The position numbers were made by a program, and so were the translations under genes. This document shows, one piece after another, positions 1 to 64,000 of a stretch of DNA of 64,000 nucleotides (position 1 is the stretch's first letter; each line of letters begins with the position of its first letter). The notes below the pieces were generated by a model that ran no database searches, was not told the origin of the DNA, and saw only the letters and a program-made list of their open reading frames with translations. This stretch comes from Fasciola hepatica (lineage: Eukaryota > Platyhelminthes > Trematoda > Plagiorchiida > Fasciolidae). The DNA lies in NCBI GenBank assembly GCA_948099385.1, contig CANUEZ040000117.1, positions 3,148,001-3,212,000 on the forward strand. Reading direction: 5' to 3'.

Positions 1-1130
1 GCGTCGGAGCTGTGCCCCTTAGACGGCGCATGTGCTGAAAGAAAAATGCCTTATTGGTCCGTGCTCGATCAAGTACAGATCGCTGGACTGCATTCTGATA
101 GGACCTAATCTTGTCTTTGCATATGTTCCTTATGATCCTGAAGTCTTCTGCATCACGGGCAAGGCCTGTGGCTTTATATCTAGCAAAGAGGCGTGCGCGT
201 TCGTCTAGAATGCGCCTAATGGGGCGAGGGAGGGGTCGCTTAGCGGTCTGTGGGCGACGAATTCTGGGGACAAAATGCCTATCAGCTAAGGAGATTACCT
301 CTCTGAGATTCTCTGCCATTTCATCCGCAGAGTTACCTGGGTTAGTTAAATTTAGCTGGGAGCGAAAAAATGCACAGACTTGGTCAAAGTTGGTCCTTTT
401 GAAGGATCTCAAAATTTTAGTTTCTGACGGAAGAGGAGGCCATTTCACGATATAATCGAATCCAATGAGAATGTGATCACTTTTGCCGAGGGGCGGCAAG
501 TAATGCACCACATCTATTAGGAACCGATCATTGGTGATGACCAGGTCTAGTAGGGACGGGGCGTGGCCTGTGCGATATTTAGTCGGATCTCTTACGTTCT
601 GCACCCATGAGTTTTTCAGTACGAGATCAAGGAGGGGTTTATCGAAAGTGATATCCGGGGCATCAGCTCTTTGCCAGTTTGTACTGGGAGAGTTGAAGTC
701 ACCAGTGACTAACAGATGGGTGAAGTCTGTATAGCTTTTCAGGGAGCCTAATAGGTCTATGAGACCTATGCTGTCAGTTGAATTGCATGCGGGAGGACGG
801 TAGACAACACCAAGCAATAGGGTATCTGTCCTAGAGAGGTTAAACACGGCCCACAGACAATCAATACATGAAAAGGTTGGTGTTGTCAGTAAGGTGGGAG
901 GAGGGATCGAACTATCGTAGTATATGATGACCCCGCCGGCACGACCTCTACTGGAGTCCCGCCTTACTGTGAAGTATCCCGGAATGGATATTTCGGCATC
1001 AAGTATGTCAGGGGTGAGCCAGGTTTCTGTGAGGGCTATGATCTGAGGCTCCTTATCTACTGCAAGCTGCCGAAGCTCCGGGATCTTATTCAACACACTC
1101 AGGCAATTGCTGTAAAAACACTTGAGCACA
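1..1130 (-). CDS. CR1-like LINE ORF2, endonuclease part, runs off the window edge
   Basis: Open minus-strand frame encoding the apurinic-like (EEP) endonuclease of a CR1-type non-LTR retrotransposon, which nicks target DNA for reverse transcription. Visible motifs in order are IIALTETWLT, RGRAGGVIIYY, LLLGVVYRPP, LLVTGDFNSP and LGKSDHILIGF, covering the catalytic Glu, the GDFN box and the Asp-His pair. The frame stays open to base 1, with the pre-RT linker (RRIRRPQTAKRP) near the edge, so the reverse transcriptase lies outside the window. It overlaps the 3' end of ORF1 in the -1 frame, and I see no ATG near its start. The upstream limit given is approximate. Assignment to CR1-like rests on the endonuclease motifs and two-ORF layout. 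Confidence 0.85.
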
Positions 1131-2409
1131 TGCTCAGGAGTTGTTGCAGAATCGCCAGAGGCAGCTGGTTTTGGGTTTGAGGAGGGGGAAAGAGGGGGAT
1201 TTGAGGATGGAAAGGAGGTCCTGGGAGAGTCGGGGGCTGAAGATATTGGGGGGCTAGAGGGTAAGCAGACTGCTGGGGGGACCGGTAGGTTTTGATGTCT
1301 AGTAACCTGGGGGGTATCAATCCAGGTGGACGGTCTACATCCTTCGGTCTCCGAAAAGGGTGGGCTGCCTTTTGTGGTTTGCCCTTCTGCGCACTGCTTG
1401 ATGCCCTATTCTGAGTTTTCTTGCGGGTGAGCTTATTTTTCATGACAGCACCAGATATATTATCTGGTGCTTTAACCTCCTCACTGCTTCTTTCAGTAGA
1501 AACAGGTTGCAGGTTCATGTCTGGGCTCAAGGATGAGTGAGTCTCGTCCGTTGAAACAGTCTTGTTGGCTATGATGGGGCCTGGGATGCTTTTCGTAGGC
1601 GACAGATGTTTAGTGGCACTAGGCCTAATACTGGGAGTACTTTCGGCGATGGGAAATGGTGTCAGTAGGGAAGCGAGGGATGGTGGGCATGCAGCTCGGT
1701 CCTCAAGGCGAGTTACCTGGACAACTGGCAGCACTCTGAGCTTAGGATCGGCTTTTTGTGGAATTTTTGGCATAGCCTTCTCACTACGGAGCCTCAGATG
1801 AAGTGGCTTATCAATGGATACGCCCTTGAGCCCTTTAATTTCTTCCTTGAGCTTTGCGGCCAAAGAAACAATTCGTTTGGCTGCATCTGTGGAACCCATT
1901 ACAATGAGGATACCGTGAACCCGGTTGGTGCGTTTGGTTACCAACCAAGTGGACCGACCTTTAAGTGAGAAAGGGAGCTTAAGGCGGTTAAACACCTGGG
2001 CGTAGGTGTCATGAGGGTGATCTGAACTGAGGAAGCGGCCCCAAAGGATGACTCGCTTGGAGCAATTCTCGGTATCTTGTAAAATCTTTGCGGCGTCAAG
2101 AATTTGCTGCTCAGAAACTCTACAAACCTGATCGGCTGCCTGGGACACCGGGAGGGATTTGATTACCAAACTCCTCAGGCTGGACAGCTCATCCTTAAGG
2201 GTGCGGACGGTGGCCCTTAGCTCGGCTATCTCTGCAGCCTGACTTTGGACTGTACATTTTAGTGGATCCGTTGCCAGCGCATTATGAAGGACCGTTTCGT
2301 CCGGATTGAGGAATGAGGCATTGGCCACGGAGGGGGAATCGCACTGCCTCATGGGGAAAGTAGCCTCATCTGAGCAAGCGGTTATATCAATGGTGGGGGG
2401 CATTGACAT
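1099..2409 (-). CDS. CR1-like LINE ORF1 protein, 436 aa
   Basis: Intact minus-strand ORF starting with a real ATG at 2409, lying just upstream of the ORF2 endonuclease frame and overlapping it in the -1 frame. The protein has a heptad-like region around residues 55-95 (AAEIAELRATVRTLKDELSS), which could form a coiled coil. A folded middle part around residues 110-215 (VILWGRFLSSD, VFNRLKLPF, VHGILIVMGS) resembles the RNA-binding part of LINE ORF1 proteins. The tail is rich in Pro, Ser and basic residues. It probably coats element RNA. It shows no PHD-type finger, unlike the ORF1 at 9248-10396, so it belongs to a different CR1-like lineage. The ORF1p role is inferred from position. Confidence 0.75.
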   Translation of the reverse strand: MSMPPTIDITACSDEATFPMRQCDSPSVANASFLNPDETVLHNALATDPLKCTVQSQAAEIAELRATVRTLKDELSSLRSLVIKSLPVSQAADQVCRVSEQQILDAAKILQDTENCSKRVILWGRFLSSDHPHDTYAQVFNRLKLPFSLKGRSTWLVTKRTNRVHGILIVMGSTDAAKRIVSLAAKLKEEIKGLKGVSIDKPLHLRLRSEKAMPKIPQKADPKLRVLPVVQVTRLEDRAACPPSLASLLTPFPIAESTPSIRPSATKHLSPTKSIPGPIIANKTVSTDETHSSLSPDMNLQPVSTERSSEEVKAPDNISGAVMKNKLTRKKTQNRASSSAQKGKPQKAAHPFRRPKDVDRPPGLIPPRLLDIKTYRSPQQSAYPLAPQYLQPPTLPGPPFHPQIPLFPPPQTQNQLPLAILQQLLSMCSSVFTAIA

Positions 2410-2984
2410 TATTCAGGATCCAGTCAGCACAGATAAAGATAAACTTAAATGGAGGGGGACGAGCTGTGTGTGATTGGCCGTTAGTCTCTCGGATACTTAC
2501 GAAAGAAACTGGAATCAAATTTGATAAGACTTACTACTGGGTGGGCTCGGCTATACTTTTGCTTTACAGAGACAACACTTAAACGAGATTTAGTGCGTAC
2601 GTTGCGAACCATGTGGCTGAAATCCATCAGTGGTTTGAACCCTGGCAGTGGCCTCATGTCAGATCGGAGGCTAATCCTGCGGGTTTGGAATCAACAGGCA
2701 CAACACAACCGAGTGATATTTTCAGCTGGTTCGAAGGTCCTAACTTCCAAATGAACGAAGAAACTTTATGGCTCACCAGACCTAAAGTTGTTGCAGCACC
2801 GCCGGACAGGGGGTTCAAGCAGTCTTCGAGTACAACTCACACAATGTTGTAGCATACATGGACAAATGCACTTCTAGGTGGAAACTACAGCTGGTTTCAC
2901 TCGCCGAAGTCGGTAGCGTGGCTTCCCCATTCTAAAATGTACATTACAGTCATGAGATGCGGAGGCACAGATCTATGATTGAAA
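2410..2984. other. No gene recognised; probable 5' UTR of the minus-strand CR1-like element
   Basis: Short overlapping ORFs only, none recognisable. It lies between ORF1 of the minus-strand LINE and a block similar to the 5' end of another CR1-like element, so a 5' untranslated role is the simplest reading. Confidence 0.3.
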
Positions 2985-3186
2985 ACTGGGCCGTTGAGAA
3001 TATGCGATTCCCACTGCAAAAATGGCCCCAACGTGCCTACAACTCGAACACAAGGTGCGAACTTCAGCTATGCTTGTCCGCCTGCAAGCTAGGGTGACGA
3101 GCCGGAATGGATAATAACAACTCACGGCCCGCCCGAACCTCCCGAACCCCTAACCGCACAACGAAAACGGACCCCACTAGCAAATC
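2985..3186 (-). repeat. Copy of a CR1-like 5' UTR without the TRIM insertion (related empty site)
   Basis: Read on the minus strand, this block matches 8331-8394 joined directly to 9048-9175. Shared words include TTTTCGTTGTGCGGTTAGGG, GTTCGGGCGG, GTGAGTTGTTATTATCC, AGCTTGCA and GCACCTTGTGTTC. The 653-bp LTR element present at 8395-9047 is absent here, so this copy shows the sequence before insertion. Similarity fades near 2985. It is either the 5' end of the minus-strand LINE or a truncated neighbour. Confidence 0.75.
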
Positions 3187-4307
3187 GAATCGAATCAGGT
3201 CACAGGAACAAGACCAAGGCTTGCCACGTTTTCCAGGTTCTAGCTCCGTAAGCCCGGGATTTTTTCAACTTATTTCCATGTCCCCTTTGTTCTGGAATCT
3301 ACGGCCACTTGAAGTAGACTATCTGGTCTAAGGCCAGAAAAGCCCTTCATTACCTTGAACGTTTCTATGAGATCCCCTCGACTTCTCCTTTCCTACGGGG
3401 AAATTTTCTAATCACAGAGTCTCTGCTCGTCAGTCTTACTCTTTTGCCCCTCAACCATTCGCGTGGAAAGACGTTGGACGTTCTCTAAGCAGGTAGCGTC
3501 CTTTTTGCAGAAGGGTGACCAAGCCTGCACGCTACCTTCTAAGTGAGGTCGTAATATAGCCATGTAAATGGGTGTGAATACCTCCGACTGCCGGCAAGAT
3601 AAAGCTGATCACAGTCTAAGGAGCTCCCCACGAGCCTTTTGTGCAGCAGCGTTGCACTGCTCCGACCATTTGAAGTCACTGCTCATGATGACCCCAGAGT
3701 CATTAACCTTACTGACTGTTTCTATGGTGAACAGCCCTTGATCATGGACGACAGTTAGGCCCTCTTTTGTCTTTGACAACAAATGGCTTTTTCCAGCGTT
3801 CAGAGGTAAGTCCCATTCGTATGCCCAGTCCAGAACGGTACCTATATCCCTGCCCATTCCACCCTACCCTCAGATCCCTGAGGTACATCACTGGTGGCGT
3901 TCACCAAACTGGGGCACCTGACCCACACTTTGACAAAAAACGTCCCGTAGGAGATGGATTCCTCCAGCCACCTAAATGCTGGCCCACCTATATCAAACAT
4001 CTCCATCTTGCATAGCAAAGGACGACGATTACCGGAGTCGAACGCCTTGCTCAAGTCGAGGTAGCATACCTCAACTAGCTTGCCTTCGTCCAGCCGTCGA
4101 GTTACTTCATCTAAGAAGCACAAGAGATTGGTCAGACAAGATCTATTTTTCAGGAATCCATGCTGGGCCGGACTTAACATGGAGTGCTCCAGTACTTGCT
4201 GGCAGATGTGGGCAGGGATGATCTTACATAGGATGCTAGGTAGACTTGCCGGCCTGTAGTTATGCATAGCCGACTTAGGTCCACTCTTATGTATCACCAC
4301 GACGGGA
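3187..4307 (-). pseudogene. CR1-like reverse transcriptase fragment with the catalytic box deleted
   Basis: Minus-strand RT remnant, 5' truncated at VIHKSGPK. It carries NYRPASL, AQHGFLKNRSC, VCYLDLSKAFD and DVPQGSE, then jumps to GTVLDWAYEWDLPLNAGK. The stretch that should hold the YADD catalytic motif is missing, a deletion near 3855. After a stop the C-terminal part continues as YMAILRPHLE, NVQRLSTRMV and LIETFKVMKG. The 3' end is a short GATTC-type repeat at 3186-3200. It cannot encode an active enzyme. It abuts another CR1-like 3' tail at 4308 and a CR1-like 5' end at 3186, all in the same orientation. Confidence 0.8.
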
Positions 4308-4530
4308 ATCGAATCAGGTCACAGGAAGTAGACCGCAGCGTGCCACGTTTTTACAGGTTCTCGCACAGTGAGCTCCTTGCGTCACTCGATGCTGCGACAA
4401 ATGGAAGAAACAATGTTTTCTTCGGTGTTTGCGCAGGGGTACACGGGGGACCCCGAAGTCTTTCAGTCGTGAAGTAATTCGAGGGCACGAGGCCAGAGCC
4501 CAAATATTTCCGGATATTGTATTCATCTAC
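4308..4530 (-). repeat. 3' tail of a second CR1-like copy
   Basis: The minus-strand end of this block (plus 4308-4362) matches 3188-3245, the 3' end of the neighbouring RT fragment: both carry GAATCGAATCAGGTCACAGG followed by CCACGTTTT and ACAGGTTCT or CCAGGTTCT. It is therefore the tail of a related element into whose terminal GATTC repeats the 3187-4307 copy is joined. Coding content is too eroded to read. Confidence 0.55.
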
Positions 4531-5539
4531 TTTTCGCTAAAGAGGGGGACTGAATGAAACTAGATCGCGTCGCACTCCAAACAGCTGCAAGAACGAGAAG
4601 CTACTGATTAGAGAATGGAAAACAATTAAATAGGAACTTATTAATGACAGATTTATATATGCACTTGCAGTTTACCGTCAGCAGCTTCCATTTAACTCTG
4701 CATCGCATCTTATCTATTGTGCTCTCACAACTTCTTGAGTTCCCTGTCAAATAGCCGGTGGACCTTACCACACTATTTGCACCGGCCGAACGGCATTTTT
4801 GAAGGACTGAATGCACGCAGATCCGGCACCAATAAATCGCTAGCAGGATCGCCAAAGGCTGGACAGCCCACAGTCGAAGTGGAGTTTCCGTCAGGTAGGG
4901 GGCGATTTTTTTAGACGTTCGGGAAGGCGCCTGTTTCAACACTGGCTTGCTCTGGTTCCACTGGGGATGCACCCAAATATCAAAAACGGCCTTGGTGCTC
5001 CATGGGAGTCATGATAACCTGAATTAGGTATGTCCAGGGTGGATAGCAAGGAGCAGGAACAAGTCTTACACTAGGTCCGAAGAAAGCTTTAAAAAGTAAC
5101 GAAAGAAAAACACCGCACATGTAGACGTACATGAGGAAGGAGCCAGCTAGGTTCCTCCGAAAGGCAAGACTGGCGCCCCACTCTTGATCCCCTCAAGAAA
5201 GGCAGCGGTCACTCACTGCTAAGGTGGAGGGAATGTCTACGAAACGCGACGTCTGAAAAGTCATTCAAGATTGGGTTGGGCGAAGAATGAAAAGCTCGAC
5301 CGATCTGATTCATTGCCGAGCCATACAAATAGAAACCCTGCAAGCTCAAGGCGCCCCTATCATGTATGTAATGGGAACGATACAGGCAGGCACGGAACTA
5401 GCACTGGGACGCAACAGGAAGGTAATTATAAATAGGCTATGCGAATCGCTTCGCGGGGAGCTGCTTGAAAGAGGTTGTCTGTGACAAAGTGCTACCGACC
5501 CATTAGGACAATTTGGAGTACCCTAGCACGCCCTTTTTA
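4531..5539. other. No gene or known repeat recognised
   Basis: Only short unrecognised ORFs. The plus-strand ORF at 5287-5484 resembles no family I know. It could be the leader of the BEL/Pao element that follows, but there is no direct sign of that. Confidence 0.3.
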
Positions 5540-6400
5540 AGGGGATACCCTTCCTGGGGAGATGAAGACCAAGTGCTGATGAGCAAGAACGAGGGAGGTC
5601 CGCCTTCGTGGAGCTGGGGATCTCCAAATACCGAGGTGCGTTCCTCGACGCGAGGGCCAGATTAGGCATGGACTCCAGGAGAGGTATTAGAATAAAACCG
5701 GATAACTCTACATCCGGGAGGGTCAAAACCGGCTCTTTTGAAACGATCGATTTATCAAGGGTAGAACTACCAGTTTTCGAGCCGAACAAGTGATCAAAAT
5801 ACAGAGCTTTTCAACAGCCTCCGACAATTTAAGTTACAGGGCTGAACTCAATGCAATGCATACATTGGAGGGCATAGTCCGCCACCTCTCGCCCGAGCTA
5901 CAGGGTCGGCGGGCGGAAGATGCGGAACTTAAAGGCAGGAGCGACCATGAGGCTCACTTCGACGATTTGACCGAATAATTGGACCGTCAAACCAGGACAG
6001 CCAACAGTAGATTTGGTCGGCTCATCCGGGACAAAAACCAGTTGAACAAGCCTAGCACCAACCAGGCTCAAACCACTGCGCGGGAACACCCGAAATATCA
6101 GCATTGGCCCAAGTCGCACAACATTTCATGCGAGGCTGTGGCGCATCCAGGTTGCAGGTCCCGCGGCGCCAGCCATGCGCTACCAGAATGCGCGAGGTTC
6201 ATCAAGATGGCGATAGATAAACGTTGGAGAATGACGAGGATGACGGGAGCTCGCTTAATCTGCCTTAACACCACACAAGGAGCGGCAGCTTGCTGGATAA
6301 GAACCAGGTGTGGTCACGAGGGTTGTGAGAGCAGACAACGCCGATTGTTGTACCGGGTGAAAGAAACTACACCAGAGGCTAACAACAAGCCCAGTGTGAT
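5540..6400 (+). pseudogene. BEL/Pao-type gag remnant
   Basis: Fragments in changing frames read like the gag of a BEL/Pao LTR retrotransposon. There is an ELPVFEPNK segment, a long hydrophilic middle, DLTE followed by LDRQTRTANSRFGRLI, then a Cys/His-rich end with GASHALPECARF, IDKRWRM and CGHEGCESRQRRLLYR. The last part corresponds to the SHAL-C / KRW / C-x4-C-R region that ends Pao-type gag proteins. There are in-frame stops, for example near 5790 and 5976. No LTR was found in the window. Family is from motif order only. Confidence 0.6.
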
Positions 6401-6627
6401 TTATTTGAAGTCACGGTTTGTCAGTAAACCAGTGCGTTTAGGAATAGTTGCCGTGGGATTACTGACCCCACCTGGGGTGGACAAAGCATATGCTTTGTCG
6501 GCCGTGGATCAGACACAACTCTAGTGAAGGAGCGTTTTGCCGACAGACGCCGGCTCGCTAAGAGCACGACGTCATTAGCGGTGAACACGGTGGGCGGAAC
6601 AAAATTAATGATTGCAAGTCGGTTGCG
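6337..6627 (+). repeat. Left arm of a 291-bp near-perfect inverted repeat (BEL/Pao protease region)
   Basis: Matches the reverse complement of 7995-8285 over equal length with about three mismatches by eye (near 6345, 6568 and 6617). The arms are separated by about 1.37 kb. Confidence 0.85.
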
Positions 6628-7340
6628 TTTTCACCAACGACGAAGTCGAATCAACGGAGTCACCTACACGGGCTGATCCCCCCATGAGATCACCAACTTC
6701 GGTGAATACAACTCAAACTATGTGTCCCCCCCGCAGAATCTAACCGTTGTAGACTGGAGAGCTACTAATTAGATCTTCTCATCGACTGCGACCTGCCAGG
6801 GGTACATTATGTGCTAAACCAGAGTGGAAACCTCCAGGCACCCCATGCCGCACCCACAGCGCTTGGATGGATATTTTATGGTCCAGCCGGGGACGCTTTC
6901 CGTAAATTACGTATCACCAGAAACGGACCACAGAGAGTATCCATTGCAACGACTGTTCCAACAGGAGATTCACAACACTAGAGACGAAAGACTATCACTG
7001 CCTCGAGAGGACCACTCCGCTCGGCGGACAGTGAGACAAGGAACCAGAGGCTTTAAAAACTGTTCAAGATTCCGTTCCCATGGCGCAAACTAGCAGACCC
7101 TAGGACTGACAACAGAAACTATGCTCTGCGATGACAACTGTGATTGAAAGGAGGCTTCGTTCGAGGCCAGGATCTGTGGGAAGATACGCAGAAGTAATGA
7201 CGCGAAACGAGGCTTTCGGCCAAGTTGAAAGGGTGCCTTCAACTACCGACGGCCGGAAGAGGATTTGGTATCTACTTTACCACTCAGCACCTCAGAGGAT
7301 GTCCTCGAACTGCTTTCCCATTGTTGGGCATCAATAAAGA
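6401..7340 (+). pseudogene. BEL/Pao-type pol remnant: protease and start of RT
   Basis: Follows the gag remnant directly. A protease-like stretch shows VRLGIVAVGLL, GVDKAYAL, a frameshift, then GSDTTLVKERFADRR and VNTVGGTKLMIA. The indel falls at the aspartic active-site region. Further on, after several stops, come pieces like a BEL/Pao RT N-terminus: PWRKLADPRTDNRNYAL, then KVMTRNEAFGQVERVP and RIWYLLYHS. Similarity stops around 7340, well before any RT catalytic motif, so the element is truncated. The protease part is duplicated in inverted orientation at 7995-8285. Confidence 0.6.
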
Positions 7341-7829
7341 CATCACCACTCCCCTATCGTCACTTTTTTTCTTCAAAATCTTGGAGGTTTCCGTCAGGTC
7401 ACCCCGAAGTCTAAGTGTCCGGGTGCTGCCCATAAGTGAGCCCCCGCAGGTGAGCCAACCATCTCGTGAAACCGCTCTGCAGCAGGTCCACGATCTAAGA
7501 GTCCTCTGCCGAGTGAGGCGGTCAGGTCTGGGCACAATTCCCCGATAGGTACGCACATGATTTTTGTGTAGTGTCAATAGCGTCTTTGGTTTTTCTCGAT
7601 GCTGCTGCTCCTTTGTGCTCCCAGAGTGATGCGGGGGCTTCCAAGCCGCTACACGACGTTGTTCACTTCGTTTTGATTCGCCGATGCAGAACAGTAAAAC
7701 CCGCGGCCAGTCGGGTGTCCAGAACTACTTCGGCGTGGACGCGCCCTCACGTTGGACTTGGGTCAGGTCAGGTCTTGAAGTCTTGAAACAGGCTTAGGCT
7801 GAAATCTTCCCGGATCTTAAGATTTCCCT
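7341..7829. other. Spacer with no recognised content
   Basis: Lies between the truncated BEL/Pao RT and the inverted copy of the protease region. No family recognised in any frame. Confidence 0.3.
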
Positions 7830-8285
7830 ACCTAAATGTCACCGGTGGGCTGGAAGACAGTTTACCGGATGATGGGGCAATAGGGAAATGGAGGGGGATT
7901 CGAAGTACAAACATTGACAGGATCTTGCACACGGTACTGCCAGAGAGCTGAAAGACAGAACACCCATTACTCCCGATTTCATCAATAGTGTAACCGCAAC
8001 CGACCTGCAATCATTAATTTTGTTCCGCCCACCGTGTTCACCGCTAATGACGTCGTGCCCTTAGCGAGCCGGCGTCTGTCGGCAAAACGCTCCTTCACTA
8101 GAGTTGTGTCTGATCCACGGCCGACAAAGCATATGCTTTGTCCACCCCAGGTGGGGTCAGTAATCCCACGGCAACTATTCCTAAACGCACTGGTTTACTG
8201 ACAAACCGTGACTTCAAATAAATCACACTGGGCTTGTTGTTAGCCTCTGGTGTAGTTTCTTTCACCCGGTACAACACTCGGCGTT
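7830..8285 (-). pseudogene. Inverted second copy of BEL/Pao protease region
   Basis: Minus-strand sequence from 8285 down to 7995 repeats 6337-6627, including the same protease frameshift. From 7994 to about 7830 it carries on as unrelated-looking or diverged pol sequence. It is the right arm of the inverted repeat. Confidence 0.75.
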
Positions 8286-8309
8286 AGCTGCCCGCCGTTA
8301 TCTGTCCTA

Positions 8310-8330
8310 TGAAAACTGAACTGAACTGAC
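8310..8330 (+). repeat. AACTG-type tail, probable RTE 3' end
   Basis: AAACTGAACTGAACTGACC resembles the terminal repeats at the RTE 3' end near 43660-43676. The full-length CR1-like element begins right after it. Confidence 0.4.
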
Positions 8331-8390
8331 CTGATTCGCTAGTGGTGGGCCATTTTCGTTGTGCGGTTAGGGGCTCGGGAGGTTCGGGCG

Positions 8391-8394
8391 GTTG
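8391..8394 (+). repeat. Target-site duplication, left (GTTG)
   Basis: GTTG directly before the left LTR, repeated at 9048-9051 after the right LTR. Confidence 0.8.
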
Positions 8395-8562
8395 TGTAAC
8401 GGCCAGAGTGGAGGCCGCCATCTTGTTGTTCGTTTAATGTAAGTGTTGGTGCCGTTGATACACTTACTGAGCCTCGGCTCATGGAGTTTTTCCCTTTTGT
8501 GCTTTTGCAGATCAACCACGCTCACCCCCCCGGCGGAAGATCACTGCTGCTTGCGTGTTACA
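8395..8562 (+). repeat. Left LTR of the TRIM-like element
   Basis: 168 bp, TG...CA ends inside a TGTAAC/GTTACA inverted motif. Identical by eye to 8880-9047, including the C7 run. Confidence 0.95.
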
Positions 8563-8566
8563 AATT

Positions 8567-8584
8567 TGGTGCCGCGACCCGGGA
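8567..8584 (+). promoter_or_regulatory. Candidate tRNA primer-binding site of the TRIM-like element
   Basis: TGGTGCCGCGACCCGGGA begins five bases after the LTR. Its complement ends ACCA and reads like a tRNA 3' end with a CCCGGG T-arm half. It resembles tRNA-Phe, but the tRNA identity is a guess. Confidence 0.7.
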
Positions 8585-8867
8585 CCGGAGGTTATGGGAG
8601 GCCTTGGTGATTGACCTGAAAATGGCCGTACAGATAATTGTGCTCTGTGAAGTGTGACACGGTCTTAATGTGGCCCAGTAGAGGTCTTTTGAATTGGCCT
8701 GCACGGAGTAATAAAGCGGAAGGCCCGATTGGTTGTATAGTTTTGAGGTACTGCGTAATCGGCAGTGAACCTGTAAAATGGCCTGCCCGAGGCGTGGTCC
8801 CAGGGAACTGAGTACTCCTGTGGTGTGATAGCGGAGTAAGTAACACTGTGGACAGTGTTCTTTCGTT

Positions 8868-8879
8868 GAGGGGGAGCAG
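8868..8879 (+). promoter_or_regulatory. Polypurine tract of the TRIM-like element
   Basis: GAGGGGGAGCAG lies directly against the right LTR, where the plus-strand primer should be. Confidence 0.75.
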
Positions 8880-9047
8880 TGTAACGGCCAGAGTGGAGGC
8901 CGCCATCTTGTTGTTCGTTTAATGTAAGTGTTGGTGCCGTTGATACACTTACTGAGCCTCGGCTCATGGAGTTTTTCCCTTTTGTGCTTTTGCAGATCAA
9001 CCACGCTCACCCCCCCGGCGGAAGATCACTGCTGCTTGCGTGTTACA
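8880..9047 (+). repeat. Right LTR of the TRIM-like element
   Basis: 168 bp, identical to the left LTR. Followed by the GTTG duplication at 9048-9051. Confidence 0.95.
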
Positions 9048-9247
9048 GTTGGTGAGTTGTTATTATCCTGTCCAGCTTGTCACTCTAGCTTGCAAGCGGG
9101 CAAGCATGGCCGAAGTTTGCACCTTGTGTTCAAGTTGTAGGCAAGTTGGGGGCACTTTCGCGGTGGGAATACGAATCTAGGAGGTTCGACGCACTGCAGG
9201 AATTATTTCTGTGGTTGTGCCATTCTGTGGACTATAATTTGCCCACA

Positions 9248-10396
9248 ATGCCTCCAAAAAGAGTCAAAAATAGTGCATCCAAGTGCCTAGTTTGTTCGAA
9301 AGTTGTTCGCTCACGCGACAAATCTCTTCAGTGTGATGGTTGTGATGGTTGGGTCCATCTTGAGTGTTCTGAAATGAGTATTGATCTTTACGAAGCCCTG
9401 GACAAATGCCGTGCAAAGTTGCTCAAGGTGCTGTGCATCAAATGCACCGAGCTATCAACACCTGTGTGGCCCGCAAAGCAGTCGGCGGAAATGGCTCTTC
9501 CTGTCACAGATACAGCAGCGTCATCAACTTCGTCGTCGTCATCATCATTAGCACCGTCAATCAGTTCATCGCCATCAATAGCAGCAAAATCAGCGGCGTC
9601 GTCATCGCCTTTTTCTCCGCCAACATCACTCTCACCGTCATCATTGCCGTCAGAAGGGGAAAATTCCGCCGAGGTATCTATTCCCGACTGTGCTACGTAT
9701 GCAGAGGTGGCTTCAACATCGGTCACTGGGCCAATCGGAACAAAGCGCCGCCAACGCCAGAAGCTACCTAAGTCTGCCTGCCATAATGCGGACCCAGTTG
9801 GCACTGATGTGGCCACGCAAGCACTAGACGATATTATAGGAACAAAACCCAGCCGTCAGAGCACCACCGCGGATGAAAGTAGACCGGCCTGGATAACAAC
9901 TGCGGATCGTCCACGAAGAGCGCCACCGTCGAGGAAACAGTGTTTCCTAATAGTGAACTTGCCTGAGACAAAGGAGACCACGGCACAGGCACGTCTGGAC
10001 CACGATATTGCGAGTCTCCGGAGTATACTAACAAAACTCTTTGTCCCCGGGGAGGAGGAGACCGCGGAGAAGTTGCGGGTGAAATCAGCATTCCGAATTC
10101 GCAAAGCTAGTGACGCTGAACGCCCCCGTCCACTGAAAGTAGTGCTGGACTCTGAGGAATCCGCGACTTCTGTGTTAGGAAGATCCCATCGGCTAAAAGG
10201 CGAGCAAGTGCGGCTGCACCGAGATCTAGACCCTGCGGATCGTGAGAAGTATAGAAATGCTTTGATTGAACGACGTGAACGAATGGAACAAGGGGAAAGG
10301 GACTTGATCATTCGGGATTTTCGGGTGCAGAAACGGCGCCCTCACTTCCGGTGGAGGCCGCTGACGCTAGTGTCCCTGTCAGCCCCCCCAAGCTAG
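9248..10396 (+). CDS. CR1-like LINE ORF1 protein with PHD-type zinc finger, 382 aa
   Basis: The open frame reaches back to a TTG at 9146, but the first ATG is at 9248 (MPPKRVKNSASK), which I take as the start. An N-terminal Cys4-His-Cys3 finger reads C-x2-C-x12-C-x2-C-x4-H-x2-C-x22-C-x2-C (CLVC, CDGCDGWVHLEC, CIKC), close to a PHD finger. A long Ser/Pro-rich low-complexity stretch follows. A C-terminal part from QCFLIVNLPETKE to RPRPLKVVLDS resembles an RRM-like nucleic-acid-binding fold and ends in a basic tail. The protein probably packages element RNA. A run of seven C precedes the stop codon, and the frame overlaps ORF2 in the -1 frame. Confidence 0.85.
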   Translation: MPPKRVKNSASKCLVCSKVVRSRDKSLQCDGCDGWVHLECSEMSIDLYEALDKCRAKLLKVLCIKCTELSTPVWPAKQSAEMALPVTDTAASSTSSSSSSLAPSISSSPSIAAKSAASSSPFSPPTSLSPSSLPSEGENSAEVSIPDCATYAEVASTSVTGPIGTKRRQRQKLPKSACHNADPVGTDVATQALDDIIGTKPSRQSTTADESRPAWITTADRPRRAPPSRKQCFLIVNLPETKETTAQARLDHDIASLRSILTKLFVPGEEETAEKLRVKSAFRIRKASDAERPRPLKVVLDSEESATSVLGRSHRLKGEQVRLHRDLDPADREKYRNALIERRERMEQGERDLIIRDFRVQKRRPHFRWRPLTLVSLSAPPS

Positions 10397-13239
10397 GACG
10401 CCCTGAACAAACGGATGTGGTAGCAGGCCGAGACAGTGTCGTCATCCTGTTGTCTAACGTCCGTGGTCTGCTGAACAAGAGGGATGACCTGGAACACCTG
10501 CTGCAGTCCAGCTCACCTACTATGATAGCATTGACGGAGACGTGGCTGAGTAACAATGTTCTAGACTCTGAAGTGTCCCTCCCTGGCTACACCCTATTCC
10601 GAGTCGATAGGAACTCTATCAGAGCTGGTGGAGGCGTAGCATTGTTCGTACGATCAGACATCCCAACCGTGCAGTTAGAGGCATTCGCAGACCCGCAAGG
10701 ATTCGGTGAAGCCATCTGGTGCCGCGTCAAGCTAACCGCCGGGGGCTTTAGGACAGTTGGAGTCATTTATCGGACACCTGCGGTCACTCCTCCAGATATG
10801 ATAAACTTATTGAGGAGATGGGCGTGCAACGGCCACTGCCTCGTCCTGGGCGACTTCAATGCTCCGCATATTGATTGGACGTCAAGCAGGACAGCGGCCG
10901 GGGCTGATCCTTTCTCTCGGAAATTACTGACAACGGTCCAAGAACTGGCACTACACCAACATGTTCAGGAATCGACCCGGAGGCAACCCGGCCACGGTTC
11001 CATTCTGGATCTGGTGATTTCTCCCAGGAGCTCGGACGTCGATAAGGTTGAACATCTCCCTCCACTGGGAAGCAGTGACCATATGGTGCTAGAAATTCAC
11101 TGGCGCACTGGTTCTTGTCCATCCCCTAGACCACACATGGTACGTAATGTTTGGCGCACTTCATTCGAAGATGTCCGGAGAGCGGCGTTAGACGTCAACT
11201 GGTTTCCCACGGATTCAGATGTCCACCGCGATGTGAACGAAGCTTGGGCGTTTATTCGTGACGGTATCTTGTACCTTATGAATACCTACTGCCCCCTCAA
11301 CCGGCGTAGACCTCGGGTTAAGGGACCGCCGTGGTTTGATCTGGAGCTCAGACGCCTGCTCAAACGACGAAATCGGGCCTGGCAGCGGTTCCGATCCACA
11401 GGTGAGGGTTATGATCTCTATCGCAGGATTCGTAACCAGTGTACCGAACAAAAACGAATAAAGCGGATGGCATTCGAGGAGGCCCTTGCGGTCGATGCGG
11501 TGCGAGCACCCAAGCGCCTGTTTGCATACTTAAAGCGCCGCACCAGAGCGAAGGTGGGTATCCCCGCGCTGATGAACAACGACGAAATGGTTGCAACAGA
11601 TGACGGAAAGGCTGAGACACTAGCCAAACATTATCTGTCAGTTTATTCTGTGGAGGAAGGTGCGCCAATCCCGATGGTGGATAGCTCGCCGCTGTTCATT
11701 ATGTATGATTTTGGGGAGCCGGAAGTGAACAAGATGCTCAAGTCCATCAAAACCCATAAGTCACCGGGACCGGACGACGTGCATCCGCTGATGTTGAAGG
11801 AGTTGGCGGACCAGCTAACTACACCACTAACGCGGTTGTTCAATTTGTCGTTGGCCACTGGAAGTCTACCTCAGGAGTGGAAAAAAGCAGTTGTTGTTCC
11901 GCTGTACAAGGGTGGGACAAAATCCACCTCGGCCAACTACCGCCCAGTTAGCCTCACTTCCGTGGTTGGAAAGGTCATGGAAAGGCTGGTGGCTGTTCGT
12001 ATACGTGAACATCTGGAGCGCTGTCAACTGCTATGCGCAGAGCAGCACGGTTTTCGGCGGAACAGATCATGTCTGTCAAACCTGTTGACCGCCCGTGAAA
12101 GTTGGTCGAACTCCAAGGCCGAGGGATATGTCACGGACGTCATCTTCGTGGACTTTAGTAAGGCGTTTGACAAAGTTCCTCACAATGGGCTGTTGCTGAA
12201 ACTCCGGGCCATGGGCATCTCAGGGCCCATGCTTCACTGGATTGAGGATTTCTTGGTCGGGAGAACCTTTTCCGTGAGAGTTGCACAGTCCCAGTCCGCG
12301 TGGTATCCAGTTGGCAGTGGCGTGCCGCAAGGCTCCGTGCTAGGACCCCTGTTGTTTCTAGTGTTTGTAAACGACCTACCACAGACGATTCGATCCAAAT
12401 GCCTTATCTACGCCGATGATCTCAAGATCTGGCGCACCATTCGATCGGCAGAGGATCGCAAGATACTACAGGAGGATCTGCAGGCCCTCGTCAATTGGTC
12501 GACCACCTGGGGTCTACCGATAAACGTGGACAAGTGCGCGAGCATGAGGATTGGTGGCCCCAACGATACTTCCGGCTACTGCCTTGGGAGTATCGTACTC
12601 CGTCACACGCAGGAGGAAAAGGATCTTGGAGTTGTTGTCACCAGCAATCTGAAGACAAGAGCACACACTGAGAGAGCGTGCTCCTCAGCGTGGAAGATAC
12701 TTGGTCCCATCCGCCGTTCATTTGGGCCTCTACCCCGGGACACTTTCCGACTGCTTTATGTCTCACATGTACGTCCTCGTTTGGAATATGGCGGTCCAGC
12801 TGTCTACCCGTGCACGGCGGCGGAAGTAGCCAAACTGGAACGGGTGCAACGTGCTGCCACACGCCTCGTGGCCGGACTGCGTGGGTTCAGCTATGAGGAA
12901 CGCCTAAAAGTCACCGGGTTGTTTCCCATTGCCTATCGGCGGCTTCGAGGCGACCTCATCTATGCCAGGCGCATAATCCGCGGTGAGTTGGGCCGGGAAC
13001 TACAGGCGGAATTCCCGCTCAGGAATAATAATCGTACCAGAGGACACAACCTGACGCTTCGTAAGGTGCATTCCACCGGCTTACCGGCCATCTATCGATT
13101 GTCAAGGAGGGTGACCAATCTCTGGAACGCTCTACCGACCGAAGTGGTGGAAGAGGAAACCGAGACACTATTCAAGAGGAAATTGGACCAGACCCTGAAG
13201 GTTTATTGGCGGAGCACCGACATCCAGCCGAGTCAATAG
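10351..13239 (+). CDS. CR1-like LINE ORF2: endonuclease and reverse transcriptase, 962 aa
   Basis: One uninterrupted frame encodes both activities of target-primed reverse transcription. In the numbering from 10351, the EEP endonuclease has N36, E63 (LTETW), D168/N170 (LVLGDFNAPH) and D243/H244 (LGSSDHMVLE). The RT has NYRPVSLTSVVGK, QHGFRRNRSC, D601 in FVDFSKAFDKVP, GVPQGSVLGPLLF and Y687-ADD (LIYADDLKIW). The C-terminal connector includes RPRLEYGGPAVYP and RVQRAATRLV. The codon at 10351 is GTG. The frame is open back to 10279 with no ATG, so translation probably depends on frameshifting or reinitiation from ORF1. No inactivating change seen. Confidence 0.95.
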   Translation: MEAADASVPVSPPKLGRPEQTDVVAGRDSVVILLSNVRGLLNKRDDLEHLLQSSSPTMIALTETWLSNNVLDSEVSLPGYTLFRVDRNSIRAGGGVALFVRSDIPTVQLEAFADPQGFGEAIWCRVKLTAGGFRTVGVIYRTPAVTPPDMINLLRRWACNGHCLVLGDFNAPHIDWTSSRTAAGADPFSRKLLTTVQELALHQHVQESTRRQPGHGSILDLVISPRSSDVDKVEHLPPLGSSDHMVLEIHWRTGSCPSPRPHMVRNVWRTSFEDVRRAALDVNWFPTDSDVHRDVNEAWAFIRDGILYLMNTYCPLNRRRPRVKGPPWFDLELRRLLKRRNRAWQRFRSTGEGYDLYRRIRNQCTEQKRIKRMAFEEALAVDAVRAPKRLFAYLKRRTRAKVGIPALMNNDEMVATDDGKAETLAKHYLSVYSVEEGAPIPMVDSSPLFIMYDFGEPEVNKMLKSIKTHKSPGPDDVHPLMLKELADQLTTPLTRLFNLSLATGSLPQEWKKAVVVPLYKGGTKSTSANYRPVSLTSVVGKVMERLVAVRIREHLERCQLLCAEQHGFRRNRSCLSNLLTARESWSNSKAEGYVTDVIFVDFSKAFDKVPHNGLLLKLRAMGISGPMLHWIEDFLVGRTFSVRVAQSQSAWYPVGSGVPQGSVLGPLLFLVFVNDLPQTIRSKCLIYADDLKIWRTIRSAEDRKILQEDLQALVNWSTTWGLPINVDKCASMRIGGPNDTSGYCLGSIVLRHTQEEKDLGVVVTSNLKTRAHTERACSSAWKILGPIRRSFGPLPRDTFRLLYVSHVRPRLEYGGPAVYPCTAAEVAKLERVQRAATRLVAGLRGFSYEERLKVTGLFPIAYRRLRGDLIYARRIIRGELGRELQAEFPLRNNNRTRGHNLTLRKVHSTGLPAIYRLSRRVTNLWNALPTEVVEEETETLFKRKLDQTLKVYWRSTDIQPSQ

Positions 13240-13288
13240 AGTACGATGTGATGGGGCTCATACGGGATGACTTCCCACTGCCCTTTAC

Positions 13289-13312
13289 CTGAAGACTGAA
13301 GACTGAAGACTG
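13289..13312 (+). repeat. CR1-like 3' terminal repeat (CTGAAGA)n
   Basis: Three and a half units of CTGAAGA, 50 bases after the ORF2 stop. Marks the 3' end of the element. Confidence 0.8.
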
Positions 13313-13743
13313 CGAGTCGGCTGATATCACTTGTCGTCCACTACTGTGTTCCGTGGCCCGTGTTTCTGCATGGCCTTGCCTGTTCGTTTTCTGTTTCTTG
13401 CACCGTATCTTCGTGTTATGTGTTCCGTGCGGTTTGTCCATTTGATAGCGTGTCCTGTGGTTGTGTTGTTTGTTTATCCATGCGACACGAATGTACCCTT
13501 GACCGTCACCTGGGTGTCCCTCAGATCGTACCACTGATTTACCCTCAACGAAACAAGGAAAGGGACACTCAGGGTCGGTCAGCGAGGAACCCGGAAAACC
13601 CCCATGGTGCTATCCCCAGTCAGCACAGGGGTGCATTTTAGTCCGAAAATAGTCCCGCGAGGGACTAGTGCACGTTGAGCATGTTCCGTGGATTCAAACA
13701 AGCAGACAACGCTGTCCGCATAATCTAGGTCACACAGGTTTCA

Positions 13744-14415
13744 TTATTTCCTAGTTTGACGCCTACATCCTGAAGATTTTGCAGTGCACTCTCCATTATT
13801 TCGTCCATGACGAAGTTGAACACGAATGGAGACAGGACATCCATGTCGAACACCATTGGTCGTTTCGAACCAACCGGATAGTTCACAGTGAACTCTAACG
13901 CAGCCAGAAGTATGAGAATACAATGATCTCATTTGGTTCACAAACTTCTGGGGCATACCTTTTCGATAAAGATTACTGAAAAGCGCTATTCGATCAACTG
14001 AATCGAAGGTGCCTTTCAGGTCTAAGAAAACCAATATTGTCGGTTGGCGGTGCGTGTGACGCGTTTCAAGCAGTTGGCAAAGAGTAAAAATCTGGTCGAT
14101 GCATCCTCGACCTGGGCGGAATCCAGCGTTCTGTTTGCGGGTGTTCCTCTCGCGGGACGATGTAAGACGGTGCAGTAAAGTCGAGGCTAATACTTTGGTG
14201 ACTATCGGAATTAAGCTAATCCCACGATGGTTACTACAGTCATTGCGTATTCCCTTCTTGAAGATGGGAACAGTCAGTAACTCACTCCATATTAACGGAA
14301 TACGCTCTTCGTTCCAAGTGTTACGGAGCAAGATGGTAAGTGATTTTATCAAAGCATCTCCACCCAGTTTGAAAAGAACTGGGGCAAAGTTCGTCGGGGC
14401 CGGCCGCTTTCCCAC
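13744..14415 (-). pseudogene. RTE-like reverse transcriptase, C-terminal part frameshifted
   Basis: 223-residue frame with RT motifs FKKGIRNDCSNHRGISLIP, NAGFRPGRGCIDQIF, LVFLDLKGTFDSVDR and GVRHGCPVS. A frameshift after this box moves the reading to another frame (FVFNFVMDEIMESAL), followed by YADSVVCLFES. The second catalytic Asp is therefore Ser, and the protein would be inactive. These motifs are of the RTE/SR2 type. The linker lies upstream at 14546-15028. Confidence 0.85.
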
Positions 14416-14545
14416 GCTTTAGTAATCAAATGCTCAACTCCACCTCCACTTCCGATGGGGGCTCAAGTGATACCATCCAAGAAGTCGCAGTTGTTGACGC
14501 GGGAGAAACTACACTAGCGTGCGGCCAGCTAAACTGTTCCTCGAA

Positions 14546-15055
14546 TTATTCGGCCCAACGGTCGAACGTTTGCTTTTTGCCATGGATGGGTTCTCCATTT
14601 CTATCGCAAATCGTTCCAGTGACCTGGATGCGCGGTCCACCGGTATCACGACTAAGTTTGAACAATCTTTGACTGTTACCTGAAGCAGGTGCTATTTCCA
14701 TTTCTTCGGCTACCTTGACCCACAAATTTTCGCGATCATTCTTAAGGCTTTTCGTAACTTGCTTCTGTAGATGTCTACGTATCTTATTCATCTCCATACA
14801 GTTCGAGAGCTGACGCTTTTGCTCTATTATACTCAGCGACTCTTGCAAGATCCATTGTCTTTGATGGATATCGGAGCTAAAACCACAGGCGAAACCTGCT
14901 GATACCTGCATCGCCTGCTGGATATGGGCCCAATGCTCATCTACATCACTGTTCGTCGTGGATCCTAGCTCATGTGCTAACTTCTGCTCATAACGGGTAC
15001 GTACTTCCGGATCACGCATTCGTTGCACGGCTAACCGGGTTTGCGGTTTGCGATG
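14546..15055 (-). pseudogene. RTE-like linker region between endonuclease and RT
   Basis: Frame reads RLAVQRMRDPEVRTRYEQ, HWAHIQQAMQ, ENLWVKVAEEMEIA, SGNSQRLFKL, DRNGEPIHGKKQTFDRWAE, which is the usual order of the RTE connector leading into RT. It resumes here after the inserted block at 15056-15525. Confidence 0.8.
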
Positions 15056-15525
15056 ATGACCATGGTAACCAGGTAACCACCAAAAAGGGGAGGTGCTAGG
15101 ATGTTAAAACGGGGAAAAACGTTTTTTAGGCAAGCCATTAGCCAACTCGAGTGTGTCAGACCGGATTGAACAATCAAAAATCAATAAATTATCGGACGAC
15201 TCATGACGTAACCCGTTTTGCTAATCGAGCATTCATCTACAGTCCGGCGCAAATTGGGCCAACGGATCAATGGTCAATCCGGTAAAATATTGTTATCAAC
15301 CTAATCGGCCCCGCAAGGCTTGAATCTAACTGGACGCTCAAGTTCGGAAATATTCGATTTTCATTTTATATACAGCACAGTAATTTCTGTTGAAGACATT
15401 TTTGGTGAGTCGGGTTTTGCCTTCTGATTTTTCAAAGCGGGCTGGAGCGATATGGAATCGCAAGTTGAGATTGGGTGCCAGGTTTTCACGAGAGTTCAAA
15501 ACGTATTATAACCGCATCAAAACTA
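15056..15525 (-). repeat. Unclassified dispersed repeat inserted in the RTE element
   Basis: Read on the minus strand, most of this block matches the plus strand at about 54100-54480. Shared words include AGATTCAAGCC, GGGCCGATTAGGT, GGATTGA, ACTCGAG or GCTCGAG, and TAATGGCTT. The two copies sit at different points of their RTE hosts, so the block is an independent repeat. A short frame with KSE, RLTK or RLLS, and RNYCAV or RNYYAV is conserved between copies. No class assigned. Confidence 0.65.
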
Positions 15526-16500
15526 GTGCATAGTCCGACTATACGTAAGTGGTGAGTAAGATCTGCAGTTCTGAACAGAACTGCGCCACCGGTAGCTTAC
15601 AGCGATATGATCAATCTGACTCAAAGTACCTTTAGAGTTAAAGCGCCAATTCGCTGTGCGACTTGAGCTGTGTCGGAAATTGGTGCTAGATAAGAACAAT
15701 CGATTGTCTGCACAAAACTGGAGAAGCCTATCCCCGTTATCTGTACGCTCAGCGGCTAAAGCACAACGCCCACTTGAACAAACTTCTGGCGTACCAAGTT
15801 TGCCAACTTGTGCACTGAAGTCACCAGATAGCACTACAGTGCCAGACCCTTTGCACCTGCGAACAAGAAAAGCGAGTTCATCAAAAAACTCATCTTTCTG
15901 CGTGTCCGAGCTGCAGTCCGTTGGGGCGTACGCCGAGATTACAAACAAATTGCGCTTAACACAACTATCCTTTCGAACGTCGACTGACCCTTGGAGTCTC
16001 ATAGCACATAAACGACTGTTAACAGGGATTCAGTCTAAGAGGGCGGCCTCAGCCTTGTCAGTCAAGGCTATTCCTACACCACGTTGACCCACGGTTCTAG
16101 CTGCTTCGTCTCCTGAGGTGCGCAGAAAATACCTCGATGAGATACCAGGAGTAGTTAGTCGGATCACACTGCTCGAATCCTGGATACGCGTTTCACTTAA
16201 GCAACATACATCAATCTTCAGAGAATCTAATGTGAGGGCTGGACACGCCTGCTGACCGGCTTGCATGAGTGTACGCACTTTGAAGGAGCCGAGATTCAGA
16301 GGCTGACGAGGCTTGGGAAAATGTGAGTTACGAGATAGAGGATTATTCCCGATACTATTTGACAGTGAATCGTTGCGAGTATCGACCGTGTTATCAGTGG
16401 GAGCATTATTGGTGGATAGAGAGGGCAAAGAGGGTTGGTTAGGGACAGAAGACAAAGGTTGAATGAAGAGAGGGAACTCTGAGCAATACCGACTTATCAC
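15526..16500 (-). pseudogene. RTE-like endonuclease remnant
   Basis: Two minus-strand frames (16030-16500, then 15523-16002) together form an EEP endonuclease: LGSFKVRTLMQAGQQ, CCLSETRIQD, GQRGVGIALTDKA, then NLFVISAYAPTD, TVVLSGDFSAQVG, NGDRLLQFCADNRLFL, QIDHIAVSYRW. A frameshift near 16020 separates the halves. The region ends at a SDY where SDH is expected, just before the inserted repeat. Confidence 0.85.
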
Positions 16501-16925
16501 TGCCTACTCCGCTCGATGCAATGAACAGCGTGGTCCTGATTATCCTGCGCAACGACCGATGCAATATAGAATTCTTTGTAGTCATGTGGTTAATGGGGGT
16601 TGTTGGACGGGTACTGCTAGGGTGTCCAGCCACAAAGCAGGAGAACGATTAGGGTTCTCATCCAAAGCCTTTAGTTCTAACAAGGACCTATCCGCAAGGC
16701 AGCGGAATGGTTTAGTGGGAGCCCATTTTCTTGGATCAATTATTCTTCTACTGATTTCGCCGATCGAGTTTGCAAACTCAAATCGACCCGCAACCTGGAG
16801 GACCAGTAGACTGGACTTCATCTGGCCTCTGCTCATTGACCTGTCAGGCATGATTGCATCTCCGGCTTAAAGAAGCCATCCTGTATAGCTCTTCGGGTCA
16901 CAGGCTCGCAAGCCATCACCACGTC
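16501..16925 (-). other. 5' UTR of the RTE-like element
   Basis: Non-coding block upstream of the endonuclease. The outer 100 bases match 41215-41340 on the plus strand, which marks the shared 5' end of this RTE family. Confidence 0.65.
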
Positions 16926-17421
16926 AAGGTGCAGTCTCGTCGTGATGGAAATATCCCATCGTTATTTTAATATAAGTATGTCTCATACTGCTGTTACGCT
17001 TGGACTTATGTATAGGCCATGTCCCAGTTATACCAGTAACGCACTTTCCTACTTGATCGCATATCTCCGGACATAGAATAAATCAAAAATGAGAAATATG
17101 TACACATGAAACAGTTTTGTTGACCGTAAATACGTCTACATTTCCTCGTTGCAAGAAATATCCCGCCGGTTTTCATCGATTTCATCTGCAATAAAAAACA
17201 TTTTCACAGATGGTTCAAATATTATTTACATTATCGAGAACTATGGCGCAACAACAGTAATGTTGGTAATAATAATAATGATAATAGTAGTAACGTTTCC
17301 AATGCGTACCTCAAATCGCGTGGGTCATCATACTGAAATAGCATTGAGAACTAAGATTATAATTAGTTCAATAATAAAGTAGAGTTTTAGACGGCAAATG
17401 TTCTTTTGAAGTATAAAGACG
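16926..17421. other. AT-rich stretch without a gene
   Basis: Nothing recognised apart from an imperfect TAA-type simple repeat at about 17264-17294. Confidence 0.4.
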
Positions 17422-18460
17422 TTAATTTACATGCCTTAGAGGCAAAACGACTTTGATTTTCAGGAATTTTGCGAGTGTCCCCTTTAGGGGATGTTGGAAG
17501 CAGGTATTAGTGACGGTTAGGCTGTTGAAGTTTGCAAACTTGACGAGGCGTTCGCCATTGCTGCACTGCTGTCCGAGACCATATTTCCCCAAGGTGTGTC
17601 TGGTTGCTTGGGTGGAGGGACCAGTGTGGTCATCCCAGTCCCCCGCAACCAGGAGAATGTCGCGTTTCGGGACGCCGTTTATCACCTCTTGTAGCCAATC
17701 GTAGAACACGTCCTTTGCCGTTTCTTCTGCTGCAACTGTTGGGGCATAGACCGCAACAACCGATGCGTTCAAGGATGAGGCGCGAAAACGAGCTAAGGCG
17801 ATCCGAGGGGATATTGGGTCCCATGAAAGCAGGTTTTGTTAGCCTTGTTGGTGACAGCTATCGCGACGCCACGGAGACCAGAGCTGTCCGTGGGTACAAG
17901 ATGATAGAGGTGGTAACTATGGTCTACTCCGGGAACCTTTATACACCGGGTGCCAGAATTCGGCAGCCGAATTTCGGAGAGACATGTGATTTCGATGCGG
18001 TAGTCATGCCGCGTTCGCCCAGCGATGGCTTGGCTTCCGATGTCCAAGAGTGTTCTCACATTACAGCAAGCGATTCGGGTGTGATTTTGCGTCTTGAGGC
18101 TCCCAGTTAACATATGTCACCCCGACCGCGGGGAGAGGACGAGACGCATCGCTTGCCGGGGACGCCATGGCATGAGCGGTGTGTGAGGGAACTTGTCATG
18201 AAGAGTCCTGGAATTTTGGTACGAAGTGGCGCCCCCAGCGTCACTCGGCTTTTTGTTCGAGGTAGCAACTCTAGCAAGTGAACAACCAAGTGCTGCCTGT
18301 CGGGCAACAGGAAGCCCGAAGGGGCTTCTCGTTCGAGCCCGACAGAGAAGCAAGTCCATTCCCAATGGCCCTGATACTTGGGAACGGTATCTGTGCAACC
18401 TCACCGTCACAGGTTTCCGAAGTTTTCAGGGACCAATAAAACTTTATTTCAGTCCACATA
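17422..18460 (-). pseudogene. RTE-like leader and endonuclease, truncated
   Basis: Minus-strand remnant. 18113-17793 reads RIACCNVRTLLDIGSQA, ITCLSEIRLPNSG, LRGVAIAVTNKANK. 17772-17422 reads VVAVYAPTVAAEE, LLVAGDWDDHTGPS, LGKYGLGQQCSNGERLVKF. GDW replaces GDF, and the His-containing C-terminus and all of RT are missing. The leader (18410-18114) matches 56100-56300 on the plus strand (GAGTTGCTACCTCGA, AAAAAGCCGA, GGGGC/ACGCCACTTC, GACTCTTCATG). It is a different RTE subfamily from 13590-16925. Confidence 0.8.
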
Positions 18461-19315
18461 GTCACTCAGTTTTAGCTCATCTCAACTCTCCAACAAAACA
18501 ATTACTACGGTAAAGGTTAAAACAACCATGCAGAAGTTCAATTCTTCCAGCTCGATGGGAGCAGTTTGTAATATTCGCAATACCCAAGTTGATAGAACAT
18601 GCTTAAATCACTCCCACCAGGAACTACGTAAATCGAAGTAGCAAGAAGACCAAGGTTGTGGAGTAGCAGGTTAATTGTAATGCAGAACTGGTTCGTAAAA
18701 ATATGTTAAATCAAAGGAAATAATTGTTAGATCAGAGGTTGACCATTCTCATTGATTAGAATAGCTTCACTGAACGCTAGTAGTTGTAGTTGCGCAATCC
18801 AGTACCGAAACTACTAGCATTCTCATTGAGCCTTTGCTGCACCTGTCCTCGGCAATCCTGATTGTTTGAGGCTCATCAGCGTACGTAGCTACGAAGCTGT
18901 GCTTGGCCGTATCATGTGATGCCCGTCGAATCACCACTACTTTCCTCTCCCAAGAGCTCCTCATCAAATTGACTCGCCTGTCTAACTGATCTTCGAACCG
19001 GAGCTGGTGGCTGTGGCTCGGCCGCTGCGGCAGTCGTTTCGGTCGGCAGCTTCTATTACTCTGCCAATTTCTCGACAATACTCGAAGGTAGGAATCGAAA
19101 CGAGAGCACAAAATTGGTCAAGTTGTCTGGTGATGATTCTGCGAGTTGGTCGAAGCTGGTTGCCACGGTAGTATGTGATGTTTCTGGAGTCAAGGCACAC
19201 CAGTGATAACCACAGTCTTCTGTATTCGAACGGAACGGTTGGATTCTCCTTAGCGGTCGTATGCACTGCGTTTCGTTATTGCTTCCGTTTACGTCTCGTC
19301 CGTGTTCACACGAAC
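18461..19315. other. Unassigned, possibly eroded RTE endonuclease
   Basis: It precedes the plus-strand RTE linker, where an endonuclease would be expected, but no catalytic motif is readable on either strand. Confidence 0.25.
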
Positions 19316-21035
19316 GTAAATGCCACGCGTCCCGCGCAGTTGCTTTTGGACGATAACCAGCGAAACGATTTCCAGACGGAGCTGTCTGCGCAGTTATCGA
19401 AGCAACCAAATGTTCAGGACTCAAATGAACGCTGACAACAAATCAAGAAAACCTTGTATGCCACTTCAAATGCTGCACAGGACTCAGGTTCAAGTAAGCC
19501 ATACAACCGGTGGATATCTTCGACATCAGTTGCTCTGCCGGATGCTCGCAGATCCGTCCGTCCGGATGCCACATCCACTGAAGTGCGCAAATCCCTAGGC
19601 ATTCAAATGACCAAGAGCTTGAGAAATGACGGTGAGCAGTGGTGGATCGCGAAATGTAGGGAAATGGGAAAGGCTGCATCGATTGGCAATGCTCGCAATC
19701 TCTTCCGTTCGCTTGGAGGTACCGGTCCACGACGGCCTGGTGTGAGTGAGTTAATTAAGGAATCCGACGGCTCACTGATTCACTCTCAGGGATGTCGTCT
19801 AGACCGTTTGGCGGAGCACTTTAAGGAAAAATTCTGTTGGCCAACTTCAACAGTGGACCTTCCAAGTATACCTGACACAGAAACGATGCAGGTGGATATC
19901 AGTCCTCCATCAGAGATGGAGCTTTTGCGGGAGACAGGTTACTTGAAAAGATACAAAGCCACTGGACGAGATGGGTTGTCTCCATCTTTTCTCAAGGATA
20001 GAGGCGAAGCTCTGGTTTCGGAGTTAACAAAACTCCTCCGTATTATTTGGGATAGTAAGCAGATTCCCAGAGAATGGTCTGAATCAATGATTGTGCCGAT
20101 TTACAAGAAAAGTGATAGGTTCTCTTATGAAAACCACAGAAATTCGCTTGGTAAGTATCACACCCAAACTGCTCACCGGTTTTATTCTCCATCGATTATT
20201 CAGTGCCCGCGAAATATGAATGCGTGAGAACCAAGCTGGTTTCAAACCAGGTCATGGTTGTATCGACCACATTTTTACTATTCGACAAACCTTAGAGCAC
20301 AGACACATCTTCCGTTGGCCCACGATCTTAGTGCTTCTTGATCTGAAAGCGGCGTCCGACTCAGTCGACCGCACAGTTCTCTGGCACTGCCTCTCACTGA
20401 AGGGTATGTCAGGGAAGTTTATTTCTCTTTCCCAATGTTTGTATGCGAACAGCCGAAACTGAGTTCGTGCTTACGGAGATCTTTCCACTGAGTTCATCAC
20501 GTTAGGAACGGTGTTCGTTAGGGTTGCCCTCTTACGCCCTTCCTCTTTAGTTCGGTAATTGAATTGATTCTTGAGATAACCCTATCCTCGTGTGAGAATA
20601 GCGGCGTCGATCATTGCTCAGGCAGCAGACTGTCTGACTCGGAATGCGCGGACGATATTGTTTTTCTGAGTGAAGATCCAAGTACATTGCAAGTTCTCTT
20701 AGATATCCTGAACGACAGCGTAGGAATGTTTGGGATGCGTTTTACACCTTCACAATGTAAAATGCTGCTGCAGGACTGGGTTGGCTCAATAACAAACCTT
20801 GTGTTGGCAGGGGATGCTCTAGGTGGAGTGGACAAACTTTGTTACCTGGGTATTTACATTTCACCAGGTGGACAGATATCAGATAAAGTGTCGTCACGCA
20901 TACAGAAGGCACGTTTGGTTTTTTCCAACCTCCGTCATCTGTGGCATCGTTGTGATGTCCGGTTGTCAGTTAGGGGTAGAGTGTACAGTGCGGTGGTTAG
21001 GTCCGTTATTTATGGTTCAGAAACATGGCTGCCAA
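19316..21035 (+). pseudogene. RTE-like linker and reverse transcriptase, copy A, several stops
   Basis: Starts in the linker (DNQRNDFQTELSAQL, then frameshift to QIKKTLYATS). It continues through [95 protein letters not shown] and [13 protein letters not shown] at 20460-20462 and TAG at 20519-20521 interrupt the RT, and the catalytic box reads ECADD. In the first catalytic motif the usual AAFDSVD is AASDSVD. Closely related to the copies at 41215 and 56647. It is 3' truncated at about 21035. Confidence 0.85.
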
Positions 21036-21659
21036 TCGTCGAAGCAGTCCCAGTGGTTGGGTTTGAAATTCGTGGAGTAATTTCTGACCATGGTTAATAG
21101 ACCGTCTCCCATCACCTCTCTGCATTTGTTGTTCAGTCTTTCGTTTTAGACAACGATCAGTAGCTTCTAAATGAGGCACAAATGAAGGTCTAACGTAAAA
21201 TTCCCATGTCTCCCCGTTCCCAAAAAAAGCGTTGAAAAAGACGCTGCTTTTTCTATCATCGCAACGCCGGAATATCAGAGGCTCAGTAGTGGAAGAAACT
21301 AAACAACTCAACCAACTGCCACCAAGCCCAAAGACATCGTGGCGTGAGTGAGAGGGCAGTCACCTAAAAACGATTCTGTAGTTTGATGCTTGAATGCCAA
21401 ATTAAGAAAGGTATACAAGGTGAAGAAAGCATCCCACAATTCCACAATGATGGGAGAAAATGAAGAGCTTAAAATCAACGGTACGACCGGTTAAAACATG
21501 AGGTATTGTCTGCTTGCTACGTATGCATGTGGCAAGCGACTGAAGAAGAAGGACTATGACTACGGAAACATGCGATGGTAATCGAGTGGTTTCAAGCCTA
21601 TAATTATAACCGTGGAGGTCAGACGTTCGCATCCCCGCCATCACCGGGTACTCTGATGG
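21036..21659. other. No gene or known repeat recognised
   Basis: Nothing readable between the RTE remnant and the short repeat at 21660. Confidence 0.3.
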
Positions 21660-21850
21660 TAAACAATAACCCACTGTCGTCCGGCTCATTACTGCACTTG
21701 ACCTATTGAGACCCTATGTGGATCTCCACTCGAAGTCCCAGGGTCAGGTTGCCGCTTATTCTTGATAGTGCAGTGGGTCACTGTGGCTACGGAGTGCACC
21801 CATTCCATTGCAATTATGTGCAAGTATGTAATAAAAATTGCTCCTGATAA
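21660..21850 (+). repeat. Short dispersed repeat, also at 38145-38290
   Basis: Shares ACAATAA-CCACTGTC, GGTTGCCGCTTATTCTTGATAGTGCA (38.2 kb: GGTTGTCGGTTATCCCTAATAGTGCA), CAATGGGNC or CAGTGGGTC, and GCAAGTATGTA with 38145-38290. An insertion of about 40 bp separates parts of the match here. Could be a SINE or MITE. No promoter boxes or TIRs seen. Confidence 0.4.
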
Positions 21851-21862
21851 TAAATCAAAAGG

Positions 21863-21867
21863 GGCAG
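21863..21867 (+). repeat. Target-site duplication of the Gypsy element (GGCAG)
   Basis: GGCAG at 21863-21867 outside the 3' LTR is repeated at 25907-25911 outside the 5' LTR. Confidence 0.8.
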
Positions 21868-22044
21868 TGTAACGAGCGATTACAAATAAACATGCACAGG
21901 CGAAACGAATGAAGGGATCGGAATGACCTTTTATAGGCTCTAATCAATTTGGATTCGGATCATTCAGCTGAAATGGAATCAGATAACTATTAGCAAAAAT
22001 GTGAATGAAACATGGGATGAAACGAAAGCATTTAGTTCACCACA
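21868..22044 (-). repeat. 3' LTR of the Gypsy element
   Basis: 177 bp, TG...CA on the minus strand (starts TGTGGTGAACTAAAT, ends CGCTCGTTACA). Pairs with 25730-25906. Confidence 0.9.
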
Positions 22045-22057
22045 TTTACCCCCGCCG
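22045..22057 (-). promoter_or_regulatory. Polypurine tract of the Gypsy element
   Basis: Minus-strand CGGCGGGGGTAAA sits directly against the 3' LTR. Confidence 0.6.
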
Positions 22058-22122
22058 GGATTGTTTTGAGGAGTGACATGTCAGCGAAATACAAAAGATG
22101 CGTTATACATGGCGAATAATGT

Positions 22123-23336
22123 TTAATGACAGCAAAAGGGTTGATGAATTCTTGCTTCCCTGTATCTTAGTTGGTAAGGGTGCACGCGCTGTTGGAGTCT
22201 GCTGATTTCTTCCACTGAGTCGAACTTCGCAGGATCTTCTACGGAAGGGGTAAGCGAGCTACGATCTACGGGTTCATTGAGGCGCTTGTTTGTCGGATAT
22301 AGTGTCTGAATGTTCGGGCGCACCAGGAGTAGGCATATGTTCCGCTACTGGTCCCGGGTTGTGTGCAGATGGGGCAAGGTATTTAAGAGATACAGTATCT
22401 TCCCGGCTATCATCGTAACGTACGTGTGTGTAGTTGGGGTTGCACTCTACGATTTCCACTTATTCTACGAGAGGATCGTATTTAGATGCACGATTAACTT
22501 TACAGATAATTACACGGTCCGAGGTTAGTAGCCAACTGGGGAGTGACTTACCCGTGGTAGCTTTCCGGTTGTACTAGAAGAGACGTTCGCAAGGCGTGGC
22601 ATTGGTGGCCGTACACAAGGGAACGGATAGAATGAAGTGCGTGTGGAAGTGGAGCTTCCCATTGTGCAATGTGCATTTGGCGGGACTTAAGCGCGAGTGT
22701 GATGGATTTCCCGAGGGTACTATTGAGGCGTTCTGTTCGGCCGTTACACTGCGGATTATGGGCCGTTGTGCGGCTGGTTGCGATACCTCGGCTGTGAAGG
22801 AATGTTTGAAGTTCCTCGGATATAAACGAAGATCCACGGTCGGAGTGCATGAAGCTGGGCATTCCGAAAACAGAGAACAGGTTAGTTAAGCATTTAATAA
22901 CCATCGAAGTAGATATGTCAGAACAAGAATATATGAGTGGAAATCGTAAAAATCCATCAATAATAGTGAACAGAAAACGACTTCTGGTGATGCTAGGAAG
23001 GGGTCCTTTGAAGTCGCTGCTGAGATGCTCGAATGGTTGCGTTGCCTTCATGAGATACACTTTTGGTGGCCTGTAGAATCCAGGCTTGATTTCCGCACAC
23101 GTTTGACAGTGAGAGATGACAGACTTCACATCATCGACGGTGAAGGGTGGGTTTCGGTGTCGTGTAAAGTGGTACATACGCCTCACTCCAGGATAGCACA
23201 AAAAGTTATGCAGGGCACCCAAGTCAAAATTTGTCAAATTTCCACAGAATCCTCGAGAGAGTGTATCGGCCACGTGATTTTTCGAGCCAGGACGATAAAT
23301 TGTGTTGAATCGGAGATCTGACAGCTCCAAACACAA
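22123..23336 (-). pseudogene. Gypsy integrase and C-terminal pol, frameshifted
   Basis: Begins with the RNase H tail and spacer (FNTIYRPGSKNHVADTLSRG), then an integrase zinc-binding part (YHFTRHRNPPF, VISHCQTCAEIKPG). The catalytic core follows: SDFKGPLP, LFTIIDGFLRFPL, FGMPSFMHSDRGSSFIS and TTAHNPQCNGRTERLN, with D, D and the E-bearing region. The tail VRYDDSREDTVSLKYLAP continues to about 22274 in another frame, after breaks near 22550. Too damaged to be functional. Confidence 0.85.
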
Positions 23337-23368
23337 ACGCTGTATTTTTTTTATTTTTTTCGTTTAGG

Positions 23369-24480
23369 TTACTGACCATACATAAAAGTAACAGATCGTT
23401 GGTCAGTTATCAACTTGGAATGGCACCCAACCAGAAAATGACGCCATTTTCGCCAGGCCCCTACAATGGGATATGCTTCTTTCTCCACTGCCGAATACCG
23501 ACGTTCTGAAGGTGATAGGTTCCGCGAAAAGAAAGCAACTGGACGGCCATTTTGATTGAGAGACGCAGCGATTGCGATCTCTAAAGCATCTGTTTGTACA
23601 AGAGCGACACCCGGCCCGACAGTGACACAAACAGCATTTTCAAGCTGCTTTTTCAGTTGCTCAAAAACCTCCATGACATTCCCCGGAAGGGGGGAGGTTC
23701 GATTTCGAACAAAGACTAATTTTACCGGAGATGCGAGGTATCCACTGGAAATTGTAGACAAACATGCCGAATGCGCGCTCTTATGGTTTGATGTTAGTCG
23801 GCGGTGAAAGTTGTTGCGGCGGTTGTAGTCGTTCTGGATCTGGTTTGATTGTTCCTCCAGAAACTTCAAAACCGAGTAGAGTGAGATGCCGGGTACGAAT
23901 GATAGTCTTTTCATCGTTGAGTGTGATACCATATTTTCGAGCAACTTCGAGGAATTTGGACAGATTCAGATCATGCTCTTGTTCGGTTGTGCCGCAAATC
24001 ACTAGATTATCCACGTAGACGAATGTACCAGACAGCTTCTGGCTTTCGATGATGCTATCAACAGTACGCTGGAAGCAAACCACTCCGCTTGTGACGCCGA
24101 AAGGAATACGACAGAATTGATACAGCGTACCACAAGCTTCAGAAGCGGTATATATCTTCTCATCTGCACGAATAGGGATCTAATGATAAGCACGTGTCAG
24201 ATCAAGCGTGCTGTAGACTCCATATCTAGAGATTTTCCAGATCAAGTCGTCAGTCCGTCGGAATGGATGTGCATCGAGGAAGGTGTGTTGATCGATGGTT
24301 TGACTATAATCGATTAACGTATGGCGTTTGTGGCGATCATTGGGGGTTACTAAAACCTGTGCTCTTCACGGGGAATTAGACGGTTCGATGATTCCAGACT
24401 GCAACAGCCGTCCGAGTTCAGATTTGATAACGTCTATGTCTTGCACTGAATGACGTCTTGACTTTATGGCGATTGGTTTG
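23369..24480 (-). pseudogene. Gypsy reverse transcriptase and RNase H, broken
   Basis: RT is read in 24083-23781 (FVYVDNLVICGT, RHLTLLGFEVSGGTIKPD). The YVDD box is YVDN, which loses a catalytic Asp. RNase H is read in 23944-23369 with VALVQTDALEIAIAASL, GRPVAFFSRNLSPSERRYS, EKEAYPIVGAWRKWRHFL and KLITDQRSVTFMY. Upstream pieces to about 24480 hold the RT N-terminus in fragments. Several frame changes separate the parts. Confidence 0.8.
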
Positions 24481-24516
24481 CAGTTCGGTGCTAAATGCTG
24501 AAAGAGAGGTTGCGGG

Positions 24517-24800
24517 TTAACGTGGGCAGCGAGAAGACCACAGAGAGTTAAGGGAGGCTTGCTTCCAAAAAAGGAATCTCGACGGATTTGTGTAATTTAA
24601 GAAAATCATGACCAAGGAGTACGTCCTTACACAAGTCGGGGAGAACAAAGAGTTTAATATGGCCGTAACGATGATCTTTATACTGGATAGAAGAGTGAAG
24701 GTGACCACAGGAAAGACTAAAAAAAGGTGTAGAAGCCATTGTGACTCGTTTCTGTGGGGGAATGACTGGCCAACGGTGTTTATCAACAACAGATTTAGAG
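24517..24800 (-). pseudogene. Gypsy aspartic protease remnant
   Basis: Two frames overlap here. One carries INTVGQSFP and a hydrophobic stretch. The other ends CKDVLLGHDFLKLHKS, which fits the LLG-DFL segment near the C-terminus of retroviral-type proteases. The active-site D-T-G could not be read cleanly. Confidence 0.5.
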
Positions 24801-24848
24801 ATGTAACTCAGCGAAATGACTGTGTCAATAAGAGCATGTACTGGGATG

Positions 24849-25712
24849 TTATTGTTTTTTGTTAATTACAGCATTAGAGAGACAGGTTGGAACAGTAGCG
24901 ATGGTGACAACAGATAAGAGCGAATTGGTAGTCGCGGGAACAAATCGCCGGGATACTGTTATCGCTTGAGACGAAGATCGACATACTCGCTGAGAGTGTC
25001 CTTTTTTACCACAAGATTTACACAGAGCTTCTCGGGCTGGACAATGTATTCTAAGGTGTTTATCGAGACCACAAAAATAACAGGAAATTGCTGTTGTGAG
25101 AACAGGATTCTCGGCTGAAACAGAGTTAACCTGCAGGTCGGAAGATGTGTTTTTGTCAGGTAGGGAATACGAAGATGAGTCAACAGCATATACCATGGAT
25201 TGCTTTTGAGCTAATTCTAATTGTCTTGCAATATCGTAAGTAGTTTTGAGGTCTAAATTTTTCTCTTCCAACAGTCTCTGACGGATGTGATTCGACGACA
25301 GTCCACGAATAAACGCATCGCGAATAAATTCCTCACGATATTGCTCAGCACTGACAGATTTGAAATCACAGTCGGCAGAAAGAGCTTTCAGATTCTGAAG
25401 AAACTGATCGAGAGACTGACTATGTTCTTTTCCTGTAGTTGACAGTACATGTCGAGCGAAGATAGCATTTTTTGGTTGTATGCATAAACTTTCCAGAGTA
25501 TTTATAGCCTTGTTGTAATCTTGTCAATCTGCAGTATGTCTGTAGATAGATGGAGCGATAAGTTTCATCAGGGTGGCTAGTTTGTCAATGTGAGGTGAAT
25601 CAACAGCAGTGAGAAAGTTGTCAAAGGTTTCTTACCAACTAATCCAGTTGTCCGAAGCGTCCGACGGGTGAGGATCAACGTCGAAACGATCAGGTCGGAG
25701 TATACGTTCCAT
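24849..25712 (-). pseudogene. Gypsy gag with two CCHC zinc knuckles
   Basis: Starts at an ATG about 25712 (MERILRPDRFDVD), 18 bases from the 5' LTR. The capsid-like part contains WISW, stop, ETFDNFLTAV, LSADCDFKSVSAEQYREEF and IRDAFIRGLSS. Two knuckles follow, each C-x2-C-x4-H-x4-C (CYFCGLDKHLRIHC and CKSCGKKGHSQRVC). In-frame stops near 25634 and 25525 break the capsid part. The region 24849-25271 is still open. Confidence 0.8.
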
Positions 25713-25729
25713 ATTCAAACTGATTAAAT

Positions 25730-25906
25730 TGCAACGAGCGATTACAAACAAACACGCACAGGCGAAAGAAATGTATGGAACGGAATGGCCGTTTATGGAC
25801 TTTAATCAATTTGGAATCGGATCATACACCTGAAATGGAATCAGAAAAATAGTAGAAAAAATGTGAACGAAACATGGGATGAAACGAAAATATTTAGTTC
25901 ACCATA
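25730..25906 (-). repeat. 5' LTR of the Gypsy element
   Basis: 177 bp matching 21868-22044 with scattered substitutions. The outer end reads TA where TG is expected. Confidence 0.9.
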
Positions 25907-26120
25907 GGCAGCCAAAAATAAAACTGATGGAAATATATCAGTGATGCGAAAGCCGTATGGTAAGGGTGAACGAAGAGCACCCAAAATGAATAAACGGACT
26001 GGACGGAAGTGTTTCTTGATAAGAATTAAAAACTCATGGATAGTTTCATGTTTGCCCCGTTGTTTTTCACTCGGTGACAGTTAAAATTCCTACCGCCAAA
26101 TTGACTAACACCGACAGTTG

Positions 26121-26131
26121 TTTCTTTTCAG
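26121..26131 (+). promoter_or_regulatory. Candidate 3' splice or spliced-leader acceptor before the HACD start codon
   Basis: TTTCTTTTCAG ends 16 bases before the ATG. It fits either a 5' UTR intron or spliced-leader trans-splicing, which flukes use. Sequence alone cannot decide. Confidence 0.5.
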
Positions 26132-26146
26132 AATTGAATCGGTTAG

Positions 26147-27035
26147 ATGTCAACCGCACGATCAGGACAAAGTTACCTTCTTGGATACAATAGTTTACAG
26201 CTTCTGGGGTAAGTGCCATGGGGAATTCTCACCCATTTCAAAGTTGGTGTTATCTGCTCTATACCTATGTGTCGGAGGCACTGGTATCCGGCAGCTGGCT
26301 CCAGTGTGGACCTCACGTCGAATTTCTTTTGAGGATTTTTCAGACGTTAGCTTTGCTGGAAGTAAGCCAATCAGAACGCTGAGACTACCTTTGTACTGTA
26401 GGTGATCCATGCTGTTCTGGGACTTGTCCGATCGTCTCCTTTCACTACGGCGGTACAAATAAGCTCCAGATTGTTCGTAGTTTGGGGTGTATTGTATTTA
26501 CTACCTGAAGTAAATTTTAGCCGAATTTGTTAAACCTACTTTCAGGTCAAGAAACAATCCATTGGAGTGCCCCTGATACTAATTGCTTGGTGCCTTGCCG
26601 AAATTATCCGGTATATTTTCTATGCACTCAATATTTGCAATATTTCATCCTCTCCTATTACTTGGCTGAGGTAAGACCGCTGACAAAAAAACCAACATTC
26701 AGGTACTCATCTTTTTTACTACTTTATCCAATTGGTATTACGGTGAGTGTATCTGTTCGTGTTCATGATGTTTCTCGTATTAGGGTGAGCTGGTCTTGAT
26801 GTGTGGTGCTGTTCAAGCTCTCAAAGGAACTGACAAATACTCCTTCGCAATGCCAAATATGCTGAACTGCAGTTTTGATTATCGGCTTAGCATTCTTGCC
26901 ATAATGGCTTTGTACGTCCCAGGTAAGAACATGAACATTTCTAATCTGACCACATCTAAATCTCTAGGCGCACCCAAACTGTACATGTACATGTTGTCCC
27001 AGAGGCGGAAAGTTTTCAAAACAAAAATACAGTGA
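26147..27035 (+). CDS. Very-long-chain (3R)-3-hydroxyacyl-CoA dehydratase (HACD/PTPLA/Phs1 family), 7 exons, 219 aa
   Basis: Exons are 26147-26208, 26244-26361, 26402-26509, 26546-26670, 26703-26742, 26784-26922 and 26968-27035. The six introns are 35, 40, 36, 32, 41 and 45 bp, all GT...AG. The joined frame is 660 nt with one stop. The protein starts MSTARSGQSYLLGYN and holds GWCYLLYTYV, FQTLALLEVIHAVLGLVRSS, VQISSRLFVVWGVLYLLPE, AWCLAEIIRYIFYALN, LLLYPIGITGEL and LSQRRKVFKTKIQ. The Y-P-x-G-x3-E motif carries the catalytic Tyr and Glu known for yeast Phs1. Length is close to Phs1. Six hydrophobic segments fit an ER membrane enzyme that dehydrates 3-hydroxyacyl-CoA in fatty-acid elongation. 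An acceptor-like TTTCTTTTCAG at 26121-26131 suggests an upstream intron or trans-splice site. No stand-alone ORF reveals this gene. Confidence 0.93.
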
Positions 27036-30000
27036 TTAATATGACAATTATTTTGATAAAATAGAACGTTTTTAAATAGAACGTGGACTTTTATTTCCTA
27101 GTAAGCGCTGTTCATTGTGATAACACCGGTTTTTTGTAAATATTGACGTAATTGGGTCTGGGGTAGTGTTAACATAACGCAAGCTTTAGTGTTCACCAGG
27201 ATGTTTATACTAAGAAATCAGTGAGTCGGGGGGGGGGGGGGGGGGGCAAATCTTAGCTGACCTAAACGAATCGTCCGCTCATTTTGCGAGAATGACCATT
27301 TTAATCAATGCGCAGTGAAATTGCATCACGAGGAAGTGGACTCTGTTGCTTTTAATATACGGACTATTTCGTTTGAATGTGGACTGAAACCATAGGAGGT
27401 AGGTAGGAAAATCTATGATTTACTGGTGAAAATGGACAGAATGGCAGATATATTCTGCAAATGATTGGTGCTTAGGCTTTAACAAAAGTAACCTATCCAC
27501 ACAATGGTACAAACGTCAACAGTCTTAAGCATAGGCAGTGTGAAGTGCTGCCGTGCGACAGCGTTGGTCCGGCACTAAACTTTATCTGAGTTTATTTTAG
27601 TTACTACAGCAGTTGCATTTAACCCGGTGGTCGCTACCGGATAAAGCTTCTCCAGGGCCACAAGCGACGCGTGGCGTCAAGAAGACTTCCATTTGTCCAT
27701 TAAGGTTCGGGTGTACAGTGTTCACCGGAAACGGGTCCACCCCAGGAGAGTTAGACCTCTGTATATGCTACTGAAAACGATAGCAGTAGCCGGACTTTGA
27801 CGTCCGGCGAAAAAGTGCCCTGCATTGTCCGCTTGAATTGATGATGGATACCCAGATTTACTAACTAAAACTCCAAAAATGGTACATTTCTGTTTGATGT
27901 GATCGCACAAAGCTACTGACGCGCTCCTACCGCACTGTTAGTGAAATGTCAACCAATATGGACGCGCCTGCTGCTAATAAACTGGGCATGTTGGTCAATT
28001 TTAAAACGCTTGAGTGGAAAATCCGAGCAAAATAACAACTCAAGTAATACTCGCTCGACACTAAGTCATCCATTGGCACAATATTTATCGTCAACATGTT
28101 CCTGGTTCAATCATGTATATCCACATTGGTCTCCTGAGTCTGCGTGTACTTAGTGGATCTTATTTCATTGTAACAACCACTAACAATTCGTTGATTGCGG
28201 TGGTTCACTGATTCCTACTTCTCAGCAGCAACCTAACTTGAATATCAAGACAATCAACAAGATTAAAAATTTGGGGGAAGAACTATAAATAATATCATTT
28301 CGGATGTTAAGCTGTGTAACTACATGTGTCACTTTTCATTTTACGTAGTCATATCTTCCGGTATATGACCACTGATTGCATCGATCTCGTGGTCGTGTAA
28401 CCCACTGTGGAAACCCGATATGCTCTAGATGGTCAGGTGTATTGGTTCGACTTTTAACACCTTCCATGTTACGGAGTGATCACTTAATGGCGTTTATCCT
28501 GTTGAGTTTAATGTAGTCTCTGAAAAGTGATATTACTAATTTGCCAAACCGCCCACCAATCGGACTACGGGTTAAATCTCTAGTGTTGGATCTCATGACT
28601 GTGATCATTGAATGCAAAAGGCTTTATCAAGCTGTCAGAGAGAGATGGATGAAAATCACTTTAGTTTGTTCTGGTGGAATATATAGTAGGTGCATGATCA
28701 TTTGCTTGTGTAGTGCAACTTTGGACATACTTCGTGTGGCCTCATAATCGAGCAGTTCTCCGATCGTTTTGGAAAATCTTGGACAAATCGGCAAATATTA
28801 TTTGACTTCACTGTTCCTCCATCATTTTTGCCGGCTTTCCAGTGAAGAACTTTCACTTTCAAAAGGTTCATTTAGGTTATACCACGATCCAATGGTATCG
28901 CCCGCCCTAAATTAATCAGTTTCATAACAGGGAAACACTTTGCTCTGCGTAACCCATCTTGAAGTAACACCACAGTTTGATTTAACTCGAGGAAATTGAA
29001 AAGTGGCAATCTATTTCTATTAGAAACAGACAGTTCTAGTGAACCGCGTGGTCACATACATTTCCTAAAGACAACGCCATTTTGTTTCTTTAATTTGACC
29101 ATATCGGTAACAGTACGGGTTATAGAAACACATGGAATACGTTTGGTAATAAGGACACTGATCAGGAGTTGAAAGACATTGTCGAAAGAGCTACTGCCCA
29201 CACTCATTCATCTCAATATATTGGTATTCCTGCCTATGTAATGCTAGATCAGCCAGAGACAAAACTGCTTTAACAGTGAGATCACTGGAAAGTGCAGCCG
29301 CAGATCAGGTGTGAGACAATCAGCCCACAGTTTGTTATCAGTTTTGATCATACACGATATTGCTTTTATCTTTTCAATTTATTTTATTTACTTCCTTTTA
29401 TTTTGTAATAACAGTACAATATTTCGGGAAGGGAGTCGCGACCAATTATAGGCTGCCAAATGGGGAAACTGACCGGCGGCTGTTTCATCAGCACCTACAT
29501 ACAAACTTGGAGCTACAAAAACGGTCAGCACAAGGTGCACCTATATATTCGCCATAACGGCGGGATTACGTTGCAGCTGTCATGACATACACCCGTTTGT
29601 CGGTCTATAGTCGATCACTAGGAATGGACATCACTTCTATCTCAATCTCCTCCACCGGAGCTATCATTTTCCCGTGCAAATTCGAAGCGGTACTTCTGGA
29701 TAAATTCCCCACGGACTACCATTCTGCTTGTGTTCGTCAGCCTTCAATCATGGAGTTCATTAAGTGGTAATCAAAACCAACGGTGGTTATCGTGGGGCTC
29801 GTACATGACACGACCTGGAAGCACCAATTCTAATTACGTGCATGCGTTCATTCCGCTGCTCCAAACGGGAGGGGGAAGTGTGCCCTTCTCTAACCGATAC
29901 ACCCAAACCAGTATTGACGGATTTCCTAAGACCCCTCCAATATCGGCGAATCACAACACAACACACTTCTTGTTTCCACCGTTCATCTAACGACACCGTC

Positions 30001-30643
30001 CACGGTAGCAATGCAGTCGCGTTATTCAATGTTAGGTCATCACACCCGTTCACGTTTAAGCGTCAAATGGTTTTCTTGGGCATACATAATCGTGCGGTCC
30101 GGTGCATTAAAGTCCTCGAATGACTGGCTTCATCCGACTGGCGCTGAGGTTACCTTACCATTGTGTGTTGTAGTTCACGCACACGAGCATACATGAACCC
30201 ACAAACACGCATAACCCATTACATCTGCCTCAACCATCTCTTTCGCCTGTCAGTCGGTATCGGTAGTTCTCAAAATCGATGAATCAACCACAGACATTAT
30301 TTTGTTTCCTCAAAATTTGCTGACGGAGTTTATTGAGTGTTAGTCACAATGAACTGCGGCTATCGAAGTGCGTTCAAATGACCTTTTTAGCTCCACTGAT
30401 CCGGCCCTAGGCGTTCTTTCCTCAGTTACGCAGTCAACTCAGTGCACACATTGCGCCTTAGAGAAGCGAACGAACAACCGTTTGATTGGTCCTTCGCAAA
30501 AGCCGTTTTCAGCTCAGCCGTGATAAAGATTATCATGGGGATTGTAAGTCATGTTTGATCCAGACCTCTTTAACACCAAAATGTGCGCACACATTTTCTG
30601 GTGTTAGTACGTATTTGGCGTGAAATTTGGTAGTTTAAACTGG
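27036..30643. other. 3.6 kb with no supported gene
   Basis: Holds a homopolymer of 18 G at 27229-27246 and only short unrecognised ORFs. A minus-strand stretch at 27722-27910 vaguely resembles an integrase fragment (SKSGYPSSIQADNAGHFF) but is too weak to call. Confidence 0.4.
27229..27246 (+). repeat. Poly-G tract, 18 G
   Basis: Uninterrupted run of G. It could form a G-quadruplex and is prone to sequencing error. Confidence 0.9.
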
Positions 30644-30687
30644 AATTCGACCGAACTGAGGTCGTCGCGAATGTTTTCAACAGACTG
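30644..30687 (+). repeat. Single end of a mariner-type MITE
   Basis: AATTCGACCGAACTGAGGTC...CAACAGACTG followed by TA at 30688-30689. Matches the right TIRs of the MITEs at 48872 and 62116. The left end was not found. Confidence 0.55.
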
Positions 30688-30689
30688 TA

Positions 30690-31449
30690 CAATGCGGCAG
30701 TTAAATCGTCCTTCGAAGTGACTTACTTTCAAATTGATGCTGCTGCGGGTTCGCAGCGAAACCAGAGCACAGAAGTGATTGCTTAATGATAGGATAAACA
30801 ACTAGATTGATCGAGCATCGAAACATCACGCGATACGATGGCGAATTAGTTACACCCTTAATCAGAAGCTGCTAGTGATTTCAAAGCTGGCTAGATCCGT
30901 CTGGGAAAGTCTAAGTGGCACTTGTCGCATACCCATAGGACGCTTTCGTAGGTCACTTCAGGAGCGAAGGTGGATGGTAAAAGTGCTTGGATGTAGGTTT
31001 GATTGGCACTACTTCCAGTGCGAGTTCATGATAAACTGAAGCTTGCTTCTCATTGCCTACGAACATCAGTCTGACAACGTTATTTTATGGATAAACCCGC
31101 GCGGTAGTATAGTATGGTCGAGCAATGAAAGCATAACGCGCCCACGCAAGGTACGCTCAAACTCCAATATTCGTCATGGGGAGGATGTTTTCTTGACATA
31201 AGTTCGGTTCAACCTAACCGTTTTCTTTGAACGTTTACACTGATGACCTCTGGTTGGTCGAACGTCAAACAATCTCAGTAAAGTATTTCGGGTGCAACAC
31301 ATCACTTACGTATTATTCCAAAAAAAAACAACTGGCTTGAAACCAAGCAAGGTGCCAACGCAACAGCGACAACAGCAAAAAATGGGGGGGGGGGAGTATA
31401 ACAAGCAGTTAGTAAAAAACGCTTCTTTTTGCTTTCACTGTACTTTTCT
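30690..31449. other. No gene or known repeat recognised
   Basis: Contains a short G-rich run at 31385-31394. Otherwise unassigned. Confidence 0.3.
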
Positions 31450-32040
31450 GTCATCGTGTTTATGGGGCACAGGATTTCAACAGCTGGACAGTACAGCATT
31501 CGCGCCACTGACTTCTATTCTGAGCATTGTCCTTCAACGTCTTTAGCCAGTCCTCGTTTCTTGGACTCCCATCGAACCTTATGCCGATGCTAGCTTTCTT
31601 AGACCCCTACGCAACTTCGCTTCTTCCAGCCCTGCCCAGCACGTGCAAAATAGCACGGAAAAGTGAACGGTGGGCAGGCATACACAAACCATCACCGGAC
31701 CGTCGCAAGCAGCGTAGAGCGGTCACCTGGGTTAGGGGGCAGCTATCCGCGCCCAACACACGACGACGCACCTCGCCATTTTTTTTGCGCGATGTTCTTA
31801 CCAGACACGAGCAATACTTCAGAGACGTCGGTGCTCAAACACGCAGAGGCGCCGAGCACTGGACACGAACTGGTCAGGTCTCGCGACCATAACGCAAAAC
31901 AACACTAACCGCAGCGTTATACATCCGCCCCTCGTAAAGAAGCAAGATGCCGCATGTCGGCGAAAGCTGCTTTAGCTCTCACTATTTGTGAACTGTTCTG
32001 GGAACCCCCTCCAGCGGTAATCAGGCTCCCGACTAAACTT
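31450..32040 (-). pseudogene. RTE-like RT C-terminal fragment
   Basis: Minus-strand reading shows GRMYNAAVSVVLRYGRETWPVRV, then RRRVLGADS, MVCMPAHRSLFRAI, RNEDWLKTLKDNAQNRSQW. This is the order seen at the 3' end of RTE-type ORFs ([25 protein letters not shown]). Frames shift several times. The 5' limit at 32040 lies in the GSLITAGG region. Confidence 0.7.
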
Positions 32041-32919
32041 GGATAAGTGTATTATTGACATTGAGCTTCTTCCCTCACGATGAATGTTAACAATTTCCTC
32101 CGTTTAGAAGCATCGTTTCTACTAAAATAGCTCATCATGCAATTATTGTTAAACTGTGTTACCATGCGCATGACGACACCAGACTAATCTTGTTTACGGG
32201 TGTTGGCCACTAACATTTCTGTTTGTAGTGCAGAAGCTCGACCTCTTGAATTAGCACTGTTTGCCAAACCAACGGCTGTTGTCTTCATCGTATCCTTACA
32301 TCTGTTTGCTCATTCGAAATTTCACCCAATCTGGACTAATGGATTCGACTACACAGCTGTGCTGTTGCTCTCGACGATGCGGTCTGTTTATTCACAAACC
32401 ACGCATCGAACTAGTGTGCCGCATTTCACCACGATGAGACCGCACTTCGATAGCGTGGTATCGCTCGCGTGCCTGCACAACCATAAAAACTGAGCAGATT
32501 AAGCCTACTGAAGCGGAAGTTTAGTGGTGCCCAGCAGATGAATGAGTACAAGTCGGAGGAAGTTCTGTTCCGCAGAACCGCCTAACTTTTACTACACACT
32601 TGTGCACGGGCATGGGTAACAACCCATCTTCAGTGATCAACGGTTGTCAGCTACTAAACACAAACAACTAACCGGTCACGTACGCATTAATGTTTCCTCG
32701 CCGGTGGGATTCATTTTGTCTGTCGCAGACAGCTTTCGAAACAGTCACCTCTCGTTCAGCACACGGTCCTCGTTTGATTGGTCCAACCAGCCGCTACAAT
32801 CTCCACTGCAGTATTGTCAGATATATCGGCATTGAGATATCAACTTTCTCATTTCGGACCAGAGATTTATGCGTCACATCAAATGTACCTTAGGCTAACA
32901 GGATATTCGTTGACTAATG
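32041..32919. other. No gene recognised
   Basis: Short ORFs only. Nothing matched to a known family. Confidence 0.3.
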
Positions 32920-32996
32920 AAGTAGCCCATATGGTATAAAAGGCCTCATAATCAACCTGAGGTTGTGAGTTCACACCGTGCCACTTTCAGTGGTGA
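32920..32996 (+). repeat. Degenerate tRNA-like sequence, possible SINE head
   Basis: TAGCCCATATGG (32923-32934) resembles a Pol III A box, and GAGTTCACACC (32968-32978) a B box about 34 bases later. CCTGAGGTTGTGAGTTCACACC could form the T arm. Too many mismatches for a working tRNA gene. Most likely a tRNA-derived SINE relic. Confidence 0.35.
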
Positions 32997-33799
32997 GCAG
33001 CAGTTTTTTGGTTGCCACTTCGCGTTATCGAAACACAAAGTGCAACCAAGTGAACCATTAAATTGTTTTTATACCGTTGATCGCGACAGTCGGGGTCCCC
33101 TTCCATCCACCTAGTGACTCTCGCAGACCACGGTCGGAAAATCTGGTCTGTTCTACACGAAAAAGTACACCGGCTAGAGTTTCTGTATCATCTGTTACTT
33201 AACGAACCGTCTACATGACCCGTAGGACGATACACTCCGAGTTCATCACACGGAACTTCCAATGCATGTCTTAAACAACGAGGCCTAGTTAGTTCTGTCG
33301 ATCGACATCTACTTTGTAACACTAATGATCCGGTATTCTCACCATAACCGAGAACCAATTTTAACGTTGACGTTGATCACTCGGCCCGCCGACAAGTCGG
33401 TCAATGTGACATTATGCAGCTCAACACTCCAAGTTATCTCATTCCTAGTACTACAATGGGTCCTTGGGACTACGGGGCCATTCTTTTCAATTAAACTGGG
33501 GATTGGTCAGCATCCGTCAGTTATCAGAGGGCCCTGGAGACAAATTTTCTTTTCTAGTAGCAAAGAATCAGTGTCAAAGGTTGGCTGACATGTGGGTTCA
33601 ACGATCAATCACGACGAACAACTAAATGTATTCTCCCATCTCCTGGTCTGTGCGACGGAAGTAAAATTTTAATATTTCACCGTTTGAAGACGAATTCACC
33701 TTTGACGTCAGCAGCATGGCATTGTTTCCGGATGACAGGACAAAATTTCCTTGGAAGTACACGAATCCATCTTGTCGATTACTAGACAATTACACCCGA
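32997..33799. other. No gene recognised
   Basis: Nothing assigned on either strand. Confidence 0.3.
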
Positions 33800-34435
33800 G
33801 CAGGTGGTCAAACGACGGAATGAGTGTTGTCGCGTTTGGCTTTTGCCGACCCGTCATATGTGGCGTGGGTGTGACCTCAGGCTTTCTGTCACGGTGGCGG
33901 TTAGATCTGTTCTTTTATGCGGCTCAGAAACAAAAACGTTAAGGGTAAAAGATAGGCGGAGGCTGTCGGAGCATCGATTGCCTCGTAGTACTTCTCGAAT
34001 CTGGTGGGAACATCGTATTAACAACGCTAATTTCGGACGAAGGGTGTTGGGAACCAGAGGACAGTTGCTGGAACAAGCACTGAATCTAAGCAGGTTAATA
34101 TAGCTGATACTTGTGTTGCGCATGCCCACCGATAGATTTCCTCCGTGTAGAGGAAATCCTTGACCGATGAACTTGGTCAAGTTGGGCGTGAGAGACTTCC
34201 GGATTGGGATCCACGAGATCCGCCTATCAGATGGTTTGAAACATCAGGTAAGATGGCTAGGTGTGACGCAGCAGAATGCAGTTTCCTTATCTTTATGATT
34301 TCCGCTAATTATTTTGTTTTAGGCTGTTTCTAACTTCATGCTTTTATTCATATTACCCTCAACTGGACGATGCTACAGGGGAGCAACCAAAAACAGAGGA
34401 ATAAGTGCGAAGTTGGTGACTGGCTAAACTGAAGT
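33800..34435 (+). pseudogene. RTE-like 3' fragment
   Basis: Plus-strand pieces RCDLRLSVTVAVRSVLLCGSE, RVKDRRRLSEHRLPRST, WWEHRINNANFGRRVLGTRG fit the RTE C-terminus. The fragment ends in GGTGACTGGCTAAACTGAAGTG, the same tail type as the other RTE copies. Confidence 0.75.
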
Positions 34436-34862
34436 GAAGTGCTTCATCTAAGATGGTTAGGACGTGTGGTGCGTGTCCACCGATAGGATTCCTCGGCGCG
34501 CACTGTTCACTAAGACGGGTAACGGTTGCAAGATGAGTGAGGATGAGCAGTCTGTGACGTGGAAGAAAGGTGCGAAAAACCTAACCTGTGCACTTGGCCG
34601 TTTAGAGCGTGTTAGACTTCCCGGGCGGTGTCTAAGAGACCCTTCCATTTAGTGGTTATATACGTTAGAGGGAATGGCTAGGTGTCGTGATCAGTGGCGC
34701 CCTTGTATCTACAAACTTTCCTTGTCGATTTGATATTAATAGTTGTAGTTCTTTTATCGCTCTAGTCATCATTTCCACAGAGACTGTCGCCGGGAAATAG
34801 CAATCAAAGCCAACGCACCCGGCGCAAAGCTAATGGTTGTCTGAACTGAAGTGCAACCCAGA
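34436..34862 (+). pseudogene. Second RTE-like 3' fragment in tandem
   Basis: Starts again in the RTE C-terminus (RWLGRVVRVHR) and reads RALFTKTGNGCKMSEDEQS, WKKGAKNLTCALGRLERV, DPSI-WLYTLEGMARCRDQWR. It ends GGTTGTCTGAACTGAAGTGC, an RTE-type tail. It follows the 33800-34435 fragment head to tail. Confidence 0.75.
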
Positions 34863-35039
34863 TGTCTGAATACAGCCGCTTGTGTGTACCAGGTATTCAG
34901 AGATCAAAGCCAGGATTTCTGACGAAATGGTTTACAAAGAAGAAATTGAACAGTAATGAAGATAGTTCAGTTCGAAAAACCATTAACAATGGGTGTACCG
35001 ACTCATGTTGCTATCTCTCAGTGAGTTGAAGGCTGTGAA

Positions 35040-35175
35040 AAAAGTCAGAAAATAATAATATCAGTGAGAAAAACAAATGCGTAAGTACTAAATGACCAAT
35101 GGCCGTAACATCTAGTCGTATCATCCAATGTATTTAACCACTGAGTAGGTGGGTCTCTTGGACAACAACAAAAAA
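35040..35175 (-). pseudogene. Short RTE-like 3' end
   Basis: Minus strand encodes PRDPPTQWLNTLDDTTRCYGHW, matching the RTE terminus [20 protein letters not shown]. Confidence 0.6.
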
Positions 35176-35439
35176 CGAGAAAATGGTGTTTATTACAACA
35201 TAACATGGGTTCACATAAAATGCGGTAAGTAGTTTGAGTTAGGGGATGCAAAGAATGTTAGTTAGTATTCAGTCCCAACGCGTGTTCCAAGTCCTGCCGC
35301 CTTTGAGAAATCTGAAAACAACAATATCCGGAAAAATAAAATTTTCAGACTGTTTATCTATCTTAGATACAGTTAGATAATAAGAACTGATAAACGGGAG
35401 AAAATTCGATCAATGTGCCTCATAGGAATACTGGAAGAA

Positions 35440-35800
35440 TCATCTGGTTTCCTCGGTCTCCTAACTGTCCAGTTCCTTCCAACTACCAGCCTTGTACGGT
35501 TCGGGTTTTGATTGCTATCCTGCAGCATCGTCCAGGAGCGAGCAAAACGAATAGGAGCTAACGGAGCAAATAAATAAAAACAAAATTACCAACTGAAAGT
35601 GATCTGAGGGGAGGAAGAGTTCGAATGCAACAACGTCGTTGACCGCGGCTCCTAGCCACTTCACCTAATGTCTCAAACCGTCCAGCGGTTGATTCTCGTG
35701 GACCCCAACCCAGTGGCCTAACGGACAAGTCCATTGGTTAGGGTTCTCATACCTTTCTGTGGTTTCACGGACCGACATCACTGGCCTCAGAGAACAATGT
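35440..35800 (-). pseudogene. RTE-like 3' end
   Basis: Minus strand reads ALFSEASD, LGWGPRESTAGRFETLGEVARSRGQRR, matching ARFSEASGD and [15 protein letters not shown] of the copy at 56647. Below it are the RTE 3' UTR words CTATCCTGCAGCATCGTCCAG and GAATAGGAGC. Confidence 0.7.
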
Positions 35801-36090
35801 ACATCAACAGAGCCTATGCGTGGGCATGCGCAACATCTGCATATCTGACTACTTTCACAGAAAAATTCGGTGTCAGCAACAACCGAATCTCACGTTGCAA
35901 ACTCATTTCTTTGGGAGTCAGTTTCGTTAGCTGCTATTTTCATGATACATCCACTACCACAACAATGATGCATCTTCGTTTGAGCGTACAGCAGCTATAC
36001 ACGTATTTAACACAAGCCCATCGGAGATATACGGTAAGTAGGCCTAGTAACTATACGCATCAATGTACCATTGAACAACCGGATGATTTT

Positions 36091-36384
36091 TCAACCAGGA
36101 GTGACTAAAATATCTCTAAAAATCGCATTATGGGGATGGGGAATGTTTGGACGAACCCGGTTATAGAAGTACCGCATCACGGCCTCATCTGTCCATTGAG
36201 CTTGATAAAATTCCGCACGTCGTTCCTCCTCCGGGTGACCAGGCGTAGCGTCTGTCATGACCCAATAATCTCGACACTGACTAGCGAGCCAACGGGAAAT
36301 GAAAGCCTGCGGATCGCGGCTAAATTCCAGATAGAACTCCCGATGCACCTTCATTTGGTTTATTTGTTCTACGAGTTCGTGGAT
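36091..36384 (-). CDS. SMARCD last exon
   Basis: Acceptor TCATAG before ATCCACGAACTC. Encodes [60 protein letters not shown] and ends LVTPG-stop. Matches the C-terminal domain of animal BAF60 proteins. Confidence 0.95.
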
Positions 36385-39300
36385 CTATGATAAGAAAAGA
36401 ACAAGTTAGAGATTGGCATGAAACAGGACCGCTCATCTGGGGGCTGCTTTATTGGATAATGAAAAATCCAGCAGGTTAGTTATTTATATACCAACTGAAA
36501 CCGACGGCTTTCACAATTGGAAAGCTTCAGTACTTTTCAAATCTATCAAACCGAAATTCATGGATTAAGAAGTCAAAATCACATCTAGGAACAAGTGAAG
36601 TTCACAAAAGTGGTGGAGAAGACGACTCGTGACGGTTACCAGCACCCTCATGCCCATGACGACCGTCCAGGCGTCACTGGGTATATGGAAAGCGCGTTTG
36701 ACTTTGTCAATATTAATTTGTGGCCCCTAATTATCGGTAGAAGAACACATTTAGACTAGGTCCTACTACTGCGCGCAGAAGGCCTGCGAAGGTTGTCAGT
36801 GTTTGAAGACTGTTGCTTTTGCAACAACACTCGAGGTTCAGAACGAGATAGCATTCATCTTTTCAGACTCAAAATCTTGGCACACTACTTTGACTGGGAT
36901 GAGTTAAGCCTAGCCCTAGATAGACATCCTTCGTGTGCAAAACTCGTTGAGACGGGTAGTAGTCAAAAATGTGCAATACTCGTCAGTCCATGACATGCAG
37001 AAATAAACTAGACCTTCAACGACGGCAAATAGCCACGTAAGACGCACGGAGCTTCATGGATGAGATCCACTTCATGGCTGATGATCCAGTACGAGAACGT
37101 GACAGCTGTGCAGTGTTTCCATTTTATTTTTATCGGTGAACTGGGTTTTGAAACTGTTGGATTAATCATTTCATGAACAACTTAAGTTTCTTACTACTCA
37201 AATTATTCCCGTAAACTATTCTGTCTTTAATTACTTCAAGTGATTCGCCTCGCTTTTAGTGGCATTCTTGTTGTTCTATTGATTTTATTGAAAGAAAGTA
37301 AATGAAATTACCGTGCTTGGTAAGAGCGGTTGCTGATTGTCTAAACAGCTATACCTAATCTCTCACAACACTCTGGTAGACAGTCCAGCAATGGTGTTAC
37401 TCCAACAAACAACAACATTCAACTTTCCAAAGACGTGCTAGATGATGACCAAATACAAACGAGGTGATGTCTCACTTCTCAACCAACATAAACAGTATTG
37501 TTCGATTTTTTCACTCTACAGAATAGGAATTCTGCAAGTTAGAAAGTGTGCGATTATGGCAATCTAGCAGTCATCACGCTGTGAATAGGAGGAGTATTTA
37601 GTGTGATACATTTGCAATCACAAATATCGGTTCGACACGCCAGATGCATTTGAGAAACACCGACAAGTTCACAGTAACACCAGAGGTAGCCCGTGTCGGT
37701 TACATCTGCCGACAGCGATCTAAACTTTAGGCATGAAAATACCTTACCTTGCTGTCGATGGCAGTCAGTTCCTGATTTGCGTGCGTATTCGACAAATAAT
37801 TGTGCACCATAGTTTTGTACACGTCATCCTGTGGGCAATAAGTTAGGCAGAAAGCGGAGGGAGAGACAAGGGACATTGGTTCAAATAGAACAGTAATGTG
37901 TTGAGAAATATATAGTGAGTTAGAAAAGTCGATACTGATTGTTCTGTCGTAGCTCGGGGTTACCAGAATGATGTCGGAGAACAAACTAAAACCAACCACG
38001 TTATCAAGGTCAATGACTGCGTTCAAAGACTCACTGTTTCGGAGGATGTACCTCTCCCTTGATTTGAATTTATTGATGCTAACACGGACATTATGTTGAT
38101 ATAACGCTGCTTCGCTGTCGCGTCTCCGCCACAACCAGTCCTTTTGGTGGTAGACAATAATCCACTGTCATCGAGCTCAGGTTGTCGGTTATCCCTAATA
38201 GTGCAATGGGCCTTTTTGGCGATGAGGGATGCCCCTTCCACCGCACTCATGCGCAAGTATGTATTGAAAAGCCCGTCGACTAATTTGATATTTCCACAAT
38301 TTATAAACTAAATTTTAATATTTTTTCCGTGCCAACGTAGTTTTACTGTTGCAATTCGAAGTTCTTGATTGGTCGGTTCCATTTTTCCCCAAGATTATCC
38401 AAGTCAACTAGATGGGCGGTAGAGTTGATGACTCATTTATCTTGAACTGGTTGTTCGCTAATGTACCGGTGGTTGTGCTGTGTCTGGTTGCTCTACCTAG
38501 CAAGCAAGTGGGCTATCCTTGGCAGAAACCGCGCCAGGTCCAAATTGTTGTGTCACTGCGTGATCATCATCATCGCACAGCACTAAACAGCATGGCGAGC
38601 CCCACTGACCACTACCTTCCTCACCATGTCCCACGTGAAAACAGAAAGAATGAATATGCAGGGTGGGGAAGTATCGGAATTACAGGGATGGGAAAAGGAA
38701 AGAACGCTCTGGTAGCCAACACACGGTATACACAGTCTATCTGCACAAACCCACGATGATTCTTGTGGAAACATCGGATGAGCAATGAGGTTCATCGCCT
38801 TATGTTCGGTGCTGATAGTCACATTCTGATCGAGATAATCGCCGTACATTGTCTCCGACGGCTCGGGCATAATTTGAGTACGCTTGCCCATCGTTTGCTG
38901 TTTCGTGCTCTTTTTGCACCTGCTGGGCAAGGCTGGAAGCGGCGCGGCGATCAGCCTATGATTTGGCATCCTCCATCCCCTTGGTCTACATCATTTACTC
39001 ACCTCTCACCTGTGGCTCCCCGGAGCTGAAATATGCATCAGCTGCCACACCCCAGCGAACCTTCTGCCTTCTGCACATCAAACAGTAATAACGTAGCTTG
39101 GATGAAAGAAGACTTACCAGTTCTACTTCAATATCATAATAGGCAGTTTTCGGTGCATCACCCTCGACCGTGATCACGTGATTAATCACGATTGGATCTG
39201 GAGGTTGTTGTAGGGGACCGAGACGACTGGGAACTTCAGCAAACCGCATCCGAGAGCAGCCAAACACCTGCTCCAGATAGGGGTCGCAGTTGATGAAGTC

Positions 39301-42300
39301 TTTCTCATTTGGATCTTGTAATCTACCATTGGAAGCAAGAACGGCTCAAAAACGACAGTTGGTAGGTAACATTCCTCATAGTATGGTGAAATGCAATGAT
39401 CAAAGGGATTATGCCAGTCAATTACGAGAACAGCATGTTTTTCAAGAACGTATCCACCCCCGTAGTTTTGGATTTCTATGTTTGTTACGGAAAACGATAG
39501 CACTAGTCCCATGCGGACCAAATGATGTCCCTCGAAAACACCATCAACGACACCGGGATTTGCTAATTATAGAATCAAAAGTGCTTTTTAAACCGCAGAG
39601 TGACCGTTTAAAGCTACCGACGTAATCCGGCGGCCCAGTTGGTGATATATCAACCAACCATATGTGTCATAATCCCCTCATACAGTGTTACGGAAAAGGT
39701 AGGAAGTCAATGCGTTGCGTTGTTGTCACCATGAAAAACACTCATTTATCGTCCTCCGGTCGTAACCACCCTAATTAACTAAGGATAACTGCGGATAACA
39801 CCATCCTTAGCTAGTGTTTTATTCACAAGATTAGTACGGATGGACTTCTTGTCAAGGGTCTTGTTCCACCAGCGTAGATCATCACCACACAACGCTGTGG
39901 CCGTAATCAACGGAATCGACAAATCTCCTCCGCTGCAATGGAACAGACGGAGAGAGCCAATACCTTGGCCAACACGTTCTCCGAACTTAACCCACTGATT
40001 TCTCCCCTGTGGGGCTATGTGAAGCGTCGGGTGTACAACTCGAAACCCGAGAATCTCGAAGATGTAAAAACCACAGAAAAGCATCAACAGAGAGCCACAT
40101 CAACGATCTGGTCAGTTCTTCAAACCAATAACTTCGTACTTCTTCATTCGGTTTTGTTTGGCTTCGTTGCAGCAACATGGAAATAAAAGTAAAATATCAG
40201 GAAGCAAGAAGAAAAAATATAGAAAAGAAACGAATGATAACCATATGGACGAGTGAAAAGTGCGTGTACACCACTGACCGCGACACCTAGCCAAGTTGCC
40301 AATCATCGAGGTGGACGAGTCTCGTCGACCCCAATCAGGGAGCCTAACACGTACTATTCAGCCAAGTACGGTGACCAAGATTTTCATACCTATTCGCCGT
40401 GTCATGGACTGATCATCTCACCTAATCGTCCAATCACTGCCAGCTCGGAGGAATAATGTACAAAAACGGACTGTACTGCTCAACAGGTTTTTTTCCTTCA
40501 TTCCACAAAAATCGGCACTGCTTTTCCAAATTGGCACCATCATTCAGTCATATCAACGCAAGGTAGTTTGCTTTTTTGTACAAATCAAATCACAGGCGTC
40601 ATTAACTTCGATAATAAACTTTCATGTCTACACATAAAAGTAGACAGAACGAACCTCGTTCAGCAGGAATACACGCGCCTAGTGTCCCACAAGCTTTATT
40701 GTATTTATACGGAGCTTATCTTCGTGAAGGAACTCTGGCCTGATCTGAATGACTGTAGTTCTAAGACATGTTAGCTAACGTATTCAAGCAACATATGAGC
40801 CGAACTCGCGAACCCCAACCCGGGAATCGAACACGCTCAACACAGCCAAATCCATTGTTTAAGGTATTCATAACGTCTCGTCATGAACTAATCACCTTGA
40901 CCCACCTTACAGTTACTACATGCTTCAGAAGAAAAGGACGTCGATCTGAAGAAGTCTCCTTGTGCGAATGAATTCTCAATCGGAACCAAGTATAGGTTTT
41001 CCTGCCCGTGAACTCTGGGAGATCACATTCAATGTGTTACCACCACCGATTTGTTCGCCCTTGACCCAGCTGCTTGAATCAAACAAACTGAACTTGAATC
41101 CGACCCGCCTCAGCTCCCGTGTTCCAACTTGTTCTTCTACTATCTGCATGACATACCTACTAGCTCATGTCTCCGTGTCATCTATGGGCCTCTAACCCGT
41201 ACCTGTGCTCCGCCCCTATGACGAGACTGCATCTTGGCGTGACGTGATGGCTTGCATGCCTCCATGACCCAAAGTGCTATGCACGATGGTTTCCTTAAGC
41301 CGGAGATTCAATCATGCCTGAAAGGTCAATGGGTAAAGGTCAGATAAAACCCAGTCTCTGAACCAGTTGATGGGCAACATTTGGTTCTAACCCCTGTGGC
41401 CCTGGAGAGGACACTCCAGCGAATAAATACGGAGAGGAACATTTAACCGGTTTAAAAACTTCCACGAGATGGACATGGAGCGTCAGTGGTCTCTCTCGAG
41501 GGTGCAGGAAGTCATCGCACTTCACTGGGCAGCTATCGTGCGCCTAAGCAGGGCAGTCCCCAGCCCGAAAGAGGCTGCCCCGTCAACGTTCCGCTTGCTC
41601 TATTGGGTGTATGGGGTTGAGGACTGAGTCCGAAAGGCTGATCGGTAACAAAGCACTAACGAAGACAAGACAACATGCTCGTGACACACCGGAAGAATTT
41701 ACTTCACGGATTCTTCGGTCACGTTCCATTGCTGGGTTAATGCCTCTAAAACGATGGATATCTTCGACATCAGTTGATCTGCCGGATGCACGCAGATCCA
41801 TCATTCCGGATGCTACATTCAATGAAGTGCGTAAATCTCTGAGACGCCAACTGACTAGGAACCTGAGAAATGACCGCGGGCGGCGGTGGATTGCGAAATG
41901 TAGAGAAATGGAAAAAGGTGCATCCATTGGCAATGCTCGCAACTATCACCGTTTGATTAGAGGTATCGGTCCACGGAAGCCTGGTGTGAGTGAGTTAATT
42001 AAGGAATCCGACGGCTCACTGATTCACTCTCAGGAATGTCGTCTAGACCGTTGGGCGGAGCACTTTAAGGAACAATTCTGTTGGCCAACTTCAACGGTGG
42101 ACCTTCCAAATATACCTGCCACAGAAACGATGCAGGTGGATATCAGTCCTCCATCAGAGATGGAGATTATGCGCGAAATCGGTTACTTGAAAAGGTACAA
42201 AGCCACTGGACGAGATGGGTTGTCTCCATCTTTTCTCGAGGATGGAGGTGAAGGTTTGGTTTCGGAGTTAACAAAACTCCTCCGTGTTATTTGGGATAGT

Positions 42301-44441
42301 GAGCAGATTCCCAGGGAATGGTCTGAATCAATGATTGTGCCGATTTACAAGAAAGGTGACGGGGCCTCTTGTGAAAACCACAGAGGAATTAGTATCGCAC
42401 CCAAACTGCTCACCGGTCTTATTCTCCACCGATTATACGGCGCACACGAAATGTGCACAAGTGAGAATCCACCCGGTCAGGTATGCATCGACCACATCTT
42501 TACTATTCGGCAAACCTTAGAGCACAGACACATCTTCCGTTGGCCCACGATCTTAGTGCTTCTTGATCTGAAAGCGGCGTTCGACTCAGTCGACCGCACA
42601 GTTCTCTGGCACTGCCTCTCACTGAAGGGTATGTCATAGAAGTTTATTTCTCGTTCCCAATGTTTGTATGCGAACAGCCGAAGCTGAGTTCGTGCTTACG
42701 GAGATCTTTCCCCTGAATTCATCACGCTAGGAATGGTGTTCGTTAGGGTTGCCCTCTTACGCCCTTCCTCTTTAGTTCGGTAATTGAATTGATTCTTGAG
42801 ATAACCCTATCCTCGTGTGAGAATAGCGGCGTCGATCATTGCTCAGGCAGTAGACTGTCTGACTCGGAATGCGCGGACGATATTGTTTTTTAGAGTGAAG
42901 ATCCAAGTACGTTGCAAGTTCGCTTAGATATCCTGAACAACAGCGTAGGAATGTTTGGGATGCGTTTTACACCTTCACAATGTAAAATGCTGCTGCAGGA
43001 CTGGGTTGGCTCAATAACAAACCTTGTGTTGGCAGGGGATGCTCTAGGTGGAGTGGACAAACTTTGTTACCTGGGTATTTACATTTCACCAGGTGGACAG
43101 ATATCAGATAAAGTGTCGTCACGTATACAGAAGGCACGTTTGGTTTTTTCCAACCTCCGTCATCTGTGGCATCGGTGTGATGTCCGGTTGTCAGTTAGGG
43201 GTAGAATGTACAGTGTGGTTGTTAGGTCCGTTCTTCTGTACGGTTCAGAAACATGGCCGTTGAGGGTAGAAGATAGGCAAAGACTGTCGGTGTTCGAGCA
43301 TCGATGTCTCCGTAGCATTGCCCGAGTATGGCGGGAACACCGTATTAGCAATGCTGAGATCAGGCGTATGGTGTTTGGAACCAGATGTCAGTCTGTGGAT
43401 CAAGTACAGGTTAGGGTGGTTGGGCCATGTGTTACGCATTTCCACCAATAGACTTCCTCGGCGTATGGTTGGAAACATTGAGTGACATGGCTAGGTTTCG
43501 TGGCCAGCGGCGTAGTTGCATTCGGACTCTTTCGTTTGATTTTTGATTTTGGGTCTTTCTCACCTTATGCTTCTATTATCTCTGCCCTGCACTGGACGAT
43601 GCTTGAAGTTAGCAACCGAAACCAGAGCACAGAAGTGCGAAGTTAGTGGTTGTATAAACTGGAACTGAACTGAACCTGTGCTCGGTCCGTTGTTAATGTT
43701 ACCGTGTTGTGTTGCGCCCTGTCAACCTGGTCTTGTGTTGATGACACTGACCAAGTGTTCTCACAGTGAGTGAATAGCATTCAGAGTAAACCTACGACGT
43801 GGTTGTTGTGGCCGAATAGTGAGATAAGTTACGTAATAGACGGAATACCAAGAGTTAATTGCCATGACTAATTTGAACGGGAGTCTGGACGGGGGGAATA
43901 GGTGAACAGGTGATGTGGGAACTCACTTGTGCGTCTTGATATAACTCCAAAGTGCGTAAAATATTTGCGATCGAGTGCCGGTATGCAGGGCCAGAATACG
44001 AGCCAAACGTTGATCCAACTTATATTCGGGTGGCTGATGATCTAACATCAAAATCACCGTGCATCGAACGTTGCTGTCTCCTCGACGTTTTACTTGAAAA
44101 CCATCCGTCTCCGCCGTGGTGGGTGTGCGATGCCATTCGACCAAATGATTGTCCGGTCCGTACAATTCTCGATCCAATTCGATAACCAAGGATTTGAAAA
44201 AGGACGAAAATTTTCGTCGGTATTTCGGATCATTGTTACTCGGCTGACCAGGCTAGCAGAGGAGTAACCAATTACGTGTTATTCGAATATGCGCAACTGT
44301 AACGGTGAAGCATCAACGCAGTTTCAAAACAGACTGAGCGCGTTGCAGTCACTACGTTACTGGGCTTTATGCAGATCGTCGGCGTGTGTGCCATTGCCGT
44401 CATATTTTGAGATTTTTTTGTGTCTCTTATGTGGTTTATTG

Positions 44442-44472
<31 letters not shown>

Positions 44473-47400
44473 TCCAATCCAGGGAAGCCCGCGGCATGAT
44501 CAGGAACACTGAAGTTGGAGTACCGAATCGCAGTGTTTGTATTTACGAGGAACGTGATGAAAACATTCAGCGTGTTCGCATTTTGAAAGCATGGTTTCCT
44601 TAAACTGTGGAACAACACGTGCTGAAACTGCTACTTTTGGTTATGTGACAGGTTTCCCAGTCACCAGAAACAACCGTTCAAGCATCTTCTCGGATGCTTA
44701 GAGTGGCCAGGTAGGTGCAGTATTAAAATGAGTGTGAGAATGTGCGCTTAGACAGCAAAATATAGGCCTTGTTATGAATTTATTTATTCACCAACACGCC
44801 AGTATCTACTACAGAGGCGCGATGCCAAACAAACACCAATTCAAAGAACATGGAAAAGGAGTTTTTCAGAATTTTGAACATAAACGTTCGTAACTTAACC
44901 CCCACCGACTACGACTCTGATTTATATCCGACAAGCTTTAAAACCGAGCGTGTTGAGAACCTCGAATTCCCCAGTTACACGGATCTGGGAGAACGACGGG
45001 GTGGGGGGGGGGGCGTAAGTTGGATGTCAATGCTTGGACCGACCGATGCTCCGTCATATCTGACCTCTACGCTGCTTTTTCCAGTCGACTTCAGACTCCG
45101 TGGGAAAAGCACTACGAGAGAGTCGATGCGGAGGTATACGTAGCACGTGTTCTGGCTAACGAAGCCGACGGAATGATAATTGCACACTAACTGAGTACGC
45201 AGCACGTCCGGTTCCGAGAACGCGTATGAGAACTACAGAGTTCCTGGTCCGATTTGGCCAACAAGCTCACGACAGACTCTCCAGACAACGGGGTCGAAGA
45301 CAGATCTCCAGTCAATATCGGCTTTCCTAACTGGCAAGGTCTTAGAACCGTATACGGGCATTGTTAAATCGAACCGACTAACTGAGACACTTCAATTCTC
45401 CTTTTTTTAGTAATCAACATCCATAGATTATGCCATTACATCACAATATATTACGACAAGTCAAAGGGTTGAACCAATTAGATAAATGGGAAGTGACAAA
45501 ATTAATAATGAAAGGGGGTGGGAGAGGGGAAGAAAACAATTGTAATCCGGGCTTAAATCAAAACCGGATGTGTATTGTTTTTCTCGTGTATTTTCAGTTT
45601 TCATCTGTTCTATGGCCTGTTGTAGGGTGGACGGAGGGCCAGGGAAGCTTAAGGGCACATACAAATTGTTTTTGAGCGCACTACTCGGACCACTACTTGC
45701 GGATGTCTTTACGGCAAAGTTAGAAAATGGCCCACTTGGATCTACAATCCAAAACTGTATTGTATACAAACGCTACGTAGATGACATTTTCTGTGTTATC
45801 AACTCATCAGAACACACAAGCCAACTGTTGGACAGCTTTAACTCAGCTCACACAAACTTACATTTCACAACAGAAACAGAGTCAGATAATACAATCGCCT
45901 TCCTTGACGTTCGGATGAACCGCCTTGAAGACGGCTCAATCAGCCGGTCGGTACATAGAAAAACAACGTGGAATGGGCAATACATTCACTTCCTCAGCTT
46001 CGTGCCTCTAAAGATTAAAAAGAACCTAATTCGATGCCTCAAAAACAGGGCAAGAAGAATATGTTCGGAGGACACCGTTGAAGAAGAGCTGCAAACGGTG
46101 CGAACAACTTTCATCCAAAACGGCTACCCGGACCGGCTAGTTGAGAAGATAATGCGAGTTAAATTGGAAACCCCAAGGAAGTTTGGGGTAGAAGGAAAGT
46201 CGATATACATCTCTTTGCCATTCAAGGGTGATACGTTGGCAGAGATTGTGCAGAGAAGATTGTCAGGGGTAGTCAGCAAAACTTTCTACGCAGCTAAGCT
46301 CCGGGTTCTGTTCGAATCCCGGCCGGTAGTGCTTTTGCGGTTGAAAGACAAAGTGCCTGATTCTGCAGCCTCATTTTGTGTTTATTCATTCACTTGTTCC
46401 TGTGGAACAACGTATATCGGCCGCACGACCAGGCGTTTGTCTGAACGCATCCGCGAACACCACCCTGCGTGGTTGAACACTGGAGCAGTTGTCACTCACT
46501 AGCGCTTTCGTTTCACACCTTGCGCAGACTAAGCACGCAGTAAACGTGGCTGAGGCCTACCGTGCGCTGTATAAGGTTCGGGGTCGGCAATCAAGACCGG
46601 CAAAGTGTCGCATGCTAGCCACAGCTGAGGCCGTCAGCATCCGTCTCCACAACCCCCCTCTATGCGCTCAAAAACAATTAGTATGTGCCTTTAAGCTTCC
46701 CTGGCCCTCCGTCCACCCTACAACAGGTCATAGAACAGATGAAAACTGAAAATACACGAGAAAAACAATACACATCCGGTTTTGATTTAAGCCCGGATTA
46801 CAATTGTTTTCTTCCCCTCCCTCACCCCCTTTCATTATTAATTTTGTCACTTCCCATTTATCTAATTGGTTCAACCCTTTGACTTGTCGTAATATATTGT
46901 GATGTAATGGCATGATTATGAATCACTGAAAACGAGCTTGTTAGCCAAACTGTGTTCTCCAAATGTGTTCATTGGGAATTTTCCGACATCCATAGATTAA
47001 TCGTAACAATTTTACTATACGTAAAGATATCCGGTAAACAGATACGTCGCTAGTCGTGAAGCGATTCTAACACATATCGATGCAATTTTCGATAAAATTT
47101 TGATAAGCATCTGTTCAGTTGGTTTTTCGAGCATGCCGGACGTTGGGGCCAAAAATGAATACGACTCTCAAAACAAAACAAGAAAAAACCAGTCTGGGAG
47201 CTGCATACATCCCAAGTTTACCAGAACTGAATGACTTCGTCTTCTGCTCCAGAACATTTCAGACCCACAGTACCGGCAGAATAATATCAGTGGGGTATAC
47301 TATTCGTCACATCTAACACAGACAAAAACATCGAATGTGGAAGGTTCAGGTGAATAATCATGCAAAACGATTGGTTATAAATCAGCCAGATAGTCAGGGA

Positions 47401-50400
47401 ACTCGGAGTTACTAGAATTAATTTGGCTGACAGTATCAGCAGCGCCTAACAAGCTTTTCGATTCTTTACATCAGTTATTACCAATAATCAAAAAACATTT
47501 CACAAAACACGACGTACGTATGCAAAATGTCACTCGACGCACCACGAATCATATCACACTGATTTTACCATGATGTAACATTTCCTGCAGACTAGATTAC
47601 GCAACCGCGAAATTGATATTTAAATGAAGAGAACATGGTTAGCAGTTTGCTCCGGACAAACATGTCGGAGTGTAACACGCAGAGCCTCTAAATGCCCGAT
47701 TACGGTCAGGGGGGATGTCTCCGGCTTCGAGATGGCTACTCATCCTGAACGCCTCTAGAAATGCTCCCAAGTGACCGTGCGTCTATCACAGCCCCTGCTG
47801 AGGAAGTCCTACTCACTGCCTCCTCGTGGTGGAGGTATTCCTGCTAAAGTGAGACGACGAAAGCGAATGCCCGGTGCTCTCTACCGGATTGACTGACTAA
47901 TAGTCAGTCTAGGGGAGATGGCTAAACCCTGATTCCAAACCAAATATGGATGGCATATGAAGCGCACAAAAGTATGCTCACCGGCATCTGTGGCGGAGAG
48001 ATGCACTGGGCACCCAGGATGTCTAGCCCTATCCGAAGGGCGTATGAACTGAGCAATGAGTCATTGGGTCCCAGTGGGTTACGGATCCCACGTTTCGTTC
48101 CGCTACCTTGCGGGTTAAGCTTTAAATAACTAAAGGCTCCGGTTGTGGAGCCCAAAAGAAACCAACTGCTTGGGCTTCGGTAACCTGGCAGTGTGCACCC
48201 ACAAACAAATCATGAACTGGGACTATTTACTCCTTCCTCTCCGACTGTACCATGTCTGTTGGGCACACAGTGTAAAATCAGGCGGTCAGCACACATGAAT
48301 ATGTGCTGTACTATCAGACTTTTCGTCCCACTTTCAAGAAAATAGTGCATATGAATTTATAATAGCTATTATAACAATATTTGATCATCTGACGAAACGA
48401 AAGATCGGCTCCCAAGTGTGGCATACGTATGAATCGATAACTAAGTAGCGCGAGTGGATAGCTGAGTGCAAATTGCTAGTAAAATCGCCTAAATAACGCA
48501 CCCACTTCTATGGACTTTAGCTAGAATCCAATGTTTAGTGTTATGGTTTGCAACACAAAACACTAATTGCATGCTGTTAGAGAACAAAAATGATTCAGTG
48601 GACAAGCTCTCAATTGGCGTTTAGGATCTCACTACCATTACGGAGGAATGAAATCGTTCTAGAACATAGGCGGTGCCTCTGGATGGCCGCATGCGGAGTG
48701 ATCTTTCAACAGTGATCAAACTGGATGACCAGAGGGACAATTATTAGGCCGTGATGTTGAGGTACGCTAGTGGACATAATCTGCATAGAACTTCGGAGAC
48801 ACTTCATCTATTGGTTCTTCAGACCGTTAGTTCCAACGGAGAAGCGGAAACTGTTGACATCTATTTTTTTACTGATCGGCCCAAAAATTTCGGGACCACA
48901 TCAGGTTGAAATCACGACATACGGTCTAATTCCAGTGTATACTATCGATACTATTCTCTCTCTCGCTAAACAACAGTGCCTATTGTATATTTGCGGCTAC
49001 TGAGAGTATTGTCAATTGTGTAAACTGTAATTCGATCGCATGTCAGGAATTCGACCGAACTGAGGTGATTTCGAATTTTTGGGATGATGTACACCCATCC
49101 CTGAAGAGAAAGGAGAGAGAGATGTCACCGCGGTCCCACAGGCATCACAGGTTGACCAAAGCTATCCTGGCTCTCGCTATTCGTGATTTGATCTCCTCCC
49201 CAGCACTATCTCCAGCTGTAATCAAGCTCCCGAAACACTTAAAGCTAACGACTAACTCTAGCTCTTCATCACAAAGGACGAGTGCACGCATAGGCTCCCG
49301 CCAGTCTTGTAAAAGCACTTTAAAGGCGCAAAGTGCACACAATATCTGGATAACTCAATCGCCAAGCGGTTCAGAGCTTGCTGGACTGTCTTTGCATTGT
49401 CACTCAGCACGGCGGTCATGGGCATATTCCAAGTTGAAACCTCTGTTCCCTGGAAGGAGTTCAACTCCACCGTTTAGAAAACCAGACAAGGGGTTCCGTG
49501 GACATTCCTCGATAACAAAGCTGAAGAAAAGTGGAGACAAAACAACCATCAAGTTCTCCGCTGGAGACGACAAAAGGGGACGAAATCTACCGTAGACCCT
49601 GACCAGACTTGAGGTGTGACGACATGAACCTTGGAGGAGGGGCATATACACCTCAGATATTCCCTTTCTCAACAATTCCATAGGGCAATCCTATCAACAG
49701 GATCGAAGGCCGAGCGAATGTCCAGGAACACGATGATTGGAAAGTGTGACAGTGCTGTAGCAGCTGTCGGAGGGTGAAGATTTGATCGATACATCCGTGA
49801 CGGACGTGAAAACCAGGTCGTTCCTCACGATTCTGCCGTTCAAGCGTTTGGTACAACCTGCGAAGTATTACAGATGGTATCAGCTTCGACGCTATTGGGA
49901 TAAGGCTTACAATCCTATGGTAAGCCCAGCTCTTTTTAAAGATGAAGACAGCATTTGATTCTTCCCACAAGGAAGTAATCTGCTCAAAATTTCAAACCTC
50001 TGAGAATAAAACGTCAAGTATTCTAACGAGCTACACTCCACCATCTCTAAAAAGAGGCGGAAGAAGGCCATCAGAGCCAGCTGTTTTGTGACGTCATAAG
50101 GCTTGGATTTCTCCATGAGTCTCCACTTCGGTGGGTGGATTTGCCGAAACAGATAACAGGACGTGCTGGAAGAGCTATTGGAGAGGCTGACATCGAGGCC
50201 AACCTTAGCTGTGTCTAAACGTGCTCAACCCAACATTTGAGACATCGCTTCTGATTGTGAATTGGCGAGCTATCAGCTTCACAGATCTTTCCGCTTATAA
50301 CTAGTGGCTCCCTACCAGTGAATTGAATAAGATAGAACAGCATGAGGGGACTTCCGATTAGGAAGCACGTTCCACCTCTGATGCACGTTGCAAACACCAG

Positions 50401-53400
50401 ATTTCGCGGTCTGTACAAAGACCTGCGTTAAGTGCACCTCTCGTTACGAGTCGTGCTTCACTATGCTCGCTCGCAGACGGGATCGACTGGCATGCGTCGA
50501 GAAGGCGCAGAGATCTAACAGAAATTCAGTCTTAAGGCACGATATGACAGGCTACAACGCACTGAGTCAGCGGAATACAAAGCGTTCGTAATAAGCACCC
50601 AATGCTCATAAAACTGTAACAAGTTTTTAAAAATGCTCAGTGTGGTCAAGCGGTACCTGCATCAATTTTCGACACCATACTTTGCCTACTGTAGAATCAT
50701 CCGCAGATAGTTTGACCGCTTGAAACAAACAGACAATGAGAGAACGCAAACTGATGCAAATACTGGCATGGTGTATCTGGAGTACAAACAGCGAATAGCG
50801 TGCATTGTGAAAAATCCCAAAGGCCTATCACCCAGCTGATACCAGCGTTGCCACAGTGAAGACTTGAATAAATGAAAAGTAGCAAAAATGGCAAAAAGAT
50901 AACGGTCCCAAAACCCAGCAAATTCAGGAAGCCCGAACAGGAACACGAACTAAGTATGTGGGCCTGTGAGTAGCACGCGACAGTCGTTAGACTATCAAAG
51001 GCGGCTTCTTATAGCTTGCTTTATGCCAACCTTAAGTGATATACAGTAACACCCGTCTACCACTGGCTCTGAACCTCAATCAATCGCTATCATCACCACA
51101 GTGATCGGCACCGATGATGCACGTCATCTCATTATGTAGGCGGACGTCCGCATTTCAGTCAAAAAAGATTTACAATAAGCACTCCAGAGAATTGAGGAAA
51201 TAAAATGTTTACACGTAAAAGATTGCCAGGAAATTCAGCTGAGACGCGCTCGGCTAGTGAGGATTGGGGCCAGATAATGAACAACAGTTTTTGTAGACGT
51301 TATCACCGTAGGGTTTGGGTCGAAAAGAGGGACGCGTGGAGGCGCGAGCGTTACATTCGCGTAGATCAGCGTAAAGAGTGAGCGCTATCTGCACGAATTT
51401 TGTACGTGAAATTTTCAGGTGCAGTCAGGCGCAATTCGCCCAGCTTGGCAGATGGTTCATTTAATTATACGAAAAATAGCCGACTGATGATCGACAGTCC
51501 TCGGCGAAAATTTTTAAAATCTTTCTTCAACAGACCAGCAAAAAAAAACTGCGGAATGGCACAGAACAGGAAAAACACTCATAAACGAAAAGAGAAATAG
51601 TACTCCGTTTAACGTTAAAATATCCTAGCTCTAGTATTTGGTAAGGTAGTCTGCGTAGTTTCTTAACACAGTTCACAATGTGAGACGATCACCTCAAATT
51701 TGTACCGACGGGGATTCCTAAATATTTGACAGAACCTACTCTAACTGGTGGTTTTGCGGAAATAATAGATGGGTCACAAGGATGAGTTGATCCAGGGGGT
51801 AACTATGCGTTTAAAACACTTGGACAAATATGCGGTTCAACCGGGTCGAACAGTGAGATTATAAATATAAGACAGACTTTCGGAAAAGTAGCTGAAATGG
51901 CCTGACAGCATACTTAACTGTCCCGGGGGGCTGGTTTGTAGGGCACTAATGTAAGTGGAAAGCAAATAGGGAGAAGATTAGCACCACGAAGCACAAGCGA
52001 ATTATCCACTAAAGGTTTGAATGTCTTCTAACCCAGCGGTGCATACTGAGTTCTGCTGGCAAAAAAATCAGACAACCATGCCTATGAAGGTATGGGATAA
52101 CTGATGGCTTTCAGTTTGCGGAGAGACCGCGGAACAGAATCAAAAACAGACAAGAAGTCTATGAAAGCACATAGCACAGACTTAGTTGATGCGTTCAATG
52201 ATTTGGTTGCATGATAGAACAGAGGAGCGATAGCGACTTCAGTGAGGCGAGGGCTATACTGATTTCATAATTTGCAATGTTCAGTTGAATGGTAATACTG
52301 CATGACGAAACAATACATAAATAATCTAGACCTCCGACAACTGTAACCGAACACCACACACCTTTGTCGATTGAAACTGCAGCTAAGAGATGAGAACGAA
52401 TTTGCCCCTAATAACTCATGTTCGGCGGGCTGACTCCGATAAAACTAGTGCATCCTTGACTTGACCTGTTGATGCACTGACAACGATCAAAATGGGTAAC
52501 AGGGTAAAACAACGAATATAATAGAATGGATCACAGTTTTATTGTTGTATGAGTCAAAAACAATAATTGTTTGATAATTCGACTGCACGTGATGTCCATT
52601 CATTGCTGGCATTGGGTTCACTAACCTTATCCAATAATTGACCCTCTACTTTCAACTCCCATCCGGGGGCCATATCCACCATCAAATGTTGTCCATCCGG
52701 ACCGACCGTTCCCGCAGACACTCCTGGTTTGAAAGTGCTGCTTAACATGACACGAAGTTTACGTTTTACCTGCCAAATAGTTAGTTCGGACAACAAATAT
52801 GGATTACCTTCACAGGTCTTTTCATAGCTTCCTGTAGCGTCAGTCGTTTCCGCATCAGCACGAAATCCAACTTCTTCTCGACCTCCAGCAATTCCATATA
52901 GGACTCGGATTCAGGAATGATTTCTCGGACTGTCTTGCTAAGGAGACGATCGGCCAGACGGCGCTTTCTTTTACTGGAAAGAAATAACCGATGTTATTAG
53001 GTTATAAAGAAAATGGAAAGTGAGTGGTTATTGTCGGAAAACTGAACCAAACAAAAAAAGCTGAAAAATTGGACATTACTGGTGGATCTTCACAGAGTCA
53101 ATGACGGTAAGCAGAAAATTCATGGCAACTCTTGCTTTGCGTGCACAGAGAGCGAACGCTTTGTCGTACTGTTTAGCCTGTACGTACGAACGCGCATCGA
53201 TTGTGAACTTTACCGAAGAAACAATCCGGTCCTCAAGACTTCACGAAAACATCATGAATGGCAACCTAATTTTATTCACGAAGAACGTTTAATTTTGCGA
53301 GACAATAGTTCATTTTGTGTTCTACAAGGATCTTTTGAAGCTATACCCAGCAAACGTCAGTTTTGCGGAACACTTTCCACGGAAATAGCCAGGGTGCGAG

Positions 53401-56400
53401 TAACGTCTTACAAACATTCGTGGTCAAATACGGAAAGGCGTCGAGCATCCTCAATGCTAAATCTCGTAATCGTACAGTAAAACACTGCAAACCGCGAGGA
53501 TTTACATCCGTCCCTGAAGAGGGGAGGGAGAGAGAGATGTCACCGCGGTCCCACAGGCATCACAGGTTGGCCGAAGCTATTCCCTACCGATTACGAAACA
53601 CAACAAATCCCAAGAATCCTTATGAATAATTTTGGAAACGTGTTCATATCATGCTACAGCGTTCCCGGCAAGCGACGCACATCGTACTCCAGCGGTACGC
53701 GTCAAGAGGACGAGCTGGAATATTCAACTGTAAGAAACAGGCATATATGGCTTGTCAGAATGTAAGGACATTATCTCACGTGGGTAGCCGAAATCTCAAA
53801 AAAGAGGACACGCTACAACCACAACATCGACAAAGCTTGCCTCTCAAAAGTCCGCCTACCCAACTCTGGCACTCAGCGCATAAAACCACCAAGAGAGGAG
53901 ACGGCTTACTGCACTCATTATAGAGATGATGGCCCACAAGCTAATTTCCGAAAAACCTGCTTTGGCGTTTTTCAAGGGCTTTCCGTGGAAATTGACGGTG
54001 ATTGCGGTCTACGCCCCAACCAATGCGGCGGACAATGAGACAAGAGATGAATCCTTCTATAACTCACAAGTTGTTCTCTACGGTACGGACTGAAATCTGC
54101 GCACGCCATTTCAGCTTGCGACTCTGATCGCTTCAGCCTGTTGTGGGAAATCAGAAGACGACAACTTAACCCGCCAAAAACGACTGCTTTCCTACAGAAA
54201 TTACTATGCGGTATTTGAAGCGAAAATCAAACAATCCCGAACTCGGGCATCCAATTAGATTCAAGCCCTGTTGGGCCGATTAGGTCGATAAGAAAGTTCG
54301 CCGGATTGATTATTGACCCGATCTGCATCGAACTGTGGACGACTGCTCGATCACCAAAAAGGATTACGTCTTGAGTGATCCGATAACTCATTGATTATTG
54401 ATTATCCAATCCGGCCCGGCACGCTCGAGCTGGTTAATGGCTTTCTTAAAAAAGATTTTTTTCGTTTTTAACTTCCTGACAAATTCTGTGACGATGTGAC
54501 ATTCTGTTCACCGCCGAGAACTTGAACGCTCGCACGGGTCCGTCAACGTCGTCAATGCTGCACGTCCTGGAAAAATTCGGTCTTGGTCAACACTGCAGTA
54601 ATGGTAACCGACTGACCGGTTTGATCCACTCCAACAAAATGATCATTATAGCAGCACACGCTTTCAGCACGCCAAAAAGCACTTACTAACGTGGCACTCC
54701 AACGACGGTCGCACTTCACATCAACCCAGCCATATCTTAGCGAGGGTCCATTGGCCTTCGTCTGTGGCGGACTGCTGTGCGTGTCGACCACGTCATAGAG
54801 CGTGCAAGCTTTAGAATCCATCTATTTATGCGTCTTAATACCTCTCGGCCTATACGAATGAACGTTGCAGCACTGGAAATTCTAAAGAAATACCAAGCGC
54901 TGTCGCGCGCAATCGCAACCCGACCAACGAATCACCAAGTGCAACTCCAGCATAGGAACAGGGGACTACGATGAAATCGACGGTTAAAGCTGCTCTGAGA
55001 GAACTGGGAAAACCGAAAGACGTCAAAAAGGCTAGAGAGCACGCTTCAACTCTCAGCAAAAGCACATGAAGCTCGACTATCAAGAAGCAGCAGACGCCGC
55101 AGACTGCGATGGGAGGCGCCATACTCTACTAGAGCTGACCGTAAGCGATACTGGATAGAAGTAGCTCACAAAGTGGAGATCTCGTCAGGGATCAGTGAAT
55201 TCGGTAAGCTATTCCGCCGCATTCGCAACGCATCGGATTGGCGCTGCAAGCATCAGCTACTTCTGCGCAACGAAGCCGGTCAGCTCATGTCTGAGCAGAA
55301 AAAGAGCGATGGTAGGGCACTTCGGCCGGTTGCTCAACCAACTTTCAGATCACCTAACGAACTAACAGCTCTCAGTTTTTGCAGAACCGTACGATATCAA
55401 CTGTGATCCGCCGAGTAAAACCGAAACCGTGTAAGACTTTGTTCATGTTTTTCCATTTTCCATATTTTGCTACAGACTACTATCCCAGTAGTCAGACTCT
55501 ATGACTGGAACACGCGTTCTCCTTATTTTTTATTGGTCAATTCTTTTGATTTTTGCTCTGACTGGTCGGCCATCTTGAATCTGGTTATTTTTGCGATTGG
55601 ACCACCAAAAGACGATGTTTTCTGCTTGAGACCGTTGATAGTTCACCTCGAATAACCACTAACACATACCACTTACCGAGAAATTCGACTGTCTTCTGAC
55701 ATTATATCCACCTCGGGTGCGTTTGTTCGGGTGACAGGCCAACGTAGATCACGAACCAGTAATTAGTCGTCTACAAACAGTCACGGTCACCAACCAGCTA
55801 GAAACAGAGATAGCATACCGCAAGAAGTATACACGTGCTGCTTGTCTTCACTGATCGATGGGCTATAATAACAACGCGGTGTTGTTAGATGGCGTGACGG
55901 GTTTTTTCACCTGGCAGCAAACTTTATACATGAAAACCACAGAAGCCCATAGACAGCAACGTGACGAACGCAATGTGGCCCGCCACTAAATAAGGCCCTT
56001 GCCTTTTGCCTCTTATTCAGCTATCCGGAGTGCGCCAAGATTCACTATGATATGTTGGACATCCTTGACTGGCAGATCGCTTTTCAAAAGGTCACCGGCT
56101 CCCAGCAGGCAAACTTGCTGCTGCCCGACAAGCAATACTCTATTGTGCACGGGAGAGAGTTGCTACCTCGACCAAAAAGCCGACTGACAATGGGGACGCC
56201 ACTTCTTAACTTATTCCCAAGACTCTTCATGTACAGTTTCACTACACACACCGCTTACGTGCAGATGCCATTCGGAACATCCATGAAGCCGGCCGCACAA
56301 AAATAAGCAGTACACATCTTATGTGGTTGCATATGACGAGATGAAGTCTACCCGACTGATTGGGGAACGTCTATTCTACTGCCTATCTCCAAGAAAGCGG

Positions 56401-59400
56401 ACATATCAGTGGGCGAAACCTATCGAGCGATTAGCATTGTCGACGTGGTTATAAAGATATTCCGCGTGCTGCTATTCAACCGCTTCTTTGCTCCGAGACC
56501 GTACAACCCGATCGAACCTAAAGGGTTTCCACCGTCAGAGATTGCGTGGATTAAACATTAATGCTGTGTCCGATACTGCAGCACCATTACAAGTTCGAGC
56601 AATCAATCACTGCCTGTTTCACCGACTGTCGGGTCGCTTTCAACTTCAGCTTATTTAACCATTAACCTCGCACTTCTGTGCTCTGGTTTAAGTTGCTACC
56701 TTCCAGCATCGTCGAGTAAAGGGCGGAAAGAATAGGAGCATAGTGATAAAGATTCAAAAAAGTCAAAGTATCAAGCGGGAATCAAGAGGACAAGGAGGAG
56801 TCCGAATGCAACTACACCACTGACCGCGACACCTAGCCATGTCACCTAGTGTCTCCAACCATTTCGTAGGCGGGTCACATGGACCCCAACATGGAAGTCT
56901 AATACGTCCTACTTGGCCAAGTTCACTAATTAAGGTTTTCATACCTTTTTGCCATGTCATGCACTGACCACCGCGACTTACCTTCCGATCACCACTTGCC
57001 TCAGAGAAACGTGCACGCTGAGGAAGTATATTGGTAGAAATGCGTAACACATGGCCCAACCACCCTAACCTGTTTGGGTTCAGTACTTGATCCACAGACT
57101 GACATCTGGTTCCAAACACCATACGCCTGATCTCAGCATTGCTAATACGGTGTTCCCACCATACTCGGGCAATGCTACGGAGACATCGATGCTCGAACAC
57201 CGACAGTCTTTGCCTATCTTCTACCCTCAACGGCCATGTTTCTGAACCGTACAGAAGAACGGACCTAACAACCACACTGTACATTCTACCCCTAACTGAC
57301 AACCGGACATCACACCGATGCCACAGATGACGGAGGTTGGAAAAAACCAAACGTGCCTTCTGTATACGTGACGACACTTTATCTGATATCTGTCCACCTG
57401 GTGAAATGTAAATACCCAGGTAACAAAGTTTGTCCACTCCACCTAGAGCATCCCCTGCCAACACAAGGTTTGTTATTGAGCCAACCCAGTCCTGCAGCAG
57501 CATTTTACATTGTGAAGGTGTAAAACGCATCCCAAACATTCCTACGCTGTTGTTCAGGATATCTAAGCGAACTTGCAACGTACTTGGATCTTCACTCTAA
57601 AAAACAATATCGTCCGCGCATTCCGAGTCAGACAGTCTACTGCCTGAGCAATGATCGACGCCGCTATTCTCACACGAGGATAGGGTTATCTCAAGAATCA
57701 ATTCAATTACCGAACTAAAGAGGAAGGGCGTAAGAGGGCAACCCTAACGAACACCATTCCTAGCGTGATGAATTCAGGGGAAAGATCTCCGTAAGCACGA
57801 ACTCAGCTTCGGCTGTTCGCATACAAACATTGGGAACGAGAAATAAACTTCTATGACATACCCTTCAGTGAGAGGCAGTGCCAGAGAACTGTGCGGTCGA
57901 CTGAGTCGAACGCCGCTTTCAGATCAAGAAGCACTAAGATCGTGGGCCAACGGAAGATGTGTCTGTGCTCTAAGGTTTGTCGAATAGTAAAGATGTGGTC
58001 GATACATACCTGACCGGGTGGATTCTCACGTGTGTACATTTCGTGTGCGCCGTATAATCGGTGGAGAATAAGACCGGTGAGCAGTTTGGGTGCGATACTA
58101 ATTCCTCTGTGGTTTTCACAAGAGGCCCCGTCACCTTTCTTGTAAATCGGCACAATCATTGATTCAGACCATTCCCTGGGAATCTGCTCACTATCCCAAA
58201 TAATACGGAGGAGTTTTGTTAACTCCGAAACCAAACCTTCACCTCCATCCTTGAAAAAAGATGGAGACAACCCATCTTGTCCAGTGGCTTTGTATCTTTT
58301 CAAGTAACCGATTTCGCGCATAATCTCCATCTCTGATGGAGGACTGATATCCACCTGCATCGTTTCTGTGGCAGGTATATTTGGAAGGTCCACCGTTGAA
58401 GTTGGCCAACAGAATTGTTCCTTAAAGTGCTCCGCCCAACGGTCTAGACGACATTCCTGAGAGTGAATCAGTGAGCCGTCGGATTCCTTAATTAACTCAC
58501 TTACACCAGGCTTCCGTGGACCGATACCTCTAATCAAACGGTGATAGTTGCGAGCATTGCCAATGGATGCACCTTTTTCCATTTCTCTACATTTCGCAAT
58601 CCACCGCCACCCGCGGTCATTTCTCAGGTTCCTAGTCAGTTGGCGTCTCAGAGATTTACGCACTTCATTGAATGTAGCATCCGGAATGATGGATCTGCGA
58701 GCATCCAACAGAACAACTTGGTTAACTGGAAGTGCCTCTGGGATGTAACGAAATCCGACGAGATGCCTCATAAACTCACTGGACTTCTGAACAGCGCGAG
58801 TCCGTATGCACGGCGAAGAATCCTCGGAGTTCACACTCCCAACCGGAGTCAGACAGAGCTGCCTGTTTTCACCGGTGCTGTTCAACTACGCCATCAACCG
58901 GACAATGAACCAGGTATTGACCGACTAACCTGGTATCCAGGTGAGTCAAGAGAAAAACAATCTGACCTGGAGTTCGCGGATGGCACTACCGTGCTAGGAA
59001 ACTCCCCTGTTGCACTTTAACCAGTCACTGACCAAATCAACTTTTTCGCGAAGTCCATCGAGCTAAAGGTGACAACAGCGAGAAATAAAGTTCCGTCAAT
59101 TTGCCCGGGCTATCAGTTCAACAGCTGCCCGTCAATCGTCAACTCATTGAATGTGTCCTATTGTTCAAGTACCCAGGCTCTAAACTGCTTCCGAACGGTC
59201 AGGCGAAGGATTAAGTAATACTGCGGACCGAGATCGCCAGGAGGCATTTCTCCAGGTTCGACGGGTGTTGTGGACCGCCAGTGAAATCAGCCTTCGGACT
59301 GAGGCAGGTGCCAACCATGCCGCTATACGCTCCGAACTCAACTACGGCTGCGAAACCTGATCACTGAGAAACAAGGTTATCAGCAGGTTGGAGGTACTTG

Positions 59401-62400
59401 AACACTGGCGCCTGCGGCGCATTCCAAAAGCAAGTTGGCGCGACACAGCATCCAACGATGAAGTTAGAAAACGATGCTGCGAAAATGGCGAACTCTCCAA
59501 CTTCCCCTAATTCCGTCGACTGCGGTGGCTGGGCCATATCCTACGGCGACCTGAGACTGAAGTATCCAAATAAACACTACGTCTCCAACTCTGCTTTCGA
59601 TGGCGTTGTCATCGCGGTGGCCAATTTAAAACTTGGTTCAGTACGGTCAATAAGAACGCAGAATGCTTAGGTGCTTGCCAATGAAAGAAAAACTGGGTCA
59701 CAACCTACGTTGAACTAGCTTCCAACCACTGCGCATTGTGAGCTCTGGTCCGCAATATTCATGAGACCGACTTATACTGCAGTAGGCATTCGTGTAAACG
59801 CAAAGGTAATCCATACTACCCTCTTGCGAAGCTTTCTGGTGGCAAAGAAGCGAACGTTTCCGTTTATTGTCTCCATGTATGCATAACTTGCAAATTTCAA
59901 TGTCGTTCATCGTTTCCCCAAGCGGACAACGCACCACAATTTTTCTCGCAAGAATTTAGAAGTAAATATCCAACTACTGCCACGGTTTTCAGTAGCAGTA
60001 GTAGAAATTCGAAGCTTCAGGGGCATAGCCACTACCGAATAACTTACCGTACTAAGCATTTTCACTGATAATGGACTTCTATCTGTCTACCTCAATCACG
60101 TTTATCTTTAATGGTGTACTGGCGATACCGAAAGTCAACGAGGTGGCGAGATCCAAAAGGTTACCGATTTAAACCCAAAAAGTTCAATAACCTTTAATCA
60201 AAAAGTTGAAGCCAACGAAAACGGAACAATGTACCCAATCCAAGGAGGGCTTGATACGTCCACCTTGGCACGACCGGAAAAAATATGCACGCGAATTATA
60301 TGTGGTGCGCAAGAATACCAGGAAGAGACGTACAACACGACACTAATTTGATTATTTCAAAGCAGAGAACGGCGAAGCCAACACATCAGTCAAGTAAACA
60401 ATAAACCTCATCTAGCAACTCAGTCATCACTCAAAAAGGGGAAAACTCGATACCTTAATCCGCGCCTGATCTACTGAGGCCTTGTCTGACTCATCACTTT
60501 AAGTTTTGGGGCCACGGCTGCCGATCTTCTTCTCATATTATGAATCATGACAGTACACAATCACACACGCATTCACTCTCGCTTTCTCTGTTCACTCGCA
60601 AAGCCATCGCGAACTCATCGTCCCCATTAACATTCGCGAAGTGAATCATAGCATCGATTCTACACTCAAGCTTTACCGATTTTCCCCTCTTTTTGCCTTA
60701 TTTTTGACCGAAACTCAAGCCTCCGCTTCATCAAACACCACCCACCTCCTATTCCCCAACTATATCTTTCACTCCTCTTTTTCGCCCAAAGCATGTGTCT
60801 GTGCCGTTGTCCACCAGTCAGTCGCCAAGTCCAGACTGGAAAATCTTGACTTTTCAAACAGTAAATTTGTGCCGCTGTAGCTGAAGCTCCGATTTCCTTA
60901 TTTAATTCACTACTTTTGCGTTGTTTACCGTTCGCCCAACAGTAACGACTCATCCATTCTCGGTTTCTTATCTTCGCACACTAATCACTTGTTTGTATCA
61001 GATCCCAACTGTTAAATAACCATTTCAGGAGACTTTGATGTTCACAATCGGGATTGGTTGGTTCGCTCAGTTGACAACTCGGCTCCGGGCACGAAGCCGA
61101 ACATCTCGCCGTGATGAACAATCTATGCAAAACTAGTTGACCCCCCCCCCCCACACACACACACACGTATCTCCGATCGAGCTGGCGACCGTGCCCATAC
61201 CCTTTATCTTATTCTCAATTCTGTTCCTTCTCTCTTCTCAGGCATCTCCTTTCTTCTTTCACTTGGCTCATCTGACCACTGTATTGTTTCCTGTTCCATT
61301 AATTTTACTCGCCCCGATCCATCACCCACCTCGAGACACACATTTTGGTGCTACAGTTCAGCCAACTGGGATGGCTTTTGCGATTCCCTAGGTGCATATC
61401 CTTGGAGCGATTGCTTCCGTTTCTAACTTCACCGACACTATTCTTCAAGTTATGAATCTTTTTACTCCACACTTTTCCAAACCCGAATCCCCTGAGTGGT
61501 GGAACTACGTTTGAAGCGCTCAGCACTTCGTCGCTGGCCCCGCTCGTTCACTCTCGACTCTCACCACCGTTTCGTGCAAGCTAGGAACAGATGCTCGTCA
61601 ATCATACAGAGAGCTAAATAACACTTCGTCCGCTCTATACCCCAACGCTTACTGTCGTCTGCCACTGGCAGCTGGACATTTTTATCCCTTGCCAAAGCAG
61701 TCTCCCACAAAGTTTGTCTTTCCAGTTTGCCTCCCATCCGTGATTCTTCTGGTGATCTTGTTTGTGAACCACACGAGAATGATGAGGTTTTTGCTTCCCG
61801 ACTTGTTCTAACTCCCCTTTACTCTCTTATCCTACTCCTCCGATTCTTTCTCTTTCCTCTATCCGCCATTCACTACCTCATATTAGCAATAGGAAGATCC
61901 GCCAAGCGCTGCTTTCTCTGGACGTATGCAAAACACCCGGTCCGGGTGGCATTCCACCCAATGTCCTTAAGACGTGTGTCCCTGAATTGGCCCCTCTCTT
62001 ACGCTGTCTTTTCTGTCTCTCCCCTCAATTTTCTACTTTTTCCGATGCTGCGCGTAAAGTTCGTCTTTTTATGTTGCGTCAGACGCTTCTGCACACCAAC
62101 TCCTATTCTACTGTACACTCTGTCCAAAAAATGGGGATCATCTTAATTCGGTTGAAATCCTGACTAACGGTCGAATTCCAATACCAAATCTCAAGCCAAA
62201 AATGTGCGGCAGATACTACCGTTTGGCGATAGAAATCGTATTGGATACTGTCACTCAGAGGATCAGCGGCAGTACTGCTTGTATTTGTTCGACCGAACTG
62301 AGGTGATCCCCAATTTTTTGACCGACTGTACAAAGCTCAAATTTGTCCCACAATTGAATATTGCAATTGAGTGTAGGGTGATGCTTCGTCTACCTCTATT

Positions 62401-63082
62401 TCTCTTCTTGACCGAGTTTAACGAAAGGCCATCCGGCTGGTCGACGACCCTTCCTTTAACTCCAACCTGCAGTCACTAGCTCATCGCCGATCGGTTGCTT
62501 TGTTGTCCCTCTTCTACTGGTGTTAACTTGGATTTTGTTCTTCGTAGCTTGCTTCGGTCATTCCTCTTCCTACAACTTCCCCCTCTCCTCCCCCCCCCCA
62601 ACCACTACGCACCCAGACAGCTAGTCATCCTCATCAAGTTTCGTTCACTAGATGTAGTACTTCTATCCTTTATTATTTTTTATTCCAGGACTGTTAAACT
62701 GTTAAACACTCTTTTCATCTTCCCACAGACTTACAACCTCTCTCTCACACTTTAAAATAAGGATCAATAAACTGCTTCTTACGTGAATTTTTCTCCACAA
62801 CCCACGTTTACAGCGTTTTTTGATTATGGGGTTTACCCCTTCAACTGCAATTCAGTTTACGTGCAATAAATAAATAAAAAATCCAATAGAATGAAACTTG
62901 TTAAATAACAGAATGATAGTATGTAACCATTCAGTTTTTTATGACTCACGCAGCAGCAGCTCGACCAATAATTTGGTGAAGACGTGGATCTGTGGGAAGC
63001 ATACGGCGACTGGCTACCTGAGCCACCGGTGCTTGTGAAACCATTGGCATTATGCCCCCGGTACTCGACGGAGCCCTGGGAC
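36091..63082 (-). CDS. SMARCD/BAF60 family SWI/SNF subunit, seven visible exons, N-terminus missing
   Basis: Minus-strand gene with exons, in transcript order, 63082-62950, 52973-52808, 52769-52626, 44243-43927, 39322-39118, 37828-37748 and 36384-36091. All joins are GT/AG and keep phase. 1340 nt give about 445 residues to a TGA at 36091-36093. Introns are about 10 kb, 38 bp, 8.4 kb, 4.6 kb, 1.3 kb and 1.4 kb. Domains are a Pro/Gly-rich N-terminal part, the KRKLR region, a SWIB domain across exons 4-5, and a C-terminal helical region ending near human BAF60 ([11 protein letters not shown] versus [11 protein letters not shown]). BAF60 links the remodelling complex to transcription factors in the nucleus. 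Human SMARCD1 is 515 aa, so one or more N-terminal exons lie upstream. The large introns are full of retroelements. Confidence 0.93.
36385..37747 (-). other. SMARCD intron, nothing recognised inside
   Basis: 1363 bp between the last two exons. No mobile element recognised. Confidence 0.5.
37748..37828 (-). CDS. SMARCD exon, 27 codons
   Basis: Flanked by TTGCCCACAG and GTAAGG. Encodes [20 protein letters not shown] and LTAIDSK, matching [20 protein letters not shown] and IATLDNK of human SMARCD1. Phase 0 at both ends. Confidence 0.95.
37829..39117 (-). other. SMARCD intron with a short dispersed repeat
   Basis: No gene inside. Plus-strand 38145-38290 resembles 21660-21850. The remainder is unassigned. 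Confidence 0.5.
39118..39322 (-). CDS. SMARCD exon, end of SWIB domain
   Basis: Acceptor TTGGTAG, donor GTAAGT. Encodes [40 protein letters not shown] and [20 protein letters not shown]. The split Lys codon (AA|A) joins it to the exon at 43927-44243. Confidence 0.95.
39323..40249. other. SMARCD intron part without recognised features
   Basis: Only short ORFs. Nothing assigned. Confidence 0.4.
40250..40455 (-). pseudogene. RTE-like 3' end fragment
   Basis: Plus-strand words ACCACTGACCGCGACACCTAGCCA, GACCCCAATC and CATACCT-TTCGCC-GTGTCATG-ACTGA match the reverse-oriented RTE 3' end at 56800-56975. Confidence 0.7.
40790..40960 (-). pseudogene. RTE-like 3' end fragment
   Basis: Minus strand reads [20 protein letters not shown], comparable to [12 protein letters not shown] in the RTE copy at 56647. 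Short and diverged. Confidence 0.5.
41215..43676 (+). pseudogene. RTE-like element, copy B, endonuclease deleted, RT with stops
   Basis: A 5' UTR (41215-41340, matching 16925-16810 of the minus-strand RTE) is joined to linker and RT with the whole endonuclease missing. The RT (41611-42639) shows [58 protein letters not shown] and [15 protein letters not shown]. The segment reads [13 protein letters not shown], a deletion relative to copy A (ENQAGFKPGHGCIDHIF). Stops follow at 42637-42639, 42685-42687 and 42744-42746, and the catalytic box is ECADD. The C-terminus (42912-43451) contains [20 protein letters not shown] and [19 protein letters not shown]. It ends in AACTG repeats at 43660-43676. 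Confidence 0.9.
43927..44243 (-). CDS. SMARCD exon with start of SWIB domain
   Basis: Acceptor CTGGTCAG, donor GTGAGT. Encodes [60 protein letters not shown] and [10 protein letters not shown], near identical to animal BAF60 ([20 protein letters not shown]). It is the most conserved exon of the gene. Confidence 0.97.
44441..44470 (+). repeat. (TAA)n microsatellite
   Basis: About ten TAA units (GATAATAATAATAATAATAA...). Lies in the large SMARCD intron. Confidence 0.9.
44471..45416. other. SMARCD intron part without recognised features
   Basis: Short G run at 45001-45014. No gene or element recognised. Confidence 0.35.
45417..45430 (+). repeat. 14-bp target-site duplication of the Penelope-like element, left
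   Basis: ACATCCATAGATTA, repeated exactly at 46986-46999. Confidence 0.8.
45431..45680 (+). repeat. Left inverted pseudo-LTR of the PLE
   Basis: 250 bp matching the reverse complement of 46663-46912 with few differences. Begins TGCCATTACATCACAATA, ends TTGTTTTTGAGCGCA. Confidence 0.9.
45570..46502 (+). CDS. PLE reverse transcriptase (C-terminal half) and GIY-YIG endonuclease, truncated
   Basis: The 310-residue frame begins inside the left repeat. Genuine PLE coding starts at about 45670 ([18 protein letters not shown]) and runs through [62 protein letters not shown], then the nuclease with [20 protein letters not shown] and [14 protein letters not shown] stop at 46500-46502 cuts the nuclease. 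The frame continues at 46489-46749 as [20 protein letters not shown] and [14 protein letters not shown], so one frameshift splits the protein. Catalytic YVDD is intact. N-terminal RT motifs are absent, so it is non-functional. Confidence 0.9.
   Translation: MYCFSRVFSVFICSMACCRVDGGPGKLKGTYKLFLSALLGPLLADVFTAKLENGPLGSTIQNCIVYKRYVDDIFCVINSSEHTSQLLDSFNSAHTNLHFTTETESDNTIAFLDVRMNRLEDGSISRSVHRKTTWNGQYIHFLSFVPLKIKKNLIRCLKNRARRICSEDTVEEELQTVRTTFIQNGYPDRLVEKIMRVKLETPRKFGVEGKSIYISLPFKGDTLAEIVQRRLSGVVSKTFYAAKLRVLFESRPVVLLRLKDKVPDSAASFCVYSFTCSCGTTYIGRTTRRLSERIREHHPAWLNTGAVVTH
46663..46912 (-). repeat. Right inverted pseudo-LTR of the PLE
   Basis: Reverse complement of 45431-45680. Overlaps the last coding part of the element. 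Confidence 0.9.
46986..46999 (+). repeat. 14-bp target-site duplication of the PLE, right
   Basis: ACATCCATAGATTA, identical to 45417-45430. Confidence 0.8.
47000..48871. other. SMARCD intron part; 47640-48190 may be a retroelement UTR
   Basis: 47640-48190 is GC-richer than its surroundings and has short inverted words (CTGCCTCCTCGTGGTGGAGG; TTGACTGACTAATAGTCAGTCTA). It looks like a structured LINE 5' UTR, but no coding part or second copy is visible. The rest is unassigned. Confidence 0.3.
48872..49089 (+). mobile_element. Mariner-type MITE, 218 bp
   Basis: TA at 48870-48871 and 49090-49091 flank imperfect inverted ends of about 44 bp. The left reads CTGATCGGCCCAAAAATTTC, and the right, reversed, CATCATCCCAAAAATTCGAA. 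Related in ends, length and interior (TACGGTCTAATTCCAGT against AACGGTCGAATTCCAAT) to 62116-62328. No transposase. Confidence 0.7.
49092..50420 (-). pseudogene. RTE-like linker and RT, degraded
   Basis: Read downward: [20 protein letters not shown] (linker end), then [75 protein letters not shown], and near the end [46 protein letters not shown]. Deletions remove the second catalytic motif area, and frames shift repeatedly. It is 3' truncated at the MITE border. Confidence 0.8.
50421..51399. other. SMARCD intron part without recognised features
   Basis: Short ORFs only. Nothing assigned. Confidence 0.3.
51400..52280 (-). pseudogene. Non-LTR reverse transcriptase fragment, different lineage
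   Basis: Minus-strand pieces read [20 protein letters not shown] and [16 protein letters not shown] (first catalytic Asp region), [16 protein letters not shown], then [32 protein letters not shown], and a C-terminal part with [14 protein letters not shown]. The RT order is clear (FIDF-x-S-x-FDSVP, then KYLGIPV), but the YADD box is not readable and stops are frequent. It is neither the CR1-like nor the RTE type found elsewhere in the window. Confidence 0.6.
52626..52769 (-). CDS. SMARCD exon, 48 codons
   Basis: Acceptor TTTGGCAG, donor GTTAGT. Encodes [20 protein letters not shown] and [15 protein letters not shown], matching KRKLRIFISNTFNP and WELRVEGRLL of human SMARCD1. Phase 0. Confidence 0.93.
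52770..52807 (-). other. 38-bp microintron of SMARCD
   Basis: GTAATCC...TTTGGCAG between two exons whose join reads RPVK|VKRKLR, as in BAF60 homologues. Confidence 0.9.
52808..52973 (-). CDS. SMARCD exon, 55 codons
   Basis: Acceptor TTTCCAG, donor GTAATC. Encodes [55 protein letters not shown], matching [20 protein letters not shown] and RKRLDIQEALKRPIK of human SMARCD1. Confidence 0.95.
52974..53479. other. SMARCD intron part without recognised features
   Basis: The plus-strand ORF at 53082-53480 matches nothing known and lies within the intron. Taken as chance. Confidence 0.4.
53480..53590 (-). repeat. Short RTE-like fragment
   Basis: Shares GATGTCACCGCGGTCCCACAGGCATCACAGGTTG and surrounding bases with 49120-49160, the 3' part of the RTE remnant there. 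Confidence 0.65.
54091..54514 (+). repeat. Second copy of the unclassified repeat found at 15056-15525
   Basis: Reverse-oriented relative to that copy. Breaks the endonuclease of the surrounding RTE between [10 protein letters not shown] and LNARTGPS. Ends estimated within about 20 bases. Confidence 0.65.
55433..56336 (+). repeat. Insertion block inside the RTE, containing another RTE leader
   Basis: The host RT linker stops at about 55432 and resumes at 56337. Within the block, 56100-56300 matches the leader of the RTE at 18410-18114. The first 600 bases are unassigned. Confidence 0.5.
56641..56646 (+). repeat. Target-site duplication CAACTT, left
   Basis: CAACTT at 56641-56646 recurs at 58714-58719. 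Joining across it restores an open host frame (AFN|LVNWK). Confidence 0.75.
56647..58713 (-). pseudogene. RTE-like element, copy C, 5' truncated, nearly identical to copy B
   Basis: Minus-strand linker and RT of the same subfamily as 41215-43676. It shares the [13 protein letters not shown] deletion, the GMS-stop (57850 region), TGA (57803-57805), TAG (57744-57746) and ECADD box. The C-terminal ORF (57578-56763) continues to the true end: [55 protein letters not shown], then 3' UTR with GAGCACAGAAGTGCGAGG. The 5' end is cut inside the linker (LLDARRSI). CAACTT duplications flank it, so it arrived by target-primed insertion and not by segmental duplication. Confidence 0.9.
59661..60559. other. 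SMARCD intron part without recognised features
   Basis: Nothing assigned on either strand. Confidence 0.35.
60560..62830 (+). pseudogene. Jockey/CR1-like LINE remnant with RT core deleted
   Basis: Plus-strand pieces in order. The endonuclease has [38 protein letters not shown] and [13 protein letters not shown] (GDFD for GDFN). The linker has [54 protein letters not shown] and [11 protein letters not shown]. After a deletion of the entire RT core comes the C-terminus, with [24 protein letters not shown] and [20 protein letters not shown] sits in the C-terminal part. Several homopolymer runs (61138-61150, 62589-62600) lie within. Confidence 0.7.
62116..62328 (+). mobile_element. Mariner-type MITE, 213 bp, inside the LINE remnant
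   Basis: TA dinucleotides at 62114-62115 and 62329-62330 flank inverted ends: left CACTCTGTCCAAAAAATGGG and right, reversed, CAGTCGGTCAAAAAATTGGG. The similarity runs about 44 bp at each end. Removing it and one TA rejoins an RT C-terminal reading ([15 protein letters not shown]). No transposase. Confidence 0.75.
62950..63082 (-). CDS. SMARCD N-terminal exon
   Basis: Acceptor GTTCCTCAG, donor GTGAGT. Encodes [40 protein letters not shown], a Pro/Gly/Met-rich segment like the N-terminal part of BAF60. The split Ala codon (GC|T) joins it in phase to the [11 protein letters not shown] exon. The first two bases belong to a codon begun in an exon not seen here. Confidence 0.75.
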
Positions 63083-63371
63083 CTGAGGAACACGACAAAA
63101 AGCATGTGGTTCATCAAAATAAAGTTGAAATAGACTTACAATTAGTGAACCAAATCAATTATTGAGAGAGTATGGTCTGACTGAAACTGCTCTGTACGAG
63201 TTATTTCCCGTTGTTTGTTTTCCTACATATCGGTGTTTTGTAAATCTTCCTACGGTTTAGCTATGACTTTGTAACAGGCTGATTTGAGCCTAACAACCGG
63301 TTTTCTCTCGCTCCAGACTTCGGTTTTGGTTGTTTGTTGATCACTACTATCACTATCTGTCTACATGTTTT

Positions 63372-63374
<3 letters not shown>
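63083..63374. other. Intron sequence upstream of the last visible SMARCD exon
   Basis: No exon recognised. Confidence 0.4.

Positions 63375-63444
<70 letters not shown>
63375..63444 (+). repeat. (TA)35 microsatellite
   Basis: Seventy bases of perfect TA repeat. Confidence 0.95.
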
Positions 63445-63446
<2 letters not shown>

Positions 63447-63609
63447 TGTAAATGGAACTTGGTGTTGAGATTAGCTGGGGATGTTAACCTGATCGTGTAG
63501 CTTGCGTCTTTCAGTCTTGTCTTTGGGAAGCAGCAAATGTCGATCGAAAGCGATTCCAGTGTGCAAGCTAGACTAGCCAGTTGTCCGATTTACATACGCG
63601 TGCGTGCGT

Positions 63610-63850
63610 TCCGAGAACCGGCTATTGCCATCCCGTAGCAAGGAAGGTGAGGACGTCATTTTTCTTGTAGCAGAGCGTGAGTCGGAAGAGTTTCCGGAAA
63701 TCTGCAACGGCCGCTGCGGTCTCCATCTCATCTGCTATCTGGGGCCAGCACCGTTCACGGTCGTTCTTTGCAAAGTGCTTAGCTTCCCGGCGATTGTTCA
63801 GGTAATGGGATGGATTACGGGGTCTCGCCTGCCCAGTCTTTGAGCAGCGG
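63610..63850 (-). pseudogene. RTE-like linker fragment
   Basis: Minus strand reads NRREAKHFAKNDRERCWPQI, ADEMETAAAVADFRKLFRLT, which is the connector before RT in RTE elements (compare [20 protein letters not shown] at 55.2 kb). Confidence 0.65.
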
Positions 63851-64000
63851 CTAGGATTTTTTTCACAGATTTACTCTTTTTATGCAGGGATATCCTGCCT
63901 AGTTGTTCAAGGGCGTCTTGTGCACTTGACCTCTTTTTGTAACTCCGATAACTTCAGCCCGCAAATGGAAAACACACAACATCAAAACTTGACAGATGAC

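What the first reader, a model, noticed from the sequence alone, without database searches (positions are those of the whole stretch)
8391..9051. Recent TRIM-like LTR element with its own empty site in the same window
Two identical 168-bp LTRs, a tRNA-like primer site, a purine tract and GTTG duplications define a 653-bp element with no coding capacity. It sits in the 5' UTR of an intact CR1-like LINE. The minus-strand block 2985-3186 carries the same UTR without it (GTTCGGGCGG followed directly by GTGAGTTGTT), which confirms the insertion point. LTR identity implies that an autonomous partner was active recently.
Basis: seen in the sequence. Interest (0 to 1): 0.75.

Follow-up and report, generated by a model that had tools for sequence, protein, structure and literature searches.

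The report
Miniature retrotransposon caught with its helper
A 653-base gene-less jumping element, present in at least 40 nearly identical copies in what is likely a flatworm genome, is found twice fused to pieces of a larger element that likely supplies the proteins it needs to copy itself.

Summary
The 1.5-Gb host assembly gives 43 near-full-length matches at 98-100% identity; 36 of 40 flank-checked units have exact 4-bp duplications. It is a new, young TRIM family.

Two of 39 examined TRIM loci are chimeras, each apparently one integration with its own 4-bp duplication, joining TRIM sequence to Ty3/gypsy coding sequence. They led to an autonomous family with open frames of 1461-1477 codons in 7 of 17 fetched loci, near-identical LTR pairs and the TRIM's primer site, LTR tips and 4-bp duplications. 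Mobilisation in trans is likely.

Unexpectedly, the helper LTR carries two short GT-AG segments (41 and 38 bp) that several copies lack at exact splice borders, at least twice independently. Spliced RNA is probably reverse-transcribed.

Corrections: the in-window empty site is a diverged paralogue with GCC at the target, before another LINE; other copies of this LINE in the scored list lack that leader. The primer tRNA, TRIM splicing and total copy number stayed untested.

The parts
8391..8394 (+). target-site duplication GTTG, left copy
8395..8562 (+). 5' LTR, 168 bp, TGTAAC...GTTACA
8439..8510 (+). intron-like segment inside the LTR (GTAAGT...TTTTGCAG, 72 bp); its donor GTAAGTGT pairs with ACACTTAC (8460-8467) in a predicted hairpin; splicing not shown
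8563..8879 (+). internal region, 317 bp, no Pfam match in the longest frames
8567..8584 (+). primer-binding site TGGTGCCGCGACCCGGGA, exact in 14 of 17 fetched helper loci
8868..8879 (+). polypurine tract GAGGGGGAGCAG
8880..9047 (+). 3' LTR, identical to the 5' LTR (same intron-like segment at 8924-8995)
9048..9051 (+). target-site duplication GTTG, right copy
2991..3200 (-). diverged paralogous copy of the leader without the element (GCC at the target place)
9052..13239 (+). CR1-like LINE downstream of the insertion: leader, PHD-finger ORF1 (to 10396) and endonuclease-RT ORF2 (10351-13239)

Best explanation
The 653-bp block is a member of a young TRIM family (a gene-less LTR retrotransposon) that is likely copied and inserted in trans by the proteins of a Ty3/gypsy element to which TRIM sequence is found fused at two loci. 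Shown: anatomy, copies, 4-bp duplications, helper loci with open gag-pol frames, shared primer site and LTR tips, and the fusions with their 4-bp duplications. Inferred: TRIM RNA is transcribed from its LTR, enters helper particles with helper RNA, is primed at the shared site by the same tRNA (probably tRNA-His; recalled, not tested), is reverse-transcribed and then integrated by helper integrase. Occasional jumps of the reverse transcriptase between the two RNAs in one particle would give the fusions, both of which end in an inverted copy of the TRIM's first 25-31 bases, as a DNA strand started at the purine tract would leave. The helper's LTR holds two GT-AG segments; copies lacking both, with exact boundaries, are probably reverse transcripts of spliced RNA.
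For: Copies: 43 near-full-length of 47 matches, 98-100% identity, from 40 scored of 3308 first-look candidates. Duplications: 36 of 40 units 4 bp, 1 of 40 5 bp, 3 of 40 none flush (the two chimeras' TRIM parts, and L042 with 3 of 4 bases). LTR pairs: 7 substitutions in 6856 bp over 41 units, length variants mostly shared within a pair. Chimera L045: TRIM + RT-RNase H segment + inverted LTR start, duplication GATT. Chimera L040: TRIM + complete helper LTR without the two segments + primer site + protease-RT frame + inverted LTR start, duplication GTAG, with a second ordinary TRIM (duplication CAGT) at its edge. The two helper pieces overlap by 185 bp at 98.9%; no further match to them in 2.9-5.0 kb of flanks. 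Helper: 7 of 17 fetched loci have one open frame of 1461-1477 codons stop to stop; Pfam protease, RT, RNase H, integrase in the one scanned; exact 4-bp duplications in 10 of 11 loci judged (listing). Segments absent at exact borders.
Against: No RNA or protein data. TRIM and helper share almost no sequence beyond the LTR tips and the primer-site region (one 29-bp match), and the purine tracts are only similar. Other Ty3/gypsy families exist (a decayed one lies at 21868-25904 in the window) and were not surveyed for the same primer site, because that pattern search did not complete (14 tries). The 40 scored copies are the best matches to the window's copy, so the family's youth is overstated by selection. 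14 bases in L040 between TRIM LTR and helper LTR could not be placed, and the complete helper LTR there is not what a simple jump off the 5' end of a helper RNA would give.
Confidence: 0.82

Rival explanations
1. The TRIM is moved by a different autonomous family; the two fusions only show that this Ty3/gypsy RNA was sometimes co-packaged.
For: Sequence sharing with the helper is limited; at least one other Ty3/gypsy family exists in the genome.
Against: Identical 22-nt primer-site region in young helper copies, TGTAA/TGTTACA tips, 4-bp duplications and recent open-frame copies, plus two different fusions among 39 loci.
Confidence: 0.13
2. The fusions are assembly errors or later rearrangements between neighbouring insertions, not products of one reverse transcription.
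For: Two are few, repeats of this kind can be misassembled, and junction reads were not available.
Against: Each composite is bounded by matching 4-bp duplications (GATT, GTAG) and by TGTAAC/GTTACA tips, has the same inverted-end design, and lies in flanks without a match to the helper pieces.
Confidence: 0.06
3. The 41- and 38-bp LTR differences are ordinary indels spread by gene conversion, not spliced introns.
For: No RNA evidence; gene conversion between copies can spread one event.
Against: Both segments begin with GT and end with AG and are lost exactly at those borders. L059 equals L067/L068 at all LTR positions outside the segments but lacks both; L040 keeps two diagnostic bases of its own relative L062 while lacking both; the internal tree places them apart.
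Confidence: 0.12
4. The repeats flank a fixed part of the LINE, so there is no mobile element here.
For: It sits just upstream of an intact LINE ORF1.
Against: Many copies elsewhere at unrelated sites with different duplications; the scored LINE copies elsewhere lack it.
Confidence: 0.01

Closest known systems
ta-TRIM of taeniid tapeworms (PMC4558846; outline, sections 17 and 19 and found passages read)
   Same: Small LTR pair (about 198 bp there), TG...CA ends, primer site four bases after the LTR, no long reading frame, mostly 4-bp duplications in E. multilocularis, some tandem copies, a candidate autonomous LTR-retrotransposon partner (lennie).
   Different: There the partner was proposed from shared LTR tips, primer site and duplication length, and no intact copy was found; here open-frame partner copies and TRIM-partner fusions are present. 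The primer site there fits tRNA-Leu. Sequence homology was not compared.
biv-TRIM of bivalves and PbTRIM of an ant (PMC6934838, PMC3532108; found passages read)
   Same: Gene-less short LTR elements in animals; tandem arrays in bivalves.
   Different: No autonomous partner found for either.
CsRn1/PwRn1-type Ty3/gypsy elements of flukes (PMC2582038; found passages read)
   Same: Ty3/gypsy, gag-pol in one frame in PwRn1, 4-bp duplications, near-identical LTRs.
   Different: Primer site TGGTGAG/CCCCGT/A (tRNA-Trp) there versus TGGTGCCGCGACCCGGGA here.
Saci2/lennie elements of tapeworms (PMC12471100; found passages read)
   Same: TGT...ACA LTRs, gag-pol fusion, 4-bp duplications.
   Different: The passages read do not mention intron-like LTR segments; sequences not compared, so kinship is open.
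Helenus (PMC10886601; outline with abstract and section 10 part 1 of 2 read)
   Same: Animal families are TRIMs with 4-bp duplications.
   Different: Defined by a tRNA-derived sequence in the LTR, not seen here.

Membership tests
TRIM | two direct LTRs of about 100-250 bp, total under 1000 bp | tested here: met
   168 bp twice, 653 bp in all; sizes as given in PMC6934838 (passage)
TRIM | primer site just after the 5' LTR and purine tract before the 3' LTR | tested here: met
   8567-8584 and 8868-8879; the primer site is shared with a coding element; the tRNA itself was not identified
TRIM | no coding capacity | tested here: met
   longest frame 155 codons stop to stop on the minus strand; no Pfam match in three frames
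TRIM | short target duplications at many unrelated sites | tested here: met
   37 of 40 units with flush 4- or 5-bp duplications
TRIM | moved in trans by an autonomous LTR element | tested here: inconclusive
   indirect evidence only; movement itself not observed
Helenus | tRNA-derived sequence (boxes A and B) in the LTR | tested here: not met
   no box B with up to 2 mismatches on the + strand of the element; one one-mismatch match on the minus strand lies in the internal region; no tRNA by ARAGORN, bacterial code
retrozyme | hammerhead ribozyme in the LTR (definition from the search listing of PMC4918200 and recall) | tested here: not met
   no Rfam match at gathering score in the window
ta-TRIM | sequence homology to the taeniid family | not tested
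   no ta-TRIM sequence was compared
Ty3/gypsy (the helper) | protease - RT - RNase H - integrase order in one frame, LTRs, short duplications | tested here: met
   gag is named by position only, no Pfam gag match
CsRn1 clade (the helper) | tRNA-Trp primer site | tested here: not met
   TGGTGCCGCGACCCGGGA versus TGGTGAG/CCCCGT/A (passage)

The most novel reading that the evidence does not exclude
The helper is an LTR retrotransposon whose repeats carry two working spliceosomal mini-introns: spliced and unspliced RNAs are packaged together, both are reverse-transcribed, and copies with one spliced and one unspliced LTR record jumps between two RNAs in one particle. The TRIM living off it has an intron-like LTR core too, but hides its splice donor in a conserved hairpin and so keeps its LTR whole.
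Probability: 0.35. Interest if true: 0.75.

Novelty: new variant of a known kind. Interest (0 to 1): 0.62.

Why it matters
TRIM partners have been proposed for some families and not found for others (passage of PMC6934838). In ta-TRIM the candidate had no intact copy (PMC4558846, section 19), and in biv-TRIM and PbTRIM none was found (passages). Here two genomic fusions look like a physical record of the TRIM and a coding element sharing one reverse-transcription event, and partner copies with open frames are still present. The splice-state markers in the partner's LTRs would let single insertions report which RNAs entered the particle. Searches for LTR introns in the held papers listed 1, 2 and 3 papers, none evidently about this from title and opening of the abstract; their texts were not read, so no claim is made that this is absent from print.

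Tried and rejected
Rejected: fixed LINE segment; Helenus; hammerhead retrozyme; partner being the decayed gypsy at 21868-25904 in the window (its LTRs begin TGGTGAACTAAA and I see no TGG primer site after the LTR); an unusual overall fold of the TRIM LTR (z -0.16, 85 of 200 shuffles as stable). Led nowhere: LTR pattern in viral contigs (0 matches); naming the host (nearest named protein hits are flatworms at 37-67% identity). The helper gag-protease-RT piece found only 2 proteins at E up to 0.001, the named one from a hoverfly (Eupeodes), 26% identity. Not obtained: count of all copies, tRNA gene, TRIM LTRs without the intron-like segment, other elements with the same primer site; those pattern searches did not complete. 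My note gave the L045 duplication as AATC; that is the same duplication read on the other strand (GATT). My notes read L040:1118 as the start of the helper; the complete helper LTR starts at 1132, after 14 bases that I could not place. The letter-pattern test of LTR states misses diverged copies (L065 left, L074 right); the BLAST alignments cover the full 277 bp there and were preferred.

Full report
WHAT IS IN THE WINDOW. The block 8391-9051 holds two LTRs of 168 bp that are identical base for base. They start TGTAAC and end GTTACA, a perfect 6-bp inverted end. Four bases after the 5' LTR stands TGGTGCCGCGACCCGGGA (8567-8584), as a primer site complementary to a tRNA 3' end would; from memory, not from a call, this fits a tRNA-His acceptor. 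GAGGGGGAGCAG (8868-8879) precedes the 3' LTR. GTTG stands on both sides. The longest open frames (108-155 codons stop to stop, minus strand) match nothing in Pfam. A 168-bp exact repeat with these signals is not chance.

THE EMPTY SITE. The minus-strand block 3200-2991 is similar on both sides of the insertion point (92% over 59 bp, 87% over 119 bp) but has GCC where the occupied copy has TTG. It is a paralogue in front of what looks like another LINE, with frames at 2409-1099 (no Pfam match) and 1405-2 (endonuclease families; cut by the window's edge); the two LINEs were not compared directly. Searching the genome with the two flanks joined (269 bases) gave 41 matches from 40 scored of 322 candidates. 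Only these two window loci match the leader; the other 39 matches cover only query 203-269 or 208-268, around the start of ORF1. So the insertion is real, and the LINE copies scored elsewhere do not carry it.

THE FAMILY. In the 1.5-Gb assembly the 661-bp query gave 47 matches from 40 scored of 3308 first-look candidates; 43 of the 47 are near full length at 98-100% identity. I fetched 38 stretches that hold the 42 of these outside the window. With the window's own that makes 39 loci and 40 units to flank-check (an array counts as one unit): 36 have a flush 4-bp duplication, one 5 bp, three none. Of these three, two are the TRIM parts of chimeras (below) and one, L042, has GTAG/GTAC. Most duplications differ from locus to locus. 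Two loci are arrays that share LTRs (three internal parts with four LTRs, L016; two with three, L018), each within one 4-bp duplication. In 41 complete LTR-internal-LTR units the LTR pairs differ by 7 substitutions in 6856 bp (plus indels in one pair, L044); length variants such as the 7-C run are shared within a pair, as reverse transcription would make them; 28 of 41 internal parts are identical. With the intron rate of 7.1e-9 per site per year given for Echinococcus in PMC4558846 (passage), the mean divergence is about 70,000 years. The scored copies are the best matches to this one, so the figure is biased young; for the window's copy alone, zero of 168 only says younger than about 1.3 million years (95%, my arithmetic).

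THE PARTNER, FROM TWO FUSIONS. Two of the 39 loci are not plain TRIMs. L045 (501-2029, read on its minus strand) runs: TRIM LTR, internal part, a 3' LTR cut short, about 18 bases of TRIM internal sequence inverted, a stretch of Ty3/gypsy RT-RNase H within an open frame of 290 codons (Pfam matches RNase H only), then the first 31 bases of the TRIM LTR inverted. GATT lies on both sides. L040 (505-3654) runs: TRIM LTR, internal part, LTR bases 1-129, 14 unplaced bases, a complete LTR of another element, a primer site identical to the TRIM's, an open frame with protease and RT (gag by position only), then, across the shared letters GGCGGC, the first TRIM LTR bases inverted. GTAG lies on both sides. 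A second, ordinary TRIM sits on its right edge with its own duplication CAGT. The two partner pieces overlap by 185 bp at 98.9%. The surroundings (5.0 and 4.2 kb; 2.9 and 3.1 kb) hold no further match to these pieces. Each composite was therefore most likely built before one integration. An inverted LTR start at the far end is what a DNA strand begun at the purine tract would leave if it jumped onto partner RNA; this step is inference, and the complete partner LTR in L040 needs a longer RNA or a DNA step as template.

THE PARTNER ITSELF. A search with L040:1118-1700 gave 72 matches from 40 scored of 564 candidates. Of 17 loci fetched, seven carry one open frame of 1461-1477 codons, stop to stop: L059, L061, L062, L063, L064, L066, L075. 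L059's frame, the one scanned, matches aspartic protease, RT, RNase H and integrase. LTR pairs are 100% identical in L059, L062, L063, L066 and L067. Reading the borders in the listing, ten of the 11 loci with two clear LTR ends have exact 4-bp duplications (L059, L061, L062, L063, L064, L066, L067, L069, L072, L074); L060 has three of four bases. The other six of the 17 loci (L065, L068, L070, L071, L073, L075) were cut, tandem or unclear and were not judged. Shared with the TRIM: TGTAA at the left tip, TGTTACA at the right tip of most copies (CGTTACA in L062), the 18-nt primer site exact in 14 of 17 loci (within AATTTGGTGCCGCGACCCGGGA in the young copies), a similar purine tract and 4-bp duplications. 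Beyond that only one 29-bp match exists, around the primer site. Similarity alone would have made this pair hard to recognise.

INTRONS IN THE PARTNER'S LTR. The LTR comes in two main lengths. The 277-bp form (L062 type) holds GTATGG...TTTCAG (41 bp, from LTR base 31) and GTAATG...GACAG (38 bp); the roughly 198-bp form lacks both, exactly at those borders. Of the 17 loci, seven have both segments in both LTRs (L062, L063, L064, L066-L069); six lack both (L059, L060, L070-L073; L070 is rearranged, L071 shows only a left LTR), as does the L040 fusion; L061 and L074 are mixed; L065 has only a left LTR, with both; L075 has three LTR pieces and is unclear. In a tree of 2.3 kb of internal sequence, L059 groups with L061 (0.977) inside a clade with the 277-bp copies L067/L068 (1.000), and L040 groups with the 277-bp copy L062 (0.954); the place of L060 is weakly supported, and L065 has no alignable internal part. 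Leaving the segments out, L059's LTR equals that of L067, L068 and L061, while L040's LTR keeps two diagnostic bases of L062, and L040 shares L062's sequence after the primer site. The losses are therefore at least two separate events in the young clade, three if L060 is counted. Retrocopying of spliced RNA explains this best. L061 and L074 each have a left LTR without and a right LTR with the second segment, inside matching duplications (TGTG, ATAT). Normal reverse transcription makes both LTRs alike; a jump between two RNAs of different splice state would explain it (inference).

THE TRIM'S OWN LTR CORE. 8439-8510 reads GTAAGT...TTTTGCAG. The donor GTAAGTGT can pair with ACACTTAC in an 8-bp hairpin, though the LTR as a whole is not unusually stable (z -0.16). 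An older related LTR family (40 matches from 40 scored of 1664 candidates) has the same core. Across 16 older copies the donor arm is 98% identical to the TRIM and its pairing arm 84%, against 64-77% in the other four regions of the LTR; the pairing arm differs mainly by one base that still pairs, and 14 of 18 rows keep all eight pairs. The arms also hold the possible donor and branch site, so pairing need not be the reason. All 41 TRIM units have LTRs of 166-171 bp, so none has lost the segment, but they were picked for similarity. Donor hiding is an idea, not a result.

HOST. The nearest named proteins are from flatworms: for the LINE, Dicrocoelium (43%), Schistocephalus and Sparganum (37-39%), below unnamed hits of up to 54%; for another RT, Schistosoma (49-54% in the longer hits) and Fasciola (67% over half). 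A fluke is likely.

VERDICT. This is an ordinary kind of element, a TRIM, in an unusually informative state: young, with its likely partner present with open frames and fused to it twice. The partner's LTR introns are the least expected part and would repay RNA data.

Noticed in passing
L062, L059, L061, L074 and other helper loci: Helper LTRs come with or without two exact GT-AG segments of 41 and 38 bp; two copies with matching duplications have the second one in the right LTR only.
   Followed up: partly
window 3200-1 (-) and 8333-13239 (+): Two apparently different LINEs share a leader of about 200 bp that matched nowhere else among the scored places of the genome search; looks like exchange of 5' ends between LINE families.
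   Followed up: partly
L030:1152-1290, L040:3655-3657, L024:1192-1314: TRIMs sit four bases from, or right at the edge of, or close to older related LTRs or the chimera; possible preference for LTR ends.
   Followed up: no
window 21868-25904 (-): Decayed Ty3/gypsy element with 87% identical LTRs and broken frames; no TGG primer site seen after its LTR; its RT and integrase frames match Pfam.
   Followed up: partly
window 41772-43464 and 57015-58718: Inverted pair of retrotransposon copies 98% identical over 1.7 kb.
   Followed up: no
window 6331-6648 and 7974-8291: Inverted repeat of 318 bp, 96% identical, upstream of the LINE leader; CTGAACTGAACTGA stands next to it.
   Followed up: no
window 8414-8425: GCCGCCATCTTG in the LTR resembles a YY1 site (motif recalled, not scanned).
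   Followed up: no
L075:1-1003: Helper locus with a third LTR piece upstream and a left LTR starting just after the first intron-like segment; might be a transcript spliced in from outside.
   Followed up: no
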